NCBI GenBank assembly: GCA_030694975.1
Contig: JAUYTU010000022.1
Span: forward strand, 62,001 to 126,000
Length of the DNA: 64,000 bases
Direction: 5' to 3'
Source of the DNA: Erysipelotrichaceae bacterium
GTDB lineage: Bacteria > Bacillota_I > Bacilli_A > Erysipelotrichales > Erysipelotrichaceae
Positions 1 to 64,000 of this stretch are shown here, piece after piece. Below the pieces are notes generated by a model, which was given only the letters and a program-made list of their open reading frames with translations, made no database searches and was not told the origin of the DNA. The first letter of the stretch is position 1, and every line of letters begins with the position of its first letter. The translations under genes and the position numbers were made by a program.

Positions 1-1169
1 TTGCAGTAGCGAACCTAGCCGATGCATCGTTGACGACGATGATATTTGTGGCAAGACCTGAAGTACCAACGCTAATCGAAGCCGCAAGAGCATCGAAAGA
101 ACTTCGTGAAATCGGGATTGAAAACCAGCAACTTATCATTAATGGGGTATTACTTGAGCATGATGATGCAGTGTCGAATCAGTTGTTTAACAAACAACAA
201 TCGACCTTAAAATCAATGCCTACAGAGCTAATCAACCTCGTTACTTACATCATTCCACTTCGCTCATACAATATCGTGGGTATTGAAAATGTGAGAAATT
301 TTTTAGTAAAGGATGATATCGAGAATGAAGAGTTCACAGAGGATGAGGTGAATCATCCAACCCTGAAAAACATCATTGATGATCTTATCGAAACCAACAA
401 ACGCATCGTCTTTACCATGGGGAAAGGCGGTGTCGGAAAATCATCGATTGCAACATCTGTTGCTTTAGGACTGGCAGCTCGAGGTATCCGTGTTCATCTG
501 GCATCGACCGATCCTGCCGGAAAATCCGGTGCTCAACACTTCAATGTTGCGAACTTGGAAGTCAGCTTTATTGATGAAAAAGCAGAGTTAGAGCAATATC
601 AAAATGAGGTGTTAAGCAAAGCCAAGGAAACCATGGATGAAGAACAAATCGCCTATGTTGAAGAAGATTTACGATCACCATGTACAGAGGAAATCGCTGT
701 GTTTAAGGCATTTGCAAAGATCGTTGAAAAATCTAGTGATCAGGTGGTGATCATTGACACAGCACCAACCGGCCATACGTTACTGTTGCTTGATTCAACC
801 ATGAGTTACCACAAAGAAATCCAGCGGACACAAAGCGATGTACCGGACTCGGTTAAGAATTTGCTACCTTTGCTAAGGGATAAAAATACGACGGAAGTTA
901 TTATTGTTGCACTTGCCCAAACCACACCTGTGTTTGAAGCTCAACGATTACAAGAAGATTTACAAAGAGCTCAAATCTCTGTGGGGTGGTGGGTTATCAA
1001 CAATTCAGTGGTTAGAACCAAGACATCCAATAAGTTGCTTCTTGCAAAAGCGTCGAGTGAAGTTGAGTGGATTGATAAAATCGATAAGCACACCAAGGGA
1101 AAGTTTGCACTTGTTGAATATTGCGCAGAAAATATTACACAAACACAATTGCTCGAATGGGCAAAATAG
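1..1169 (+). CDS. arsA: ArsA-family arsenite/anion pump ATPase, 5' truncated by window edge
   Basis: The frame is open back to the window edge, so the start and most of the first ATPase half lie upstream. What remains is the tail of the first half (LADASLTTMIFVARPE, then the INGVL strand) and a complete second half with the deviant Walker A GKGGVGKSS near 430, DTAPTGHTL near 760, and a SPCTEE cysteine like the metalloid-binding Cys of ArsA. ArsA couples ATP hydrolysis to arsenite extrusion through ArsB or Acr3, which is not in the window. The residual half-plus-half structure shows the two-domain ArsA form rather than the single-domain Get3 form. It is followed after 9 bases by a HesB-like gene, probably cotranscribed. 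Confidence 0.88.
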   Translation, partial: AVANLADASLTTMIFVARPEVPTLIEAARASKELREIGIENQQLIINGVLLEHDDAVSNQLFNKQQSTLKSMPTELINLVTYIIPLRSYNIVGIENVRNFLVKDDIENEEFTEDEVNHPTLKNIIDDLIETNKRIVFTMGKGGVGKSSIATSVALGLAARGIRVHLASTDPAGKSGAQHFNVANLEVSFIDEKAELEQYQNEVLSKAKETMDEEQIAYVEEDLRSPCTEEIAVFKAFAKIVEKSSDQVVIIDTAPTGHTLLLLDSTMSYHKEIQRTQSDVPDSVKNLLPLLRDKNTTEVIIVALAQTTPVFEAQRLQEDLQRAQISVGWWVINNSVVRTKTSNKLLLAKASSEVEWIDKIDKHTKGKFALVEYCAENITQTQLLEWAK

Positions 1170-1178
1170 GGAAAGAAA

Positions 1179-1448
1179 ATGAAAATTACCAATGAAGCAA
1201 GAGAAATCGTAGACACACTTCTAAAAGAAAACAATTGCAATACAATCCAAGTCAGCATCATGGGTGGCTGTTGCGGGACATCCGTTTATCTGTCAATGAC
1301 CAACAGTAAAGAAGAATCAGACATCGTCATGGAAAATGGAGTTCAACTGTTATATGTTGAAGATGCACTCGAGCGCACAAGTGAAGTTATGCTTGTTGAA
1401 AAAGATGGGAAATTACTCCTTGAAGACAAACTCGCATCAAATTGCTAA
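1179..1448 (+). CDS. HesB/IscA-like small protein
   Basis: An 89-residue protein of about the size and pattern of HesB-like proteins (A-type iron-sulfur carrier fold): N-terminal MKITNEAREIVDTLL helix, a central GGCCG cysteine motif instead of the single Cys of canonical IscA, and a C-terminal Cys two residues from where the IscA CG(C) motif would be. HesB-like proteins of anaerobes sometimes carry selenocysteine, but here there is no in-frame TGA. Placed 9 bases after arsA, so a role in metalloid or thiol/Fe-S handling is possible but inferred only. Confidence 0.6.
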   Translation: MKITNEAREIVDTLLKENNCNTIQVSIMGGCCGTSVYLSMTNSKEESDIVMENGVQLLYVEDALERTSEVMLVEKDGKLLLEDKLASNC

Positions 1449-1457
1449 AGTAAAAAG

Positions 1458-1494
1458 AAATGCGGCTCATTATTGAATGGTCCGCATTTTATTT
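1458..1494. terminator. Bidirectional rho-independent terminator
   Basis: Inverted repeat AAATGCGG (1458-1465) / CCGCATTT (1482-1489), flanked by A-rich and T-rich tracts, between the converging hesB-like and LTA-synthase-like genes; it can serve both. Confidence 0.75.
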
Positions 1495-3456
1495 AACTCT
1501 CATTGTATTGGTCTTACCAATGATTTCATTATTTGCACTAACGATCGCAACACCAATCGTACTTCCCGGACGAACAACATCACTTGAAGCAATCAACATA
1601 CTCTGACTGATGTACTGAGTTTCGACCAGAGCACCGTTAACCATGATTTGACTGTAACGGGTAAAGTTATGGCCGGTTACAATCATTTTTTCATGGAAGA
1701 TTCGAGCTTGAGTCAACTCCTGCATACGGAAGCCAATTTGCAATTTCGATGGCATATAAGAATTCATCTGACTGTACGCATATTTTTCGCCATATAAAAT
1801 ATCAAACTGAAGTAAATGTAAGATGGTCTCATAATTTGGATTATTCACTTCTGATTGATGAATCTGAGTAAACAAGCCTTCGTGAATATTCAACTGATTT
1901 AATACGTGCGCACCTAACTGATACGTTTGCACGTTTTTATTTTGCTTTTCTAAACCGATGTTATCCCAAACTACATAATCGGTTGTGTTTCTGTTTCCGG
2001 AAATAAAACTTTCGAAATTTAATCCCGGTAAGTGATCACCGAAGAAAACGATGACCGTCGGCTCTCCGGATTGTTCAACTTTTTGAATAATTTCTGGGAT
2101 GATAGCATCGGCTTCATTGATCTGCTCCAAATAGTATTCCAATTGATTTTCATCGGACTTATTCATAACCCCAAATACTTGGAAAGGATAAGCAAGATTT
2201 TCGATTCTCGGATAATCTCCATGAGACTGAACCGCAATTGTATATACGAAATCCGGTTCATCCGAGTATTGAATGGCTTCCATGATTTCATCAATCAAAA
2301 CCTTATCCTTGGCCCAACCCAACTCATTAAACTCCACATTTCGCATGGTTTCCAAAGTGCTGAATGCATCAAAACCTAAATTCGCAAAGACCAGGTGACG
2401 ACCGTAAAAATTACCGCTGTTATTGTGCATAATCGAAGCGCGATAGCCCAATTTCTTTAAGTTATAGGCCATACTTTCGGCTGTTTGTTCTAACAAAACA
2501 CTCTTATATGGATATTCACCGGTACCAAAGTAATCCAAACTCATTCCGGTGATAACTTCAAATTCGGTGTTAGCGGTACCACCGCCAAGGGTGGGTACTA
2601 ACAGCAATCCCGATGAGTATTTTTGCTTTAATGCCGTAAAATTCGGAATCGGATTCGCTGAATAACTGACACCGGAAAGACGTGTCACATCGAAGAAAGA
2701 TTCCAATTGAACAAAGATAATGTTCGCTTTAATAGCGTTGTGACTATCTTTGGTCAAGGTTTTAACAATACTTTCAATCGACTTCTTAGTATACACATCA
2801 GGTTCCTGAATTCCTTTATCCAACACACTGCTAACGAAACTATAGACAAAGCCAAACTCATCGAAGATCTCAACGAGATTGCCATTGGTGTTTTGGAAAG
2901 CGTAGATTGCCGGTGATACGTTAGGCATGACATTGAGTAATAACAAAGATACGGACATAGTCACAATTCCTTGTCGAAATACGACATTTAGTTTGACCGA
3001 TTTCATCCAAGATCGAACAATAATCAATAAGCTTATGCCAATAGCCAAAACAATCAAACTGATTTGAAATGGATTTAAATAGATACCGATAATATTGAAT
3101 AAGGAATTAATTAGTAAGAAATCATCGGATGTCAGCGGTGTGCGACGGAAGATCTGAATGATGAAATTACATACACCCAACACAAACCATCCAAAGGATG
3201 CCATGCCGAACATAAAGTATTTACGTTTAAAAAACAGCGATGCGGACAACGTCGCAAAGATAATTAAAACATTATAAGCGAAGACCATTGGTTTTGAAAT
3301 CGCAAACGTAAAAACTTCCGTCAGCGACTGACGGTGCAGTATTTCAAGAATGATTCCCAGTACAAGCGAATATAGCCATATCCGTAAGATGGTCAGTCTT
3401 TTATGTGAGACAGACAACAAGTCCATCTGATTTAAATCTTTCATTCGGGAAAACAT
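1489..3456 (-). CDS. LTA synthase-family sulfatase-fold membrane phosphotransferase
   Basis: 655 residues: about five hydrophobic membrane segments in the first 200 residues, then an extracellular alkaline-phosphatase/sulfatase-fold domain. The motif GGGTANTEFEV contains the Thr nucleophile used by LtaS-type glycerophosphate transferases, preceded by QLESFFD (metal-binding Glu) and followed later by FFGDHLPGL (metal-binding Asp/His). A further C-terminal segment of about 80 residues is all-beta looking. LtaS-like enzymes move glycerol phosphate from phosphatidylglycerol to the teichoic acid chain or to glycans. Start chosen at the ATG with GAGGTG eight bases upstream. Exact acceptor is unknown. 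Confidence 0.85.
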   Translation of the reverse strand: MFSRMKDLNQMDLLSVSHKRLTILRIWLYSLVLGIILEILHRQSLTEVFTFAISKPMVFAYNVLIIFATLSASLFFKRKYFMFGMASFGWFVLGVCNFIIQIFRRTPLTSDDFLLINSLFNIIGIYLNPFQISLIVLAIGISLLIIVRSWMKSVKLNVVFRQGIVTMSVSLLLLNVMPNVSPAIYAFQNTNGNLVEIFDEFGFVYSFVSSVLDKGIQEPDVYTKKSIESIVKTLTKDSHNAIKANIIFVQLESFFDVTRLSGVSYSANPIPNFTALKQKYSSGLLLVPTLGGGTANTEFEVITGMSLDYFGTGEYPYKSVLLEQTAESMAYNLKKLGYRASIMHNNSGNFYGRHLVFANLGFDAFSTLETMRNVEFNELGWAKDKVLIDEIMEAIQYSDEPDFVYTIAVQSHGDYPRIENLAYPFQVFGVMNKSDENQLEYYLEQINEADAIIPEIIQKVEQSGEPTVIVFFGDHLPGLNFESFISGNRNTTDYVVWDNIGLEKQNKNVQTYQLGAHVLNQLNIHEGLFTQIHQSEVNNPNYETILHLLQFDILYGEKYAYSQMNSYMPSKLQIGFRMQELTQARIFHEKMIVTGHNFTRYSQIMVNGALVETQYISQSMLIASSDVVRPGSTIGVAIVSANNEIIGKTNTMRVK

Positions 3457-3693
3457 CGTGTCGCACCTCTTTTTAAGTACCCACTCATTATAGCACTCTA
3501 CGATTTATTTGCATGAAATTTAACTGATAAGTTGCATGATTATGGTGATAACATGATGAAAGATTGTTAATTATACCGTATTCAAAGCACTCTTCAAGTA
3601 ATCATGAGTTTTGCTAGTTATAATTAACTAAATAAGTTTACAGAGTATGTTAATGATATGCATTGAATAATACCGTTCGAAAGGAGTGAACTT

Positions 3694-4578
3694 ATGCATA
3701 AAATCATACCACACCTCTGGTTTGACACCCAAGCCATAGAAGCCGTAAATTTCTACATAAGCCTTTTTTCAGGCTCTGAAATCGATGGGATAACCGTCAT
3801 TAAAGATACCCCATCCGGAGACTGTGACTTTGTCAATTTCACCTTGGCCGGTCATACGTTCTCTGCGATCAGTGCCGGACCGTACTTCACTCTGAATCCA
3901 TCCATCTCACTGACCGTTGCATTTGAGCAAGAAAAAGAACTGTGTGAAGTTTGGGAGAAGTTAAGTGAGGATGGTGAGCCACTCATGCCCTTACAAGAAT
4001 ATCCTTTTTGTCCGTTATACGGCTGGATTCAAGATCGCTTCGGACTTTCATGGCAACTCATGCTTTTACGTCCAGGCGATATCACTCATAAAATCATATA
4101 TAGCTTTCTATTCAGTCAAGCACATAACGGATTGAGTGAAGCAGCTGCGCATTATTACATGGATGTATTTGAAGAAGGCGAATTGAACATGCTTGAATAC
4201 TACGAACCCAATGAAGTTTCACCGACCAATGCCAAGGTAAAATACCTGAATTTCAACATCGTGGGTGAGCAGTTTTCAATGATGGACAATGCCTATGATA
4301 CTAAATATGATTTCAATGAAGGATTCTCCTTTATGATCATGTGCGAAAACCAGGCAGAGATCGATTACTACTGGGAAAAACTATCTCATAACCCAGAAGC
4401 GGAGCAGTGCGGCTGGTGTAAGGATCGTTTTGGGGTATCTTGGCAAATTGTCGCCGCCAACTGGGATGAAGTTCTGTTTAAAGGGACTGAAGAAGAGAAA
4501 GCTCGGGTAACCGAAGCATTTCTTCAGATGAAGAAGTTTGACTTGGCACAGTTAGAACGTGCCCGAAAAGGAGAATAA
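3694..4578 (+). CDS. Tandem VOC-fold (PhnB-like) protein
   Basis: 294 residues made of two PhnB-type glyoxalase/bleomycin-resistance-fold repeats. The first starts IIPHLWFDTQAIEAVNFY and ends DRFGLSWQLM; the second ends with the matching CKDRFGVSWQIV. This fold commonly appears in 3-demethylubiquinone methyltransferase-like proteins of unknown activity; a specific substrate cannot be assigned. An AAAGGAG site precedes the ATG by 7 bases. It overlaps nothing and is followed 1 base later by the AHSA1 protein, so they form a two-gene unit. Confidence 0.82.
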   Translation: MHKIIPHLWFDTQAIEAVNFYISLFSGSEIDGITVIKDTPSGDCDFVNFTLAGHTFSAISAGPYFTLNPSISLTVAFEQEKELCEVWEKLSEDGEPLMPLQEYPFCPLYGWIQDRFGLSWQLMLLRPGDITHKIIYSFLFSQAHNGLSEAAAHYYMDVFEEGELNMLEYYEPNEVSPTNAKVKYLNFNIVGEQFSMMDNAYDTKYDFNEGFSFMIMCENQAEIDYYWEKLSHNPEAEQCGWCKDRFGVSWQIVAANWDEVLFKGTEEEKARVTEAFLQMKKFDLAQLERARKGE

Positions 4579-4579
4579 C

Positions 4580-4996
4580 ATGAAAAGAAAGAATGTAACT
4601 GTACAAACCATCGTCAACGCACCAATTGAACAAGTATGGAAGTGTTGGATTGAACCCAAACACATCGAACAATGGAATGCGGCATCAGATGACTGGCATA
4701 CTCCCAAAGCTGTCAACGACGTACGTGAAGGCGGACGATTTGTATACACGATGGCAGCGAAAGACGGAAGTGTATCTTTTGATTTTAACGGAACTTTCGA
4801 AGAAATTATCGAATCTAAGAAGATTATAACCCGGCTGGACGATGATCGAAGAGTGTGGGTAACCTTTGAAGAACGTGATCATAGTGTTCAAGTCGTTGAG
4901 ACCTTTGAAATCGAAGATGAAAACACGGAAGAACTTCAACGATCAGGATGGCAAGCCATCTTAGACAATTTCAAAAAATACGTCGAGTCACTATGA
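4580..4996 (+). CDS. SRPBCC / AHSA1-like domain protein
   Basis: A 138-residue START-like protein: VNAPIEQVWKCWIEPKHIEQW is the usual opening of the activator-of-Hsp90-homologue (AHSA1/YndB) family and the C-terminus SGWQAILDNFKKYVE is its long closing helix. Start placed at the ATG 3 bases after the stop of the VOC gene, with AAAGGAG inside the end of that gene; an upstream GTG in frame lacks a ribosome site. Pairs of PhnB-like and AHSA1-like genes are frequent in Gram-positive genomes, but the ligand is unknown. Confidence 0.85.
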   Translation: MKRKNVTVQTIVNAPIEQVWKCWIEPKHIEQWNAASDDWHTPKAVNDVREGGRFVYTMAAKDGSVSFDFNGTFEEIIESKKIITRLDDDRRVWVTFEERDHSVQVVETFEIEDENTEELQRSGWQAILDNFKKYVESL

Positions 4997-5001
4997 AAAG
5001 C

Positions 5002-5028
5002 AAAACGTCCCAACGGACGTTTTATTTC
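5002..5028. terminator. Bidirectional terminator
   Basis: AAAACGTCC (5002-5010) pairs with GGACGTTTT (5015-5023) and is followed by TTATTT; sits between the AHSA1 gene and the converging SDR gene. Confidence 0.85.
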
Positions 5029-5831
5029 TAACCCATTAATGACTTAAGTTGCTCAGCAATCATCTTCGCGGCTCGCTTCGGACTCAACCGATTCATAAAG
5101 TTGAGCATTTTTGAATCACTGCCCGCATACACATGATAGAGATTGTTCTCAATCGCATTCACGAGGATATCCGCCGCCTCTTGAGGTGTTAATACCTTGA
5201 TTTTCGAAGTGTCGACATCAGCTGAGAAATTCGTTGTCACACCGGAATTCTTTGTAATCTCCGTTGCGACTCCACCGGGAAATACAACACTGACACCAAT
5301 GTTGGTATCCATCAACTCAGACTTCAGACCTTCCGTAAGCAATTTAACAGCAGCTTTGGAAGCTCCGTAAATGGTCTGACCCGGAACCGGTACGAATCCG
5401 CCCATACTGGAAACATTTAAGATATGAGCTTGAGGCCGTTGGAGCAAATGTGGAATAAATGCTTTGCACATGTAAAGAGTGCCATAAAAGTTAACATTAA
5501 AAACGCTTTCAATTCGATCATAATCCATGTCATTTACGGTAACAAAGGGTTGAATGATTCCGGCAACATTGATAATTCCATCAACAACACCAAACTCATC
5601 CATCGCAAACTGTGGTATTTTTTCAACCTGCTCACGCACACTGATGTTAGCGGTGTAGATGCGCAAATGATTGCTAAATTTAACTGCCAAATGTTGTGTG
5701 TCTTTAAGTGCGTCTGAATTAATATCGACCGCAACAACGCTAGCACCTTTTTCCAATAGGTTCATAACGACGGCACGACCCATCCCATTCCCGCCTCCGG
5801 TTACGACAAAAACTTTTTCGTTTACTTGCAT
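5028..5831 (-). CDS. Short-chain dehydrogenase/reductase
   Basis: 267 residues of classical SDR type: TGGGNGMG cofactor loop near residue 11, an Asp at the end of the second strand (VVAVDIN) that predicts NAD(H) preference, NVAG, catalytic Ser in LNVSS and YGASK with the catalytic Tyr and Lys. The C-terminal NFMNRLSPKRAAKMI is a basic helix. Start ATG has AAAGGAG upstream. Substrate cannot be inferred; it stands alone. Confidence 0.88.
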   Translation of the reverse strand: MQVNEKVFVVTGGGNGMGRAVVMNLLEKGASVVAVDINSDALKDTQHLAVKFSNHLRIYTANISVREQVEKIPQFAMDEFGVVDGIINVAGIIQPFVTVNDMDYDRIESVFNVNFYGTLYMCKAFIPHLLQRPQAHILNVSSMGGFVPVPGQTIYGASKAAVKLLTEGLKSELMDTNIGVSVVFPGGVATEITKNSGVTTNFSADVDTSKIKVLTPQEAADILVNAIENNLYHVYAGSDSKMLNFMNRLSPKRAAKMIAEQLKSLMG

Positions 5832-5975
5832 AATTTCTCCTTTATTGATTAAAATCTATTGTTAACATCGTACCATGACTCACAAGTTAGGGCAAATTTC
5901 ATGCCTTTGACAACGGTTCTTATTTGAAACAACACCACATATAGTACAATATAACCAATATGAACGGAGGTTATT

Positions 5976-6683
5976 ATGCCATTTAATGTAATTGACCGCA
6001 GTGGTAATCCCATAGGGATCATCTGTGAACGCTTTTTGATCGACAACCCCCAGTCCAATCTTTTTTTAATCGGACTAACCCATCAGCGATTGGAAGATAT
6101 GGATATCGACATGGAAAAAATTCGTGGTATGATTGCGTATGGACTTGATTGTAGAAGTATTTTGGGATCGATTAAAGAAGAAAAGTTTGATCAGGCAATG
6201 CGTGAAATCTGGAAACATAATTTTTTAGTGAACGGCATTTATAATGAGCAATTTTTGATAAAGCGACTCATGTTACAACGCTTCACCCCGATAGATGAAT
6301 ACGTAAGATTAGGACGCTTCATTTTCACCGGATACATATTGATAGATGGTACCAAAATGAACTTTATAGACAATGCCTACATCATGCTTGATGAAGAAAT
6401 GGATTACATCCAACTTCCATTTTCAAAAGATTTCGGAATTCCGCTTTTCTTTAAAATCAAAGGCATACCGCTTTGTCAAACGGAAGGCGTACGCACCGGT
6501 CAACCCTGGGAAATGAATCACTACCACACCACACGACTTCCGGTAATCTCCGGTAATGCATCCCTGGATGTACAGGTGGGCACTCAATGTCTGCTCAAAG
6601 ACGGAATGAATATTCAGGTATTCATTGAGAAAGAAAAAATCGCCGGAATTTTCGGCGATGGTATATATTACAAAATAGCTTAA
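5976..6683 (+). CDS. Unknown protein, 235 residues
   Basis: Not recognised. A soluble-looking protein with no signal peptide or membrane segment. The N-terminal half is helical and charged (GMIAYGLDCRSILGS); the C-terminal half is beta-rich (FIFTGYILIDGTKMNF). An AACGGAGG site lies 8 bases before the ATG, and the codon use matches the neighbours, so it is probably a real gene. It ends two bases from the stop of the converging zinc-ribbon gene. Confidence 0.7.
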   Translation: MPFNVIDRSGNPIGIICERFLIDNPQSNLFLIGLTHQRLEDMDIDMEKIRGMIAYGLDCRSILGSIKEEKFDQAMREIWKHNFLVNGIYNEQFLIKRLMLQRFTPIDEYVRLGRFIFTGYILIDGTKMNFIDNAYIMLDEEMDYIQLPFSKDFGIPLFFKIKGIPLCQTEGVRTGQPWEMNHYHTTRLPVISGNASLDVQVGTQCLLKDGMNIQVFIEKEKIAGIFGDGIYYKIA

Positions 6684-6684
6684 C

Positions 6685-7137
6685 CTACATCTTCGCTCCG
6701 CACTTCTTACAGTATGAAGCATCTTCATCATTCAACTCACCACAACTGCGACAACGCACCTTAATAACTTCACTGACAGAGGACAAATGCTCCTTAAGTT
6801 GGGTTACTTCCAAAGCATCGTTCAACATTCCACCGGTCTGACGGGAGAAGGGCTTGAGATCCTCGCGAGCTTGTTCAGGGTCTAAAACCATTCCGGAACC
6901 TGCCTTACCATGGGCTCCCACATTGGAAATCAATGTTCCTATAAAAATCATAATAAAACCAATAATTCCGGGTGCCATGGGATTGGAGCCCATAAGCATA
7001 AAAGGATCTGCAAATGCCAGGGTCACAAATACGGAAAAGAAAAGGACAAGTCCGATACCCATCAAAGCTCTGCCCAAGTAAAAAAGTGTTTTACGCTCGC
7101 TTGAAATGTTATTCGATGACTGATTATTTTTGTTCAT
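6685..7137 (-). CDS. Two-TM protein with C-terminal zinc ribbon
   Basis: About 150 residues: a short polar N-terminus, two membrane segments (roughly residues 17-42 and 55-75), a linker, and a C-terminal zinc ribbon CRSCGELNDEDASYCKKCG. Start placed at the ATG preceded by GGGGG; a TTG four codons upstream overlaps that ribosome site and is unlikely. Function unknown; membrane-anchored zinc ribbons of this build are common in Bacillota. Confidence 0.75.
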   Translation of the reverse strand: MNKNNQSSNNISSERKTLFYLGRALMGIGLVLFFSVFVTLAFADPFMLMGSNPMAPGIIGFIMIFIGTLISNVGAHGKAGSGMVLDPEQAREDLKPFSRQTGGMLNDALEVTQLKEHLSSVSEVIKVRCRSCGELNDEDASYCKKCGAKM

Positions 7138-7294
7138 ATGTACCCCCAAGTGTATGCATATATTCTATCATGAAAATAATTTTTGTAGCACGGAAGATGA
7201 AACTTTCCGTTGAAATATCACATTTCACCTAAATGACAAGCACAGACTTGATAAAGTGATATACTTAGATTTACCAGAACCGTGGAGGAATGCG

Positions 7295-7522
7295 ATGAAG
7301 AGGCGAGATTTCATGGGTATCGTTGGTGCAGTTTTGGGGGCTTTGATCGGTGTGTTTATTGGTGGTATGTTGGGTATGTTTATTGGCGGCAATCTTTTAA
7401 GTAATGTAACTATGTTTGGAAGTACCGGTTATCAACTTGGCGCAAACATTGGTTTAGTTCTTGGGTTGATCGTGTTTATACCCTTCGGAATCATCTTGGG
7501 AAAGAAATCGGTTAGTGAATGA
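7295..7522 (+). CDS. Small glycine-rich membrane protein
   Basis: 75 residues with two strongly hydrophobic segments carrying repeated Gly every fourth residue (GAVLGALIGVFIGGMLG), i.e. glycine-zipper packing, then a second helix and a basic end GKKSVSE. GGAGG stands 7 bases before the chosen ATG; an earlier in-frame ATG at 7256 has no ribosome site. It is a stand-alone gene closed by its own terminator. Function unknown. Confidence 0.7.
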   Translation: MKRRDFMGIVGAVLGALIGVFIGGMLGMFIGGNLLSNVTMFGSTGYQLGANIGLVLGLIVFIPFGIILGKKSVSE

Positions 7523-7526
7523 AAAG

Positions 7527-7548
7527 AACCTGCGAAAGCAGGTTTTGG
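7527..7548 (+). terminator. Rho-independent terminator
   Basis: AACCTGC / GCAGGTT stem with GAAA loop (7527-7544) followed by TT and a T-rich stretch. Confidence 0.8.
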
Positions 7549-7628
7549 CTTTTGTTTACAAAGTCTCAGGTCTATGGTAATGTAAATTCAATATTTGATA
7601 ACAAAACGAAGGTATTGAGGTAATAGAG

Positions 7629-8711
7629 ATGAATTCAAAGGTGATACGCATCGATCAGTTGAGAGCATTTTGTGAAGAAGCGTTTTCCAGGCTAGGCTTT
7701 AATCACTCGGACAGTACCATCATCACAGATGTGCTATTACTATCCGATCTCTTTGGAATTGACTCCCACGGAATCAATCGATTCAAAATGTATCACCAAC
7801 AAATCAAAGCCGGTTATATAGAAATTACTTCCCAACCGGAAATCGTCATGGAAACCCCGGTATCCGCAGTAATGGACGGTAAACGTGGCATGGGACAGTT
7901 GGTAGCCAACGTTGCTATGAAAATAGCCATCGAAAAAGCCATGACCTCCGGCGTCGGATTGGTTACCGTACGAAACTCCAATCACTATGGAATTGCCGGA
8001 TTTTATTCTTTAATGGCAAGCAATGAGGGATTGATCGGAATATCCATGACCAACTCACTTGCGGCAGTGGTTCCGACGTTTGGAAAAACGCCGATGATGG
8101 GAACCAATCCGATTGCCTTCAGTTTCCCGGCAAAACCACATCCATTCAACTTTGATAGCGCAACCTCCGTCGTGTCTGTTGGTAAAATCGAAGTACATAA
8201 CAAACTGGACCAACCGATTCCTTTTGGATGGGGACTGAACTCAGAGGGTATGGACGAACAAAATCCGACCGAAGTTTTAAGAAGTGTTTTCAGCGGTAAG
8301 TCAGGACTTCATCCGTTGGGCGGAGGAAGTGAGGAACATGGAGGGCACAAAGGCTATGGATTCTCCATGATCGTCGAAATCCTTTGCTCCATCATCTCCA
8401 TGGGAACAACCTCCAATCATGTGGAAAAAACGGCAGGAACCTCCGGAGTATGCCACTTCTTCGCGGCGATTGATCCGAAAATATTCGGTGATTCGACAGC
8501 CATTCAAAAGCATTTGGAGAATTACTTAAAAGAAATCCGGAGTTCTGAGAAAGCAAAAGACAAAGAACGAATTTATACACATGGCGAAAAAGAGGCGGAG
8601 TCCTTTATACAACGAAAAGCCAATGGGATCGTCATTCACCCGAAAACACTAAATGAAATGAATGAACTTTCCAATGAGTTAGGCATGGATTTCAACACAT
8701 ATTTCCAATAA
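7629..8711 (+). CDS. Ldh_2-family malate/L-lactate-type dehydrogenase
   Basis: 360 residues, the length of the type-2 malate/L-lactate dehydrogenase family, unrelated to classical LDH. Visible hallmarks are DSHGINRFKMY with the family catalytic His, NSNHYGIAGFY, NPIAFSFP and GGHKGYGFSMIVE. Members oxidise 2-hydroxy acids (malate, lactate, ureidoglycolate, sulfolactate) with NAD(P). The gene is monocistronic between two terminators, so the substrate cannot be inferred from neighbours. Confidence 0.85.
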   Translation: MNSKVIRIDQLRAFCEEAFSRLGFNHSDSTIITDVLLLSDLFGIDSHGINRFKMYHQQIKAGYIEITSQPEIVMETPVSAVMDGKRGMGQLVANVAMKIAIEKAMTSGVGLVTVRNSNHYGIAGFYSLMASNEGLIGISMTNSLAAVVPTFGKTPMMGTNPIAFSFPAKPHPFNFDSATSVVSVGKIEVHNKLDQPIPFGWGLNSEGMDEQNPTEVLRSVFSGKSGLHPLGGGSEEHGGHKGYGFSMIVEILCSIISMGTTSNHVEKTAGTSGVCHFFAAIDPKIFGDSTAIQKHLENYLKEIRSSEKAKDKERIYTHGEKEAESFIQRKANGIVIHPKTLNEMNELSNELGMDFNTYFQ

Positions 8712-8741
8712 AAAACTGTCGATGTCTCGGCAGTTTTTTAC
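8710..8741. terminator. Bidirectional terminator
   Basis: AAAAAACTGTCGA pairs with TCGGCAGTTTTTT (one G-T) around 8711-8739, between the Ldh_2 gene and the converging pyrophosphatase gene. Confidence 0.85.
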
Positions 8742-8758
8742 GTATATAAACGAGTCTA

Positions 8759-10783
8759 TTACTCAATCCCCAACAATTTAAAGATGATTGAACCGTATTG
8801 AAGAATTAGCGGAGCAAACACCAAGGCAACAATCGACATCAACTTAATCAGAATGTTCATCGCTGGTCCGGCAGTATCCTTAAAAGGATCTCCAACCGTA
8901 TCGCCAACGATACCGGCATTATGAGCGAAACTGCCCTTACCGCCGTGAACTCCCGATTCAATATACTTCTTCGCATTATCCCAAGCGCCACCGGCATTAG
9001 ACATCATAATGGCAAGCAAGACTCCGGTAACAATCGTCCCGGCAATCAAACCACCCAAAGTTTCAACCCCAAATAGTAATCCCACAGCAATCGGCACAAC
9101 TATTGCCAATACACCCGGAAGAATCATTTCTTTTAATGCGGCTTTCGTAGAAATCTTAACGCACTTATCATACTCCGGCAACGTGGTACCTTCCATAATT
9201 CCAGGAATTTCCTTAAACTGCCGGCGAACCTCAATAACCATTTCATTGGCAGCTTTTGAAACTGACTTAAGCGTTAAAGCACTGAACATAAATGGTAACA
9301 TACCACCAATCATCAATCCGACCAAACTTAACGGATTAAGAAGATTGATGCTTGTCATTTTTACGGCTTCAGCATACGCTGCAAACAAAGCCAACGACGT
9401 CAGAGCTGCTGAACCAATCGCAAATCCTTTACCGATGGCCGCGGTTGTATTACCCACCGCATCCAACTTATCGGTAATTTCTCGAACTTCAGGCGGCAAA
9501 TCAGCCATCTGAGCGATACCGCCGGCATTGTCCGCAATCGGACCATAAGCATCGACCGCAACCGTAATCCCTGTAGTTGACAACATACCCACGGCAGACA
9601 AAGCGATTCCATACAATCCCATCGTCGGATTTTGTGCTCCACCCATGACATAATAGGAAACGATGATACCAATGACAATGAAAATCGTCGGTGGCATCGT
9701 GGAGAACATACCCTCACCTAAGCCTGCGATAATATTGGTCGCTGAGCCAGACATTGACTCATAAGCGATCCGTTGAACCCGCGCAAACTCCGCGGAAGTA
9801 AATAATTCAGTAGTCAAGCCAATCAAAACACCAACCATTAACCCAGCCGCAACCGGATAGAACGCCAATGAATTACCAAATACCATATCACTTAGTATCC
9901 AAGTAGCAATCAATACGAATATTCCCGCCGCATACGTACCCATATTCAACACGCGTTGCGCATTAGGACTGTGGGAAGCACGAACGATGATAATACCGAT
10001 AATGGACGATACAATTCCTATAGCTGCTAAGACTAATGGGAATAAAGCGCCGTTACGACCGAAAACAATTGATCCCAAGGTAATCGCCGAAATAATCGAG
10101 CCGACATAAGATTCAAACAAGTCCGCTCCCATACCGGCAACATCACCCACGTTATCACCGACATTGTCCGCAATAACGGCTGGATTGCGCGGATCATCCT
10201 CCGGAATGCCTGCTTCCATTTTACCGACTAAATCCGCACCGACATCGGCTGCTTTGGTATAAATACCGCCGCCGACCCGTGCAAACAAAGCGATGGACGA
10301 AGCTCCCAAACCAAATCCGGTCATATTCAATACATTGCCGCTAAAAAGCATTAATAATACGCCAAGACCGACGATGCCAAGACCGACGACGGCCATACCC
10401 ATGACTGCACCACCCGAAAAGGCAATAGTCAACGCCTTCTTCTGACTGGTTCTGGCGGCCTGAGCTGTTTTAACATTGGCCTGTGTTGCGATTTTCATTC
10501 CAAAGTAACCTGCCAACATGGACAACATTGCGCCTAAAATAAAAGCCATAGCTGTCTCAATGTTTATAGCAAAAACCAGAATAACCGCAACCGAAGCCGC
10601 AAAGATGCTTAGGTACTTGTACTCGCTTTTGAGAAACGCCATGGCTCCATTATGGATATATCCCGCAATCTCCTGCATCCTTGGCGTTCCTTCTTCAGCT
10701 TTTATAACCGCGAAGCTAAGATAAACCGCAAAGAGTAAGGCTACAATGCCAACAACAATAACGCCTACAAATAGTAAATCCAT
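8759..10783 (-). CDS. hppA: Membrane-bound ion-translocating pyrophosphatase, K+-dependent type
   Basis: 674 residues with about 16 membrane helices. It carries the pyrophosphate-binding signature [17 protein letters not shown], then [19 protein letters not shown], and C-terminal [14 protein letters not shown]. Around residue 450 [10 protein letters not shown] has Ala where K+-independent enzymes have Lys, so the enzyme should need K+; K+-dependent members pump H+ or Na+, and the ion cannot be fixed by eye. It conserves energy from pyrophosphate, typical of energy-limited anaerobes. Start set at the ATG with GAGGAGG six bases upstream; nine extra upstream codons are probably leader. Confidence 0.95.
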
Positions 10784-10877
10784 TTTTCCTCCTCGACAAT
10801 AAACTGCCATTTTTTAATCCTATGGAAGTCTTGAGTGCTCACGAAGATTTACGCCAACGAGACACTCTCTGCTATCT

Positions 10878-10906
10878 ATTTTAGCAGAAGTCCATGGACT
10901 GTTCTA
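10878..10906 (-). promoter_or_regulatory. Putative hppA promoter with palindromic spacer
   Basis: On the minus strand TAGAAC, 17 bases, TAAAAT. The spacer contains the perfect 12-base palindrome AGTCCATGGACT (10889-10900). The long upstream gap 10784-11105 otherwise shows only the two diverging promoters and an about 95-base hppA leader with a weak hairpin. Confidence 0.4.
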
Positions 10907-10975
10907 CACAAAAGATGTGAAATTTAACAAGTTTGTGAAACATAATTCATATTTACAATTTTCACATTTATTTTG

Positions 10976-11004
10976 TAGACACCAACTTCAAACTTTGTTA
11001 CAAT
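10976..11004 (+). promoter_or_regulatory. Putative promoter of M23 peptidase gene
   Basis: TAGACA, 17-base spacer, TACAAT, about 100 bases ahead of the start codon of the LysM/G5/M23 gene. Confidence 0.5.
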
Positions 11005-11105
11005 GTGTCAGATGAATTTAGGAGAATGATTCATCAAAATTGTACGTTGATTGACATAAAATATGCTGAAATAATGTCAGTAATGGACGTTTTAAAGGAG
11101 TTCAA

Positions 11106-12251
11106 ATGAAAACTATTTATAAATACGATAAGCTGATCATCATTACATTGACAGTTACCTTAGGGTTGCTCTTGAGTATGACCAACGTTTTAAATCAGCT
11201 GTTACCAGAACCTACAATCGGATACCAATTCAAGGTGGACGGGGAAGTTTGGTTTGTGCTTGAGAGTGAAGATGAAATCCATCGGATGTTACAAGTATAT
11301 AAGAATAAATACTTGAATAACGTTGACGATAATGCCCGAGTTCGCAGCATCGAATTTGTACAGGACATTGAAATCACTGAGATTGAACTGGAAGATGAAG
11401 TATTTGTTTCAACTAAAGAAGCTGAAGCCATGATTAATGAGAATGTAGACGAAGCACTTTTTTATACCGTTGTATCCGGTGACAGCTTCTGGATGATCGC
11501 TGAGGAAAGTAATATTGCAATATCCAAATTGATGGAATTGAATCCAGGTATGAATCCTGAACGCATTTGGCCGGGTAATAAAATCATGTTTGCACCGGCA
11601 GATCCCAAATTGGACATCACCGTCCGATTCCAGAACACATTGGTTGAACCTGTAGAATTTGTCACGGAATATGTAAAAGACAATTCACTATATGCCTCTC
11701 AACGCGTCACCGTTAAAGATGGGGTCGAAGGACAGATGCGTGTTACCTATGATATTACGATGGTAAACGGGTATTCAACTTCTGTTGAGGTATTGAATGA
11801 AGAAGTCTTACTTGAACCTGTGACACGTGTTGTCAGGGTGGGTACGAAGCGGACATTAACACGAAGCAGTCAGACAAACTTCGGTGTCGTAACAGGAAGA
11901 CTTACGAGCGGATTTGGATATCGCAAAGATCCTATCTCCGGTGTGCGTAAATTCCATAACGCTATTGATATAGCTGCTCCGCGCGGAACTCCGGTGTACG
12001 CATACACCAATGGCAAAGTAGTTACCGCAGGTTGGGGAAATATGGCTGGTAACTATGTCGTTATTGACCATGGTAGCGGGCTAAGAACTCAATATTTACA
12101 CTTATCCAGTATATCGGTCCGTGTCGGACAGACGGTCACGGCCGGTCAAAAACTTGGCGGAGTAGGTTCAACAGGGTATAGCACCGGCAATCATCTGGAC
12201 TTTAGTGTCATAAAAAACGGGGTTGCTGTTAATCCGTTACTCTATCTATAA
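11106..12251 (+). CDS. LysM-G5-M23 cell-wall peptidase, membrane anchored
   Basis: 381 residues: N-terminal membrane anchor (10-30), an N-terminal beta region, LysM (about 120-162, YTVVSGDSFWMIAEES), G5 (about 172-248) and an M23 LytM-type domain (265-380). HNAIDIAA supplies the first zinc ligands His284 and Asp288, and QYLHLS has the catalytic His332, but the usual HxH motif reads HLD (363-365), so the third zinc ligand is Asp. Family members cut peptidoglycan cross-bridges or act as catalytically dead activators. AAAGGAG precedes the ATG. Confidence 0.9.
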   Translation: MKTIYKYDKLIIITLTVTLGLLLSMTNVLNQLLPEPTIGYQFKVDGEVWFVLESEDEIHRMLQVYKNKYLNNVDDNARVRSIEFVQDIEITEIELEDEVFVSTKEAEAMINENVDEALFYTVVSGDSFWMIAEESNIAISKLMELNPGMNPERIWPGNKIMFAPADPKLDITVRFQNTLVEPVEFVTEYVKDNSLYASQRVTVKDGVEGQMRVTYDITMVNGYSTSVEVLNEEVLLEPVTRVVRVGTKRTLTRSSQTNFGVVTGRLTSGFGYRKDPISGVRKFHNAIDIAAPRGTPVYAYTNGKVVTAGWGNMAGNYVVIDHGSGLRTQYLHLSSISVRVGQTVTAGQKLGGVGSTGYSTGNHLDFSVIKNGVAVNPLLYL

Positions 12252-12258
12252 GGAATAT

Positions 12259-12286
12259 GCGAGCATGAAAGTGCTCGCTTTTTGTT
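12259..12286 (+). terminator. Rho-independent terminator
   Basis: GCGAGCA (12259-12265) / TGCTCGC (12272-12278) followed by TTTTTGTTGTTT. Confidence 0.9.
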
Positions 12287-12333
12287 GTTTAAACCAAATG
12301 AGAGTATAATGAACTTAACAGGAGGTATTAATT

Positions 12334-12915
12334 ATGGATATATTATCGATACTTAATTCTTTACAGGAAAAACAAACCGTCAACCAACTGACAAAATCTG
12401 TCGGTGGTCAACCCGATCAAGTACAGAAGGCTGTTGAATTGGGATTGCCGATGCTTATGCAAGCTATGAGCAGAAATGCCCAAACCCCACAAGGTGCCGA
12501 ATCGTTAAATAAAGCGTTGGACCAACACAAAGAGGATCCGATTGATGATGTTTTGGGATTTCTCAAAGGAGCGGACATCAATGATGGCAAAAAGATTCTA
12601 GGCCATGTCTTTAATCAAAAAACTCAAAAAGTTGAGCAGAACTTAGCATCGCAAACCGGTATGTCACAAAATCAGATAGGAAATCTGTTGGCACAGCTTG
12701 CACCCGTCCTCTTAGGTGCACTTGGAAAAGAGAAAAATCAAAAAGGTGTGGATGCTTCCGGACTTGCCTCAATGTTGCCGATGATCACCGGATTTCTGGG
12801 TTCAGGCAAAAACAGTGATGTACTCGGCATGGCTGCTAAATTATTGGATGCCGATGGCGATGGAGATGTCATGGACGATGTCTCAAATATGATTGGCGGA
12901 TTCTTTAAAAAGTAA
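12334..12915 (+). CDS. DUF937-family protein
   Basis: 193 residues matching the DUF937 pattern: repeated helices with VQKAVELGLPMLMQAMSRNA and LAQLAPVLLGALGKE, and a C-terminal acidic DADGDGDVMDD stretch that resembles a Ca-binding dockerin/EF-like loop, followed by IGGFF. No signal peptide. Function unknown. AGGAGG lies 8 bases upstream of the ATG, and the gene is flanked by terminators, so it is monocistronic. Confidence 0.85.
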   Translation: MDILSILNSLQEKQTVNQLTKSVGGQPDQVQKAVELGLPMLMQAMSRNAQTPQGAESLNKALDQHKEDPIDDVLGFLKGADINDGKKILGHVFNQKTQKVEQNLASQTGMSQNQIGNLLAQLAPVLLGALGKEKNQKGVDASGLASMLPMITGFLGSGKNSDVLGMAAKLLDADGDGDVMDDVSNMIGGFFKK

Positions 12916-12920
12916 GAAAA

Positions 12921-12947
12921 AAGGGATCTTAAAGGTCCCGTTTTTTT
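12921..12947 (+). terminator. Rho-independent terminator
   Basis: GGGATCT / AGGTCCC (one wobble pair) with a TAA loop, then GTTTTTTTATTT. Confidence 0.85.
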
Positions 12948-12983
12948 ATTTGATACAAAAATATTTTATGATAGGCATATCGG

Positions 12984-13011
12984 TTGAAACTGGATATTGA
13001 ATTGTTATACT
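12984..13011 (+). promoter_or_regulatory. Putative kor operon promoter
   Basis: TTGAAA, 16-base spacer, TATACT about 105 bases ahead of korA. Confidence 0.5.
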
Positions 13012-13035
13012 TAGTTTGTCAATCATAAATAAAAA

Positions 13036-13098
13036 TATTCATTTTCCAATGAATAAGCATACTTTTATGTTGAAATTAAGCCCAAAAGAGTTAATTTC
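13036..13098. promoter_or_regulatory. Two inverted repeats in the kor leader
   Basis: TATTCATT-TTCC-AATGAATA (13036-13055) is a perfect 8-base dyad; GAAATTAA (13072-13079) / TTAATTTC (13091-13098) is another, ending two bases before the AAAGGAG of korA. They may be repressor operators or mRNA hairpins controlling access to the ribosome site. Confidence 0.4.
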
Positions 13099-13115
13099 AG
13101 AAAGGAGATCTCCCT

Positions 13116-14801
13116 ATGAGAGAATCATTATCCATTGTACTCTCCGGTGAAGCAGGGCAAGGCTTGCAAACCATCGAAGAATTCTTGGTAGAAGCTTTGT
13201 CAAATGAATACTATGTCTTCACTTCTAAAGAAGTTATGTCGCGTGTACGCGGTGGAAACAACTCCGTCGAGATCCGTGTCGCTTCCTCTGCGGTATACGC
13301 CTTACGCTATACCATCGATTACTTATTCTTATTAAACAATCACTCCTTCTATCGCCTGGCCAAACGTGTCGATACCGAAACCGTAGTTTTTGGTGAAGCA
13401 GGACATTTAAGTGAGGAAGAGAAATCGAAGTACGGTGTAGATTTAACGGCCTTTGATTTGTCCGCACTTGCCAAACAAGCGGGCAGTAAACTGTACGCCA
13501 ACACCATTCTGTTTGGATACATCGCCGGAATGCTTGATTTAAGCAAAAAGGTTGGACACGATCTGATTACGACGCGATTTGAGAGTCGTGGTGATAAAGT
13601 CATTCAAGACAACATCAACGCCTATGATATCGGCTACGCTCTGGGTGAGCCTTTTGTGGTTAAAACACCGATCAAAAAGCGCACCGACAACAAATCCTAT
13701 GTCATCATGGATGGAAACAAATCCTTAGGCATCGGCGCATTGGCAGGTGGTGTTAATTACATCGCATCCTATCCGATGTCACCAGGTACCAGTCTGCTCA
13801 GCTTTTTATCTTCAAAAGGCGAAGAATTCGGTGTATTGGCTGAACAAGCAGAAGATGAAATCGCAGCCCTCAACATGACCATCGGCGCATGGTATGCCGG
13901 TGCCCGTGGCATCGTTACAACTTCCGGCGGTGGCTTTGCCTTAATGACAGAAGCCGTATCGCTGGCCGGTATTACCGAGAACCCAGCCGTCATCCACGTC
14001 GCTCAACGACCAGGACCTGCGACCGGACTACCGACCCGTACCGAACAAGGCGACCTCAATTTAGTCGTCTATGCCGGTCATGGCGAATTTCCAAGAATTG
14101 TATTGGCACCGGGTAAACCCGAAGACGGAATCAACTTGGCTCAACAAGCCTTCTGGCTTGCGGACAAATATCAGGTACCGGTCTTTATCCTCTCCGATCA
14201 ATATTGGTTGGAATCGATGAGCCAAATGGAACCCTTCGAATTATCTGATAAATACTTAGAAACTTTCACGGTGACCACCGAAAAAGGATATAAACGTTAT
14301 AACTGGGATACCACGATTTCCCCACGCGGAATTCCGGGATTTGGTGAAGGATTTGTAAAAGTTGACAGTGATGAGCATGATGAAGAAGGTCAGATCACAG
14401 AAGATTTCGATGTTCGCGTCCGTATGCACGAAAAACGCTTAGCAAAACGTGAACTGTTATTGGAAGATTATATTCAACCGGAATTTTTGGGAAATAAAGA
14501 CAGTAAGAACCTGGTTGTCGGTTGGGGTTCAACGTATGGCGTACTGAAAGAACTGATCGAAACATCCGATCTGGATGTCAGCTTTATGTACATCAAACAA
14601 CCCTTCCCATTACCATTATCACTGAAAGAACATTTTGAAGGCAAAAACGTCATTGTTTTAGAAAATAACGCAACCGGACAGTTTGCTAACATCTTAAAAT
14701 TAGAATTAGATATCAAGATTGACAGTCGGATCCTTAAATACAACGGGGAGCCGTTCCATATCGAAGAAGTTGAAACAAAGGTTAAGGAGGTGTTGAAATG
14801 A
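13116..14801 (+). CDS. korA: 2-oxoacid:ferredoxin oxidoreductase, fused gamma-alpha subunit
   Basis: 561 residues. Residues 1-190 are the gamma domain (SGEAGQGLQTIEE), and from about 200 the pyrimidine-binding alpha domain (MDGNKSLGIGALAGGVNYIASYPMSPGT; HVAQRPGPATGLPTRTEQGDL). Together with KorB it oxidatively decarboxylates a 2-oxoacid, probably 2-oxoglutarate, pyruvate or a branched oxoacid, reducing ferredoxin. No ferredoxin-type delta subunit is encoded nearby, typical for the two-subunit KorAB type. Stop overlaps the korB start by four bases (ATGA). Confidence 0.93.
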   Translation: MRESLSIVLSGEAGQGLQTIEEFLVEALSNEYYVFTSKEVMSRVRGGNNSVEIRVASSAVYALRYTIDYLFLLNNHSFYRLAKRVDTETVVFGEAGHLSEEEKSKYGVDLTAFDLSALAKQAGSKLYANTILFGYIAGMLDLSKKVGHDLITTRFESRGDKVIQDNINAYDIGYALGEPFVVKTPIKKRTDNKSYVIMDGNKSLGIGALAGGVNYIASYPMSPGTSLLSFLSSKGEEFGVLAEQAEDEIAALNMTIGAWYAGARGIVTTSGGGFALMTEAVSLAGITENPAVIHVAQRPGPATGLPTRTEQGDLNLVVYAGHGEFPRIVLAPGKPEDGINLAQQAFWLADKYQVPVFILSDQYWLESMSQMEPFELSDKYLETFTVTTEKGYKRYNWDTTISPRGIPGFGEGFVKVDSDEHDEEGQITEDFDVRVRMHEKRLAKRELLLEDYIQPEFLGNKDSKNLVVGWGSTYGVLKELIETSDLDVSFMYIKQPFPLPLSLKEHFEGKNVIVLENNATGQFANILKLELDIKIDSRILKYNGEPFHIEEVETKVKEVLK

Positions 14802-15646
14802 GTAAATTTGAATTTGACCGCGAACTAGATATCGCGTGGTGCCCGGGGTGCGGTAACTTTCCATTGCGCAACGGCTTGATCAAAGCGTTGAAAGAGTTGG
14901 ATCTCGATCCGACCCAAGTCGTCTTCTCTTCCGGTATCGGTCAGGCAGCCAAAATGCCTCAATACATCGATGCTAACTATTTTAATGGGTTGCATGGTCG
15001 CGGCTTAAGTGTGGCGCAAGCCATTCAATCGGTCAACCCGAAACTCACCGTCATTGCGGAGGGCGGGGATGGGGATATGTATGGTGAAGGTGGCAATCAC
15101 TTGTTACACAACATTCGCCGTAATCCCAACATCGCCCACATCGTTCATAACAATATGATCTACGGTTTGACCAAAGGTCAAGCGTCACCTACCTCGCAAA
15201 AAGGTATGGAAACCAATGTTCAGGTCAGCGGTGTTTATAATGAGCCGCTCAATCCGATCGCTTTGGCATTAGCTCTTGGCGCAACCTTCGTTGCCCGCGC
15301 GTTTACCGGGGATACGGAACGGACCAAAGACATCATCAAAGCTGCCATTCAACACGATGGCTATGCGTTAGTAGACATCTTCCATCCGTGTCCGACCTTT
15401 AACAAGATCAACACGTTTGCCTGGTATAAAAACAACTCCTATTGGCTCGATGAGAACCATGATCCATCCGATTTTAAGAAGGCGATGGATATGGCAATCA
15501 GTGATGAGAAATATGCCTTGGGTATCCTGTATAAAAAAGAAGGTCAGCCGACCTTCGATCAGGTACATCCGGTGTATAAAGAGGATCAGACACCGATCGT
15601 ATTGCGCAAGCGCGATATCAAACAAGTACAGAAGTTAATTCGCTAA
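14798..15646 (+). CDS. korB: 2-oxoacid:ferredoxin oxidoreductase, beta subunit
   Basis: 282 residues with the thiamine-diphosphate subunit signatures CPGCGNFPLRNGL and GDGDMYGEGGNHLLHNIRRN (Mg-TPP loop), followed by NNMIYGLTKGQASPTS, the core of the family. It pairs with the upstream gamma-alpha subunit; the start overlaps korA by four bases and has AAGGAGG inside korA, indicating translational coupling. The substrate cannot be decided from sequence alone. Confidence 0.94.
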   Translation: MSKFEFDRELDIAWCPGCGNFPLRNGLIKALKELDLDPTQVVFSSGIGQAAKMPQYIDANYFNGLHGRGLSVAQAIQSVNPKLTVIAEGGDGDMYGEGGNHLLHNIRRNPNIAHIVHNNMIYGLTKGQASPTSQKGMETNVQVSGVYNEPLNPIALALALGATFVARAFTGDTERTKDIIKAAIQHDGYALVDIFHPCPTFNKINTFAWYKNNSYWLDENHDPSDFKKAMDMAISDEKYALGILYKKEGQPTFDQVHPVYKEDQTPIVLRKRDIKQVQKLIR

Positions 15647-15653
15647 TATAAAC

Positions 15654-15678
15654 AACCGGAGAAACCCGGTTTTTTAAA
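15654..15678 (+). terminator. Rho-independent terminator
   Basis: AACCGG / CCGGTT stem with short loop, then TTTT; directly after korB. Confidence 0.75.
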
Positions 15679-15820
15679 CTGTAATATAATATAGTGTGTT
15701 GTGATACAGCAAATTTGCATAGTTTATAGCTTCATAAAACTATACCCATTGAATAAAATAAGTTATAATATTGATAGAATTTGGTAAGTTATGCAGTAAT
15801 TTGATAGAAAGCAGGCAACT

Positions 15821-16594
15821 ATGATCAACAACGGAATGAACCTCACCTTTGATTTTAAATCAATGGAATTCATCTATAACCCCGATAGCTTCGGACCGAA
15901 AACCGAGAAGCGTCGATTGGACGATGTGCGCGCTACCTTACGCGATCCTCATGCGAGCGGTCCCGACATCCTCTATAGCATCGCAATGGATGTCGGAATG
16001 ATTCAAGACAAAGAAATTTTGATAGAGCACAACCTTTTGTACGGAGCTTGCCTCTATAATAAAGGTCAAGTCGGAGATGAACCGATACGCTCTCAAGGAC
16101 ACATCCACTTTCAATCCCCATCGTGTCAATGTTCAACTGGCGAACTCTACGAAATCTGGCATGGCAAGGCGATTGTCTTTATGCAAGAAAAAGCCACCGA
16201 TCATCCCGGGCGGATATTTGCGATTGAGGGCAACGAGGGAGATGTCATCCTGGTACCGCCGGGATGGGCTCACTACACGGTTAACGCCGATATTGAACAA
16301 CCCATGGCTTTTGGGGCTTGGTGTGTACGGGACTATGGCTTTGATTACAAAGATGTAAGAGAACATCGCGGACTGGCCTATTATCCCATCGTTTACGACA
16401 ACGAAATTGGATTTATTCCCAATGAGCATTACCAACAAGTCGGTATTATTCGTAAATCACCCAGAAAATACACTGAATTCAACTTAGATTATTCAAATAC
16501 TCTGTATGAACAATTTCAGGATGATCCCAGCCGTTTCAATTTTATTCCCGATCCAAATTCAGTGAAGGATCTTTGGGAAAACTTTATCCCATAG
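15821..16594 (+). CDS. Cupin-type glucose-6-phosphate isomerase family protein (1)
   Basis: 257 residues of the archaeal-type (cupin) glucose-6-phosphate isomerase family: SQGHIHF with the metal His pair, GELYEIWHGKAIVFM with the metal Glu, and VPPGWAHYTVN with the third His. N- and C-terminal extensions make it longer than the 190-residue archaeal enzyme. Such enzymes interconvert aldose and ketose 6-phosphates using Fe or Mn. It leads a three-gene operon with another cupin isomerase 10 bases downstream and a mannose-6-phosphate isomerase, so these likely act on related sugar phosphates. Confidence 0.8.
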   Translation: MINNGMNLTFDFKSMEFIYNPDSFGPKTEKRRLDDVRATLRDPHASGPDILYSIAMDVGMIQDKEILIEHNLLYGACLYNKGQVGDEPIRSQGHIHFQSPSCQCSTGELYEIWHGKAIVFMQEKATDHPGRIFAIEGNEGDVILVPPGWAHYTVNADIEQPMAFGAWCVRDYGFDYKDVREHRGLAYYPIVYDNEIGFIPNEHYQQVGIIRKSPRKYTEFNLDYSNTLYEQFQDDPSRFNFIPDPNSVKDLWENFIP

Positions 16595-16604
16595 GAGACA
16601 AAAA

Positions 16605-17141
16605 ATGGAAATCAGAAAACCAAAGAATACCCACGCATATCTTAACGGTATAATCGAGGGTGAGATCGTGTCTCACTACATGAAACCCTATAAAGATGTC
16701 GTTCAGATCTATAAAAATAAGGATGAGAATCTGTCGTTGGACACAATCATGTATGAGGTTTACTCGCTGTTTGATCAAGAAGATAAAGCTCTGCTATGGG
16801 GATTGACCATCATACATCCGATTACTGTCGCCCAAGAGTGTAACATGACACGCGGACATTACCATGCCCAAAAAAGTCAACCGGAAATATATTTCGGGTT
16901 GGCGGGTAGAGGATTGTTAATGTTTATGCGCGGTGACGAGATATTTGCGGAGGAAGTATTCGAAGGATCCATTCATTATATCGACGGAGAATATGCACAT
17001 CGCCTCATCAATACCGGCAGCACCGACTTCAAAGTTGGGGCTTGTTGGCCAAAACTGGCTGGACATGATTATAAAGCGATTGAAGAACAACCATTTTCTG
17101 TGCGTGTCTATAAGAAAGATGGTAGAATTGTTTTAGAATGA
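16605..17141 (+). CDS. Cupin-type glucose-6-phosphate isomerase family protein (2)
   Basis: 178 residues, close to the length of archaeal cupin PGI. MTRGHYHAQKSQPEIYFGL holds the two metal His and Glu, DGEYAHRLINTG the third His, and WPKLAGHDYKAIEE matches the family closing motif. This one looks more like the canonical enzyme than its 257-residue neighbour. AGGAGAC lies before the ATG, 10 bases after the previous stop. Tandem paralogues suggest subunits of one enzyme or two different sugar-phosphate substrates. Confidence 0.82.
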   Translation: MEIRKPKNTHAYLNGIIEGEIVSHYMKPYKDVVQIYKNKDENLSLDTIMYEVYSLFDQEDKALLWGLTIIHPITVAQECNMTRGHYHAQKSQPEIYFGLAGRGLLMFMRGDEIFAEEVFEGSIHYIDGEYAHRLINTGSTDFKVGACWPKLAGHDYKAIEEQPFSVRVYKKDGRIVLE

Positions 17142-17156
17142 TGCGGAGGAAGTATT

Positions 17157-18107
17157 ATGCAAACCTGGTTCAAGTTTAAACCGACGTTTAAAGAAATGAT
17201 TTGGGGTGGAGATCGCCTGAAAACCGAATTTGGCTTCGATATTCCCTCAGAACATACGGGAGAGGCCTGGATCATCAGTGCTCACCCACAAGGCGAATCC
17301 ATTGTTGAAAACGGTGATGCGGCCAATGTTCCTTTGAGTCAGTTGTATAAAATGATCCGCCCGTATTTCGGGCCGGGTAAAAATCAAGAATTTCCGATCA
17401 TGGTCAAAATCATCGATGCAAACAAAGACTTAAGTGTTCAGGTTCATCCGGATGATGAATATGCCCGAAGAGTGGAAGAGTCGTTGGGGAAATCAGAAAG
17501 TTGGTATGTCCTTGACTGTCAACCGGAGACTCGGATGGTCATGGGTCATCATGCCCGTACCAGTGATGAATTCAATGCTCACTTATTATCCGGGAATTAT
17601 GATACACTTTTTAGAAATCTGACCATTAACAAAGGGGATTGCTTTCATGTTCCCGCCGGAACCATCCATGCAATTTGTGAAGGTTCGCTCATCTATGAAG
17701 CACAGGAAAACTCCAATGTAACGTATCGTGTCTACGATTATGATCGCATGGATGCTAAAGGGAACAAGCGTGAATTACACTTGCGTAAAGCAATGGAAGT
17801 TACCCAATCGCCATGCAAACCGGATTCAATCAAAAACGAGCCGATTGAGATCGGTAAGAATTATGTTACTTATTTGGTCGAAAATGAGTATTTCCAAATG
17901 CGTAAATACGAAGTCAATGATGTGTTAACGATGGATTTGGGTGATGTCTTTATGATCATCAGCGTTATTGACGGTCATGGCACGATCAATGATAACCCCG
18001 TGGTCAAAGGGGACAGTTTTATCGCTTTGCCAAAAGAAGAAAAACTGGCGATTAAAGGACCTGTGACTTTACTGATCGTTGAACCCAAAGCTGAGAAAAT
18101 GATGTAG
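17157..18107 (+). CDS. manA: Type I mannose-6-phosphate isomerase
   Basis: 316 residues, the usual Bacillus-type short form. Zinc ligands and active-site motifs are intact: LSVQVHPDDEYA, GKSESWYVLD, PAGTIHAICEG and NVTYRVYDYDR. It converts mannose 6-phosphate to fructose 6-phosphate. GCGGAGG precedes the ATG, 15 bases after the cupin PGI gene. It is the first of four ManA homologues in this window and the most canonical, so it is the best candidate for the housekeeping activity. Confidence 0.92.
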   Translation: MQTWFKFKPTFKEMIWGGDRLKTEFGFDIPSEHTGEAWIISAHPQGESIVENGDAANVPLSQLYKMIRPYFGPGKNQEFPIMVKIIDANKDLSVQVHPDDEYARRVEESLGKSESWYVLDCQPETRMVMGHHARTSDEFNAHLLSGNYDTLFRNLTINKGDCFHVPAGTIHAICEGSLIYEAQENSNVTYRVYDYDRMDAKGNKRELHLRKAMEVTQSPCKPDSIKNEPIEIGKNYVTYLVENEYFQMRKYEVNDVLTMDLGDVFMIISVIDGHGTINDNPVVKGDSFIALPKEEKLAIKGPVTLLIVEPKAEKMM

Positions 18108-18130
18108 AGCGGATTTTCCGCTCTTTTTTA
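18107..18130 (+). terminator. Rho-independent terminator
   Basis: GAGCGGA (18107-18113) / TCCGCTC (18117-18123) followed by TTTTTT; closes the isomerase operon. Confidence 0.9.
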
Positions 18131-18144
18131 AACAAGGAGGGAAT

Positions 18145-18660
18145 ATGGATAAAAAAATAAAATGCACATTGGCGATCAGTCTGGATGGTTATATTGCGGA
18201 TGAACAAGGCGGATACGACTGGATTGTCGGTGATGGAAGCCATGAGAATAACACTGAGAAAAAGTGGGACTTTGAAGCTTATATGAACGATGTTGATGTG
18301 GTCGTTATGGGAAGAAACTGCTATGATTTACAAATGCATAAGGAGTTTGCCAATAAAGAAGTCATCGTAATGACCTCACGGAAAACCGACGATAATTCCG
18401 TGACTTTTTTGAGTGAGAACATACGATCACACCTGATTGATATCCGAAAAACCAAGAATATCTTTGTTTTCGGAGGCGGTAACGTGGTTTCGCAACTGAA
18501 AGACATCATCGATGAATACGCCATCGGCATCATCCCGATCATCCTTGGCAAAGGCATTCCACTGTTTCATCCCGATGAAAACCGTGTTAAACTAAACCTT
18601 AAGGAAATCATGTGCGAAGATGGAATCGTCGTCCTCACATATACAAAAAAAGAGGCATAA
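18145..18660 (+). CDS. Dihydrofolate reductase-like (RibD C-terminal) family protein
   Basis: 171 residues with the DHFR/RibD-C fold pattern: CTLAISLDGYIADEQGG at the N-terminus, VVMGRNCYD, and NIFVFGGGNVVSQL for the pyridine nucleotide site. Members are NADPH-dependent reductases of pterins or unknown substrates (YyaP/YwjB type). AGGAGGG is upstream, and the stop lies one base before the next ATG, so it is cotranscribed with the macrodomain and MalY genes. Confidence 0.85.
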   Translation: MDKKIKCTLAISLDGYIADEQGGYDWIVGDGSHENNTEKKWDFEAYMNDVDVVVMGRNCYDLQMHKEFANKEVIVMTSRKTDDNSVTFLSENIRSHLIDIRKTKNIFVFGGGNVVSQLKDIIDEYAIGIIPIILGKGIPLFHPDENRVKLNLKEIMCEDGIVVLTYTKKEA

Positions 18661-18661
18661 C

Positions 18662-19195
18662 ATGGAAATAAGAATTGAAATCACCAAGGAAAGTATATTG
18701 GACTGCCCTGTTGAAGCCATCGTGAATGCGGCGAATGAAGATTTAATGCGTGGCGGCGGGGTTTGCGGAGTCATTCATAAGGCTGCCGGCGTACAACTGG
18801 ATGAAGAACTTTTTGGCTTTGGCGGTTGTAAAACTGGCGAAGCGGTTGTTACCTTGGGTTATAAGACTGGATTCAAACACATCATCCATACGGTTGCGCC
18901 TCGTTGGTATGACCATCCGCCAGACAAAGAAGTCCTGCTGTTTAACTGCTATATTCATAGTTTACAACTGGCCGATTCACTCGGAATAACGTCGATTGCT
19001 TTTCCGGCGTTGGGCATGGGAATCTTCCAAGTGCCTTTAGGGATAGGCAGTAAAACGGCCTTAATGGCCGTCAATCAGTATCAGAAAGTGAATAAGAATA
19101 TTAAGAATGTCATCTTCGCATTGCCCGATGAAATCATCTATCGTGAATTCGATCGAATGCTTGATGAAGATAAAGAATATATACAGTTTAATTAG
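18662..19195 (+). CDS. Macrodomain protein (ADP-ribose hydrolase type)
   Basis: 177 residues: IVNAANEDLMRGGGVCGVIHKAAG is split here into the NAAN and GGGV motifs that bind ADP-ribose, and FPALGMGIFQVPLG is the distal loop. It resembles YmdB/MacroD-type enzymes that remove ADP-ribose or hydrolyse O-acetyl-ADP-ribose. Start chosen at the ATG immediately after the preceding stop. The operon context (RibD-like reductase, MalY) gives no clear partner. Confidence 0.88.
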   Translation: MEIRIEITKESILDCPVEAIVNAANEDLMRGGGVCGVIHKAAGVQLDEELFGFGGCKTGEAVVTLGYKTGFKHIIHTVAPRWYDHPPDKEVLLFNCYIHSLQLADSLGITSIAFPALGMGIFQVPLGIGSKTALMAVNQYQKVNKNIKNVIFALPDEIIYREFDRMLDEDKEYIQFN

Positions 19196-19205
19196 GAGAA
19201 AAAAC

Positions 19206-20384
19206 ATGAACTTCAATAAAATCAATGATCGCAGAAACACCCATTCCATTAAGTGGGACGGACACGCCAAAATGAATATCCCGGATGACTGCATGCCGCT
19301 GTGGGTGGCGGATATGGATTTTCAAACAGTACCGGAAGTGGTGGATGCTCTGAGTGACTTAGCTCAACGGGGCATTTATGGTTATTCCTTTGAAAGTGAC
19401 GACTATTTTAAGTCGGTCATTGGCTGGATGCAACGCCGCCATCAGTGGAACATCGAAAAAGAGTGGATCAGTACAACACCCGGTGTCGTATCCGCTATCC
19501 ACGCCTGTATTCAGGCATTTACACAACTGGGTGATGCTGTTATGATTCAGAAACCGGTGTATCATCCCTTTGCTCACGCGATTAACGTTCTTGAGCGTAA
19601 GCTTGTTAACAATGCTTTAATCCTGAAAGATGCTCAATATGTCATAGACTTCGCTGATTTTGAGAAACAGATCATTGATAACCAGGTCAAACTTTTCATC
19701 TTGTGTTCACCCCATAATCCTGTGGGTAGAGTTTGGACCAAAGAAGAACTGACAACCATGGCGGATGTATGTGTCAAGCATCATGTTTTAATTGTATCCG
19801 ATGAAATCCATATGGACTTTGTGTTTAAACCCTATCGCCATCATGTTTTGGTGGATCTAAATGAGAACTACAGGGATCATGTCATTACGTTGACAGCCCC
19901 AAGCAAAACGTTTAATTTGGCAGGTCTGAAACTGTCAAATACGATGATTGCCAATCAGAAACTCAAGAAGAAATTGGAAAAGGTTTACGATGACTTATCC
20001 GTTCATGCCGGACATTCATTTGGTTTAGCTGCAACGCAAGCCGCCTATAATCATGGCGATGCCTATGTCGATGAAATGGTGGATTATCTTTATGAGAACT
20101 TAATATTTATGGATCATTTCTTTAAAGAAAACTGCCCAAAAATAAAAATCGTACAACCCCAAGGACTGTACCTGGTATGGGTCGATTTTCGCGAACTCGG
20201 ATTGAAGGATCGTGAACTGAAAAGCTTTTTGCTGACCAAAGCCAAACTATGGTTGAATGATGGCTTGATCTTTGGACGCGAAGGATCTGGTTTTCAACGG
20301 ATAAACATCGCAACCCCCAAAGCACTCATAGAAAAAGCACTGAACCAATTGCTCAGTGCTCTAAAAGCAGAGAATCTTTGTTAA
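19206..20384 (+). CDS. MalY/PatB-type PLP aminotransferase (C-S lyase)
   Basis: 392 residues, fold type I PLP enzyme of the MalY/PatB subgroup: IKWDGH, PLWVADMDF, CSPHNPVGRVW, SDEIHMDF, and TAPSKTFNLAGLK with the PLP lysine. These are usually cystathionine beta-lyases, giving homocysteine, ammonia and pyruvate, with some acting as regulators. TAGGAGA overlaps the end of the macrodomain gene and places the start at this ATG; a long upstream in-frame extension would run through that gene and is rejected. Confidence 0.88.
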   Translation: MNFNKINDRRNTHSIKWDGHAKMNIPDDCMPLWVADMDFQTVPEVVDALSDLAQRGIYGYSFESDDYFKSVIGWMQRRHQWNIEKEWISTTPGVVSAIHACIQAFTQLGDAVMIQKPVYHPFAHAINVLERKLVNNALILKDAQYVIDFADFEKQIIDNQVKLFILCSPHNPVGRVWTKEELTTMADVCVKHHVLIVSDEIHMDFVFKPYRHHVLVDLNENYRDHVITLTAPSKTFNLAGLKLSNTMIANQKLKKKLEKVYDDLSVHAGHSFGLAATQAAYNHGDAYVDEMVDYLYENLIFMDHFFKENCPKIKIVQPQGLYLVWVDFRELGLKDRELKSFLLTKAKLWLNDGLIFGREGSGFQRINIATPKALIEKALNQLLSALKAENLC

Positions 20385-20388
20385 AAAC

Positions 20389-20853
20389 TTAAACTTCTTG
20401 TTGTTTGAGTTCGATGACATCATCCGATTCTGAGCGTATATTCAGCCCGGAAAGCTTCATGTTGTAAGTAATGAATAAAACCGGTTGATCATCACTCAGA
20501 AGATTGGCACAAGCATTATTAATGCCCGAACCATGATTGACGCCATTGGCAATGACACGCCATCCTTTTGGAACAACGATATCAATTCCTGAAAAGTTAC
20601 CAAACACAGCCAATTGGCCCATGTTATTTTTTAGTATGGCCTTGGTGAAGTCCACATGTAACCCGGAATAGTTGACCGCATAGGAAGCATAATCAAAAAC
20701 ATCTTCAAATTTTACCGATTCGCCTTTAAAACTGACCTTCTTGTCATACCCCTTCATTTGCTTTTGGGTAGTAATGACATTGTAAGCAATTGCACCTGCT
20801 CCAGCTGCAACCGTCAACGCAGCTACGGTTAAGACGATATTTCTTTTCTTCAT
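20389..20853 (-). CDS. Membrane-anchored LiaF-C-like protein
   Basis: 154 residues with one N-terminal helix (residues 5-27) and a beta-rich tail resembling the cell-wall-active antibiotic response (LiaF C-terminal) repeat: VDFTKAILKNNMGQLAVFGNFSGIDIVVP followed by GWRV (shown in part: ILKNNMGQLAVFGNFSG). It is downstream of, and 14 bases from, a PspC-domain gene; PspC and LiaF-like proteins are commonly paired in envelope-stress modules. AGGAGG site before ATG. Confidence 0.7.
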   Translation of the reverse strand: MKKRNIVLTVAALTVAAGAGAIAYNVITTQKQMKGYDKKVSFKGESVKFEDVFDYASYAVNYSGLHVDFTKAILKNNMGQLAVFGNFSGIDIVVPKGWRVIANGVNHGSGINNACANLLSDDQPVLFITYNMKLSGLNIRSESDDVIELKQQEV

Positions 20854-20867
20854 AAAAAAACCTCCTT

Positions 20868-21077
20868 TTATCTGACTTCTGATTTTTCAGGTAAGACGAT
20901 CCAAAGAACCACATAAATCCAGAACCCAATGGTTATACCAAAAAGGGCTAACAGAAATAAGATTCGCACTAACGAGACATCGATTTTGAAGCGCTCAGAA
21001 ATACCGGAACAAACACCGCCTAAAACAGCACCGTCTTTACTGCGATATAATTGAGTGTCAGGATCATGATAGGCCAT
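20868..21077 (-). CDS. PspC-domain small membrane protein
   Basis: 69 residues: LYRSKDGAVLGGVCSGISE followed by FKIDVSLVRILF and a single membrane helix ending in VVLWIVLPEK, the complete PspC pattern. These proteins sense or buffer envelope stress. AAAGGGGG lies upstream of the ATG. Forms a two-gene unit with the LiaF-like gene. Confidence 0.9.
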   Translation of the reverse strand: MAYHDPDTQLYRSKDGAVLGGVCSGISERFKIDVSLVRILFLLALFGITIGFWIYVVLWIVLPEKSEVR

Positions 21078-21162
21078 AAAAATACCCCCTTTAACTGAGT
21101 ATATTATAGCACAGATAAAAATAACTACGGTATAATAACGTTATACGAATGAGGAAAACTCT

Positions 21163-22080
21163 ATGAAGAAAGCGCTATTATTTCAAGGAAATCTCAAAAA
21201 AGACCGCTATTTTGAAGGTTGGTATTTTAAGCAAGTATGTGAGAAACTCCAAATGACGATCAGTTTTATTCCTGGAATCAGCTTAATCAAAGGCGATGAA
21301 CATGCTTTTGTCCAAGTGATCATTGCCCCAAAAATAGAAACGCACTACTTTCGATTTGACATTCGGGAATTTTCAACACAAGATGAACCCTTCACGGTGA
21401 AAATCGCAAACAACATCTTCAAAACAGATGGGATCTCGATTGATCTTCAAAATGAAAACCTTGCAGTACATGGGTCACTGTTCTATGGTTTATTTCAAAA
21501 CATTGATACATCCCTTTATTCACCAACCATCATGGGACCCTTTTCCTACATCCCCAACATGGAATGCAACCATGGAGTCATCAGTATGAACCACACAGTC
21601 AACGGCGAACTTAATGTCAACGGACAATCTTGGCCGTTTCAAAACGATCGTGGCTACACAGAGAAAGATTGGGGGACATCCTTTCCAAAGCGATACCTGT
21701 GGGTACAGGCGAATCATTTTGAAGAACCATCCGTAAGTTTTATGGCCAGTGTCGCAAAAGTGCCGTTTCTAGGGTTATCGTTCAATGGTGTCATTGCCAA
21801 TTTGATAATTGATGGCAAAGAACATCGTTTTGCGACGTATAACGGATATAAAGATCAGAAGATCCAGAGGTTTGAGGGGGGATTCTCATTTGAACTGAAA
21901 AAAGGCAAGGATATATGTAAAGTAAAAGTACACTTTGATGATAGCGGCGAATTAAAAGCACCGCAGAACGGTGCTATGAGTGGTGTGATTAAAGAAGGAT
22001 TAGGTGCACAAATATCAGTGTACTATCAAGGAAAAACGTACGTAAGTGAATTTGGCGGTGCAGAATTTGTGGGTTATTGA
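21163..22080 (+). CDS. Tocopherol cyclase-like family protein
   Basis: 305 residues starting with KDRYFEGWYFKQV, the hallmark of the tocopherol-cyclase-like (lipocalin-type) family; later GYTEKDWGTSFPKRYLW and QANHF are the other conserved strand motifs. In Gram-positives these proteins have no known link to tocopherol, and function is unknown. TGAGGAAAA precedes the ATG. The gene overlaps the tail of the converging lipid kinase by 7 bases. Confidence 0.8.
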   Translation: MKKALLFQGNLKKDRYFEGWYFKQVCEKLQMTISFIPGISLIKGDEHAFVQVIIAPKIETHYFRFDIREFSTQDEPFTVKIANNIFKTDGISIDLQNENLAVHGSLFYGLFQNIDTSLYSPTIMGPFSYIPNMECNHGVISMNHTVNGELNVNGQSWPFQNDRGYTEKDWGTSFPKRYLWVQANHFEEPSVSFMASVAKVPFLGLSFNGVIANLIIDGKEHRFATYNGYKDQKIQRFEGGFSFELKKGKDICKVKVHFDDSGELKAPQNGAMSGVIKEGLGAQISVYYQGKTYVSEFGGAEFVGY

Positions 22081-22973
22081 AGCGGTCTGTTTAAAATCAG
22101 ATTAATTTTCTTTGGCAGACATTCAATGTCTGCTTTTCTGTAGGCTCCACCAAACTCACCATCAAGACACCAGTTAAGTGCCTCATTTGATTCAATCGTT
22201 ACGGATGAAAGTGATCGCATTTCAATCAGTGGGTGTTGGTAATTGCCCTTCGCCAATTCGATGACGACTTCGGCCCACTGAGACACATTCTTAGGATAAC
22301 GTATAATAAGCAGTTCCAACAGACCGTCATCAGTGCGTACCTTATCTTTGGGATATTTCAACATGCCGGCCACCGAAGTGGAATTGGTAACGGCTAAGAA
22401 AATTACATCTTCGTCAATGGTCTCTTCTTTGGTTTTGATCGTTACATGATGTTTACGCAAAGACGACAAGTGAGTAACAGAAAAAAGCAAGTAAGCCCCA
22501 TAGCCCAATGCATTTTTTGCTAATTGCGGAGTTTTGTAAGAAACAGCCGTAAATGCACCGATGGAAGCAATATAGCTAAAGTAGCTGTTTTCAAATTTAC
22601 CAATATCTAAAGGATGCACATCACCCGTCATGATGTCCTCAGCGGATTGGCGGATATTGCGCACCATTTGATGGCTGCGCGCAAAATCATTGGTGGTGCC
22701 TGCCGGTATGAAACCTAAGGATATATCGGATTGTACATTCATGATGCCGGTAATGACCTCATTTAACGTGCCATCTCCACCTAAACAGGCAATGATATCA
22801 TATTTGCTATAATTCTTTTCAACCAAGGTCGTCGCATCCAACGGACGCCGCGTCATAACCATGTTACAGACATCCGCACGTAATGAGATCTGTTTGACCA
22901 AAGAAAAAAGACGATTGCGAGACTTTAACTTGCCAGCCTTGGGATTTACAATTAATAATACTTTTTTTGTCAT
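22074..22973 (-). CDS. Diacylglycerol/lipid kinase family protein (DgkB/YegS-like)
   Basis: 299 residues with the DAGK catalytic signature: LLIVNPKAG, CLGGDGTLNEVITG (nucleotide loop GGDGT), and LGFIPAGTTNDFARS. The C-terminal domain ends in the WCLDGE motif with its conserved Asp/Glu. Such enzymes phosphorylate diacylglycerol for phospholipid recycling, which fits with the LTA-synthase-like protein that generates diacylglycerol. No neighbour operon. Confidence 0.88.
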   Translation of the reverse strand: MTKKVLLIVNPKAGKLKSRNRLFSLVKQISLRADVCNMVMTRRPLDATTLVEKNYSKYDIIACLGGDGTLNEVITGIMNVQSDISLGFIPAGTTNDFARSHQMVRNIRQSAEDIMTGDVHPLDIGKFENSYFSYIASIGAFTAVSYKTPQLAKNALGYGAYLLFSVTHLSSLRKHHVTIKTKEETIDEDVIFLAVTNSTSVAGMLKYPKDKVRTDDGLLELLIIRYPKNVSQWAEVVIELAKGNYQHPLIEMRSLSSVTIESNEALNWCLDGEFGGAYRKADIECLPKKINLILNRPLQ

Positions 22974-23084
22974 TCAGATCGCCTCTGTTGCATCATTTTA
23001 TACTTTCATTATACGGTTTTAACACACAATTTTCAATCAAAGCCCATTAATATGATATACTGAAAGTGCCTTTATGGAGGAAAT

Positions 23085-24203
23085 ATGGATTTAAAACGTA
23101 AACAAAAATTCTTAGTCGAAGCGGTCTATATAACCGTAATATTAGCATTGATCTATGTAACCTTTAAGTTTTTTATTCCGCTCATTTTTCCGTTTGTGCT
23201 TGGTTTCATTATTGCTTTCGCATTTAAACCACTGATTCGGAAAATGACAACGAAGTTAAAACTTCCCAACAAGCTTTCTGCTTTGATCGTTATCGGATTA
23301 TTCTATTTGATATTATTAACAATCACAATTTTATTGGGCATTGAAGTGTTCTTATATCTCAAAGACTTCTTTATCGAAATACCACAGCTGTACAATAATG
23401 TATTGGTCCCATGGCTATCCAATGTTTTGGTTAGTTTGGAAAAACTTGCTTCACAGATCGATCCCAATCTCGTTGATCAAGTACGACTTTACTCTCAACA
23501 GATTCTTGAATCTTTAGGCAATTTAATCACATCCTTTTCGGTTGGCAGCGTGGGATTTATCACGGGTTTTGCTACGAAAGTTCCAATGTTTTTAGTTGGG
23601 TTTTTACTGACCGTCATCTCATCCTTCTTTATAGCCATGGATTATCAGTTGATTGTCAATTTCTTATTAGATCAAGTTTCACCGAGCAAGCGCAGCCTGC
23701 TTATCGAAGCGCAACTGTTTCTAGTGTCAACACTGCATAAGTATGCAAAATCGTATTTGATGATCATGTCCATCACCTTTGTGGAACTGACCATCGGATT
23801 TTCAATTTTGGGTATTGAATCAGCGATCGTCGTCGCTTTCTTAATTTCGATTTTCGATATTTTGCCAATAGCCGGTACCGGTGGTGTGATGATTCCTTGG
23901 ATGGTCTTTACCTTCTTGGAAGGAAATTCGAGTTTGGGGTTTGGATTACTGATTATCTATCTGGTAGTTACGGTCATCCGAAATATTATCGAACCGAAAA
24001 TCATCGGCGATCAAGTTGGATTACACCCGTTGTTAACTTTATTTGCTATGTATATCGGTGTTCAACTCTTTGGTGTGGCGGGTTTGTTTGGTTTCCCAAT
24101 CTCATTAGCCATTCTCAACGGATTGCACCGCAACCATAAAATCGTCTTATATAGGCAACATCAAGAGCCCGAAGTCATTCAACCTGAGGTTGCAGGGGAG
24201 TAA
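23085..24203 (+). CDS. AI-2E family permease
   Basis: 372 residues with about eight membrane helices, N-terminal paired helices with FPFVLGFIIAFAFKPLIRK, and the C-terminal conserved block GIESAIVVAFLISIFDILP, GTGG, and NIIEPKIIGDQVGLHPL. This matches the AI-2E/YtvI family, which includes Na+/H+ antiporters and uncharacterised sporulation permeases. GGAGG precedes the ATG. Transport substrate not deducible. Confidence 0.88.
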   Translation: MDLKRKQKFLVEAVYITVILALIYVTFKFFIPLIFPFVLGFIIAFAFKPLIRKMTTKLKLPNKLSALIVIGLFYLILLTITILLGIEVFLYLKDFFIEIPQLYNNVLVPWLSNVLVSLEKLASQIDPNLVDQVRLYSQQILESLGNLITSFSVGSVGFITGFATKVPMFLVGFLLTVISSFFIAMDYQLIVNFLLDQVSPSKRSLLIEAQLFLVSTLHKYAKSYLMIMSITFVELTIGFSILGIESAIVVAFLISIFDILPIAGTGGVMIPWMVFTFLEGNSSLGFGLLIIYLVVTVIRNIIEPKIIGDQVGLHPLLTLFAMYIGVQLFGVAGLFGFPISLAILNGLHRNHKIVLYRQHQEPEVIQPEVAGE

Positions 24204-24277
24204 AATGTTTGAATGTCATTGAAAAGACGTTGGGATTTGGTATACTTTAGATAGAATATACGAAAGGAACAAAAAAT

Positions 24278-24439
24278 ATGAAATATCAATGTTTAGCATG
24301 TGAATACATCTATGACCCGGCAATCGGTGATCCAGATAGCGGAGTTGCTCCGGGAACCTCGTTTGAAGATATCCCTGATGATTGGATGTGCCCACTTTGC
24401 GGCGTAAGCAAAGACATGTTTGAGCCTATCACAGAATAA
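24278..24439 (+). CDS. Rubredoxin
   Basis: 53 residues, too short for most gene lists: [18 protein letters not shown], then [21 protein letters not shown]. Two C-x2-C pairs (CLAC and CPLC) bind one iron, and length, YIYDP and the W-x-CPxCG motif are textbook rubredoxin. It carries electrons in oxygen or peroxide detoxification in anaerobes. GAAAGGA lies upstream and its own terminator follows; the electron partner is not adjacent. Confidence 0.97.
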
Positions 24440-24446
24440 GCTTATC

Positions 24447-24472
24447 GGCACAATCATTGATTGTGCCTTTCT
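24447..24472 (+). terminator. Rho-independent terminator
   Basis: GGCACAATC (24447-24455) / GATTGTGCC (24459-24467), then TTTCT. Confidence 0.8.
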
Positions 24473-24488
24473 ATAGAAAGAGGACATT

Positions 24489-25004
24489 ATGAACCCTATC
24501 GTTACATTGACCATCGAAAATGGCAGTGAAATCAAGATTGAACTTTTCCCAGAAGTAGCACCAAACACGGTGAATAACTTTATCACCCTTGTATCTAAAG
24601 GATATTATGACCGATTGATTTTCCATCGCGTAATCCCAGGATTTATGGTCCAAGGCGGATGCCCGACGGGTACCGGAACAGGTAATCCCGGATATTCGAT
24701 TAAAGGAGAATTTACATCCAACGGATTCAAAAACGAATTGAAGCACAAGCGCGGCGTCATCTCGATGGCCCGTTCCTCCATGCCCAACAGTGCCGGATCG
24801 CAGTTTTTCTTAATGGTCACTGATTCACCGCATTTGGATGATCAGTATGCATCGTTTGGACAGATTATTTCCGGAATGGAAGAAGTCGATCGCATTGTTA
24901 AGGTGAAACGCGATCATCGCGATCGTCCGGCGGATGATCAGCGCATTCAAAAAGCGACCGTCGAAACCTTCGGTGTTGAATACCCTGAACCTGTCAAAGT
25001 TTAA
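24489..25004 (+). CDS. Cyclophilin-type peptidyl-prolyl isomerase
   Basis: 171 residues; no signal peptide, so cytoplasmic. FHRVIPGFMVQGG holds the catalytic Arg and the signature, SMARSSMPNSAGSQFFLM the second, with ASFGQIISGMEEVD completing the fold. It accelerates proline cis-trans isomerisation in protein folding. AAAGAGG upstream of the ATG, and the gene has its own terminator. Confidence 0.95.
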   Translation: MNPIVTLTIENGSEIKIELFPEVAPNTVNNFITLVSKGYYDRLIFHRVIPGFMVQGGCPTGTGTGNPGYSIKGEFTSNGFKNELKHKRGVISMARSSMPNSAGSQFFLMVTDSPHLDDQYASFGQIISGMEEVDRIVKVKRDHRDRPADDQRIQKATVETFGVEYPEPVKV

Positions 25005-25029
25005 CCTTCGCAAGAAGGTTTTTCTTTTG
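25003..25029 (+). terminator. Rho-independent terminator
   Basis: AACCTTC / GAAGGTT with GCAA tetraloop (25003-25020), then TTTCTTTT. Confidence 0.9.
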
Positions 25030-25048
25030 GGTTAAATGCATGACTTTG

Positions 25049-25085
25049 ATGATAGAAAATGATAGAATATGTTTGAAAATGATAG
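25049..25085 (+). repeat. Phased direct repeats ahead of the sugar operon
   Basis: ATGATAG occurs at 25049, 25059 and 25079; the longer GAAAATGATAG occurs at 25055-25065 and 25075-25085, exactly 20 bases (two helical turns) apart, just upstream of the first gene of the carbohydrate operon. Could be a regulator binding site. Confidence 0.4.
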
Positions 25086-25110
25086 TTAATTCATCTCGAA
25101 AGGAGTATTT

Positions 25111-25881
25111 ATGAGCACCGTATATAACGACTACTTATCCGCATCCTATAAAATCATGCAAGACATCACGACCTCCCAAATGGACACCATTGAACAGGTC
25201 TCCCAGATTTTTGCGAATTGTATCGCCAACGAGGGTTTGGTCCATGTCTATGGATCCGGTCATTCGCGCATGGCCGTTGAAGAAGTATTTCCGCGTTATG
25301 GTAGTTTCCCGGGATTTCACACGATCGTCGAACTGTCGATGACTTTCCATAATCAAGTAGTTGGGGCGAACGGTCAGCGCCAGGCCATGTTTATTGAAAA
25401 TGTGGAAGGATTGGCTGAACAGATCCTCAATAACTTCATCTTCAAGACGCAAGATGTCTTTTTGTTGTTCTCAACCAGCGGCGTGGGCAATGTCGTGGTC
25501 GAAATGGCGATGGGAGCCAAAAAACGCGGCATGAAAGTTGTCGCGATCACAGCTGTCGAAAATTGTAAACGCACCCCACACAAGCATTCAACGGGGGCAA
25601 AACTGATTGATATTGCGGATGTTCTGATTGATACTTGTGTTCCGATGGGCGATGCGGTCGTGCATGTCCCAAATCTTATTACTCCGGTCGGACCTACATC
25701 TACGATTGCGAACACTTTGATTGTTAACTTGATCAAAGTTCGTGTAGCCGAGCTATTGACGCAAGCCGGTCAGCCACCCTTGGTTTTGACCAGTCCGGTC
25801 TTTATCGGAAAAGAAGCTTCCCGCCAGCTTTTTGAAGATACCTATAACGATTACCGTCGTCGTGTGAATCGCGTAATATGA
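25111..25881 (+). CDS. SIS-domain sugar-phosphate protein (UPF0309-like) (1)
   Basis: 256 residues with a single SIS domain: HVYGSGHSRMAVEE (phosphate loop), FSTSGVGNVVVEMAMGAKKRG (second loop), and LIDTCVPMGDAV with PVGPTSTIANTL, a pattern shared with the UPF0309 group. SIS proteins isomerise or bind phosphosugars. AAAGGAG upstream. It heads the eight-gene plus-strand carbohydrate operon and resembles the SIS gene at 40871; its start overlaps the next gene by four bases (ATGA). Confidence 0.85.
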   Translation: MSTVYNDYLSASYKIMQDITTSQMDTIEQVSQIFANCIANEGLVHVYGSGHSRMAVEEVFPRYGSFPGFHTIVELSMTFHNQVVGANGQRQAMFIENVEGLAEQILNNFIFKTQDVFLLFSTSGVGNVVVEMAMGAKKRGMKVVAITAVENCKRTPHKHSTGAKLIDIADVLIDTCVPMGDAVVHVPNLITPVGPTSTIANTLIVNLIKVRVAELLTQAGQPPLVLTSPVFIGKEASRQLFEDTYNDYRRRVNRVI

Positions 25882-26654
25882 TGACTAAAATCGTTGTCAT
25901 TACTGGAGCCTTAGGCGGAATCGGCTTAGCTTCAACAGAAGTGTTTACTCGTGATCATGATATCGTTGTGGGAATTGATATCAAAGAAAAAAATGACAGT
26001 TTAGTTCAAGAAACACAAAATAAATATGGAAATCTGTTTTCCTATTTTCAAGCAGATTGTACACAAGATGATCAAGTAAAGTCCGTAATCGAAAAAATAG
26101 TTGCTACTTTTGGTAAAATCGATGTTCTTTTCAATATCATTGGCGGTAGCGGAAGACGATTTGGTGATGGACCGATTCATACCGTATCCCTGGACGCATA
26201 CCATCAGACCCTGAATCTTAATCTGACTTCGCAGTTTCTGGTATCGAAATATACAGTCATTCAGATGCTGAAACAGAATTATGGAAGTATTATTAATACC
26301 GGATCGGTTCTGGGTATGGTCGGTGGCAATGAGATGTTTTCGACGGTGACGTATGCGGCTTCAAAAGCCGCGATCATTGGCATGTCGCGTTCGATGGCGA
26401 TGGCTTATGCCAAAAATAACATTCGCGTCAACGTCATTTCACCGGGTCTGATTGAATCCAATATGACCCAACGCGCACAAAAAAATGATGAAATCATTTC
26501 GTATATGGATGAAAAACAACCCATCTATCATGGACGTCATAAACTTGGCAATCCGATGTCCATCGCTTTAGCCGCTCGATTTTTAGCGGATAGCGACGCC
26601 GATTTTGTGACAGGCATCAATATGCCCGTCGATGGAGGTTGGACAGCACAATGA
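25878..26654 (+). CDS. Short-chain dehydrogenase, putative sugar dehydrogenase
   Basis: 258 residues, classical SDR: TGALGGIGLA loop, IDIKE acidic end favouring NAD, NIIGGSG, TGSVLG Ser and TYAASKAAI with Tyr/Lys, ending in the VDGGWTAQ motif of 3-oxoacyl/sugar dehydrogenases. The operon places it with a lactonase-like hydrolase and a KDPG-type aldolase, so oxidation of a sugar at C1 or another hydroxyl is inferred. Starts overlapping the SIS gene. Confidence 0.88.
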   Translation: MMTKIVVITGALGGIGLASTEVFTRDHDIVVGIDIKEKNDSLVQETQNKYGNLFSYFQADCTQDDQVKSVIEKIVATFGKIDVLFNIIGGSGRRFGDGPIHTVSLDAYHQTLNLNLTSQFLVSKYTVIQMLKQNYGSIINTGSVLGMVGGNEMFSTVTYAASKAAIIGMSRSMAMAYAKNNIRVNVISPGLIESNMTQRAQKNDEIISYMDEKQPIYHGRHKLGNPMSIALAARFLADSDADFVTGINMPVDGGWTAQ

Positions 26655-27958
26655 ACTATGAAAAACAAATAAACAATCGCATAAAAACAGAGGTGTTGGT
26701 TATTGGTGGTGGCAGTGCCGGAGCGATGGCGGCGATTGCATCGGGCAAAGAAGGTCGTAAAACACTGTTGGTTGAGCGTTATGGATTTTTAGGCGGAACC
26801 AGCACGATGATTCTTGATACCTTCTACGGTTTTTACATTCCTGGCACGAGCAACCGAAAAGTTGTCGGCGGTATCCCGGATGTCCTGCTTGAAAAATTGC
26901 ATCAACGAAATGCGATGTTGTTACGACCCAATACCTATGGGGCGGGAACCGGTGTTACCTACGATCCCGAAATATTAAAAGTAGTTTGGGAAGAAATGGC
27001 CACCGAAGCTAACGTGGATATTTTATTGCACAGTTTTGTGGCGGATGTCGTGATGGAGGATAAAAAAATCAAAGGTGTCATCGTTGTTAATAAGTCCGGA
27101 TTCACACGTGTCGAAGCGGATATCATCATTGATGCATCCGGAGATGCGGATGTAACCGCACTTGCCGGCTATCCTTATGATGGCATTGGCAGTCACATTC
27201 CCGTTCAATCGTTAACCACAACGTTTCGAGTGGGCAATGTGGATGAACAACGAACGAAACTATTTAACAAAAATCAAATGTGGGATTGGATGAAGGAAGC
27301 CAATCAAAGCGGAAAGTATTCTCTTCCCCGTGAAGAAGGCAGCGTGCATATTACCACACTTCCGGGCGTCATGGCGACCAACATGGTCCGCTTGTCCATC
27401 CCGGATCCAACCAACATCCTTGAGTTATCCAAAGCCGAAATCCTCGGACGCCGACAAGCCTTGGAGTATTTTCGCTTTATGAAAGACTATTTACCCGGCT
27501 ATGAGAAGTCTGTTTTCCTAAATTTCTCGACGCAAATCGGCGTTCGCGAAACTCGACGGATCATCGGTGAATACACCTTGACCAAAGAAGATGTACTAGA
27601 AGCACGTAAGTTTGAGGATGCTGTTGTATTATGCGGAGCACCCATCGAAGATCATCACAATCAGACGGGAACCAAGTGGGAATATTTACCCGAAGACGAA
27701 ACCTATCAGGTTCCATATCGATGTCTGATACCGAAAGACAGTGTCAACCTTTTGGTCGCCGGACGATGTTTATCCGCCACCCATGACGCTCATGCTTCGG
27801 TTCGAAGTATGGGACAGTGTATGGGTATGGGACAAGCTGCCGGTATTGCCGCAAGTCTGGCTTTTGAAAACCATTGTCGTCCCTTGGAAATAAATATCGA
27901 AATGTTACAACACAAATTACGCGGATATGGCGCGATTCTGGAGGGTTATGAAAAATAA
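26651..27958 (+). CDS. FAD-dependent oxidoreductase (FAD_oxidored family)
   Basis: About 435 residues. Rossmann loop VLVIGGGSAGAMAAIASGK close to the N-terminus, RYGFLGGTSTM, and C-terminal GRCLSATHDAHASVRSMGQ plus GMGQAAGIAASL for the FAD, the arrangement of FAD_oxidored enzymes that often sit in polysaccharide and sugar-acid operons. GGAGG is 12 bases before the chosen ATG; a TTG at 26639 directly abuts that site and is unlikely. It overlaps the SDR stop (ATGA). Its substrate is unknown; dehydrogenation of a sugar or sugar acid is inferred. Confidence 0.85.
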   Translation: MNYEKQINNRIKTEVLVIGGGSAGAMAAIASGKEGRKTLLVERYGFLGGTSTMILDTFYGFYIPGTSNRKVVGGIPDVLLEKLHQRNAMLLRPNTYGAGTGVTYDPEILKVVWEEMATEANVDILLHSFVADVVMEDKKIKGVIVVNKSGFTRVEADIIIDASGDADVTALAGYPYDGIGSHIPVQSLTTTFRVGNVDEQRTKLFNKNQMWDWMKEANQSGKYSLPREEGSVHITTLPGVMATNMVRLSIPDPTNILELSKAEILGRRQALEYFRFMKDYLPGYEKSVFLNFSTQIGVRETRRIIGEYTLTKEDVLEARKFEDAVVLCGAPIEDHHNQTGTKWEYLPEDETYQVPYRCLIPKDSVNLLVAGRCLSATHDAHASVRSMGQCMGMGQAAGIAASLAFENHCRPLEINIEMLQHKLRGYGAILEGYEK

Positions 27959-28904
27959 AATCATGACAGTTACGGGAATAATAAATCCCGAACAGTTGCA
28001 TAAAACGTATGGCCATGAACATCTGTATACAACTGCCACTGAGAAAGTTGTTGCGGAAAATGAGAAAATGGCACTGACCGATTTAGATAAGATTGCGGTG
28101 GATTTACAATGGTTTAAGGAGTTGGGTGGTAATTGTATCGTCGAAGTGACCACGATGGATTATGGAAGAGATGTATCGAAACTTAAAGAACTATCGGAAA
28201 TGAGTGGCGTATATATCGTTGCTTCGGGTGGTTTTAATAAGGGGGCGTACAATCGCTCATTTTTAGAAAATAAAGAAATAAGTTCAGTTGCAGATATGCT
28301 CATTAGAGAAATTCGCGAAGGAGTTAATAATACGGGAATTTCTGTAGGAATATTGAAAATCGGCACAAGCCAGGATGTCATTCATCCCTGGGAACTTGTG
28401 GGTTTAAAAGCGGTATCTTTGGCTCATCGGGCAACCGGCATTCCGATTACCACTCACACGCAAGGTGGCAGTATGGCCAAAGAACAGCTCGATGAATTTG
28501 AAGCGATGGGTGTGGATTTATCCAAAGTTTTAATTGGACACATGGATCAGTTGGATGATTTTGATTTACATGTGCGATGTATCAAGCGAGGTGCCTATCT
28601 GGGCTATGATTCATTACCAAAGAAAAAATATGATACTCAGCAGCGAGCCATCGACTTTATCTGCCGTCTGGCTCAACAAGACTTACATACTCATATTTTG
28701 ATTAGCGGTGATTTTGCCCGTCAAGACTACTTTAAAGGATATGGCGGCACCCTCGGATTGGATTACATATTGACAACTTTTGAAAAGAACTTTTTAGATG
28801 AGTGCTCCGTTCGCGGACTTGATGGCCAGAAAATCCTTTTTGATCTGCTTGTTGAAAATCCTCGCCGCTTGCTGACATTCAAGGAGGATGAATATGGACA
28901 TTAA
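27948..28904 (+). CDS. Phosphotriesterase-family hydrolase (putative lactonase)
   Basis: About 318 residues, amidohydrolase TIM barrel of the PTE/php family: YGHEHL (HxH metal ligands), GILKIG with the bridging Lys, TTHTQGG and GHMDQ His ligands, ISGDFARQDY catalytic Asp. Family members hydrolyse lactones, including sugar lactones. GGAGGG is only two bases before this ATG, so the ATG at 27963 is an alternative start. It overlaps the FAD oxidoreductase gene. Lactone hydrolysis fits between the dehydrogenases and the aldolase. Confidence 0.82.
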   Translation: MKNKIMTVTGIINPEQLHKTYGHEHLYTTATEKVVAENEKMALTDLDKIAVDLQWFKELGGNCIVEVTTMDYGRDVSKLKELSEMSGVYIVASGGFNKGAYNRSFLENKEISSVADMLIREIREGVNNTGISVGILKIGTSQDVIHPWELVGLKAVSLAHRATGIPITTHTQGGSMAKEQLDEFEAMGVDLSKVLIGHMDQLDDFDLHVRCIKRGAYLGYDSLPKKKYDTQQRAIDFICRLAQQDLHTHILISGDFARQDYFKGYGGTLGLDYILTTFEKNFLDECSVRGLDGQKILFDLLVENPRRLLTFKEDEYGH

Positions 28905-29532
28905 ACAACAACTGCTAAGGGGTGGCGTGATTGCGGTCATCCGCCATGCCAATAAAGACAACATTGTACCTGTAGTACAAGCACTTCGTTTGGGTGGAAT
29001 CATCGGCATCGAAATTACTGTTGAAAACGAGGATGGATTTGAGGCAATTTCCGCCTGTTGCGATGCCTTTGATGACATTGCGTTGGGTGCTGGGACAGTT
29101 CTTACGGTTGAAAGTGCGAAACGCGCCATTGAATGTGGCGCAACTTTCATTTTTTCGCCGATTCTCAGTAAAGAAGTGGTAAAATATAGTAAAGAACAAA
29201 GGGTTTTATCCATTCCCGGCTGTTACAGTCCGACAGAGATTTTCCATGCCATTCAATGGGGTGCGGATATGGTTAAAATCTTCCCGGCCGTCAATTTAGG
29301 GCCCTCTTATATCAAAAACATTCGAGCTCCGCTACCCTTTATTCCCATGGTTGTTACCGGTGGCATCGACATAAATAATTTAAGTGATTTCATAAAGGCC
29401 TCGGCGGATGCGGTTGGCATCGGCAGTCAGTTGGTCGATATGAAAAGAGTATCTGAAGAAGGCTATCTTGAGATCATTACCAATAATGCCCGACAGTTTA
29501 CGGAGGCGGTAAGGGTGGCAAGAGGAAAATAG
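28894..29532 (+). CDS. eda: KDPG/KDPGal-type aldolase
   Basis: 212 residues: GGVIAVIRHA, GIEIT (catalytic Glu), GAGTVLT, and VKIFPAVN with the Schiff-base Lys, all standard for the Eda class I aldolase family, which splits 2-keto-3-deoxy-6-phospho-sugar acids to pyruvate plus an aldehyde phosphate. AAGGAGG six bases before the ATG at 28894 selects this start. No classical Edd-type or enolase-type dehydratase accompanies it, which is odd. Confidence 0.9.
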   Translation: MDIKQQLLRGGVIAVIRHANKDNIVPVVQALRLGGIIGIEITVENEDGFEAISACCDAFDDIALGAGTVLTVESAKRAIECGATFIFSPILSKEVVKYSKEQRVLSIPGCYSPTEIFHAIQWGADMVKIFPAVNLGPSYIKNIRAPLPFIPMVVTGGIDINNLSDFIKASADAVGIGSQLVDMKRVSEEGYLEIITNNARQFTEAVRVARGK

Positions 29533-29556
29533 AAAGTCATTCGAGGGAGGTTGCTT

Positions 29557-30744
29557 ATGGCTTATACAATCATTAATGCAAAGCGAATTATCAATGGTGA
29601 GGGATTGGATATCCACGAGGGATATCTGGTTTTGAAAGATGGTTTGATTGAGAAAGTTGCGGATATGGATGATGGGGAAGTGAAGAGTCTTTTTGCTCAG
29701 GAAGATACAGAAATCATCATTGAAGATGAAATGACGATCGTTCCGGGGATGTTGGACATTCACACCCATGGTGCGATGGGTGTTGATTTTATCGATGTTG
29801 ATGAAGAGAAACTGAAGATCGTAGGTCAGCGCTATTTGAAAGAAGGGGTTACCGGATTCTGTACGTCGACCATGGTTTTAGTGAGGGAAAAGGAAAAAGA
29901 GTTGCTCAAAAAGTTTGGCAGTTTACCTCAAATCACTGCTCCGCGTTGGTTGGGCGTTCATTTAGAAGGTCCTCATATGAATGAGAAATATCATGCGATG
30001 ATGGATCCAAGATATCTCCGAAAACCTTCGGTTGAAGAACTTTTGGAAAATGTTGAACTGACCAATCATCGGCTGTTGATGATAACCATGGCACCTGAAC
30101 TTGAAGGAGCGAAAGAGTTTATCGAAGCTTGTGTGCAAAACAAGGTTGCGGTCATGCTGGCTCATAGCAATGCCACAAGCAAACAGACAGCGGAAGCACT
30201 GACGTGGGGCGCCTCCGGGTTTACCCATTTATACAATGCTATGTCACAACATACCCATCGCAATCCCGGGATGGTTACAGCTGCACTGTTAGACGAAAAT
30301 ACATTTAAAGAGCTGATTGTCGATGGTTATCATATCGATGAAGACGTTATAAAACTGACCTATAAGATTTTAGGCAAAGAGCAGATCATTCTTGTGACCG
30401 ATGCCATGCCGGGAAAAGGTTTGGGTGATGGCGAATATGAATTTGGGAAATTGCCGTGTGTGATTAAGGATAATAAAGCCTTTGAGAAAGCATCGGGACG
30501 GATTGCCGGTTCAACCTTGGGAATGAATGATGCCATGCGCAATATAATGAAGTTTACGGGTTGTTCAGTATCCGATGCCGTAGTTATGGCGTGTGTCAAT
30601 CCGGCGAAGTTATTAAAACTAGACAAAAAACTGGGTTCGTTGAGTAAAGGAAAAGCCGCGGATTTCGTATTGGTTGATGATGATTTGAATGTATTTGCTA
30701 CGTTCATTGACGCAAACTGCGTCTATCGTAAATCCGATGAGTAA
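29557..30744 (+). CDS. nagA: N-acetylglucosamine-6-phosphate deacetylase-like amidohydrolase
   Basis: 395 residues: DIHTHGAMG, LEGPHMNEKYHAMMDP (the metal-binding Glu), AHSNATSKQ, HLYNAMSQ, DGYHIDEDV and LVTDAMPGKG with the catalytic Asp. The order matches NagA, which removes acetate from N-acetylhexosamine 6-phosphates. GGGAGG is six bases before the ATG. Its gene overlaps the following ManA by 8 bases (ATGAGTAA). The operon includes SIS and ManA homologues but no clear NagB, so the amino sugar may not be GlcNAc. Confidence 0.85.
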   Translation: MAYTIINAKRIINGEGLDIHEGYLVLKDGLIEKVADMDDGEVKSLFAQEDTEIIIEDEMTIVPGMLDIHTHGAMGVDFIDVDEEKLKIVGQRYLKEGVTGFCTSTMVLVREKEKELLKKFGSLPQITAPRWLGVHLEGPHMNEKYHAMMDPRYLRKPSVEELLENVELTNHRLLMITMAPELEGAKEFIEACVQNKVAVMLAHSNATSKQTAEALTWGASGFTHLYNAMSQHTHRNPGMVTAALLDENTFKELIVDGYHIDEDVIKLTYKILGKEQIILVTDAMPGKGLGDGEYEFGKLPCVIKDNKAFEKASGRIAGSTLGMNDAMRNIMKFTGCSVSDAVVMACVNPAKLLKLDKKLGSLSKGKAADFVLVDDDLNVFATFIDANCVYRKSDE

Positions 30745-31669
30745 ACTCTATAAAATCGATCCGGTGTTCAACTATCGGATCTGGGGCGGTAATCGCCTCA
30801 AAGAAAAATTCGGATACGAAAGTGATTCACCTAATATCGGCGAGTGTTATCATGTAATCGCAATGCCCGATCATTTGGATTGTTGGGTGCCGGATGCGGA
30901 TATGCCACTATCACAGTTTTATAAGGAACATCGCGATCTTTTTGCTTGTACCAAAGATGAGATGCCGGTGCGTACCGCTTCAGCAAATCCCATCGCGCCG
31001 ATGTCGATTCAGCTTCATCCGGATGATGAATATGCATTGAAACATGAAGGCAAACGAGGCAAACCGGATGGCGTTTTCTTTATTGAGGGCGAGGGCGAAA
31101 TGGTTTTGGGACATAATGCCCAGACAAAAGAAGAATTTGTGAAGATGATGAATGAGGGACAGTGGGATTCGCTGGTTCGCAAGATCCGGGTCAAACACGG
31201 TGATTTTGTGGATGTACCTTTTGGTACTTTGCATGCTTTTGGGGCGGGATTTCTGTTAATCGAATTTACTCAAAATGCTGATTTGACATATCGGCTGTAT
31301 GATTATGATCGCATTGATCCCATCACTAAGAGCAAAAGGACATTACATACGCAACAAGTGTTGGATAATGTAAAGATTCCAAATTCTGATACTAATATAG
31401 TTGATCTGACAACCGAATTTCGCAACGGATATACATTCACGATGTTTCACGATGAACCCAATGTCTATACGGCCGGTAGATACGATATTTGGCATCAAGC
31501 CTACATAAAGCGAGAAGAATTTTATTTTCTGACGTGTATTGATGGGTCAGGATTTATTGAAGGACATCCGATTTACGGTGGGGATACTTGGTTTGTTCCG
31601 GCAAAATTCGGTCCGGTCAATGTTTCCGGTCCGATAGATTTAGTGTTTGTATCCATGATTGAGGAGTAA
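30737..31669 (+). CDS. Mannose-6-phosphate isomerase homologue (2)
   Basis: 310 residues, short type I PMI fold. YRIWGGNRLKEKFGY, MSIQLHPDDEYA, GTLHAFGAGFLL and NADLTYRLYDYDR keep the zinc and active-site residues. It differs from the canonical gene at 17157 in the substrate-side segments (for example VRTASANPIAPMSIQL). Start is the ATG inside the nagA stop. Four ManA homologues in one window imply at least some act on other sugar phosphates. Confidence 0.85.
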   Translation: MSKLYKIDPVFNYRIWGGNRLKEKFGYESDSPNIGECYHVIAMPDHLDCWVPDADMPLSQFYKEHRDLFACTKDEMPVRTASANPIAPMSIQLHPDDEYALKHEGKRGKPDGVFFIEGEGEMVLGHNAQTKEEFVKMMNEGQWDSLVRKIRVKHGDFVDVPFGTLHAFGAGFLLIEFTQNADLTYRLYDYDRIDPITKSKRTLHTQQVLDNVKIPNSDTNIVDLTTEFRNGYTFTMFHDEPNVYTAGRYDIWHQAYIKREEFYFLTCIDGSGFIEGHPIYGGDTWFVPAKFGPVNVSGPIDLVFVSMIEE

Positions 31670-31672
31670 ATC

Positions 31673-32374
31673 ATGAAACTGATAAAACCCTTAAATAAAT
31701 ACTTTGATCATACGATTCTTAAAGCCTTTGCTTCATCGGCGGATATGGATAAAGTCATCGATGAATGCATCCGATATGATTTTCAAATGATTGCGATTAA
31801 TTCTGGACAAGTGAAATATTGCCATGAAAAACTAAAGGATTTTGATGTTAACGTAGGTGCGGCCATTGGTTTTCCTTTGGGTCAGTCAACGATAGAAACC
31901 AAACTTTTTGAAACTCAAAATGCCATTGATAATGGATGTGATGAAATTGATTATGTTGTCAATCTGAGCGAAGTCAAAAACGGTAATTGGAATTATGTCG
32001 AGCGGGAGATGAAGGCAATTGTTGAGATATGTAAAGAACAAGGTATTGTCAGTAAAGTAATATTCGAAAACTGCTATCTGAATCAACGTGAGATCGTGGC
32101 TTTGGCTCAAATTGCCCGTGAAGTCGGTCCGGATTATATAAAAACATCCACCGGTTTTGGTACCGGTGGAGCAACAGTTGAAGATGTGCGTTTGATGAAA
32201 GAATTCGGCGGGCCTAACGTACATGTCAAGGCGGCCGGAGGGATTCGTGATTTGAAAACGGCATTAGCCATGATCGAAGCCGGGGCGACGCGCATTGGGT
32301 CAAGTGCCGGGTGTTCCATCATGGATGAATACAATGGTTTAAAGCAAAGACTTGAAATAATCGATACTTACTAA
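31673..32374 (+). CDS. deoC: Deoxyribose-phosphate aldolase-family (1)
   Basis: 233 residues, canonical DeoC: GFPLGQSTIETK, CDEIDYVVNL, YIKTSTGFGTGGAT with the Schiff-base Lys, VKAAGGIRD with the second Lys, and RIGSSAGCS for phosphate. It splits a 2-deoxy-aldose 5-phosphate or similar to acetaldehyde and an aldehyde phosphate. Four bases after ManA2. Its last 36 bases overlap the converging isomerase gene. In a sugar operon a nucleoside role is unlikely; no deoD or pdp is present. Confidence 0.92.
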   Translation: MKLIKPLNKYFDHTILKAFASSADMDKVIDECIRYDFQMIAINSGQVKYCHEKLKDFDVNVGAAIGFPLGQSTIETKLFETQNAIDNGCDEIDYVVNLSEVKNGNWNYVEREMKAIVEICKEQGIVSKVIFENCYLNQREIVALAQIAREVGPDYIKTSTGFGTGGATVEDVRLMKEFGGPNVHVKAAGGIRDLKTALAMIEAGATRIGSSAGCSIMDEYNGLKQRLEIIDTY

Positions 32375-33211
32375 TGTTTCGATATCATCGACTTCGGGTT
32401 CTAGTGAAAACATTGCGCGATTCGAAGTCTTTTTCATGAATTCGACGATTTGAGGATAAGGTAAATCACCTTTACCGATGGCGACATGTTGATAAGGTTT
32501 GGCTAAACCCTCAACATAATGATAGTCCTTAACATGGATATGACCAATCAGCGGAGCGATTAATTCCATCTCTTCTAAAATAGTTAGCTTTCTGTACATA
32601 GTAGCTAAGCGCTTTAAATCAGCTCGGATACTGTTGGCCGGATCCCAAAGCAAGCCTAACCACGGACTGTCAATCGTCTTGACAACAAAATTGGTCATTT
32701 CACCGCGAGGTAAATGCGTGTGGGGACAGTTTTCAATCAATATCCGCTTTTTCGCATTTTTTGCGAAAGGAACAAGTCTTGTAAAATGGTCAAGGATTTC
32801 CCGTTGGTCGTCCAGTACGCCGATGATTTGGCGGTTATCCGGTGCGCGAAAGGGAAAAGCTCGTATTGAAGGGCTATCCAGTTGTACCGCGATGTCCAAT
32901 GCCCGTTTGGCGGCTTCCATATGATCTTTGGCTTTTCCGTTTATTGCATAAAAGGCGTCATTGAAAGACGAAATCGTATCGTTGGGATAGAGTTTTGCCA
33001 TAAAGAAAATCGTTGATGCCAAATTGGATACGCGAAGATTATACTTTAGCAGAATTTCTTTAACTGTTTTAACCTCAGCAGAACTGAGATCTTCCACCGT
33101 TTTTCCCCACAGCGAATGGATTTCGATAGTTTCGAATCCATGATGTTTGGCGGTAGCACAGGCATTTTCGAAATTCTGACTTAACTGATCGGTTACAATG
33201 CTTAACGACAT
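32339..33211 (-). CDS. Sugar-phosphate isomerase/epimerase (AP-endonuclease 2 fold)
   Basis: 290 residues of TIM-barrel xylose-isomerase-like type: FETIEIHSLWG, RILIENCPHTHLPRGE, LGLLWDPANS and HIHVKDYHYVEG with the metal Glu/Asp/His ligands. Such enzymes are ketose 3-epimerases, isomerases or dehydratases of inositols and sugars. It reads against deoC with overlapping 3' ends, and diverges from ManA3. Catalysis on a keto sugar or polyol is inferred. Confidence 0.85.
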   Translation of the reverse strand: MSLSIVTDQLSQNFENACATAKHHGFETIEIHSLWGKTVEDLSSAEVKTVKEILLKYNLRVSNLASTIFFMAKLYPNDTISSFNDAFYAINGKAKDHMEAAKRALDIAVQLDSPSIRAFPFRAPDNRQIIGVLDDQREILDHFTRLVPFAKNAKKRILIENCPHTHLPRGEMTNFVVKTIDSPWLGLLWDPANSIRADLKRLATMYRKLTILEEMELIAPLIGHIHVKDYHYVEGLAKPYQHVAIGKGDLPYPQIVEFMKKTSNRAMFSLEPEVDDIETLVSIDYFKSLL

Positions 33212-33288
33212 AAAATCACCTCTGACTTTATTATAACTGTTATTTGCTTATGTAGGTAATGTTTAGCCAAGATAAGAAAGGATTTATT

Positions 33289-34224
33289 ATGGAAAAACAA
33301 ATCGTAGAAGTTAGGCCAGTTTATAAAGAGCGAATTTGGGGTGGAAATAAGATTAAAAGTTATTTCCACGGAACTACCGACATCAATCCTGTTGGTGAGA
33401 TGTGGAATGTCAGCGCTTTGCCTTTTGGAGATTGTACAATCCCTCAATTGAACACTACACTGTCCCAATTATATACTGATTACCCGGATTGGTTCAGATG
33501 TGAATCATCACAGCTGCCGATACATTGTACACTGATTGATCCAATCGAAAATTTGTCAGTTCAAGTCCATCCCACCGAAGCATACGCAAGAGATTTTGAG
33601 AATTCTGTAGGCAAGCCGGAAGCATGGTATATTATCGATGCTCCTTTAAACACAAAAATTCAGTTTGGTCACACCGCAAAAACCGGGGAAGAAGTCATAG
33701 AACGTATTTCATTGGGAGAATGGGATCAGCTGCTCAGTTATGTTGAGGCTAAGAAAAAGGACTTTCTATTTGTTCCGGACGGTCATATTCATGCCATCGG
33801 GAAGAATGTCCTGTGTTTTGAGATTGCACGTAACGCGGATATTACCTATCGTTTGTATGACTATGATCGAATCGATAATAAAACCGGGAAGAAACGGGAT
33901 TTGCATGTTGAGAAAAGTTTGGATGTGCTGGTCATTCCACATCATGCTCCGGGACCTTATACCATATCGGAAGTTTTGATTGAAGGTTGTCGAATTCGAA
34001 ATTACTTTGATCAGCCCAACGTGTTTACCTTCGCCTCGATTGAAGTAGATAAGGAAGGGACTTTCATTTTTGACCGCTTCTACTTTCTGACATGCATCGA
34101 AGGTGAGGGGAAGGTGAATGAATATTCGATTCATCCGGGAACAACCCTATTGATTCCGGATGGTTATGGAAAAATAAATATTGAAGGTAAAGTAACGCTG
34201 CTTTTATCCAGTTATCGCGATTGA
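33289..34224 (+). CDS. Mannose-6-phosphate isomerase homologue (3)
   Basis: 311 residues. KERIWGGNKIKSYF, LSVQVHPTEAYA, GKPEAWYIID, DGHIHAIGKN and NADITYRLYDYDR. Zinc residues are kept, but the active-site HPDDEYA has become HPTEAYA, so both Asp are lost. AAAGGA upstream of the ATG. Its stop abuts the stop of the converging GntR gene with no spacer. The altered motif suggests a different substrate from mannose 6-phosphate. Confidence 0.8.
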   Translation: MEKQIVEVRPVYKERIWGGNKIKSYFHGTTDINPVGEMWNVSALPFGDCTIPQLNTTLSQLYTDYPDWFRCESSQLPIHCTLIDPIENLSVQVHPTEAYARDFENSVGKPEAWYIIDAPLNTKIQFGHTAKTGEEVIERISLGEWDQLLSYVEAKKKDFLFVPDGHIHAIGKNVLCFEIARNADITYRLYDYDRIDNKTGKKRDLHVEKSLDVLVIPHHAPGPYTISEVLIEGCRIRNYFDQPNVFTFASIEVDKEGTFIFDRFYFLTCIEGEGKVNEYSIHPGTTLLIPDGYGKINIEGKVTLLLSSYRD

Positions 34225-34908
34225 TCAGCGAATGGAAAGAGCGCGAATCTGATTATCCGCCTGGGTTTCAATGGTGTACTGAGCTAAAACCGATTTTAAC
34301 AAATAAACTTTATGGATGATTTGAAGGGAGAGTGAATGCTCTTCTTTTCTTAAGTGGCGAGCCGTCTCACTGTTTAACTGCACCGCTTGAATTTTTTTGA
34401 AATCATGACTGATGACTTGGCTGCGGTTTTCGATGTACTTCATGACAGAACCATACAATTCCGATTCACTAAAGTCCTCAAACAAACTTACCGGCATCCA
34501 AGTTTCTTCCAAGGCGACCGGGATATCATCGACCAGACGAATCCGACGGTAATGATACAGTTGCTGTCCTTCGAAAAGATGAAACATCTCTCTTTGTTCA
34601 TCATTTCCTGCTACGATATTAAATTCCAAAACGATAGAAGATAAATTCATATTGGCATAACGATCGGAGAGGGTCGTCAGATGTTGCTCTTTATAGAATT
34701 CCGGTGGGTTGACATAATAGCCCGATCCCTGGCGGGAATGTATATACCCCTTGTCTTTGAGCATTGTTAATGCTTTACGAATCGTTACTCGAGACGCCGA
34801 AAACAGGCGAGTCAAGTACAACTCACCTTCAAGTACACCCCATGGCCGGTATTCACCCGCTTCAATCAAGGCAATCAGCTGTTGAGCAATATCCACATAT
34901 TTTGACAT
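34225..34908 (-). CDS. GntR-family regulator with UTRA domain
   Basis: 227 residues: N-terminal winged helix with LYLTRLFSASRVTIRKALTMLKDKGY and HSRQGSGYYV, then an UTRA/chorismate-lyase fold (LFEGQQLYHYRRIRL, VALEETWMPVS) that normally binds a phosphosugar. Located right after the activase gene in the minus-strand GRE operon, so it most likely controls that operon and the divergent ManA4-NanE-PTS genes. Its own start lies two bases past the activase stop. Confidence 0.92.
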   Translation of the reverse strand: MSKYVDIAQQLIALIEAGEYRPWGVLEGELYLTRLFSASRVTIRKALTMLKDKGYIHSRQGSGYYVNPPEFYKEQHLTTLSDRYANMNLSSIVLEFNIVAGNDEQREMFHLFEGQQLYHYRRIRLVDDIPVALEETWMPVSLFEDFSESELYGSVMKYIENRSQVISHDFKKIQAVQLNSETARHLRKEEHSLSLQIIHKVYLLKSVLAQYTIETQADNQIRALSIR

Positions 34909-34910
34909 GT

Positions 34911-35831
34911 TTACCTCTTCTTAAAAATCAGTTCATTTTCCATGGTTACATTGCGAATCTGTCGGAGTCGGACTTCGTTTTTCCATTGCTCTTTTCTGGA
35001 ATGATCCGCAACTGTGAAGAATTCACGGTCATTAAGCAATTTAAATTGCTGATTTTTGCGTAATTTATGATAGGGTAACAGATTCGTTTCGATAATATTA
35101 TCATACGCATTTACCAGTTTTGCAAGCATGTCAAAGAGATCGGAATCATCATTGATATCTTCAATCAACGGTACACGTAAAATGACCGGTTTATTTGCAC
35201 TTTTCAGTAACTCAAGCATAACCGTTGGATCTAGGGTCTGACGGATATATTTCTGATAAACCTCAGATTTGGCGGCTTTAATATCCAACAGATACAGATC
35301 CATCAAATCAAAAGTCTTGGGTAAGAGTCCGCCCGGATCATATCCGGATATATCCAGTGTCAAATGAAGGTTGTGTTCTTTTAGCTTCTTTGCCAAAGGT
35401 TCGATAAATGACCACTGATTCAAGGCTTCACCGCCGGAAAAGGTGACACCGCCCCCGGATTCTTGATAGTAATCTAAATCTTTCAGAATTACTGATATGA
35501 TTTCATCAATGCTCTTTTCTTCGCCGAGTATAGTAAAACAGCGTTGAGGACATACAGAAACCAAACTTAAGTTCTGATCATGTATATTCATATCAACTTC
35601 AGCCTTTTCGTCTACCATCGAGATTCCGACACCGTCAACATGGTCAAAACATTTTCGACAACCGTCACAACGGGTGGGATCGTAACTTAACTGTCGATAA
35701 CTGGCGATGGATTCCGGGTTGTGGCACCAGGCACATCTCAGTCCGCAGCCTTTGAAAAAGACGGTTGTCCGGATACCGGGACCGTCATTGACACAGAAGC
35801 GTTGAATATCGAAAATCAGACCTTTAGTCAT
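34911..35831 (-). CDS. Glycyl radical enzyme activating enzyme (radical SAM)
   Basis: 306 residues with FDIQRFCVNDGPGIRTTVFFKGCG, the SAM cluster motif C-x3-C-x2-C (CGLRCAWC), a two-cluster ferredoxin insert (CDGCRKC, CPQRCF), and GGVTFSGGEALNQ. It generates the glycyl radical on the adjacent GRE. The start is the ATG overlapping the GRE stop by eight bases; longer upstream frames read inside the GRE gene. Insert-containing activases go with the GRE dehydratase group rather than PFL. Confidence 0.93.
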   Translation of the reverse strand: MTKGLIFDIQRFCVNDGPGIRTTVFFKGCGLRCAWCHNPESIASYRQLSYDPTRCDGCRKCFDHVDGVGISMVDEKAEVDMNIHDQNLSLVSVCPQRCFTILGEEKSIDEIISVILKDLDYYQESGGGVTFSGGEALNQWSFIEPLAKKLKEHNLHLTLDISGYDPGGLLPKTFDLMDLYLLDIKAAKSEVYQKYIRQTLDPTVMLELLKSANKPVILRVPLIEDINDDSDLFDMLAKLVNAYDNIIETNLLPYHKLRKNQQFKLLNDREFFTVADHSRKEQWKNEVRLRQIRNVTMENELIFKKR

Positions 35832-38109
35832 TGCAGGTTCGTTCCATGATTTCTTTTTGAACATCTTTATCCAAATTAACAAAGCGCGCACTGAAACCAC
35901 CGACCCGAACAATCAAATCACGATGTCTTTGTGGGTGATGATAGGCGTCAATGAGGTCTGCTTGATTGACGATGTTGACCATCAGTTGCGGTCCGCCTTT
36001 TTTAAAATAAGTTTTAAACAGAGCTTTGATTTTTACGCGTTCCTGTTCAAACATACGACGAGAAAATTTGATGTTTTGAACCGTGCCGGCATTGATATCT
36101 GCCCGGATTTTAGCCAGTGAATTTAACATGGCCGTCGGACCGTTGATATCCGCACCGCTTTGCGGGTTGTTGGCATTGGACATATACATCCCGGCAATCC
36201 GACCATCGGGTGAACTGGCGGTGGCACGTCCCCACTCCGTGTTGACTTGATTGTTAATTACAACGACCTGCCAACTGTCTAAACCGACTTTTTCAGCTTG
36301 ACTTGCAACGTGTAAACAGGTGAATTCGTGCAACCAAACCGCCAACTGGTCTACTTCATCGATATCATTGCCAAATTTTGGTAAATCAATCATGGCTTGA
36401 CGCAAATCCTGATGACCATCAAAGTCGTGAGCAAGAATGTCTTGTAGCTGCGTCATGGTCAATACTTTATCATCGAATACCAATTTCTTAATCGCATAAA
36501 GAGAATCGGCCGCATTGATGTTGCCGTACATTTCGTTGGTTCCGCCCAGATGGAAGACCCCGCCGTCCAACACCATTTTTCCGCGATTAATGCAATCGTC
36601 GGTCAGGATGCTAGTGAAGATGAATCCAACTTGTTGGTTCATAACTTTATAGGATTGAGCGTGGGATTGAGCTCCGGATTCGATATAGTAGGATAGCTGT
36701 TGTTGATACTGATTCAAAAATTCTTCAAAAGTCTTTATTTCACTCATTTTCTTCAGTTGGAGTGGGCCGAATTTGTATTGGTAATCCCATTGATCGACAC
36801 CGTCATGAATCAGGACGGTTAAGCTTTTCAAAAGATTGATACATACATTTGGGGTGCCAACACCTTTACCAGAGAGCACAAACTCTCCACAACCAAAGGG
36901 TACATAATTACATGCAGTGTCAAAATCAACCTTCATCATTTTCATGACCGCATCAATATTCACATCATCATTGTATAAAATCGGATAGGTGATTCCGGTA
37001 GAAATACTGTCCAACGCTTTCTCAAAGATTTCCGGATCCATTCCATCATAAAAGCGTAAGGTAAATTGCGGTTCGACCATCTGAGCACGTTTGGTAGCTT
37101 CAATGGCAAGTTTACAGAAGACATCCGCATTTTTCTCGTTGCGTCGGCCTCTTCCGCCGACGATGACACGACCGTTAACGTTGGTGCGTTTAACTTCAAT
37201 TAATCGCCATTGCGAAAGAATGAGCTCGACGGCTTCTTCTTCGTTCAAACGACCGGAAGTCAGGTCATTGACCAAGTAGTCGCCTAAGTAGTCATCCATT
37301 CGTCCGTAATTAACGACCCCGGCCACAGATGAGTACAGCCATGCCAATTGCATCGCCGCTAGCATTGTTGAAGGGCGATTCGTACGGATCTCTGTAAGAG
37401 CATTAAGCAAATTTACAAGTTGATGTTTTCTTTTTTCAAGCAGTGTCGATGATAACAGAGTCTTAACTTCACCGATATGATGATCAACAACTTTTTGAAG
37501 CAATTTCAGCGCTTCAATCATGGTTTTATATTCGATGATCGATGAGGGATTTATTTCTTTCTTGGACTCGATTAGATTCATCAAGCCAACAATTCCGTAG
37601 TCCAGCAGTTTATTGTAATCCAGATACATTCCGCTAAAACGAGCGGTAATGATGACCGGATAGCGAACATCCACAAAAGGACCTAACACGTTTTCAAGCA
37701 GGTTATCTTTATAGAAGATTTCACGGGTATCGTGTATTTTCCAATAAGCAATCAACTCATCAATCGTTGAATGGCATTTCTCATCCATGCGACTTTTCAT
37801 TTTTGCCATCTGATCAAATCGACAATAGTGTCCAGGAGCACCGACAGACGTTACGGAGCCAAAACCGATGGGCAATGCATCATAGCGTCCGACCATTAAA
37901 TCGCCTTCGTACATGGGGCGGAAAACATGGGGGAATAATACATTTAAACAAGCGATCTCTCGCTCCAATTTCTGCGCATCGGAAAATTGTTTGTGTGTCT
38001 CAGTATAGCGAACCATGATTTCCAATTGTTCCACATCCGTCTTATACAGAGGTTCTTTGGGTGCCACGGCTACATTTTGTTCATTTTTCTTAAGAATTCG
38101 TTCAATCAT
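35824..38109 (-). CDS. Glycyl radical enzyme of uncertain specificity
   Basis: 761 residues with a C-terminal RVGGFSARF (glycyl radical Gly738, in place of the usual RVxGYSA) and, near residue 405, FGCGEF with thiyl Cys407 followed by Glu409. The C-x-E pattern is that of dehydratase/eliminase GREs, whereas pyruvate formate-lyase has two adjacent Cys. AAAGGAG precedes the ATG at 38109. The unusual N-terminal third and GCGE rather than GCVE separate it from glycerol, choline and hydroxyproline enzymes. Neighbours (sugar isomerases, aldolases) suggest a sugar-phosphate or sugar-acid substrate. Confidence 0.88.
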   Translation of the reverse strand: MIERILKKNEQNVAVAPKEPLYKTDVEQLEIMVRYTETHKQFSDAQKLEREIACLNVLFPHVFRPMYEGDLMVGRYDALPIGFGSVTSVGAPGHYCRFDQMAKMKSRMDEKCHSTIDELIAYWKIHDTREIFYKDNLLENVLGPFVDVRYPVIITARFSGMYLDYNKLLDYGIVGLMNLIESKKEINPSSIIEYKTMIEALKLLQKVVDHHIGEVKTLLSSTLLEKRKHQLVNLLNALTEIRTNRPSTMLAAMQLAWLYSSVAGVVNYGRMDDYLGDYLVNDLTSGRLNEEEAVELILSQWRLIEVKRTNVNGRVIVGGRGRRNEKNADVFCKLAIEATKRAQMVEPQFTLRFYDGMDPEIFEKALDSISTGITYPILYNDDVNIDAVMKMMKVDFDTACNYVPFGCGEFVLSGKGVGTPNVCINLLKSLTVLIHDGVDQWDYQYKFGPLQLKKMSEIKTFEEFLNQYQQQLSYYIESGAQSHAQSYKVMNQQVGFIFTSILTDDCINRGKMVLDGGVFHLGGTNEMYGNINAADSLYAIKKLVFDDKVLTMTQLQDILAHDFDGHQDLRQAMIDLPKFGNDIDEVDQLAVWLHEFTCLHVASQAEKVGLDSWQVVVINNQVNTEWGRATASSPDGRIAGMYMSNANNPQSGADINGPTAMLNSLAKIRADINAGTVQNIKFSRRMFEQERVKIKALFKTYFKKGGPQLMVNIVNQADLIDAYHHPQRHRDLIVRVGGFSARFVNLDKDVQKEIMERTCND

Positions 38110-38136
38110 AAGTGCTCCTTTAGGGTCTACATAAGA

Positions 38137-38165
38137 ATTATAGGGCGGTTCACACAGTGAGTCAA
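38137..38165 (-). promoter_or_regulatory. Strong sigma-A promoter of the GRE operon
   Basis: Minus strand TTGACT, 17-base spacer, TATAAT, 28 bases before the GRE start codon. One of the best promoter matches in the window. Confidence 0.75.
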
Positions 38166-38356
38166 CGAAATATTGCAAATTTGTTAATACAAATAGTTGA
38201 ATTGAGAAAATCGACTGGCAAAACATGTCTTTTTGTGGGAAATTTTGATAAAAAAACGATATTGTGCAAGAAAATGTTTGATTCGAGTGTTTTTATGTTA
38301 TAAAAGCCCGTTTTGTACGATATAAAATGACACATTCTGATAATTTATGAAAGTAT

Positions 38357-38384
38357 TTGCAACCATCTTTTTCTATGCTATAAT
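38357..38384 (+). promoter_or_regulatory. Promoter of ManA4-NanE-SIS operon
   Basis: TTGCAA, 16-base spacer, TATAAT, 28 bases before the ManA4 start. It diverges from the GRE promoter across 200 bases, giving a shared control region. Confidence 0.65.
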
Positions 38385-38412
38385 GACTTTAGACAAAAAA
38401 CGGAGGGCTATC

Positions 38413-40149
38413 ATGAACGATAATAAGTACAGACCGAACCCGCTGATTGAAATCCAATCCGTTACCACCGGCATCGCCGAAGGTTTTGATGAGATAAAAA
38501 AAGTTATAAAGAATGAGTTAAGAAATCATCGTTTTGTTGCGATTGAAACGTATCCCGGGACGGATAAAAAGTCGTTAATCGACGGAGTCGGACAATGGTT
38601 TGATTCCATCATCGACACCGATGAAGTGATGTACGCGAATGAGCAACTCAATGAGATATTGTTTGATGATTTAACCGATGACCGGGTTTTCGGACGATTG
38701 ACACATAAGAAAATCGAACATATTACGAATTCTCTAAAGTTCTCTCAACTCGTTGAGAAACTTAGTAATATCGAAGGAAAAATTCTTCTTATCGGGTTTG
38801 GGTCAAGTCGCTTAGTTGATAAAGCCTGTGTTATCTTCACAAGTGTAACTCGCTGGGAAATCCAAATGCGTTTCAGAAATAAATCCATGGATAATTACAA
38901 TGCCGGTAATTTCGGTGAAGATCCGTTGCGGATGTTTAAACGGGGTTATTTCGTTGATTGGCGCATTGCGGATAATTATAAAGATTCTATTTGGCATCAA
39001 GTTGATTATGTAATGGATACCGATAAAACCGATCAGCCAAAAATGTTAGCAAAAGAACGTTTTATGAAAGCTTTAAAAGAAATCGTCAGTAAGCCGTTTT
39101 CTATGGTCCCTTATTTCGATATCGGACTTTGGGGCGGACAATGGATGAAGGAAAAGTGCAATCTGGATCCGGATAAGGCGAATTACGCCTGGTCGTTTAA
39201 CGGCGTTCCGGAAGAGAATGCCCTCACGATACGAATCGGCGATCGCTATATGACTTTTCAGGCTATGGATGCGGTTATGCTGTTTCCAAAGGAGTTAATG
39301 GGAGAGTTGAATGTCGCACGTTTCGGACGTGAGTTCCCAATTCGTTTTGACTTTCTTGATACGATGGACGGCGGACATTTATCCCTTCAGGTTCATCCGG
39401 TCACGGACTATATTCAACGTCAGTTTGGTATGCATTATACCCAAGACGAATCCTATTATATTCTGGATGCCAAAGAGGATGCTCATGTTTATCTCGGGGT
39501 AAAAAAAGGTGTACAACTCGATGATCTGATGGAGAGCTTGCAATTGGCGGACTCCGGTGAGAAACTCTTCGATGATGAAGTTTATATTAATAAAATTCCG
39601 GCGAAAAAGCACGATCACTTTTTGATTCCGGCAGGTACGATTCATTGTTCCGGTCGAAATTCAATGGTATTGGAAATCAGTGCGACGCCATATATATTTA
39701 CCTTTAAAATGTGGGACTGGGGTCGTATCGGTATGGATGGCATGCCGCGACCGGTTCATTTGTCACACGCTGAAAAAGTGGTGGATATCCATCGGGATAC
39801 CGAATGGGTATACGACAACCTGGTTAATGATATTACCTTGTTGAATGAAGAAGAAGGTTTAAAGCAAGAGCGAACGGGATTGCACGAGTTGGAGTTTATC
39901 GATACGGTCAGAACCTGGTTCACAAAGCCCTTCGACATACCGATTCAACACACGGTCCATTCACTGATGTTGGTGGAAGGCGATATGGCGACCATCAAGA
40001 GTAAAAAGAATGCCTTTTCTCCATTTGATATCTATTATGCGGAATGTGTGATAATTCCGGCATCACTTGACGAAATCACAATCATACCGCAGAATAAGAA
40101 TAAGCATGCACTGATCCACGCCTTTGTGCGCGGTACGAAAAAGAATTAA
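38413..40149 (+). CDS. Long mannose-6-phosphate isomerase homologue (4) with N-terminal kinase-like domain
   Basis: 578 residues. The first about 210 residues resemble a nucleoside/adenylylsulfate-kinase-like fold with a degraded Walker A (GTDKKS in place of GxGKS) followed by HQVDYVMDTD-type strands. From about 230 there is a PMI domain: LSLQVHPVTDYI, QDESYYILD, GTIHCSGRNSMVLEI and a divergent closing WDWGRIG instead of YDYDR. Long PMI forms of this kind exist in Gram-positives and Bacteroidetes. GGAGGG precedes the chosen ATG. Role in hexose 6-phosphate isomerisation inferred. Confidence 0.8.
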   Translation: MNDNKYRPNPLIEIQSVTTGIAEGFDEIKKVIKNELRNHRFVAIETYPGTDKKSLIDGVGQWFDSIIDTDEVMYANEQLNEILFDDLTDDRVFGRLTHKKIEHITNSLKFSQLVEKLSNIEGKILLIGFGSSRLVDKACVIFTSVTRWEIQMRFRNKSMDNYNAGNFGEDPLRMFKRGYFVDWRIADNYKDSIWHQVDYVMDTDKTDQPKMLAKERFMKALKEIVSKPFSMVPYFDIGLWGGQWMKEKCNLDPDKANYAWSFNGVPEENALTIRIGDRYMTFQAMDAVMLFPKELMGELNVARFGREFPIRFDFLDTMDGGHLSLQVHPVTDYIQRQFGMHYTQDESYYILDAKEDAHVYLGVKKGVQLDDLMESLQLADSGEKLFDDEVYINKIPAKKHDHFLIPAGTIHCSGRNSMVLEISATPYIFTFKMWDWGRIGMDGMPRPVHLSHAEKVVDIHRDTEWVYDNLVNDITLLNEEEGLKQERTGLHELEFIDTVRTWFTKPFDIPIQHTVHSLMLVEGDMATIKSKKNAFSPFDIYYAECVIIPASLDEITIIPQNKNKHALIHAFVRGTKKN

Positions 40150-40173
40150 AAGAAATAATCTCTGGGGGATTAT

Positions 40174-40878
40174 ATGAACATGGATGCTCTTAAGCAACAA
40201 CTCAAAGGAAAACTGATTGTATCTTGTCAGTCTTTTGAGGGAGAACCGATTCATGGAGAGGGCATCGTTGTGAAGATGGCGGAATGTGCTAAGTGGGCGG
40301 ATGCGGCTGGTATCCGAGCCAACGAACCGCAGAATGTTGCGGATATTAAAGCGGCGGTCGGATTGCCGGTCATCGGTATCTGGAAAGTCGTTCAACCCGG
40401 ATGTGATGTATATATCACTCCGACAATGGAAGCGGTGGACGCATTGGTTCATGCCGGTAGTGATATCGTGGCATTGGATGCGACGGATCGTTTATCTCAT
40501 GACGGACGTAAAGCGTATGAGTTGATTAAAGACATTAAGATGAAGTATCCATTGTTGCCGATTATGGCGGATATATCGACCTTCGAAGAAGGGGTCAATG
40601 CCATTGCGTGGGGTGCGGATTTCATCGGTACGACCTTAAGTGGTTATACGGCTCATTCCCAAAAGACGGAAGGCCCCAATTTTGATTTAATTGAAAAACT
40701 GTGTTCACGCTTTGGGGACAAAGTCATCGCTGAGGGTAAAGTGAACTGCCCGGAAGAGGCGGTTCGCTGTATAAAACTGGGAGCATTGTGTGTCGTGGTT
40801 GGCGGTGCCATCACGCGTCCGCATTTGACGGCCCAACGCTTTGTTTCATTTTTGAAAGAGGTAAAGAACGATGGATGA
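40174..40878 (+). CDS. nanE: N-acetylmannosamine-6-phosphate 2-epimerase family (1)
   Basis: 234 residues, TIM barrel NanE: LIVSCQSFEGEP, GIRANEP, GLPVIGIWK with the catalytic Lys, VYITPTMEAV, MADISTFEEG, AEGKVNCPEEA (Glu) and GGAITRPHLTA. It converts ManNAc-6P to GlcNAc-6P. GGGGGA upstream of the ATG. It overlaps the SIS gene by eight bases. No NanA or NanK exists here, so the source of ManNAc-6P would be PTS import or another epimer. Confidence 0.92.
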   Translation: MNMDALKQQLKGKLIVSCQSFEGEPIHGEGIVVKMAECAKWADAAGIRANEPQNVADIKAAVGLPVIGIWKVVQPGCDVYITPTMEAVDALVHAGSDIVALDATDRLSHDGRKAYELIKDIKMKYPLLPIMADISTFEEGVNAIAWGADFIGTTLSGYTAHSQKTEGPNFDLIEKLCSRFGDKVIAEGKVNCPEEAVRCIKLGALCVVVGGAITRPHLTAQRFVSFLKEVKNDG

Positions 40879-41590
40879 TGTGAAGAATTACGTTCAGTCG
40901 ACAATTGATCGAATTTACAGCACTCAAATCGACAACATCGCTCAAGCTGCAAAGCTGACTGCGGATGCTTTTGAAAAGGGTAGTAAAATATTTGTGACAG
41001 GTAGCGGACATTCCCATACATTCAGTGAAGAATTGTATGGCCGTGCCGGTGGATTGGCGTTTTTCGTGCCGATACTTACCAGTGAACTGACGTTGGTCGA
41101 ACATCCGACGAAAAGTACGTTTATTGAACGGTTACCGGGTTATGCCGCCATTCTGTTTGAGTTATATGGCTGTAAAAAAGAGGATGTTATCTTAATTGCA
41201 TCGAATTCCGGTCGCAATGCCTATCCGGTGGAAATGGCGTTGTGTGCCAAAGAAGCCGGTTTGAAAGTAGTTGCGGTTACCAATGTGAAGCATTCGATGG
41301 CAACCCAATCCCGTCATCCCAGCGGTAAGCGATTGCTTGATCTGGCAGATGTTGTGATTGATAATTGTGGTGATTTGGGTGATGCGGCTTATCATTTGGA
41401 TGGTGTTGATGCTGCGGTAGGTCCGACATCATCGGTATCGAATTCGATCATCGCCTTACTTTACACAGTGGAGGTTGCACGTTTGTTACAACAGCGCGGA
41501 ATTGAAGCGCCGGTATTTGTCAGTGCCAATGTCGATGGCGGATTTGAGAAAAATGAAAAATACATGCGGCAGTATGCACGTCTGTATTAA
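40871..41590 (+). CDS. SIS-domain sugar-phosphate protein (UPF0309-like) (2)
   Basis: 239 residues, same layout as the gene at 25111: VTGSGHSHTFSEELYGRAGG, IASNSGRNAYPVEMAL, and AAVGPTSSVSNSI. Starts inside the end of nanE (coupled translation). Related but divergent sequence suggests a paralogue acting on a related phosphosugar. Operon with NanE and the PTS strongly implies sugar-phosphate isomerase or aldolase activity; true reaction is unknown. Confidence 0.87.
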   Translation: MDDVKNYVQSTIDRIYSTQIDNIAQAAKLTADAFEKGSKIFVTGSGHSHTFSEELYGRAGGLAFFVPILTSELTLVEHPTKSTFIERLPGYAAILFELYGCKKEDVILIASNSGRNAYPVEMALCAKEAGLKVVAVTNVKHSMATQSRHPSGKRLLDLADVVIDNCGDLGDAAYHLDGVDAAVGPTSSVSNSIIALLYTVEVARLLQQRGIEAPVFVSANVDGGFEKNEKYMRQYARLY

Positions 41591-41604
41591 ATAGGAGGTT
41601 TGTT

Positions 41605-41934
41605 GTGACTACGAAAAAACGGGTAAATCCGAGAAAGACAGCAGGAAGACTGGTTATCGATACGTTTAAAAATGCGAAGGCATTTAGTGAAAAAACGGCT
41701 CAGCCTGCGGAGATTTGCAAAGATTTGCCGTTGGCGAGTTCGGTCATTGCCTATACGATTACCAATATGATGGAAGATGACATATTTATCAAGACAGATG
41801 ACAACCGCTTTTATTTCAGTCAGAAAAACTGGGATAAGTTTGAGAAGCGTTTTAATCGAATCTATTGGATTCTGTTGGGTATTCCCATTGGCTTAACGAT
41901 TCTATTCTTCGTTATCGATCTGTTCTTAAAATAA
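41605..41934 (+). CDS. Small winged-helix-like protein with C-terminal TM, GTG start
   Basis: 109 residues. N-terminal basic stretch, a helix-turn-helix-like region (SSVIAYTITNMMEDDIFI) and a C-terminal membrane helix (ILLGIPIGLTILFFVIDLF). AGGAGG sits six bases before the GTG at 41605, deciding the start. Not recognised as any family; a membrane-linked regulator is only a guess. Sits between the NanE-SIS pair and the PTS operon. Confidence 0.6.
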   Translation: MTTKKRVNPRKTAGRLVIDTFKNAKAFSEKTAQPAEICKDLPLASSVIAYTITNMMEDDIFIKTDDNRFYFSQKNWDKFEKRFNRIYWILLGIPIGLTILFFVIDLFLK

Positions 41935-41989
41935 ATAAACTCGAAACGGTTGAGTTATAAAGATGTAGGGGTTATTATTTGTATATAAG

Positions 41990-42003
41990 TGTAAGCGATT
42001 ACA
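41990..42003. promoter_or_regulatory. CcpA cre box
   Basis: TGTAAGCGATTACA fits the catabolite-response consensus TGNAAGCGNTTNCA at every fixed position and lies 15 bases before the PTS IIA start, placing the PTS operon under carbon catabolite repression. Confidence 0.8.
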
Positions 42004-42017
42004 AAAAGGAGAGTCAT

Positions 42018-42446
42018 ATGAAATATGTGGTTATGGTCAGTCATGGCGAGTTCGCTCAAGGATTGCGCTCGGCTATACGCATGATGACCGGTGAGCGGGA
42101 TGATATGTTCAGTGTCAGCTTAAAAGAGGACATGGGAACCAATCAGTTCGCAGAAGAATTTTCAAAGCTTATCGAACCGTTTAACAGTGATGACGAAGTG
42201 TTGCTGTTCAGTGACATTCTCAGCGGTTCACCCTTTACAACATCGTTGGACATTCTTAATCAAAGAGGTTTATTGGATAAAACCATGGTCTTTACCGGTA
42301 TGAACATGCCGATGGTACTGACGGCTGTTTTGATGAAGGATAACATCGAGGGGGAAGACTTAAAAGAAGCGATCTTAAGTGAAGGCAGACTGGCAGTTAC
42401 TTTCTTTGATATCAATGCTGTCAAAGAAACCGAAGAAATTATCTAG
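42018..42446 (+). CDS. PTS mannose-family EIIA
   Basis: 142 residues, mannose/fructose/sorbose IIA fold: MKYVVMVSHGEFAQGL with phospho-acceptor His9, then LLFSDILSGSPFTTS and MNMPMVLTAVL. It receives phosphate from HPr. AAAAGGAGA before the chosen ATG; an upstream in-frame extension reads through the cre box. First gene of the IIA-IIB-IIC-IID operon. Confidence 0.93.
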   Translation: MKYVVMVSHGEFAQGLRSAIRMMTGERDDMFSVSLKEDMGTNQFAEEFSKLIEPFNSDDEVLLFSDILSGSPFTTSLDILNQRGLLDKTMVFTGMNMPMVLTAVLMKDNIEGEDLKEAILSEGRLAVTFFDINAVKETEEII

Positions 42447-42457
42447 GAGGAAAAAAC

Positions 42458-42952
42458 ATGGCAATTTCATTTATTCGAGTCGATGACCGTATCGTTCATG
42501 GACAAATTACGACCCGCTGGTCACAAGAGTATCCATGTGATGCGATCGTGGCAGTCAATGACTTGGCGGCTACCAATCCGGTGATTAAGGCGGCGTTTCT
42601 GTCGTCCATCAACAAACCTTTGTACATTTGGACGTATGCCGAATGGAAAGAAAAATGTGACAAAGTACTTCAAAGCCAAAAGAATTATTTCTTAATTACC
42701 AAAGATCCGATATTGATGGCTAAAATATTAGTCGATGATGGTTTTGATTCAGGCAGACGCGAAGTATGTGTCGGTCCGGCCAATGATCGTCCAGGTGCGG
42801 TTAAGTTGGGCAACAATCAGTCGCTGATGCAAAATGAGGCAGATGCTTTCGAAAGAATTCATCAGGCCGGGTATAAGATTTTGTTTGCTTTGGTCAGGGA
42901 AGATGCCATTGGCTACTGGCCGAAATTCCGTGGATTGTTCGGATACAAATAG
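42458..42952 (+). CDS. PTS mannose/fructose/sorbose-family EIIB
   Basis: 164 residues, with RVDDRIVHGQITTRW near the start placing phospho-His14, and VNDLAA, SINKPLYIW and VGPANDRPGA as family motifs. It phosphorylates the sugar during uptake through IIC-IID. AGGAGG precedes the ATG, 11 bases after IIA. Confidence 0.94.
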   Translation: MAISFIRVDDRIVHGQITTRWSQEYPCDAIVAVNDLAATNPVIKAAFLSSINKPLYIWTYAEWKEKCDKVLQSQKNYFLITKDPILMAKILVDDGFDSGRREVCVGPANDRPGAVKLGNNQSLMQNEADAFERIHQAGYKILFALVREDAIGYWPKFRGLFGYK

Positions 42953-43005
42953 GAGTAATTTGTAACCGTTCATCATAAAAAAAACCTAAGGAAAGGGAGG
43001 ATTTT

Positions 43006-43830
43006 ATGACTATCAATATTTTTCAGGCCGTTCTTCTAGCATTTATGGCCTCAATGACGTCAGTAATCGGTGCTTTAGGTACTACGTATTCGTGGTATAC
43101 CTTGAGCCGTCCGTTAGTTGCGGCATTGATCGTCGGTATCATTCTTGGTGACGTTTCGACATCAATTATGGTCGGTGCAGCTATTCAGATCGTTTACATT
43201 GCTTTGGTTACTCCAGGCGGAACCGTTTCAGCTGACTTACGTGCTGTCAGTTACATCGGTATTCCTTTAGCAGTTATCGCTGTTAACGGCGCTGGATTAG
43301 ACCCTGCTTCGGTACAAGGCGCAGGTCTTGCAGTTTCTATCGGTGCTTTAGTTGGTACAGTCGGAACCGTTATGTTCTACTCTACCGCTACAATGAACCT
43401 TATTTGGCAACAATGGGGTTGGAAATCGATCGACAGTCTTGGATACAAGAACATTTACTTAACGAACTTCGTACTCCCGTTAATTTCTCACTTCTTGATC
43501 GCATTTATTCCTACCTATTTGATTACTATCAACGGAGCTCCTTTTGTTGCTAACCTGAAAGAATGGTTACCGATGGATGGAATCGTCATGAAGACATTGT
43601 TCACCGTTGGTACATTACTACCGGCCGTTGGTATCGCCATCCTGTTGAAGCAAGTAGTAGCTAAACCGACAGACTTGATCGTCTTCTTCTTCGGTTTCAC
43701 ATTGGCCGCAGCGTTGAAGATCAACTTGATTGGTGCCGCTTTCTTCGGCGCTATGATTGCTTACTTGAATTACAAGATTGTAATGGCTGGATCTACCAAA
43801 AAAGCAGTAGCAGAAGAGGAGGACCTCTAA
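43006..43830 (+). CDS. PTS mannose/fructose/sorbose-family EIIC
   Basis: 274 residues, strongly hydrophobic with about eight membrane helices; LSRPLVAALIVGIILGDVSTSIMVG and LVTPGGTVSADLRAVSYIGIP correspond to ManY/SorA-type IIC. Forms the membrane channel with IID. AAAGGGAGG upstream; the 3' end is one base from IID. Codon use here is noticeably cleaner than the surrounding genes, as for a highly expressed gene. Confidence 0.93.
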   Translation: MTINIFQAVLLAFMASMTSVIGALGTTYSWYTLSRPLVAALIVGIILGDVSTSIMVGAAIQIVYIALVTPGGTVSADLRAVSYIGIPLAVIAVNGAGLDPASVQGAGLAVSIGALVGTVGTVMFYSTATMNLIWQQWGWKSIDSLGYKNIYLTNFVLPLISHFLIAFIPTYLITINGAPFVANLKEWLPMDGIVMKTLFTVGTLLPAVGIAILLKQVVAKPTDLIVFFFGFTLAAALKINLIGAAFFGAMIAYLNYKIVMAGSTKKAVAEEEDL

Positions 43831-43831
43831 G

Positions 43832-44665
43832 ATGAGCGTTAAATTAAGCAAACAAACGAAAAACTCAGCATTCTGGTGGTGGTATCATGGTAACTTAACA
43901 GGATTTACGCATCAACATATGCAAACCTTTGGTTTTATGTGCGCAATGATCCCGGTTATCAAAGAATTGTATCAAGATGACACATTAAGACTTCGTTCAT
44001 TGAAGACTTATAGTCCGTTCTTCAACACGGAACCTCAAATCGGTTCAATGGTTGTCGGTATTGCTGTAGGTTTGGAAGAAGCTCGCGCCAATGGTGCTGA
44101 TGCTATCGATGATGCGATGATCAATGGTATCCGTGCTGGTTTGATGGGTCCGTTGGCAGGTATCGGCGACTCCTTAATTCCGGGCACCTATATTCCTATT
44201 CTATTGTCTATCGCATTGGGCTTCTCGGCTGGCGGTTCTGTTGTTGGTCCGTTGTTCTATGCAGCAGTTTATATTTCGACCATGACCGTTTTCATGAAGT
44301 ATATCTTCGATAAAGGTTATGAATTGGGCGGCCGTGCTGTTGATGTAGTTATCGGCGATCGTGCTACTGCTTTCCGTGAATCCATGATTATGCTTGGTGG
44401 TATCGTTATCGGTTCATTGGCAGCTTCTTGGATCGGTGTTACAACCGCATTGCAATTCTCTTTGGGCGAAGGAAATCCGCCATTGATTTTGCAAGATACA
44501 TTAAACAGTATTTTCCCGAATGTCTTGTCCTTATTAACCGTGCTATTTGCATGGTGGTTGATGACAAAGAGAAAAATGTCTCCGATTACAGTTATGTTGA
44601 TTTTGGTCGGCATCGCTTTCGTCGGTGTATTGCTTGGCGTCTTCGATCCGGGTCTATCGTACTAA
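43832..44665 (+). CDS. PTS mannose/fructose/sorbose-family EIID
   Basis: 277 residues: FWWWYHGNLTGFTHQHMQTFGFMCAM is split as WWWYHGNLT and QTFGFMCAM, then FFNTEPQIGSMVVGIAVGLEE, GLMGPLAGIGDSLIPGTYIP, all diagnostic of IID. GAGGAGG is at the end of IIC. IIC-IID completes the permease, whose sugar is unresolved; with NanE and NagA nearby an N-acetylated hexosamine or mannose-type sugar is inferred. Confidence 0.94.
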   Translation: MSVKLSKQTKNSAFWWWYHGNLTGFTHQHMQTFGFMCAMIPVIKELYQDDTLRLRSLKTYSPFFNTEPQIGSMVVGIAVGLEEARANGADAIDDAMINGIRAGLMGPLAGIGDSLIPGTYIPILLSIALGFSAGGSVVGPLFYAAVYISTMTVFMKYIFDKGYELGGRAVDVVIGDRATAFRESMIMLGGIVIGSLAASWIGVTTALQFSLGEGNPPLILQDTLNSIFPNVLSLLTVLFAWWLMTKRKMSPITVMLILVGIAFVGVLLGVFDPGLSY

Positions 44666-44680
44666 GTTAAGGTTGTACTA

Positions 44681-44706
44681 AGCCCTGCTGATTAGCAGGG
44701 CTTTTC
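44681..44706 (+). terminator. Terminator inside the PTS gene string
   Basis: AGCCCTGCT (44681-44689) / AGCAGGGCT (44694-44702), then TTTTCTTT. It lies between IID and the following TM-protein/SIS genes, so downstream expression is reduced or separately promoted. Confidence 0.9.
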
Positions 44707-44721
44707 TTTCAAAGGGTGAAA

Positions 44722-45042
44722 ATGATGAATCATAAAGAAAAAGAATTTTTAAAGACTGAAATCACTGTCAAAACGGCTCACATTAAAAACTTGGGAAACT
44801 GGTTGCGTAACAGCATTTTGCTTTTACTCATATCCGGTACGTTGGGTTTTTGGGGATTATCGGGGATTCAAGATCGTTTTTTACCCGATATAACCGGTCC
44901 TGGACGGGTTGCTGTGGGGTGGATAGGTTCCATCATCGCAGTGCTGACGTTCATATTTGGAATTTTGGTATTTGTTGCCATTCAAAACGGACGTAAGCAC
45001 GTTTTACAATTGATAAATACGTTAAAAGGAGTCAAGAAATGA
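44722..45042 (+). CDS. Unknown two-TM protein
   Basis: About 106 residues with two membrane helices (about 25-47 and 72-92), polar N-terminus rich in Lys and Glu. AAAGGG precedes ATG 44722; ATG 44725 or GTG 44716 are alternatives. It overlaps the next SIS gene by 4 bases (ATGA). No family recognised. Confidence 0.6.
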   Translation: MMNHKEKEFLKTEITVKTAHIKNLGNWLRNSILLLLISGTLGFWGLSGIQDRFLPDITGPGRVAVGWIGSIIAVLTFIFGILVFVAIQNGRKHVLQLINTLKGVKK

Positions 45043-46121
45043 ATCATGAAATTGAGAAAATGGCGAGTTTCCTTGAAATCACACCAAGAAAAATTGACGA
45101 ACTGTTGGATCGTTTTGATCAAATATTAAGTTTATTCAAAAATGTCGAATATAAAAAGAGATCAAATCTGTATTTGATCGGGAATGGTTCATCTGGAGAA
45201 GGAGCGCGTATTGCTTCGTTTTTAGCGTTGGATCTTTTCGGCAAAGTTCCTTATTGCATTACTCCCTATCAATTTACCCATTATTCGTACGTTGCTCTAA
45301 CAGACAAAGATATCGTTATCGCGATTTCGCAAACCGGAACTAGTCATGAAGTTGTGGAAAGTCTGCGACTGGCGAAAAAAGCCGGAGCAACGACGATTGC
45401 CATAACGACGATTGCGCATGCTCCAGTAGCTGAAGTTGCGGATATTCCAGTCGTTTTGCCGGAATGTAAGGAAAACGTAGATTATAAAGTTGTTGGTGTT
45501 TTAGGACAATTGTATGGTCTTTGGATGGTCATCCTCGGAATTGGTTTGGCGAATGAGTTTATTAATCAAAAACAAGCTGAAAGCTTCTTGTTGGAATTCA
45601 GAGATTTGAATAAGCTTTACAAAGGGATTGCGGATGCAGCGCAACAGTGGACGATAAACAATATTGACTTTCTTGAACAGTTCTCAAAGTTGACTGTTTT
45701 GGGAAGCGGTCCGCTAACTGAAACTGCCATGGAGTTGGCAATCAAGTCCATTGAAGTTCAAAATCGTTTCTCGATGGCTGTAGATACAGAAGAGTATTTG
45801 CATGGAATATGCGCTGCCGACCCTACCGGGAATCTGGTTATTATGTTGGCGGATGTCGACACGGCTGCTTACAGTAAAAAAGTGTATCATTCCATCAAGG
45901 AGTTTGGTCAGCCGGTCGTGTATTTCGGTCATGACGCTCCCGAAGGTCAGTTGTCGGTGAAGTTGCTTGATTCCAAATACTTCTCAACCGCACTTTTCTT
46001 CCCGTTGGTCCATGGATTCATTGTCGCTTGGGCAAAAGCCAAGGATTATGGAGCTGATGGCGCGAAGGTATTTGAATTTTATCAAAATAAACTGAAAGTA
46101 CGTGAAGATATGAAGAAGTAG
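45039..46121 (+). CDS. Double-SIS sugar isomerase/deaminase (GlmS C-terminal / AgaS / FrlB-like)
   Basis: 360 residues with two SIS domains: YLIGNGSSGEGARIASF, IAISQTGTSHEVVES, TTIAHAPVAE, then VLGSGPLTETAMELAI and VDTEEYLHGICAA. This resembles the isomerase half of GlmS and AgaS/FrlB-type amino-sugar phosphate deaminase/deglycase enzymes. It could supply the NagB-like step missing from the island. Linked by four-base overlap to the preceding TM gene. Confidence 0.85.
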   Translation: MNHEIEKMASFLEITPRKIDELLDRFDQILSLFKNVEYKKRSNLYLIGNGSSGEGARIASFLALDLFGKVPYCITPYQFTHYSYVALTDKDIVIAISQTGTSHEVVESLRLAKKAGATTIAITTIAHAPVAEVADIPVVLPECKENVDYKVVGVLGQLYGLWMVILGIGLANEFINQKQAESFLLEFRDLNKLYKGIADAAQQWTINNIDFLEQFSKLTVLGSGPLTETAMELAIKSIEVQNRFSMAVDTEEYLHGICAADPTGNLVIMLADVDTAAYSKKVYHSIKEFGQPVVYFGHDAPEGQLSVKLLDSKYFSTALFFPLVHGFIVAWAKAKDYGADGAKVFEFYQNKLKVREDMKK

Positions 46122-46140
46122 CCGTTTGGCTACTTCTTTT
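46113..46140. terminator. Bidirectional terminator
   Basis: Perfect 11-base stem AAGAAGTAGCC (46113-46123) / GGCTACTTCTT (46128-46138) then TTTT, between the converging SIS and glycosyltransferase genes. Confidence 0.92.
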
Positions 46141-46999
46141 TCATTCGTTCGATTAACTGATCAATCAAGGTTTTTCGCTCTACAACGATTTCCTCCGCAA
46201 TAAACTCATAAGGCGGTTTGTAGAGTGGCTGATAATTACTTAGCAGTTGCGCATAGTCGACTCGCTCAATGTCTGAGTCGATGGTTTTAAACATGATCTC
46301 ATCGACAACATTTATATTTTTGCGAGGCTGTGAAGATGCGAACTGCTTCCACATCGTTTGAATGACAAATGTCTCTGGAAACCAAGATAGCAAGAAGTGT
46401 TGTGAAGCAAAGGCGAATTTCTCACCAAATATCTTCGTGGTTTCATAGTTCAAACAATACCAAGGATCACCAACATATACGGTAAAATCAAGTTTTCGTT
46501 TAACACCGAGAGCCCGCCAAATTTTCGAAAGGAAAAAGTTTCGTTTACGATATCCTTCACTTGCCGCAAACTGCATGGCGTTAGTGCCGGTGTAATATCG
46601 TTCGACCGTTGCTTTTATCGTTGGATCGGTTGTATCGCCGGTGATAGTAAACAGGTTATTGGGAAGATGGGGTGTTAACATATCAAGGATTTCCTGTCTG
46701 GATACGATGGGCAATGTGAATTCGGTGATATTGATGCAATAATCAAATTCAAAATTATCCACGGCTTCTTTCATTTGATATAACCAACTGCGAATGGAGG
46801 AAAGATCTCCTAAACTGAAAAAGTTAGTGGTCGTACTCACTCGTACATTGGGATTTCTGGCAAAGACAAACGTTGCTTCATCCCGCCAGCCATTATCATT
46901 GACGCTCAAGACGACGTAGTCTTCTTTACCCAGTGCATCGGCTAGTTGAAGTGTTTTCTCAAAGTCATCACGACCTTGTAATAAGTAACAGATTTTCAT
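46130..46999 (-). CDS. Core-2/I-branching-type N-acetylglucosaminyltransferase family protein
   Basis: 289 residues: KICYLLQGRDDFEKTLQLA start, ITEFTLPIVSRQEIL, and KLDFTVYVGDPWYCLNYETTK, with the WYCLNYETT region being the family's SxWxxL-type acceptor block (identification by general layout). Such bacterial homologues add GlcNAc or xylose branches to surface glycans. AGGGTGAAATA precedes the chosen ATG. Monocistronic. Confidence 0.7.
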   Translation of the reverse strand: MKICYLLQGRDDFEKTLQLADALGKEDYVVLSVNDNGWRDEATFVFARNPNVRVSTTTNFFSLGDLSSIRSWLYQMKEAVDNFEFDYCINITEFTLPIVSRQEILDMLTPHLPNNLFTITGDTTDPTIKATVERYYTGTNAMQFAASEGYRKRNFFLSKIWRALGVKRKLDFTVYVGDPWYCLNYETTKIFGEKFAFASQHFLLSWFPETFVIQTMWKQFASSQPRKNINVVDEIMFKTIDSDIERVDYAQLLSNYQPLYKPPYEFIAEEIVVERKTLIDQLIERMKKK

Positions 47000-47113
47000 T
47001 ATTTCACCCTCGATATGTATCATATTATACCATATTGAACGGCTGATTTAACGGTTTTGTCGGTGATGTTGTTACTTTTTGATAAGTTTTGCGAGTAGTT
47101 GCTAACTATTTTG

Positions 47114-47644
47114 CTATAGTGCTTTACCCAGTTCCAATCGAACTTCTCTTCTTTCAATGTCCTCATTGGAATAGCATGTCGCATCACATCCGACAAACTG
47201 ATATCCGCAGTGACGATAGAAGGATATGGCAATTAGGTTACAGCTCTGCGTTTCTAGAATCAGGGCTCTTGCTCCAACGTTCTTCGCATAGTCTTCCGCA
47301 TGATTCATTAGCAGTTTTCCAATTCCCATATTTCTAAATCCTTTGATTACCAATAACTGAGCGATGCGAATTCGATTGTTATACATTTCATGATTGACCA
47401 CAACATATCCGACGATTTGATCGTTGAGTTTTGCGGCGAAACTTTTGGGATGGTCCAAATAGGATGGAACAAGTATGTCGATAAATATTTTTTCTATTTC
47501 ACAATCAAATTCTTCATAGATAAACTCAATACCAAAGGAGTTTTCATCATGACAAAGATAGGCCCGATAATGACCTTTGGTTACATAGTCAAAGACGATT
47601 TGCGTCGTGTTATACTCTGAGGAGAGTTCCGTTATCGTTATCAT
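47114..47644 (-). CDS. GNAT-family N-acetyltransferase
   Basis: 176 residues with the acetyl-CoA motif IRIAQLLVIKGFRNMGIGKLLM (written here as NMGIGKLLM) and LETQSCNLIAISFYRHCGYQFVG. Substrate unknown. Starts 14 bases downstream of the 5'-nucleotidase stop; likely cotranscribed with it. Confidence 0.88.
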   Translation of the reverse strand: MITITELSSEYNTTQIVFDYVTKGHYRAYLCHDENSFGIEFIYEEFDCEIEKIFIDILVPSYLDHPKSFAAKLNDQIVGYVVVNHEMYNNRIRIAQLLVIKGFRNMGIGKLLMNHAEDYAKNVGARALILETQSCNLIAISFYRHCGYQFVGCDATCYSNEDIERREVRLELGKAL

Positions 47645-47660
47645 ATCAATTTAACTCGTT

Positions 47661-49109
47661 TTATACAGGGATGTATGTGCCGCGTAACTCTGCACGTAAA
47701 GACTTATGTGTTGCTAAATAAGTCTGCATCGCCTCGATGGCATGCATCTTCATAACGCTTCTGTTGCTTCCGAATTTTTGCGGGACGCCTTGATCCGTTA
47801 CAAAGGCCGCATGGTAAATGCGCTGTGGATCTACAGGTTCATTGGCGACGAATAGTTGTTGGATGCGTTGCCCAGCCGGATTTTCGAATTTCAGATAAAC
47901 CGTGAGTCCGAGTCCTCTTTTAATATATCCGCCCATTTGATCATAGGGATCTGCAGCAAACGTACGTTCCAGATTATCTTCCAGCATTTTTACTAACTCA
48001 TAACCCGAGATGTCGACTTTGCCGATCGGTGGGTTCATGGGAATGATATTGTAAAGATCGTTCATGGTAATCGGTCCGGGAATCACGGGTGCTCCATATC
48101 GCCAGCCATTGGAAAAGGCGAGTTCAGCACCTGAGGCTTCCAGGATGGCTTGTAATAGAAAATTGTCCATGGTCGATTCCAGCATGGTGTAACGATTCAG
48201 CGCTGTCTCAGTTTCACCGACGACGGTGTCAAGCTCTTCTTTGAATGGTTCAAGTTCGCGTTCAATGATTTCTGTTATTTCAGGGTCTGGAAGGATACTT
48301 GACTCAACTTCAATTAATTCAAATGTATAATTTGAGATTTTCTTGTCGTTTATTTCTAAGTCGATTCGACCAAGAAATGAACCGTGGCAACCGGATTGTA
48401 TAATAAGCGTTTTTCCTTGAAGGATCGGTTGGACGGTACGGTTATGTGTATGTCCACTCAGACAAAGATCGATGCCATCCACTTCTGACATCATTTTCAT
48501 GTCTTGGGGAAATCCAAGATGGGAGATAAGAATAATCAAATCAACGTATTCAACATTTTTTAGAGTGTTTATGACTTCGGGAAGTTCGTCTTTTCCTAAT
48601 GTAAAACGAACGCCTTCACTGAATGAAGGGGGCATGGTCGTATCCACAATATTAGATGCAATACCTATTATTCCAACTCGAATTTTACCAATCGTTTTTA
48701 CTAAATAAGGCGAAAATATTAGCTTGTTGGTCTTTTTGTCGAAGATATTGATAGCCAAGACCGGGAAATTTAGTTCTTCTGCCCGTTTCTTGAATACGGA
48801 TGGCCCATAGGCAAACTCCCAATGGGAGGACATGGCATCCAATCCCAAGGCGTTCACGACTGGAATCATGGCAGATCCAAGCGTTTTAATAGCGGGATAA
48901 GTACCGTTGAGTGTATCGCCGTTGTCACAAAACAGAACATGTCCATTGTTTGACTCGCGTATTTGTTTAACCAGGGTGGCAATGCGGGCGTAGCCGCCAA
49001 CCTGACGATATTCGGCTCCATCGGCTTTCCAAAACAATTCCTGATGCAAATTGAAATAGGCATGACTGTCATTCATTTGAATGACGGTTATCTTCGTATT
49101 ATTCTCCAT
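47661..49109 (-). CDS. Cytoplasmic 5'-nucleotidase/metallophosphatase (YunD-like)
   Basis: 482 residues: metallophosphatase domain with QMNDSHAYF, DNGDTLNGTYPAIKTLG, SHLGFP and SGHTHNRT, then a nucleotidase C-terminal domain (FSNGWRYGAPV, GPITMNDLYNIIPMNPP). No signal peptide is present, unlike UshA, so it acts inside the cell. TGGAGAAAAA precedes the ATG. It probably hydrolyses nucleotides or sugar nucleotides. Confidence 0.88.
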   Translation of the reverse strand: MENNTKITVIQMNDSHAYFNLHQELFWKADGAEYRQVGGYARIATLVKQIRESNNGHVLFCDNGDTLNGTYPAIKTLGSAMIPVVNALGLDAMSSHWEFAYGPSVFKKRAEELNFPVLAINIFDKKTNKLIFSPYLVKTIGKIRVGIIGIASNIVDTTMPPSFSEGVRFTLGKDELPEVINTLKNVEYVDLIILISHLGFPQDMKMMSEVDGIDLCLSGHTHNRTVQPILQGKTLIIQSGCHGSFLGRIDLEINDKKISNYTFELIEVESSILPDPEITEIIERELEPFKEELDTVVGETETALNRYTMLESTMDNFLLQAILEASGAELAFSNGWRYGAPVIPGPITMNDLYNIIPMNPPIGKVDISGYELVKMLEDNLERTFAADPYDQMGGYIKRGLGLTVYLKFENPAGQRIQQLFVANEPVDPQRIYHAAFVTDQGVPQKFGSNRSVMKMHAIEAMQTYLATHKSLRAELRGTYIPV

Positions 49110-49363
49110 TTTTTCTCCATGGTTTGTTTAAAACCTGTTTTTAAGTAAGTGAAAAGTGTTGATTAACATATTAATCAACTTTTTGATGTCCATCCAATAC
49201 CAAAGAAAAATTATTCACGACGAGGTGATTGATTTTGAGTGACATTTAATCTCCTGATGTAAAATGTTATTTTAATTTATTTACACATTATCCTACATAT
49301 AACCCTATTTCAATAATAGCAAGGGAATATGATTGATGTGTGAAATTTGAAAGAAACTCTATT

Positions 49364-51496
49364 TTAATCGATCGTAACCTTGTTCTTTCCGGTTCTCTTA
49401 CTTATATACATCAGTTGATCTGCTCGTGTAACGATACTTTCGGGATCATCGCTATCAACAACGAGCGTAGCACCGATGGAAATTGTGATATTCAAATCTT
49501 GATCAGAAAGTCGCAGGCTAGAAGAGGCTACAAGTGTCCTGGTTTTTTCGGCAGCAATCACTAATTCATCGATGCTAACGTCAGAGAATATAATCAAAAA
49601 CTCTTCACCACCCCAGCGGCCTACAAAGTCACTTTTTCTTAAATTCTGTTGTATTGTGCTTACCAATATCTTTATTATGGAATCACCTACATCGTGTCCG
49701 TAACTGTCATTGATTCGCTTGAAGTTATCAATATCGATAAACGCAACTCCAAAACTCTTTCCAATCAGTCTGAACTCTCTTATTTTTGATTCAATAATTG
49801 ATGTCAGATATCTTCGATTGGATATACCCGTTAGTGGATCTTCATAGGATTCTCTTAATACTCTATTGAGATTATCTCTTAAGGATAATTCATCCTTGTT
49901 CTCAGTGAAAAATTCGAGAGCCCCAATTAACTTGTTTTGGCTGTTGAATAAGGGGCTTGTTCGAACTTTGACTGGAACTCTATATCCATCTTTGTGTTGT
50001 AAGAACACGAATGCTTCACGATCCAGACCATCTTCGATTGTTTCTCTCAGTGGACATCCTCCAAAGCAAAGTGCTACACCATTCTCATCAACATGATTCA
50101 ATAAATTATCAAAACAATAGTGCTTCCTCACGTCACTTGCTGAATATCCTGTAATCGCTTCGGCTCCTTTGTTCCAATACATGATTCTTCTGTTAATATC
50201 TACTTTATAAACGCCTTCAAACAAGTTTCTGGTTAAAGAATCACCCTCAAGAAATTCATTTTCAGATATTGCTTCGTTACGAAAGACTGACTCAATATCT
50301 TCAACGATTTTCCTATCAAGTTTACCGTCTTCAGCCATCTCCTTTAAAATAACGATTGCCTCATCATGACACATTGAGTTTCTGTAAGGTCGTGTCTCAC
50401 GAAGTGCCTGGTATATGTCCATGCAAGTTAATAACCGAGAGTAAAAGTCCAGATTCTCTTCCGTAAGCTGACGTGGATATCCACTACCATCAAGTTTTTC
50501 ATGATGATTCAGTATCCATAACGATATATCCTCAAATCCAGTTATATTCATTAGACAGTTTCTTGCAATGTTGGGGTGTTTTTTGATTACTGCAAATTCT
50601 TCTTGTGTTAGTGGCCCGGGTTTATCTAGAATTTTTTTACTTATTGATAGCTTTCCAAGATCATGAAGGTCCGAAGCTATGATCAGTTTCATTGTTAAAT
50701 CTTCATCAAACTTATAATATCTAGCCATCAATGAAATTCTTTCGGACAATCCACTTGAGTGGTCCTGAGTAAAAACGGATACAGCATCAATTATATTTGA
50801 GAATACCCGGGTGATTTCTCTTAGTTGTTTATAAGATATTTTACAATAGAAATTAGGAACAACTTTCTTAAGTTGGTCGTCAATGTGTTCGCTATCTATG
50901 GATTCCCAAAAATCGTCTTTGAGTGATACCTTCTGAAAGGCTTCAACAACGGCGGGTGAAAAAATCGTTCCGACTGCACTTTTAGCATAATCACGTATTT
51001 TCTCACGATTCATCCGATTTAAATCAAAATTCAGGTCTAAACTATCAGCAAAATGTATTATTTGTGAGTACAAGGGGATATTTGCTCCGGATAATCCAAA
51101 AAACCCAGTTCCATCATAGTTTTCATGATGAAAGAGGATAGAGTTCTTCACAACAGTCAAAAACGGAAAGTGTTTTATGTTTTCTTCACCGATTTTGCAA
51201 TGAACTTTTCCTTTTTCTACTAGATTTAATTTTTGCTTCATTGAGTCATTCTTGTTGGATTCGAGAATACTCATGGTAGCGCCGTTATCATGCAGTAGTG
51301 CCAATGCGGCAAGATCAAAAATCTGTTCGTCGCTCATCTTCAACTCAATTCCCAGAACACAAGCAATATAGGCAATCCTCATCGAGTGTTTTGTTGGCAC
51401 TCCAAAAATCTCAGTTTCAATAACATCCAATGAACTGGAGATTGAGTACAAGAACTCGTTTAAGTTGATATCTAAGTTACTCATGTTATAACTCAT
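49364..51496 (-). CDS. Dual HD-GYP / PAS / GGDEF cyclic-di-GMP protein
   Basis: 710 residues: two HD-GYP-type domains (HHENYDGTGFFG near residue 140; HDLGKL and HHEKLDGSGYP near 310-365), a PAS domain with CFGGCPL (420-540), and a C-terminal GGDEF domain with GGEEF at 629-633 preceded by RKSD, an I-site RxxD. So it could both make and break c-di-GMP. Start chosen at the ATG with TGGAGGCAC upstream; 25 further codons upstream have no ribosome site. No signal peptide or TM segments. Confidence 0.9.
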   Translation of the reverse strand: MSYNMSNLDINLNEFLYSISSSLDVIETEIFGVPTKHSMRIAYIACVLGIELKMSDEQIFDLAALALLHDNGATMSILESNKNDSMKQKLNLVEKGKVHCKIGEENIKHFPFLTVVKNSILFHHENYDGTGFFGLSGANIPLYSQIIHFADSLDLNFDLNRMNREKIRDYAKSAVGTIFSPAVVEAFQKVSLKDDFWESIDSEHIDDQLKKVVPNFYCKISYKQLREITRVFSNIIDAVSVFTQDHSSGLSERISLMARYYKFDEDLTMKLIIASDLHDLGKLSISKKILDKPGPLTQEEFAVIKKHPNIARNCLMNITGFEDISLWILNHHEKLDGSGYPRQLTEENLDFYSRLLTCMDIYQALRETRPYRNSMCHDEAIVILKEMAEDGKLDRKIVEDIESVFRNEAISENEFLEGDSLTRNLFEGVYKVDINRRIMYWNKGAEAITGYSASDVRKHYCFDNLLNHVDENGVALCFGGCPLRETIEDGLDREAFVFLQHKDGYRVPVKVRTSPLFNSQNKLIGALEFFTENKDELSLRDNLNRVLRESYEDPLTGISNRRYLTSIIESKIREFRLIGKSFGVAFIDIDNFKRINDSYGHDVGDSIIKILVSTIQQNLRKSDFVGRWGGEEFLIIFSDVSIDELVIAAEKTRTLVASSSLRLSDQDLNITISIGATLVVDSDDPESIVTRADQLMYISKRTGKNKVTID

Positions 51497-51784
51497 AGTG
51501 CCTCCATTAGCTACATTTGGATAAAAGTAAGTTTTGACATTAATCTGCCTAGTATTGTTGATTTGAACCAATGATTCATCTGTATGATTCTCAGAATAAT
51601 GCGAATATTTTTAATATTCTATCACAAATCTGTTTAACTGACTAATGATTTTTGAGTGATTTCATTTTACGCATCTACAACTGTTGGTCTATATATATTT
51701 TAATGTTATAAACGTCAAATTTGTCGGTATTCTGTTACTTTTTGATAACTTTTGTTATATAATAATCGCAAGGAGATTGATCAC

Positions 51785-52558
51785 ATGTTAGCTAGCGAAA
51801 GGTTGATTTATATTATTAATCGGTTGGATGAACACCCGGCCGTGTCGATTCGGCAATTATCGAAGGAGTTGGGGGTTTCGGAAGCTACAGTTCGCCGGGA
51901 TTTGGATGAGTTGGAGAGGCAGGGACGTCTGAAAAGACAACATGGTGGTGCAGTTTTGAACAGTGTTGTTCATACACTAACTCAGATTTCGGACTATCCG
52001 ATGAATCTGCGCAGCACGATTAATTGCGATAAGAAAAAATTGGTTTGTGATATGGCTTCGGTTTTAGTTGAAGATGATATGTGTATTTATGTGGATGGAG
52101 GGTCGACGACGGCTTTTATTATCCCGCATTTGATGAAAAAACGCGTTCATATCGTTACACCCAACATGATGGCTATCAAGAAAATGAAGCCTTTTGCCGG
52201 AACGGTGCATATGATCGGCGGTACCTATGATATTTATCATGAAACCGTTGTGGGAAGTCTGGCAACTTCCGAAGCCGGAAACTTTCGCTATGATTTGGCG
52301 TTTATCGGTGCATCCGGACTAGATCCTGTAACCAAAGAATGTTACTCCGCATCGTTGGAAGTTGCGGCTCAAAAACAAGCAGTCATGAAACATTCGATCA
52401 CCAATATCTTATTGGTTGATTCAGGTAAATTTGAGAAGCGCGGTTTCTGTCTTTTTGCGATGACAGATGAATTTGATATCGTATACACCGATGAAATCCC
52501 GGAAGAATGCAATATTGAGAATTTAGCAGGTGTTGAGAAGAATCATGAGAAAGCCTAG
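51785..52558 (+). CDS. DeoR/GlpR-family sugar regulator
   Basis: 257 residues: DeoR helix-turn-helix SIRQLSKELGVSEATVRRDLDELERQG, QHGGAV, and the DeoRC effector domain with YVDGGSTTAF, FIGASGLDP and LLVDSGKF. These respond to phosphosugars. AAGGAGA precedes the chosen ATG. It stands alone with its own terminator; whether it regulates the nearby sugar cluster is unknown. Confidence 0.92.
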   Translation: MLASERLIYIINRLDEHPAVSIRQLSKELGVSEATVRRDLDELERQGRLKRQHGGAVLNSVVHTLTQISDYPMNLRSTINCDKKKLVCDMASVLVEDDMCIYVDGGSTTAFIIPHLMKKRVHIVTPNMMAIKKMKPFAGTVHMIGGTYDIYHETVVGSLATSEAGNFRYDLAFIGASGLDPVTKECYSASLEVAAQKQAVMKHSITNILLVDSGKFEKRGFCLFAMTDEFDIVYTDEIPEECNIENLAGVEKNHEKA

Positions 52559-52581
52559 CCAAGAAAAGTAAACCCAAAGAA

Positions 52582-52610
52582 AAAATGCCAAGCGATTGGC
52601 ATTTTATTTT
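52582..52610. terminator. Bidirectional terminator
   Basis: AAAATGCCAA (52582-52591) / TTGGCATTTT (52596-52605), A- and T-rich flanks, between the converging DeoR and Fic genes. Confidence 0.9.
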
Positions 52611-53656
52611 CCTGTTAGTTCAAACAGTCGCAGATTTTTGTAGATGACTTCTATTCCTATCTTTTCAGACTTAAGAATCCCAATTTTCTCAAGAGATTTA
52701 AGGTATGTTGTTGCAGTATTTCTTGAGACACTCAGTTCCTTTGCGAAATATTCATTTTTAGTGTAGAATTCGTAATAAATCGCTTCAACAAGCTCTCTTG
52801 AATATATCTTGGGAAGTTCTTTCTTAATCAAATCAGTAGTTACTTCAAAAGATTTAAGGACTTCCTCTACAAATTGCATCGTTTCAACCGAGGTTACATT
52901 TACTGCATCCAGCATAAACAAAATGAACTTGGTTACAGCTTCCGTGGATTCACCAGCTTCCTTAAGCAGATCGTAATAAACTTCTTTATTATTAATAATA
53001 TACCTACTTAAATATAGAATAGGTACTTCTAGCTTTTTAGTGAGAAACAAGTACATTAAGTTGAGCACACGTCCTACTCTTCCGTTGCCATCATAAAAAG
53101 GATGGATCATTTCAAATTGCATGTGTATAACTGCCATTCTGATGAGTGGGTCAATATCGTCTTCGTGATTATTGATATATTCCTCAAGATTGGCTAAAAA
53201 ATCTCTGACTTCCTTTTCAGTTTGGGGAGGTGTATGGATGATTTCCTTTGTTTTGCTGTTCATAATTACTGTCCCCAAAGTCTTGCGAATGCTGCCACGT
53301 TCGGGTTCAATGATGTGATGAATCTGCGCAATCATATTTGTAGATATAAAACCACTCGATTCGACGAGTCGACGGCCTTCGATTATTGATTTCCGATAGT
53401 TGAGAACTTCCTTAGCACTTGGATACATTGTATCTTTTAATGTAAGTTCTTTATATAAGTCGTCAAATGTAGTAATAATATTTTCAATTTCAGATGATTC
53501 TTTCGCCTCAATAAGAGTAATAGCATTCAAAATAATACGCGGATTCGGCAATCGATTCAATGTTGCACGCAGTTGTGCTAAGTTAGCATTTGCGATGATC
53601 GCTGACTTAAGAATTTCTTTTGTTTCAATATCGATATCTATGGGTAACTTATACAT
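52604..53656 (-). CDS. Fic-family protein with C-terminal winged helix
   Basis: 350 residues: N-terminal inhibitory helix (SSEIEN, matching [ST]xxxE[GN]), a central FIC motif HPFYDGNGRVGRVLN with all catalytic residues, and a C-terminal winged helix (KELSVSRNTATTYLKSLEKIG). Fic proteins AMPylate targets; class II members autoinhibit. The C-terminal DNA-binding fold with a palindromic site array directly upstream suggests autoregulation. GGAGG before this ATG decides the start. Confidence 0.92.
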   Translation of the reverse strand: MYKLPIDIDIETKEILKSAIIANANLAQLRATLNRLPNPRIILNAITLIEAKESSEIENIITTFDDLYKELTLKDTMYPSAKEVLNYRKSIIEGRRLVESSGFISTNMIAQIHHIIEPERGSIRKTLGTVIMNSKTKEIIHTPPQTEKEVRDFLANLEEYINNHEDDIDPLIRMAVIHMQFEMIHPFYDGNGRVGRVLNLMYLFLTKKLEVPILYLSRYIINNKEVYYDLLKEAGESTEAVTKFILFMLDAVNVTSVETMQFVEEVLKSFEVTTDLIKKELPKIYSRELVEAIYYEFYTKNEYFAKELSVSRNTATTYLKSLEKIGILKSEKIGIEVIYKNLRLFELTGK

Positions 53657-53694
53657 TTGCAATACCTCCACTCCATGCACAATTTGCATAAAAA

Positions 53695-53785
53695 TTTGGG
53701 CACGATTCTTCAACGTGCCCAAATTATATCATTTTTTGGGCACGTTACGCAATACATGCCCAAAATATATTGAATTTTGGGCGTG
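53695..53785. promoter_or_regulatory. Array of palindromic half-sites upstream of fic
   Basis: Half-sites TTTGGGCACG at 53695 and 53735, their inverses CGTGCCCAAA at 53714 and CATGCCCAAA at 53755, and a fifth TTTGGGCGTG at 53776. Same-strand copies are 40 and 41 bases apart (about four helical turns). Likely operators; the array covers the Fic promoter region between fic and the downstream aldo/keto reductase. Confidence 0.75.
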
Positions 53786-53800
53786 TTATCTCTCTATTGC

Positions 53801-54925
53801 CTACAGTTTACCAAATTCTTCTGTCATCTTCTTCAGATCTTCGCGAATCGGAATGTTTTGCGGGCACATTGGCTCACAAGCTCCGCACCACTGACACATA
53901 TCCGAACGTTGTTCCGGTGGACAGTGGGTGAAATAGCGCGCTTTGGCCTTCTTTTCATCCCCAAATACGCCAAGATCATTCCAAATCCTGAAGTTTCGCG
54001 GAATATTGACGCCATAAGGACAAGGCATACAGTAATTACAACCGGTACAGCCGTTTTTCTTACGGTCATGGATCATATCCGCAACTTCTTTCACGGTGTT
54101 TTGCTCATCCCAACTCAACATCTTAAAATTGTTAAATGTGTTCAGATTGTCTTCAACATGTTCCATGGTGGTCATACCGCTTAGAATGACTTTGACATTA
54201 TCTAAACTGGCGACCCAGCGCAAAGCCCAAGAAGAGAGCGATCTTTGCGGATTGACGTTCTTGAACTTAGCTTCCATGTCATCGGAAAGTTTGGCAAGTG
54301 TTCCGCCTTTAATCGGTTCCATCACAACTAAGGGAATGCCTAATTCTTCTGCTAAATGATAACCTTTCATTCCTGCCTGAATTTCCGTATCAATATAATT
54401 TAATTGAATCTGACAGAAATCCCAATCGGTATAACGGATGATCTCTTCAAAGACCTCGAATTCATCGTGGAACGAGAATCCCAACTGACGGATTCTTCCT
54501 TGTTTTTTCATTTCCAAAAGATAGTCCAATACACCTAATTTAAGGGCTTTGTCCCAAAGTTCCTTCGACAACGAGTGTATCAGATAGAAATCAAAATATT
54601 GCACTTGTAATCGATTCAATTGATTTTCAAACATCTTAATTGTGTCTTCAGGTGTTTCGATATACCACAGCGAACATTTTGTTGCCAAAAGGTAGCTGTC
54701 GCGCTTGTATTTTTTCAACACTTCCCCAACAAACAATTCGCTTTCCTGTTCGTGATACGGATAGGCCGTATCAATATACGTGACGCCTGCTCGAATCGCA
54801 GTATCCATCATTTCCTCTGCCTTCGATCGGTCAATCTTCCCATTTTCCAAAAGGGGGAAGCGCATGCAGCCAAATCCCAACAACGAGGGCTTTATGCCCG
54901 TATTTTTCATTTCACGATATTCCAT
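53801..54925 (-). CDS. Aldo/keto reductase with C-terminal 4Fe-4S clusters
   Basis: 374 residues: LGFGCMRFPLLENGKID, YIDTAYPYHEQESE and HSLSKELWDKALK for the (alpha/beta)8 barrel, NADPH-binding C-half, then CTGCNYCMPCPYG and CQWCGACEPMCPQNIPI, giving two ferredoxin-type clusters. Such fusion oxidoreductases are common in anaerobes with unknown substrates. AGGAGG before the chosen ATG. Confidence 0.92.
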   Translation of the reverse strand: MEYREMKNTGIKPSLLGFGCMRFPLLENGKIDRSKAEEMMDTAIRAGVTYIDTAYPYHEQESELFVGEVLKKYKRDSYLLATKCSLWYIETPEDTIKMFENQLNRLQVQYFDFYLIHSLSKELWDKALKLGVLDYLLEMKKQGRIRQLGFSFHDEFEVFEEIIRYTDWDFCQIQLNYIDTEIQAGMKGYHLAEELGIPLVVMEPIKGGTLAKLSDDMEAKFKNVNPQRSLSSWALRWVASLDNVKVILSGMTTMEHVEDNLNTFNNFKMLSWDEQNTVKEVADMIHDRKKNGCTGCNYCMPCPYGVNIPRNFRIWNDLGVFGDEKKAKARYFTHCPPEQRSDMCQWCGACEPMCPQNIPIREDLKKMTEEFGKL

Positions 54926-55000
54926 AGTTATCCTCCTGCTATAGTTCAATTATACCTTTGTTTCACAAGAAGTGAGAAATGAATTGAAGAAATAAGAATA

Positions 55001-55021
55001 AAGAAAACTGCCTTTCGGCAG
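55001..55021 (-). terminator. Rho-independent terminator
   Basis: On the minus strand CTGCC-GAAA-GGCAG followed by TTTTCTTT, just after the stop of the 55023 gene. Confidence 0.85.
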
Positions 55022-55022
55022 C

Positions 55023-55802
55023 TTAGTTGAAGAATACAAAGTAAATAACGACAATTGCGATCAAGGCGACCATGATTAATATCGAAGTAATGGACTGTTT
55101 GGTCTCTTTGATGTAGCTGTACGTTTTGTCAAAACCTTTACGCTTATAAATGTTTTTGGACTTTGGTTCGTTTTTGATATATTCCTTCACCATGCGATGA
55201 TCTTCCATGTATTTATTGAAAGATTCTACCGGAGGGCATACGGATTTATCGTTGACAGAGATGAAAATCGATTTCCAATCACTGATGGACCCTTCAGTGG
55301 ATGGGTCAAAATCACGGATTGTTGAAGGACTGATGGTGGTTTTGATTTCATCTTTTACAAAGTTGGGATCACGTTTATAAACGACCAACGTACGCGGCGT
55401 TGTCATAAACTGGGCAATCATTACTTTCATACGGTCGAATGCGGCTTGGATTTTCATCGGATCGGTGTTTACCACGGCTGGAAAGTCGAGGGAGAAAAAG
55501 GAATTAGCTTTCTCCATAAATCCATCGGCACTTTTAGCGGACTCTACAGCCGCATATTCACGGAAATCGGTATTAATGTAGTAACGCGACTTAATGTTGG
55601 CTTCAGCTGTTTTAACAAAATGTACCAACACACGAGTGGCCTCTTCTTTGGTTAATGTAGGCAATAATTCTTTTACCTCATCCATTAAATCTTCAATTTT
55701 CTTGTAGGGGGTGAAGGTATACGCCTCATCAACATACACTTCCTCATAGTCGAGGTTTTGATACGTAGAAATAAGATCGAACATTTCTTTATAATCTTTC
55801 AT
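55023..55802 (-). CDS. Unknown tail-anchored protein
   Basis: About 259 residues, soluble helical body (DYKEMFDLISTYQNLDY), central beta region and a single C-terminal helix (ILIMVALIAIVVIYFVFF), a tail-anchored layout. GGAAG eight bases before the ATG at 55802; the alternative ATG at 55808 overlaps the upstream gene's stop (ATGA), so the pair is translationally coupled. No family recognised. Confidence 0.65.
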   Translation of the reverse strand: MKDYKEMFDLISTYQNLDYEEVYVDEAYTFTPYKKIEDLMDEVKELLPTLTKEEATRVLVHFVKTAEANIKSRYYINTDFREYAAVESAKSADGFMEKANSFFSLDFPAVVNTDPMKIQAAFDRMKVMIAQFMTTPRTLVVYKRDPNFVKDEIKTTISPSTIRDFDPSTEGSISDWKSIFISVNDKSVCPPVESFNKYMEDHRMVKEYIKNEPKSKNIYKRKGFDKTYSYIKETKQSITSILIMVALIAIVVIYFVFFN

Positions 55803-55804
55803 TA

Positions 55805-56347
55805 TCATCTTCCTTTCTTGCGCAGCGACTGCACATAAACAAGTAATCCGACTTGATACAAGCCGAAGGCCGCAATGGCCATCATGCCTACGAAGTACAA
55901 CGGCTGATAGTCACCGACAAAGGCGCCGGCGATGGCCGCGATGGATATTGCCACATATGAAAATATGCGGATATTGACGATTTTAGGGGATTCATCCAGA
56001 TGTGTCTGAATAAATCCGATTCGTTGAGATGGCGTAAAATTAAGCTGTGGTGGGAAGGTGCGGATTTTGAAGAAATAAAACCATGCTTCCACCAGTGCGA
56101 GCGCTAATAAACCTGCCCCAACCGTTAACAACAGGTCTTCACTGGTAATGACCATGGCCATCAATGAGACAAATAAAACGATAAACAACCGATAATGATA
56201 AATCTGAATCTGTTTCACATCTTCTTTGGTCACTTGATAAGCTTTCTTCAATAGCGGCCGATAGTAGATCAGCCGATTGTGCTTTCCTTTAAAAATATTG
56301 ATTCTCTGATATTGCGCTTCGACTTCGGTCATCTTAACATTGGCCAT
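55805..56347 (-). CDS. Unknown membrane protein
   Basis: About 180 residues with four predicted membrane helices, paired as (LFIVLFVSLMAMVI, LLLTVGAGLLALALVEAW) and (FSYVAISIAAIAGAF, FVGMMAIAAFGLYQVG), separated by a basic loop. Forms a two-gene unit with the tail-anchored protein. GAGGT upstream of the chosen ATG. Function unknown. Confidence 0.65.
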   Translation of the reverse strand: MANVKMTEVEAQYQRINIFKGKHNRLIYYRPLLKKAYQVTKEDVKQIQIYHYRLFIVLFVSLMAMVITSEDLLLTVGAGLLALALVEAWFYFFKIRTFPPQLNFTPSQRIGFIQTHLDESPKIVNIRIFSYVAISIAAIAGAFVGDYQPLYFVGMMAIAAFGLYQVGLLVYVQSLRKKGR

Positions 56348-56479
56348 TGATTCATACCTCACACACCCTATTATATCGTATGTTGATTGGATTTTAAAGA
56401 ATCGCAAAGTCTATTTGATTGTTTTTGCAAATTTTAGTAAACTTATAATAGAATATGAAAGAATTTAGGAAGGACGACC

Positions 56480-57157
56480 ATGAGAAAAGCGATTATCAGC
56501 TGTGCGGTCTTTGAGCCTTATCTCAAAATACTATTAAGGAACAGAAATGACATTGCTTCCGTCGTTTTTTTAGAAGTGAAACAACATAATCATCCGGAGC
56601 AGTTGGCACAATTGCTTCAACAAGGTATCGACCGAATCCGGGATGTTGATGAAATATTGGTGATGTATGGCTTGTGCGGTAACGCCATTTTACCTTTGAA
56701 AAGCATTGGGATTCCCATTCGTTTCCTTAAAGTCCATGACTGTGGTATGGTTTTGGCGGGAAGTCGAAAACGCTATAAAGAACTTTTTGCCCATCGATTA
56801 AGTCAAAGTTATGCTTGTGCCGCCTATGATGTCTTGGAGTCCTCTGAGAATTATCGTATGTCGTTGGAGTATCTACGTATTAAGCAAGAATATGGTGAGG
56901 ATAATGCGGAGTATATACTAGAGACGTTGCATAAACCGAAAAACGAAACGACGGTCTTTTTTGATTTCGGATTGACGGAAGATCAAGCATTTTTAAGAAA
57001 ACATGCCGGTCGACCTCTGGAAGTTGTGAGTGGCGGCTGGCAAATGATGCAAGATTTCATCGATGGAAAAGATAATGATGCCGTTGTTCTTAAAGAAAAT
57101 GAAGAACTGTTCGCAATTTATGATTTAGACGAAGTGTTCGTCAGTCGGGAGAAATGA
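56480..57157 (+). CDS. DUF1638 protein
   Basis: 225 residues with the family core: MRKAIISCAVF, MYGLCGNAI, HDCGMVLAG (Cys and His likely metal ligands) and SGGWQMM. DUF1638 genes recur beside corrinoid methyltransferase genes in methanogens and clostridia, consistent with the downstream corrinoid module. AGGAAGG upstream. Reaction unknown. First gene of the second catabolic cluster; one base separates it from the next stop-start. Confidence 0.8.
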   Translation: MRKAIISCAVFEPYLKILLRNRNDIASVVFLEVKQHNHPEQLAQLLQQGIDRIRDVDEILVMYGLCGNAILPLKSIGIPIRFLKVHDCGMVLAGSRKRYKELFAHRLSQSYACAAYDVLESSENYRMSLEYLRIKQEYGEDNAEYILETLHKPKNETTVFFDFGLTEDQAFLRKHAGRPLEVVSGGWQMMQDFIDGKDNDAVVLKENEELFAIYDLDEVFVSREK

Positions 57158-57158
57158 T

Positions 57159-57794
57159 ATGAAACTACAATTGGCTTTGGATGTGTGTACGATTGAAGAA
57201 GGAATTGATTTGGTTGTATCTGTGAGAGACTATATTGATATCATTGAAATCGGAACACCCTTGATTTTAGAACACGGACTGCGACCGGTCGCGCTTTTTA
57301 AAGAAAGATTTCCGGACAAACTCATTCTGGCGGATGCGAAGATCATGGATGCCGGGGAACATGAGGCAAAACTGTGCTTTACTAAAGGAGCGGATATTGT
57401 AACGGTTCTCGGTGTTGCTCATGATTCGACGATTGCCGGAGTAGTCAAAGCCGCCAAAACTTTCGGTAAGCAAGTGTTGGTCGATATGATCGATGTGCAC
57501 GACATTCAGTCAAGAGCGTTGGAAATCGAGAAATTAGGTGCGGATTATCTTTGTGTTCATACGGCTTTCGATATCCAATCAACCGGAGTTAATCCGCTCG
57601 ATGAACTTCGATTAATCAATTCAGTACTAACGGTTGGAAAAGCGGCGGTTGCCGGGGGTGTAAAAGTTGTGACTGTGGGGGATATTGTGAAGGAACATCC
57701 GGAGATCATTGTGGTTGGTGGAGGAATTTCTGCTCAATCAGATCCTGTATTTTCGGCTAGACGGATCAAGGAAATCATGGAGGAAAGAGGATGA
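57159..57794 (+). CDS. hxlA: 3-hexulose-6-phosphate synthase
   Basis: 211 residues, orotidine-decarboxylase-superfamily barrel: LQLALDVCTIEEG, VDIVEIGTP-like EIGTPLILEHG, ILADAKIMDAGEHEA and VAGGVKVVTV. HPS condenses formaldehyde with ribulose 5-phosphate to hexulose 6-phosphate, or runs backwards to make ribulose 5-phosphate. Overlaps the phosphohexuloisomerase by four bases (ATGA), the standard pairing. UlaD-type decarboxylase is the alternative but the PHI partner argues for HPS. Confidence 0.88.
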   Translation: MKLQLALDVCTIEEGIDLVVSVRDYIDIIEIGTPLILEHGLRPVALFKERFPDKLILADAKIMDAGEHEAKLCFTKGADIVTVLGVAHDSTIAGVVKAAKTFGKQVLVDMIDVHDIQSRALEIEKLGADYLCVHTAFDIQSTGVNPLDELRLINSVLTVGKAAVAGGVKVVTVGDIVKEHPEIIVVGGGISAQSDPVFSARRIKEIMEERG

Positions 57795-58351
57795 ATGCCA
57801 GAGAAAAAGTTTTGTTGGTCGTTTCTGAATTAAGAGAAGCATTGACACGCATTCCCTTGGGAATGACTGAGGAAGTATGCGATGTTTTGTTAGGAGCTGA
57901 TGAAATTTTCGTGGCGGGTGCCGGTCGCAGCGGTCTGATGGCGCGTGCCTTCTGTATGCGCCTGATGCATCTGGGCTTGCGAAGCTATATGGTTGGAGAA
58001 GTCGTTACTCCGAATTTGAGAGACAGTGGGGTTTTGGTCATCTGTTCGGGATCGGGCGAGACGAAGAGTTTGGTATCCATGGCTGAAAAAGCAGTGTCCA
58101 TCGGCGCTCCGATCGTGTTGGTTACCATCAATCCGGAATCGACCGTCGGTAAGATGGCGAATGTCATTGTTAAGATTGAAGCACCATCCCCAAAAGCGGT
58201 TAAAGAAGGCGATATCATCTCGATTCAACCGATGGGCAATTTGTTTGAGCAAAGTTTACTGCTCTATTTAGATATCGTAATCATGGTGCTGATGGATCGT
58301 TTAAGTATCGATAAAAACAATATGTTTTCGCGTCATGCGAACTTAGAGTAG
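57791..58351 (+). CDS. hxlB: 6-phospho-3-hexuloisomerase
   Basis: 186 residues, single SIS domain: FVAGAGRSGLMARAFCMRLMHLG, MVGEVVTPNL, VICSGSGETKSLVSMAEKA, all PHI-type. Interconverts hexulose 6-phosphate and fructose 6-phosphate. Translationally coupled to HPS by the ATGA overlap. The pair would fix free formaldehyde or, reversed, supply pentose phosphate and release formaldehyde. Confidence 0.92.
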   Translation: MNAREKVLLVVSELREALTRIPLGMTEEVCDVLLGADEIFVAGAGRSGLMARAFCMRLMHLGLRSYMVGEVVTPNLRDSGVLVICSGSGETKSLVSMAEKAVSIGAPIVLVTINPESTVGKMANVIVKIEAPSPKAVKEGDIISIQPMGNLFEQSLLLYLDIVIMVLMDRLSIDKNNMFSRHANLE

Positions 58352-58384
58352 AAAAATCAAAACTTATATGATGATTGAAATTGA

Positions 58385-58403
58385 AAGAATATGCAAGAAT
58401 ATG
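58385..58403 (+). repeat. Direct repeat AAGAATATG ahead of the second nanE
   Basis: AAGAATATG at 58385-58393 and 58395-58403, exactly 10 bases apart, upstream of the promoter. The core GAATATG is shared with sites upstream of the SIS operon (25065) and the DUF1638 gene (56451). Confidence 0.35.
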
Positions 58404-58414
58404 ACAATTATTTG

Positions 58415-58443
58415 TTGTGGAAACGTGTTTTTTGACCTATAAT
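58415..58443 (+). promoter_or_regulatory. Putative promoter of the second nanE
   Basis: TTGTGG, 17-base spacer, TATAAT, 28 bases ahead of the start. Confidence 0.5.
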
Positions 58444-58470
58444 ATAGGTGTTAATACGAAGGAGATCGTT

Positions 58471-59220
58471 ATGCCAAGAAGAAAAAGTGAAATCATTGAA
58501 AAGATGAAGGGTGGTTTGATTGTTTCATGTCAAGCCTATCCGGATGAACCGATTTACACCGAGGATATCGTTCTGGTTATGGCCAGAGCTGCACTGTGGG
58601 CAGGGGCTGTGGGAATTCGGGCGAATTCGCCACGCGATATCCGCTTGATCAAAAGTGAGATTGATTTACCCATCATTGCGCTGTATAAAATGTGGTTTGA
58701 AAACACCGATGTCTTCATCACACCGACGTTGGACGGGTGTATTCAGTTGATTGAAGCCGGAGCCGATATCATTGCTTTGGACTGTACTTTTCAAATCAAT
58801 CACGAAGGTAAAAGAGCGATTGAGTTACTGCCGAGATTAAAAGAAGCGTATCCGGATGTCTTGGTATTTGCGGATGTTTCGACCATTGAAGAAGCTCGTG
58901 AAGCGGTTCGTTTAGGTGCGGATATTGTGGCTCCGACGTTGTATGGTTATACAAAAGAGACGGCTCACATCGAAGGTGCGGACTATCGGATGTTCGGTGA
59001 ATTTTGTCGGGAGTTGAATGAGGATGCCTATGTCTTTATGGAAGGACATATCTATACACCGGAAGATGCGATGAAATGTATTTTCTTAGGTGCTCATGCG
59101 GTTGTTGTCGGTGGTGCAATTACGCGTCCGCATTTAACCGCGAAACGTTATGTTGATTTGCTTAGTGGTTATCAGGATAATTGGCGTAATGCCGAGCGTA
59201 GCAAGCACGTTCACAAATAA
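58471..59220 (+). CDS. nanE: N-acetylmannosamine-6-phosphate 2-epimerase family (2)
   Basis: 249 residues: GLIVSCQAYPDEP, GIRANSP, IIALYKMWFENTDVFITPT with the catalytic Lys, FADVSTIEEA, FMEGHIYTPEDA (Glu) and GGAITRPHLTA. Clearly NanE-fold and complete, but longer and only moderately similar to the copy at 40174, so it may act on a different 2-acylamino-hexose phosphate. AAGGAGA precedes the chosen ATG; it has its own promoter and terminator. Confidence 0.85.
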   Translation: MPRRKSEIIEKMKGGLIVSCQAYPDEPIYTEDIVLVMARAALWAGAVGIRANSPRDIRLIKSEIDLPIIALYKMWFENTDVFITPTLDGCIQLIEAGADIIALDCTFQINHEGKRAIELLPRLKEAYPDVLVFADVSTIEEAREAVRLGADIVAPTLYGYTKETAHIEGADYRMFGEFCRELNEDAYVFMEGHIYTPEDAMKCIFLGAHAVVVGGAITRPHLTAKRYVDLLSGYQDNWRNAERSKHVHK

Positions 59221-59226
59221 TGATTT

Positions 59227-59255
59227 AACTGACGATTTTCGCGTCAGTTTTTTAT
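59227..59255 (+). terminator. Rho-independent terminator
   Basis: AACTGACG (59227-59234) / CGTCAGTT (59242-59249), then TTTT. It closes the short second-nanE unit just ahead of the corrinoid operon. Confidence 0.85.
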
Positions 59256-59289
59256 AGAATTATCAAAGAATCTCAAAAGAGGAGGAACT

Positions 59290-59931
59290 ATGAGTCATCA
59301 AGAAATTTTGGAAAACCTTCAGGAAAAGGTCCTCAAGGGAAAAATCAAGGAAATCGAGCAGTTATGTCAATCCGCACTTGAAGAGGGGTTGAGTGCTATG
59401 GAGATTTTGGAAGGTGGTTTACTGATGGCGATGCAACGGGTTGCGGAAGCCTGGAAAAACGGTACAGCCTTCATCCCAGAAGTTCTAATCACAGCACGGG
59501 CGATGAACATCGGTTTGGCCGTTTTGGAACCTCATCTGGCACAAGGGGAGCGGAAAAATCGGGGAAAAGTTGTCGTTGGAACCGTTTTGGATGATCAGCA
59601 TGACATCGGTAAAAACCTGATTGGCTTGATGTTAAAGTCACGCGGTTTTGAAATTGTTGATTTGGGTGTCAATGTAAAACCGCAGAAATTTGTGGATGCG
59701 ATTAAAGAACACAAACCTCAAGTTCTTTGTATGTCCGCCTTACTGACGACGTCGATGATTCATTTTAAAGAAGTTATCCGTGCACTCGAAGAAAATGATG
59801 TAAGGAAAGATTTGTTGATTTGTGTCGGTGGAGCACCGGTCACAGAGGCGTATTCTCAACAAGTCAATGCCGATGTATATACACCGGATGCCGTATCTTT
59901 AGCCGATTTACTAGAAGCACGCTTTGCGTAA
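59290..59931 (+). CDS. Corrinoid (cobalamin-binding) methyl-carrier protein
   Basis: 213 residues: N-terminal helical cap (EILEGGLLMAMQRVAEAWKNG), then the B12-binding domain with DDQHDIGKNL (DxHxxG, base-off axial His), MLKSRGFEIVDLGVNV and CVGGAPVTEAYSQQVNADVYTPDA. This is the shuttle of corrinoid methyltransferase systems. GAGGAGG upstream. Followed 12 bases later by a UroD-type methyltransferase, its likely partner. Confidence 0.93.
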   Translation: MSHQEILENLQEKVLKGKIKEIEQLCQSALEEGLSAMEILEGGLLMAMQRVAEAWKNGTAFIPEVLITARAMNIGLAVLEPHLAQGERKNRGKVVVGTVLDDQHDIGKNLIGLMLKSRGFEIVDLGVNVKPQKFVDAIKEHKPQVLCMSALLTTSMIHFKEVIRALEENDVRKDLLICVGGAPVTEAYSQQVNADVYTPDAVSLADLLEARFA

Positions 59932-59943
59932 GGAGGGTATGTT

Positions 59944-61080
59944 ATGCCATTGGATCCATCGAAATTTCCAAAAGCGAAGAAAGATCTGTTAAGCCGTGAT
60001 GAAGTGAAGGCCATAATTAAGGGGAAGAGTTTAACCCGTCCGGCACAGTGCATCACACCGGTTTTGTATTTGCCTTCGGAGCAACCCATCCGTCAAAAAG
60101 AGATGGAGCAGATCATTGAGGAATATCCGGATGATGCTGTATTCTTTGAGTATACCCGTCCGAAAAACTTTGGTAAGCCGGGCGATCGTTATGTGTGGTG
60201 TGATGTCGAGAATGCCGATCCTTTGTTGCATAAAAATGAGGATGAAATCGGTATTGATGAGAAGACAGCGTTGGAATGGGAAGTTATTGAAAAGATTTCT
60301 TTCGATGTACCTGATCCCTATTTTCCTGAATGTCTGGTTCAGGATTATTTCGAGGATGACGGCCGTTATCGCGGGATTTTCTGGACGCGACTGTCCTTTG
60401 AACGTTTATGGCATTTCCGTGGTATGACCAATACGTTGATGGATTTTTATACAAATCCGGATGAGGTTAAAGCACTGTTGAAGAAGTTAAGAACTATAAT
60501 ATTTAAGGTTATTGACCGGTCTGTCGATGAATATCATTTTGATGCCATCGCTTTTACTGATGATATCGGAATGCAAGACCGACCGTTTTTCTCAGAGGAT
60601 ATTTTCTTGGAGTTCATTAAGCCACACTATAAAGAAGTGATCGATTACGCTCATTCAAAGGGAATGGATGTCTGGTTACATACATGCGGGAATGTCGAAC
60701 CGTTTATCCCACACATGATTGAAATCGGTTTGGATGTATTGCATCCGATTCAGAAGTATTCGATGGATGAGGAGAAAATCATTGAACTATACCGTGATCA
60801 GATTTGTTTCTGGGCTGGGATGGAAGTTCAACGGATTCTGCCCTTTGGTTCAACGGACGATGTCCGTCAGGAAATGCGCTTTCTGATTGATAATTTCTAC
60901 TTGCCGGAAAAAGGACGACTGGTATTGGCTAGTGGAAATCGCTTCCGTCACGATATTCCCACCGAGAATATTCGGGCATTCTTTGAAGAATTATATTCCT
61001 ATGGTTGCTACGTTGCGAAACACGGTGTTGGCAAACACGAATCACCTTCCAAAGGTCATACGGTTATGCCGGATCGCTGA
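59944..61080 (+). CDS. UroD-family methyltransferase (MtaA/CmuA-like)
   Basis: 378 residues, uroporphyrinogen-decarboxylase-fold: TDDIGMQDRPFFSEDIF, KGMDVWLHTCGNVEPFIPHMIE with the H-x-C zinc pair, and ASGNRFRHDIPTENIRAF at the C-terminus. Members move methyl groups between a substrate and the corrinoid protein; the third zinc Cys of MtaA is not obvious here. Overlaps the next start by one base. No separate methyl-donor MT1 is present, so this protein may itself accept the substrate. Confidence 0.85.
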   Translation: MPLDPSKFPKAKKDLLSRDEVKAIIKGKSLTRPAQCITPVLYLPSEQPIRQKEMEQIIEEYPDDAVFFEYTRPKNFGKPGDRYVWCDVENADPLLHKNEDEIGIDEKTALEWEVIEKISFDVPDPYFPECLVQDYFEDDGRYRGIFWTRLSFERLWHFRGMTNTLMDFYTNPDEVKALLKKLRTIIFKVIDRSVDEYHFDAIAFTDDIGMQDRPFFSEDIFLEFIKPHYKEVIDYAHSKGMDVWLHTCGNVEPFIPHMIEIGLDVLHPIQKYSMDEEKIIELYRDQICFWAGMEVQRILPFGSTDDVRQEMRFLIDNFYLPEKGRLVLASGNRFRHDIPTENIRAFFEELYSYGCYVAKHGVGKHESPSKGHTVMPDR

Positions 61081-62543
61081 TGAATATAAAAAAAGGATCA
61101 AATTTATTAGAGGAAGTTCGCACTCAAGGAGCGCTGAGTGCCCTTTGTAATGGCCGGGGAATGTGTTGCAAGTGTAAGGTACAGGTTAACAAGGCGTTGC
61201 CGTTGAGTGAAATTGAAATCAAACTTCTGTCTCCACTTCAAATCAATCAGAATATCCGGTTGGCCTGTCAACATCCGATCTTGGAAGAGGATGTCCATGT
61301 TTCGTTGGTTGATAAGGAAAATATGGTCGTACTGGGGTTGGATCGGGGTCATGTCGATATAAAAAAAGCTTCTTCAGAGTTGCTTTTAGCTATCGATCTG
61401 GGAACAACAACGGTAGTTATGGTACTGATCGATGGCAAAAGCGGTGAAGTACTGTTGGAACACAAATTGATCAATCCACAACGTACTTACGGAGCGGATG
61501 TCTTGTCGCGCATCGAAGTGACGTTGACACATAACGATGTCTGTCATCGTTTGATTAAGAATGAAGTTAAAAAAATCGTGGAGGATATGGTGCATCGATA
61601 TCCGTCCAAATCGATAACAATAGGAATCACCGGCAATACAACGATGAGTCATTTGTGGCTCAATGCGGATGTACGTCCATTGGTACAGCTTCCTTATCGG
61701 CCCTCCGTAAGCAAACAAATGATTCAATCCATCCAAGCGGAGTTGGGTATCGATGTTGAGGGTAACATCATTGTCTATCCGCCGATTGCTGCATATCTGG
61801 GTTCGGATATACTGGCCGGTATGTCGTTGATTGATTTATTTGAAACAAGAGAAAACATCTTCTTCATCGATTTAGGAACCAATGGGGAGATTGTTTTAGT
61901 CAGTGATGGACAACTGTATGCGACCAGTACAGCCGCCGGACCGGCGTTTGAAGGTGTGAATATGTCTTCGGGATGTGGGGCAGTGGATGGCGCGATGGAT
62001 CATTTTTTTGTAAGTGAAGGGAAAATAAATTACACGACGATCAACGAAGGTTCACCCATCGGCATCTGTGGTTCCGGATATATTGATTTGATCAGTTGTT
62101 TACTTGATGGACCCCTGGAATCCAGTGGATTTCTGATGGATGAGGTTGTTTTGCATGACGATCCCAGGATATCTATCACTCAGAAAGATATCCGTGAGTT
62201 TCAGCTTGCGAAAGCTGCGATTAGAAGCGGCATGGATATGTGTTTGATCCGAGCCGGGATTTCGTATGATCAGCTAGATTCATTGATTATTGCGGGCGGA
62301 TTCGGTAAGCATATCAACCTCGATGCCGCGATTAATATCGGATTGATTCCTAAGGAATGTAAGGATAATACCCTTTTTATCGGAAATTCATCCTTAGCCG
62401 GTTGTGTCAGTTGGCTGTCTGAAGAGAAGAAAGTACCGAGTCAATGGAATATTGAATCCATTAAAGTGATTGAATTGGCGAGTAGTGCTAAGTGGTTAGA
62501 ATTATTTAGCGATCATATGATGTTTGAAGGAGGAAATTTATGA
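61080..62543 (+). CDS. RACo-type corrinoid activation protein
   Basis: 487 residues: N-terminal ferredoxin-like [2Fe-2S] motif (LCNGRGMCCKCKVQ, later LACQHP), then a DUF4445/ASKHA ATPase domain with AIDLGTTTVVMVLIDG, FIDLGTNGEIVL, GPAFEG, ICGSGYIDLIS and IAGGFGKHI. RACo reductively reactivates Co(II) corrinoid proteins using ATP. The start is the ATG overlapping the methyltransferase stop; the usual N-terminal part of the ferredoxin domain is absent or very short. Confidence 0.9.
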   Translation: MNIKKGSNLLEEVRTQGALSALCNGRGMCCKCKVQVNKALPLSEIEIKLLSPLQINQNIRLACQHPILEEDVHVSLVDKENMVVLGLDRGHVDIKKASSELLLAIDLGTTTVVMVLIDGKSGEVLLEHKLINPQRTYGADVLSRIEVTLTHNDVCHRLIKNEVKKIVEDMVHRYPSKSITIGITGNTTMSHLWLNADVRPLVQLPYRPSVSKQMIQSIQAELGIDVEGNIIVYPPIAAYLGSDILAGMSLIDLFETRENIFFIDLGTNGEIVLVSDGQLYATSTAAGPAFEGVNMSSGCGAVDGAMDHFFVSEGKINYTTINEGSPIGICGSGYIDLISCLLDGPLESSGFLMDEVVLHDDPRISITQKDIREFQLAKAAIRSGMDMCLIRAGISYDQLDSLIIAGGFGKHINLDAAINIGLIPKECKDNTLFIGNSSLAGCVSWLSEEKKVPSQWNIESIKVIELASSAKWLELFSDHMMFEGGNL

Positions 62544-62980
62544 CAGTACACGAAAAGATTGCAATCGATTTGTATAATCAGGGATATAACTGTTCTCAAG
62601 CGGTATTTTGTGCGTTTTGCGATGTTACCGGGTTAGAGCGGGATGAAGCATTTAGAATATCTTCGTCTTTTGGCGGTGGTATGGGACGTTTGGGTGAGGT
62701 TTGTGGTGCTCTGAGTGGTGCATTTATGGCAACGGAGATGTTGCTCAGTGGTACGGATGAGAAAGATAAAGTCGCCAAGGATAAACATTATTTACGCGTC
62801 AAGCAATTGGGAGAGCAGTTTCGTGAGAGTAAAGGTTCATTGCTCTGTCGGGATTTATTGGTAATCAATAATAATCGCATGGAAGAAACGCGTGATGGAG
62901 TGAAGGTTAAGGAATGTGAACATCTGGTCGCGGTTGCGGCGAAGATGTTGGATGAATATCTCGAAGAACTGAAAGGCTAG
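62540..62980 (+). CDS. C-GCAxxG-C-C family protein
   Basis: 146 residues: YNCSQAVFCAFC, then FGGGMGRLGEVCGALSGAFMA (GEVCGA) and two further Cys (LLCRDLL, VKECEHLV), the diagnostic Cys spacing. Such proteins are small metal or thiol proteins often near redox genes. Coupled to the RACo gene by a four-base overlap and 9 bases from deoC. Confidence 0.9.
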   Translation: MTVHEKIAIDLYNQGYNCSQAVFCAFCDVTGLERDEAFRISSSFGGGMGRLGEVCGALSGAFMATEMLLSGTDEKDKVAKDKHYLRVKQLGEQFRESKGSLLCRDLLVINNNRMEETRDGVKVKECEHLVAVAAKMLDEYLEELKG

Positions 62981-62989
62981 GGAGTAATT

Positions 62990-63727
62990 ATGAGAAAAAA
63001 AGCAAGTAAAATGTCAGTTAGGGAATTGGCGTCGTATATTGATCAATCGGTATTGAAACCGGAGTTTTCGGAATCAGAAATCCGTAAGTACATTCAAGAA
63101 GGAATTGATGTTGGCTGTCGGACGGTTTGTATCAATCCATCCGCCTTGGATATAGCTCAAGAAATGTGCAAGGGAACCGATACGAAGGTTTGTGTCGTCT
63201 GTGATTTTCCCTTTGGTTTAAGTACGACTGAGTCCAAAGTCATGCAAGCCAAGATGTATTGTGATGGCTGGGATGTATTTGAGTTGGATGTTGTGGCTAA
63301 CTATGGTTGGATTCGCAGTGGTAAGTGGGATCTGGTGCGTGATGATATCAAGGCGGTTTGTGATGAGTGTCATAAGCACCATGTGGAAGTTAAGGTCATT
63401 TTCGAAACCGATGCCTTAACGTTGGATGAAGTGAAGAAGGCAACGGAAGTTGCGATTGAGGCTGGGGCTGATTTCGTTAAGACATCGACCGGATTTTTTA
63501 CCAGTAAAACCGATGGAGCGTCCGTTGAAGTTATTTCCGCGATGATGGAAGTGGCGAATGGTCGTTGTAAAATCAAGGGATCGGGTGGTATTCGTACCCG
63601 TGAAGCCTTTTTGAATTTAATCGATATGGGCATTGATCGTATGGGAATCGGTTATAAGTCGACCCCTGTGGTTTTAGATATTGCCAATCAAAAAAAGGAT
63701 GATTCCGGTTGGAAAGAAACTTACTGA
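62990..63727 (+). CDS. deoC: DeoC-family aldolase (2) with altered phosphate motif
   Basis: 245 residues: CDFPFGLSTTESK, FVKTSTGFFTSKTDGAS with the Schiff-base Lys, IKGSGGIRT with the second Lys, but the phosphate loop reads RMGIGYKSTPVV instead of RIGTSSG/RIGSSAG. The core matches 2-deoxyribose-5-phosphate aldolase, though substrate recognition probably differs. Its last codons overlap the TTG start of the next gene. Function inferred as aldol cleavage of an uncommon deoxy-sugar. Confidence 0.85.
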   Translation: MRKKASKMSVRELASYIDQSVLKPEFSESEIRKYIQEGIDVGCRTVCINPSALDIAQEMCKGTDTKVCVVCDFPFGLSTTESKVMQAKMYCDGWDVFELDVVANYGWIRSGKWDLVRDDIKAVCDECHKHHVEVKVIFETDALTLDEVKKATEVAIEAGADFVKTSTGFFTSKTDGASVEVISAMMEVANGRCKIKGSGGIRTREAFLNLIDMGIDRMGIGYKSTPVVLDIANQKKDDSGWKETY

Positions 63728-64000
63728 CAAACGTCAGTCTGGATGATGTTGCGCGATTGCGTATTCATCGTTTAAGAAAGAAAAGGCTTGATACCAAGGC
63801 TTCGCTGTGTTCGCAGCGGGCTTTGTTGTATACGGAATCGTTCAAGCAAACGGAGAATGAGCCATATATTTTAAGAAAAGCCAAAGCGTTTGCTCATACC
63901 TTGGATCATATGTCAATTTTCATTGAAGCGGACAGTCTGATTTTCGGAAATATGGCATCCAAGAATTTTGCGGCACCGATTTATCCGGAATATTCGATGG
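63709..64000 (+). CDS. Second glycyl radical enzyme, 5' part, cut by window end
   Basis: An open frame from TTG 63709 (AGGA nine bases upstream) reads RALLYTESFKQTENEPYILRK, then ADSLIFGNMASKNFAAPIYPEYSM, the diagnostic GRE N-terminal motifs RAxLxTES, dELIVGN and PEYS. It overlaps the deoC stop. The catalytic Cys and Gly lie beyond the window, as presumably does the activase. Unlike the first GRE its N-terminus is canonical. Confidence 0.8.
   Translation, partial: MERNLLTNVSLDDVARLRIHRLRKKRLDTKASLCSQRALLYTESFKQTENEPYILRKAKAFAHTLDHMSIFIEADSLIFGNMASKNFAAPIYPEYSM

Follow-up and report, generated by a model that had tools for sequence, protein, structure and literature searches.

A conserved gene cluster combining glycyl radical, sugar-phosphate and corrinoid methyl-transfer genes in an Erysipelotrichaceae bacterium

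A row of ten genes at the end of a 64-kb stretch of Erysipelotrichaceae DNA (the window: the whole 64,000 nucleotides analyzed) places a 3-hexulose-6-phosphate synthase/6-phospho-3-hexuloisomerase pair (HPS-PHI), NanE, a DeoC-type aldolase and a glycyl radical enzyme (GRE) beside a corrinoid methyl-transfer module, an arrangement that is real and conserved across the genus. Drawing on gene identity, conservation, co-occurrence and common repeats, we tentatively propose, at somewhat less than an even chance, that this second cluster is one half of a single split sugar-catabolism system, the other part lying in the first cluster (region 2), with a built-in B12 methyltransferase module. The locus supplies concrete candidates for a radical sugar pathway (PTS, NanE, GRE, DeoC-type aldolase and HPS-PHI) in a little-known lineage of oxygen-avoiding Erysipelotrichaceae and, if the corrinoid link holds, would offer a lead on the anaerobic demethylation of sugars.

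Profile searches of the 64-kb window recovered all ten genes that a preliminary description had placed on one strand, in the order listed, on the + strand and with their family assignments borne out; two starts were corrected (Table 1). NanE-B, the GRE-linked type, most likely starts at the ATG at 58471, behind AAGGAG, and RACo most likely at the ATG at 61080, overlapping the methyltransferase stop, rather than at the TTG at 61005. HxlA scores as a 3-hexulose-6-phosphate synthase equivalog and aligns over its full length with characterized HPS, the alignments with 3ajx (204 residues) and 3f4w running end to end. Both active-site lysine motifs of DeoC-B (KTSTGF and IKGSGGIR) are intact, while GRE-B, which is cut by the window end and extends to 66126 in extended window coordinates, carries GCVE at the active Cys and an RVAGY loop, i.e. 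the Cys-x-Glu and glycyl-loop features of YbiW/PflD lyases. The DUF1638 protein is a probable helper in corrinoid reactivation; the family has a genetic tie to a RamA-like reactivase (PMC5764234).

Table 1. Features of the two clusters and of the contig beyond the window.
Feature	Position	Strand	Evidence or remark
Triple direct repeat, 30 bp before SIS protein at 25111 (first region-2 gene)	25053..25081	+	
DeoC-type aldolase (DeoC-A)	31673..32374	+	TIGR00126 229 bits
GRE-A, NanE-linked glycyl radical enzyme family	35824..38226	-	GCGE and RVGGF motifs
Canonical-type NanE (NanE-A)	40174..40878	+	NF002231 271 bits; EGK in place of EGH signature
Mannose-family PTS IIA, IIB, IIC, IID	41979..44665	+	assigned from sequence inspection
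DeoR-family regulator between the clusters	51752..52558	+	read from sequence
Two-copy direct-repeat motif	56449..56467	+	AGAATATGNAAGAAT, 0 mismatches
DUF1638 protein	56480..57157	+	PF07796 74.8 bits
hxlA, 3-hexulose-6-phosphate synthase	57159..57794	+	TIGR03128 255 bits, cut-off 200
hxlB, 6-phospho-3-hexuloisomerase	57791..58351	+	TIGR03127 222 bits, cut-off 160
Triple direct repeat WWGAAWWTG before nanE, 10-bp period	58375..58403	+	candidate operator
nanE, GRE-linked type (NanE-B)	58471..59220	+	NF002231 246 bits, cut-off 189
Intrinsic terminator after nanE	59227..59255	+	stem of 8 bp and T run kept in five genomes; z about -3
Corrinoid protein, methyl carrier	59290..59931	+	PF02607, PF02310; DQHDIG cobalamin motif
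UroD-family corrinoid methyltransferase MT-1	59944..61080	+	PF01208 65 bits; MtaA/CmuA models weakly matched
RACo-type reductive activator of corrinoid protein	61080..62543	+	PF14574 190 bits, PF17651 122 bits
C-GCAxxG-C-C putative redox protein	62540..62980	+	PF09719 118 bits
DeoC-type class I aldolase (DeoC-B)	62990..63727	+	TIGR00126 192 bits, cut-off 117
GRE-B, start, YbiW/PflD-like	63709..64000	+	576 bits to YbiW structures
GRE-B activase	66107-67012 (extended window coordinates)		
Second UroD methyltransferase	67037-68179 (extended window coordinates)		

The preliminary description had called for an extension downstream to find the activase; the contig continues for 4.3 kb past the window and holds the remainder of GRE-B, the activase and a second UroD methyltransferase before it ends. 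Four relatives (L008, L009, L010 and L012) keep the same gene order, with proteins approximately 71-98% identical, which indicates that the arrangement is more than chance; a SIS protein is additional in the cluster of relatives. Region 2 encodes NagA as well as the genes listed in Table 1. Its GRE-A is approximately 25% identical to YbiW, PflD and GRE-B, and its PTS, the likely importer, has homologues near the same genes in three other genera (g16, g172 and g201).

The second cluster is probably not a single operon, since its terminators are conserved and a separate upstream region of nanE, likewise conserved, contains a TATAAT box, which makes a single-operon reading unlikely. A further terminator lies 3' of hxlB in three relatives and is eroded in the present genome, and the two-copy motif overlaps the -10 region of a conserved DUF1638-hxlAB promoter. 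Co-regulation with region 2, raised in the preliminary description, gained support from the triple direct repeat: runs of it occur only twice in the 64 kb, once upstream of nanE and once upstream of the gene that opens region 2, and in none of 200 shuffles, with a generalized motif derived in part from the same sites on which it was then tested. As the triple repeat stands only at these two places, both clusters probably form one regulon. The region-2 repeat occupies the same site in L155 and L156, and the DeoR-family regulator, approximately 98% identical in L009 and L012, is a candidate binder of the repeats. The sugar-radical genes appear to have control DNA partly in common with the B12 methyl-transfer system. 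No Rfam RNA family scored above threshold within 24-64 kb.

NanE-B retains all six catalytic residues of the NanE set (PMC8482478), namely Gln11, Arg40, Lys63, Asp124, Glu180 and Arg208, together with the acetamide-contacting Tyr149 (S. aureus NanE numbering), in which it resembles sialic-acid NanE and which rules out an altered C2 pocket; unlike that enzyme, it bears the clade signature PTLYGYT / EGH and has a GRE as its genetic partner. We recognized no sialate lyase in the cluster. The NanE-GRE pair recurs across many of the family's genera and is also found in Parabacteroides, where a ROK sugar kinase accompanies it; the NanE-linked GRE family is present in the gut species Parabacteroides distasonis. 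Among 273 family genomes, 53 carry the GRE-A family; HxlA is encoded in 45 of these 53 versus 15 of the 220 others (raw counts in which ancestry and genome size are not factored in). The papers searched yielded no function for the NanE-linked GRE family and nothing direct tying a GRE to hexulose synthase, NanE or methylated sugars. The repetition of NanE, DeoC and GRE in both clusters had been suspected not to be chance, and this is upheld: NanE-B is the type partnered elsewhere with GRE-A, the two neighborhoods are merged in g184 and g16, and the triple repeat is common to both.

The involvement of B12-dependent methyl transfer was confirmed at the level of gene identity, with the corrinoid protein, MT-1 and RACo identified in the cluster. 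MT-1 forms a long-branched clade nested among MT-2-type proteins and present only in g1 and g184; it falls below the SCMT cut-offs (MtaA 39 bits vs 400; mtaA_cmuA 37 vs 235). The MT-1 and MT-2 types keep H246 and C248 and carry N at the distal Cys that MtaA/CmuA-like UroD proteins of related genera possess, and therefore lack the complete H-x-C...C, which we take to be the zinc motif of SCMT (MtaA/MtbA) methyltransferases. The predicted MT-1 structure is of low confidence (pLDDT 54); a fold search with it returned UroD and MtaA-type structures and nothing bearing on the substrate, and a plasmid search gave three distant, partial matches only. Elsewhere in the genome, a stand-alone corrinoid:folate methyltransferase (C32:4082-4921; NF005719 349 vs 259 bits) stands in a row with MTHFR-like and ETF genes, and FTHFS is also encoded, such that the enzyme expected for corrinoid-dependent methyl transfer to folate is present. 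This single enzyme, confined to the present genus among 50 genomes tested, overturned the notion of a genome without a folate methyltransferase.

We infer the reactions and substrates of the proposed system, and the direction in which methyl moves, as follows. The region-2 mannose-type PTS would take up a sugar of hexose type and deliver it as the 6-phosphate; a 2-amino or 2-acetamido sugar, or a close analogue, is the most likely candidate, and NanE-B would invert C2 of the sugar phosphate. A radical elimination by GRE-A may then break a C-O or C-N bond and give a deoxy-keto sugar phosphate, for splitting by the DeoC-type aldolase, while GRE-B would perform the same kind of elimination on a second substrate and HxlA/HxlB would manage the balance of 3-keto/2-keto hexose-6-phosphate, pentose and formaldehyde. 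MT-1 would pass methyl from a donor to the corrinoid protein, kept active by RACo and DUF1638, and the methyl could exit via MT-2 and/or to folate through the methyltransferase-MTHFR-ETF operon.

Alternatively, although we consider it rather unlikely, the corrinoid module may be an independent methyl-transfer unit, akin to those of mlp gene clusters or to a split methionine synthase, which would move methyl from methanol, methyl-sulfur or similar compounds to folate or a thiol and merely adjoin the sugar genes. The linkage seen in the preliminary description holds only in part: the module neighbors sugar genes in 3 of the 7 genera that carry the methyltransferase, in differing arrangements that speak against independence, and apart from them in the other 4 (g14, g172, g182 and g183). 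The core is partnered with an MtaB-like methanol methyltransferase in g16, in Phaeobacter a DUF1638 protein and a RamA-like one function in methionine synthesis (PMC5764234), a terminator precedes the corrinoid genes here, and no repeat was found upstream of the corrinoid protein gene, all of which favor a separate unit. So does the sugar module (NanE, GRE, DeoC-type aldolase, HPS-PHI and mannose-type PTS), which is widespread without methyltransferases and mostly without a corrinoid module; in L127 (g201), for example, one same-strand row without corrinoid genes holds a DeoC-B type gene, PTS IIB/IIC/IID, a GRE activase, two nanE and four GRE genes. Independence is nevertheless hard to square with the NanE-linked GRE in 13 of 13 methyltransferase genomes (a raw count, ancestry and genome size not factored in), with the confinement of the diverged MT-1 clade to the sugar cluster, or with the contiguity of corrinoid, aldolase and GRE genes here and in g184, where both GREs stand in tandem with hxlAB, deoC and corrinoid genes. 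DUF1638, moreover, directly precedes hxlAB here and directly follows nanE-GRE-activase in g16, where hxlAB, deoC, PTS, nanE, GRE, DUF1638 and corrinoid genes fall within about 23 kb.

A narrower version, improbable in our estimate, would have MT-1 demethylate a PTS-delivered methylated sugar phosphate, with methyl going to folate, the GRE and its dedicated NanE converting the released sugar phosphate to a 3-keto deoxy sugar, and HxlA/HxlB and the DeoC-type aldolase cleaving it. The methylated sugar proposed in the preliminary description is not borne out, since no evidence names one and the g16 core has the methanol-type partner; a full-text literature search returned no paper in which methylated sugars and corrinoids occur together. 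It is also quite improbable that HPS-PHI only makes pentose phosphate from fructose-6-phosphate, with the sugar genes forming an ordinary amino-sugar pathway to which the GREs are superfluous. HxlA does occur widely in the family (60 of 273 genomes), and NanE and NagA are amino-sugar enzymes, but the strong HxlA-GRE co-occurrence, the presence of a transaldolase/FSA-family gene and the neighborhoods of hxlAB, deoC and GRE common to several genera argue against it. With that transaldolase/FSA-family gene encoded, HPS-PHI is not the sole conceivable pentose route, which weakens the idea of HPS-PHI as a substitute for an absent transaldolase. Very unlikely, finally, is the earlier proposal that a methylated sugar or methoxylated compound is catabolized with its C1 unit released as formaldehyde and fixed by HPS-PHI. 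The pair does adjoin the corrinoid genes and HxlA passes its curated cut-off, but in corrinoid demethylation systems the methyl ends up as methyl-corrinoid, and we know of no route from such systems to formaldehyde. Because, in addition, HPS-PHI follows NanE-GRE, in many genomes without a methyltransferase, and the folate route and FTHFS are encoded, a formaldehyde product is not supported.

The split sugar system with a built-in methyltransferase module, which we prefer, shares parts with several known systems. Type 1 mlp gene clusters contain at least one Mlp2 and one Mlp3 (Kountz and Balskus, PMC10418091); unlike them, MT-1/MT-2 are here embedded with sugar genes. Acetogen corrinoid O-demethylases of the OdmB/VdmB type are alike by description in the UroD superfamily (PMC10418091), the corrinoid protein and the activator, whereas the present cluster is without a folate methyltransferase. 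The MtaABC methanol:corrinoid methyltransferase system is approached by g16, with the same core plus an MtaB-like protein, while the present cluster has no MtaB. On the radical side, GRE-B is nearest to E. coli YbiW/PflD, which, in the account of Ma et al. given in PMC12441222, act on 1,5-anhydroglucitol and 1,5-anhydromannitol by opening their PTS-delivered 6-phosphates. The present locus is alike in a predicted PTS-delivered 6-phosphate, a GRE with activase and an aldolase gene near the GRE, and GRE-B is equidistant from YbiW (38% identity) and PflD (36%), themselves 38% identical. The E. coli aldolase is FsaA, whereas a DeoC-type aldolase stands beside the GRE here, and the present locus adds to the E. 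coli scheme NanE, HPS-PHI, a second, unrelated GRE and the corrinoid module.

The gene cluster running from DUF1638 to GRE-B, first described from the sequence alone, is confirmed: open reading frames and profile searches located each named gene (DUF1638, hxlA, hxlB, nanE, the corrinoid protein, the methyltransferase MT-1, RACo, C-GCAxxG-C-C, DeoC-B and GRE-B) at its reported place on the + strand, with better starts for NanE and RACo. The window comprises bases 62001-126000 of a 130-kb contig, whose final 4.3 kb hold the remainder of GRE-B, the GRE-B activase sought there by the preliminary description, and MT-2, a second UroD-type methyltransferase with 46% identity to MT-1. Gene order is the same in five related contigs (three titled Erysipelotrichaceae), as far as each extends, and a SIS protein is added beyond MT-2 in the three that extend that far. 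Two relatives' sequences carry a third NanE copy; at its place the window has a Fic-like gene on the opposite strand.

Coordinates of the features discussed
Feature	Sequence	Position	Strand
Repeat (first pattern) before first region-2 gene	window	25053	+
SIS, SDR, FAD oxidoreductase, phosphotriesterase-like, KDPG-aldolase-like, NagA and PMI genes that open region 2, downstream of one of two triple repeats	window	25111-31669	
Repeat (first pattern) before DUF1638-hxlAB	window	56449	+
Repeat (first pattern) before nanE	window	58385	+
NanE, better start (ATG)	window	58471	+
MT-1	window	59944	+
RACo, better start (ATG)	window	61080	+
Folate:corrinoid methyltransferase, then MTHFR-like gene and two ETF genes (ETF by eye)	L126 (own genome, C32)	4082-7575	
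MtaB-like protein	L022 (g16)	10194-11573	
Third NanE, immediately after DeoR gene	L009	2961-3728	
Third NanE, immediately after DeoR gene	L012	3064-3801	
DeoC-B/PTS/NanE/GRE-A locus	L127 (g201)	704-9889	
Corrinoid module; PTS genes and a gene reading as GH4 phospho-glycosidase (by eye) close by	L021 (g14)	4199-17324	
ROK kinase, NanE, GRE-A type and activase, adjoining	L149 (Parabacteroides distasonis replicon, Bacteroidota)	10191-15172	

The cluster probably forms three transcription units (DUF1638-hxlAB, nanE, and the corrinoid protein to MT-2), because a promoter region precedes DUF1638 and hairpins follow nanE and hxlB. The region upstream of DUF1638, almost invariant across four genomes, contains a TATAAT box. 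An eight-pair stem and T run 3' of nanE is kept in five genomes and, in the four that were folded, outperforms shuffled sequence by about three standard deviations. A second hairpin, 3' of hxlB, is present in three relatives and eroded in the window.

Comparison of two upstream regions yielded a direct repeat. At up to three mismatches, the first pattern occurs three times in 64 kb, always upstream of sugar-cluster genes, against 0.24 expected, and three were reached in 1 of 100 shuffles. Generalised to three WWGAAWWTG units at a 10-bp period, the motif is seen twice (ahead of region 2, at 25-46 kb, and ahead of nanE) and in none of 200 shuffles; that shuffle result overstates its significance because the motif was drawn from these same sites. 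The independent part of this evidence is the region-2 site, which was not used in building the first pattern and is retained in two further genomes of the genus. No repeat site lies upstream of the corrinoid protein gene. The DeoR-type regulator encoded between the two clusters, about 98% identical in two relatives, is a candidate binder of the repeats. GRE-A, NanE-A and DeoC-A belong to region 2, and GRE-B, NanE-B and DeoC-B to the present cluster. The preliminary description held the recurrence of NanE, DeoC and GRE in both clusters unlikely to be chance, and the two very likely serve a single sugar pathway.

Corrinoid and sugar genes also stand together in two other genera, g184 and g16. 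The g184 order is hxlA, hxlB, MtaA/CmuA-like UroD, CobW-like GTPase, DUF1638, corrinoid protein, MT-1, RACo, DeoC-B type, GRE-B type, activase, one small gene, GRE-A type (as in region 2) and activase; the g16 locus, of about 23 kb, reads hxlB, hxlA, DeoC-B type, PMI fusion, PTS, PMI, DeoR, PMI, NanE, GRE-A type, activase, DUF1638, RACo, corrinoid protein, MtaB-like and MT-2-type protein. Genus g171 groups hxlB, hxlA, DeoC-B type, C-GCAxxG, activase, GRE-A type and NanE, with corrinoid genes absent nearby, and g14, g172, g182 and g183 have corrinoid genes without these sugar genes adjacent. The g201 locus combines DeoC-B type, PTS IIB/IIC/IID, one activase, two NanE (both lacking Tyr149) and four tandem GRE-A-type enzymes. 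A survey of 273 family genomes finds GRE-A type in 53, HxlA in 60 and both in 45 (Fisher p 4e-30, ignoring common ancestry and genome size); by genus the association is 21/23 versus 5/37. The methyltransferase, found in 13 genomes of seven genera, is accompanied by GRE-A type in all 13 and by HxlA in 11, the other two being many-contig assemblies with estimated completeness of 79% and 90%. The corrinoid module is associated with the sugar cluster and may act on the sugar.

The suggestion that demethylation yields formaldehyde found no support. The sole pterin-binding protein found in the window's own genome is a stand-alone folate:corrinoid methyltransferase, and FTHFS is also encoded. Among 50 family genomes tested, this stand-alone form occurs only in the window's genus; the remaining listed matches belong to open frames that, at about 770-860 residues, resemble MetH in length, except for a 272-residue second copy within that genus. 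No match reached the threshold in g16, g172, g182 and g184, and therefore the methyl acceptor may differ there. The g16 donor enzyme, which adjoins the corrinoid core near NanE-GRE, resembles MtaB (434 bits, under the curated cut-off of 720), and this makes methanol a live candidate donor in that genus. MT-1 sequences come only from g1 (the window's genus) and g184 and make up a clade with a long branch inside the MT-2-type proteins. Both types retain H-x-C-G and lack the distal cysteine, which MtaA/CmuA-like UroD partners carry. Mutant fitness links DUF1638 and a RamA-like protein to B12 reactivation (PMC5764234).

Regarding the sugar enzymes, the six catalytic residues are all kept in NanE-B, as is the tyrosine contacting the acetamide methyl group (roles from PMC8482478). 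The NanE beside GRE-A share a PTLYGYT / EGH signature (PTLFGYT in one), which NanE-A lacks, and the two g201 proteins differ in turn. HxlA can be aligned with HPS structures over its full length, and DeoC-B retains both active-site lysine motifs. Speculatively, GRE-A would act via a C3 ketyl route to give a 3-keto hexose-6-phosphate, the compound class handled by HxlA/HxlB. GRE-A is a separate lineage (about 25% identity); GRE-B is as distant from YbiW and PflD, which open PTS-delivered 1,5-anhydroglucitol- and 1,5-anhydromannitol-6-phosphate (PMC12441222), as these two are from each other.
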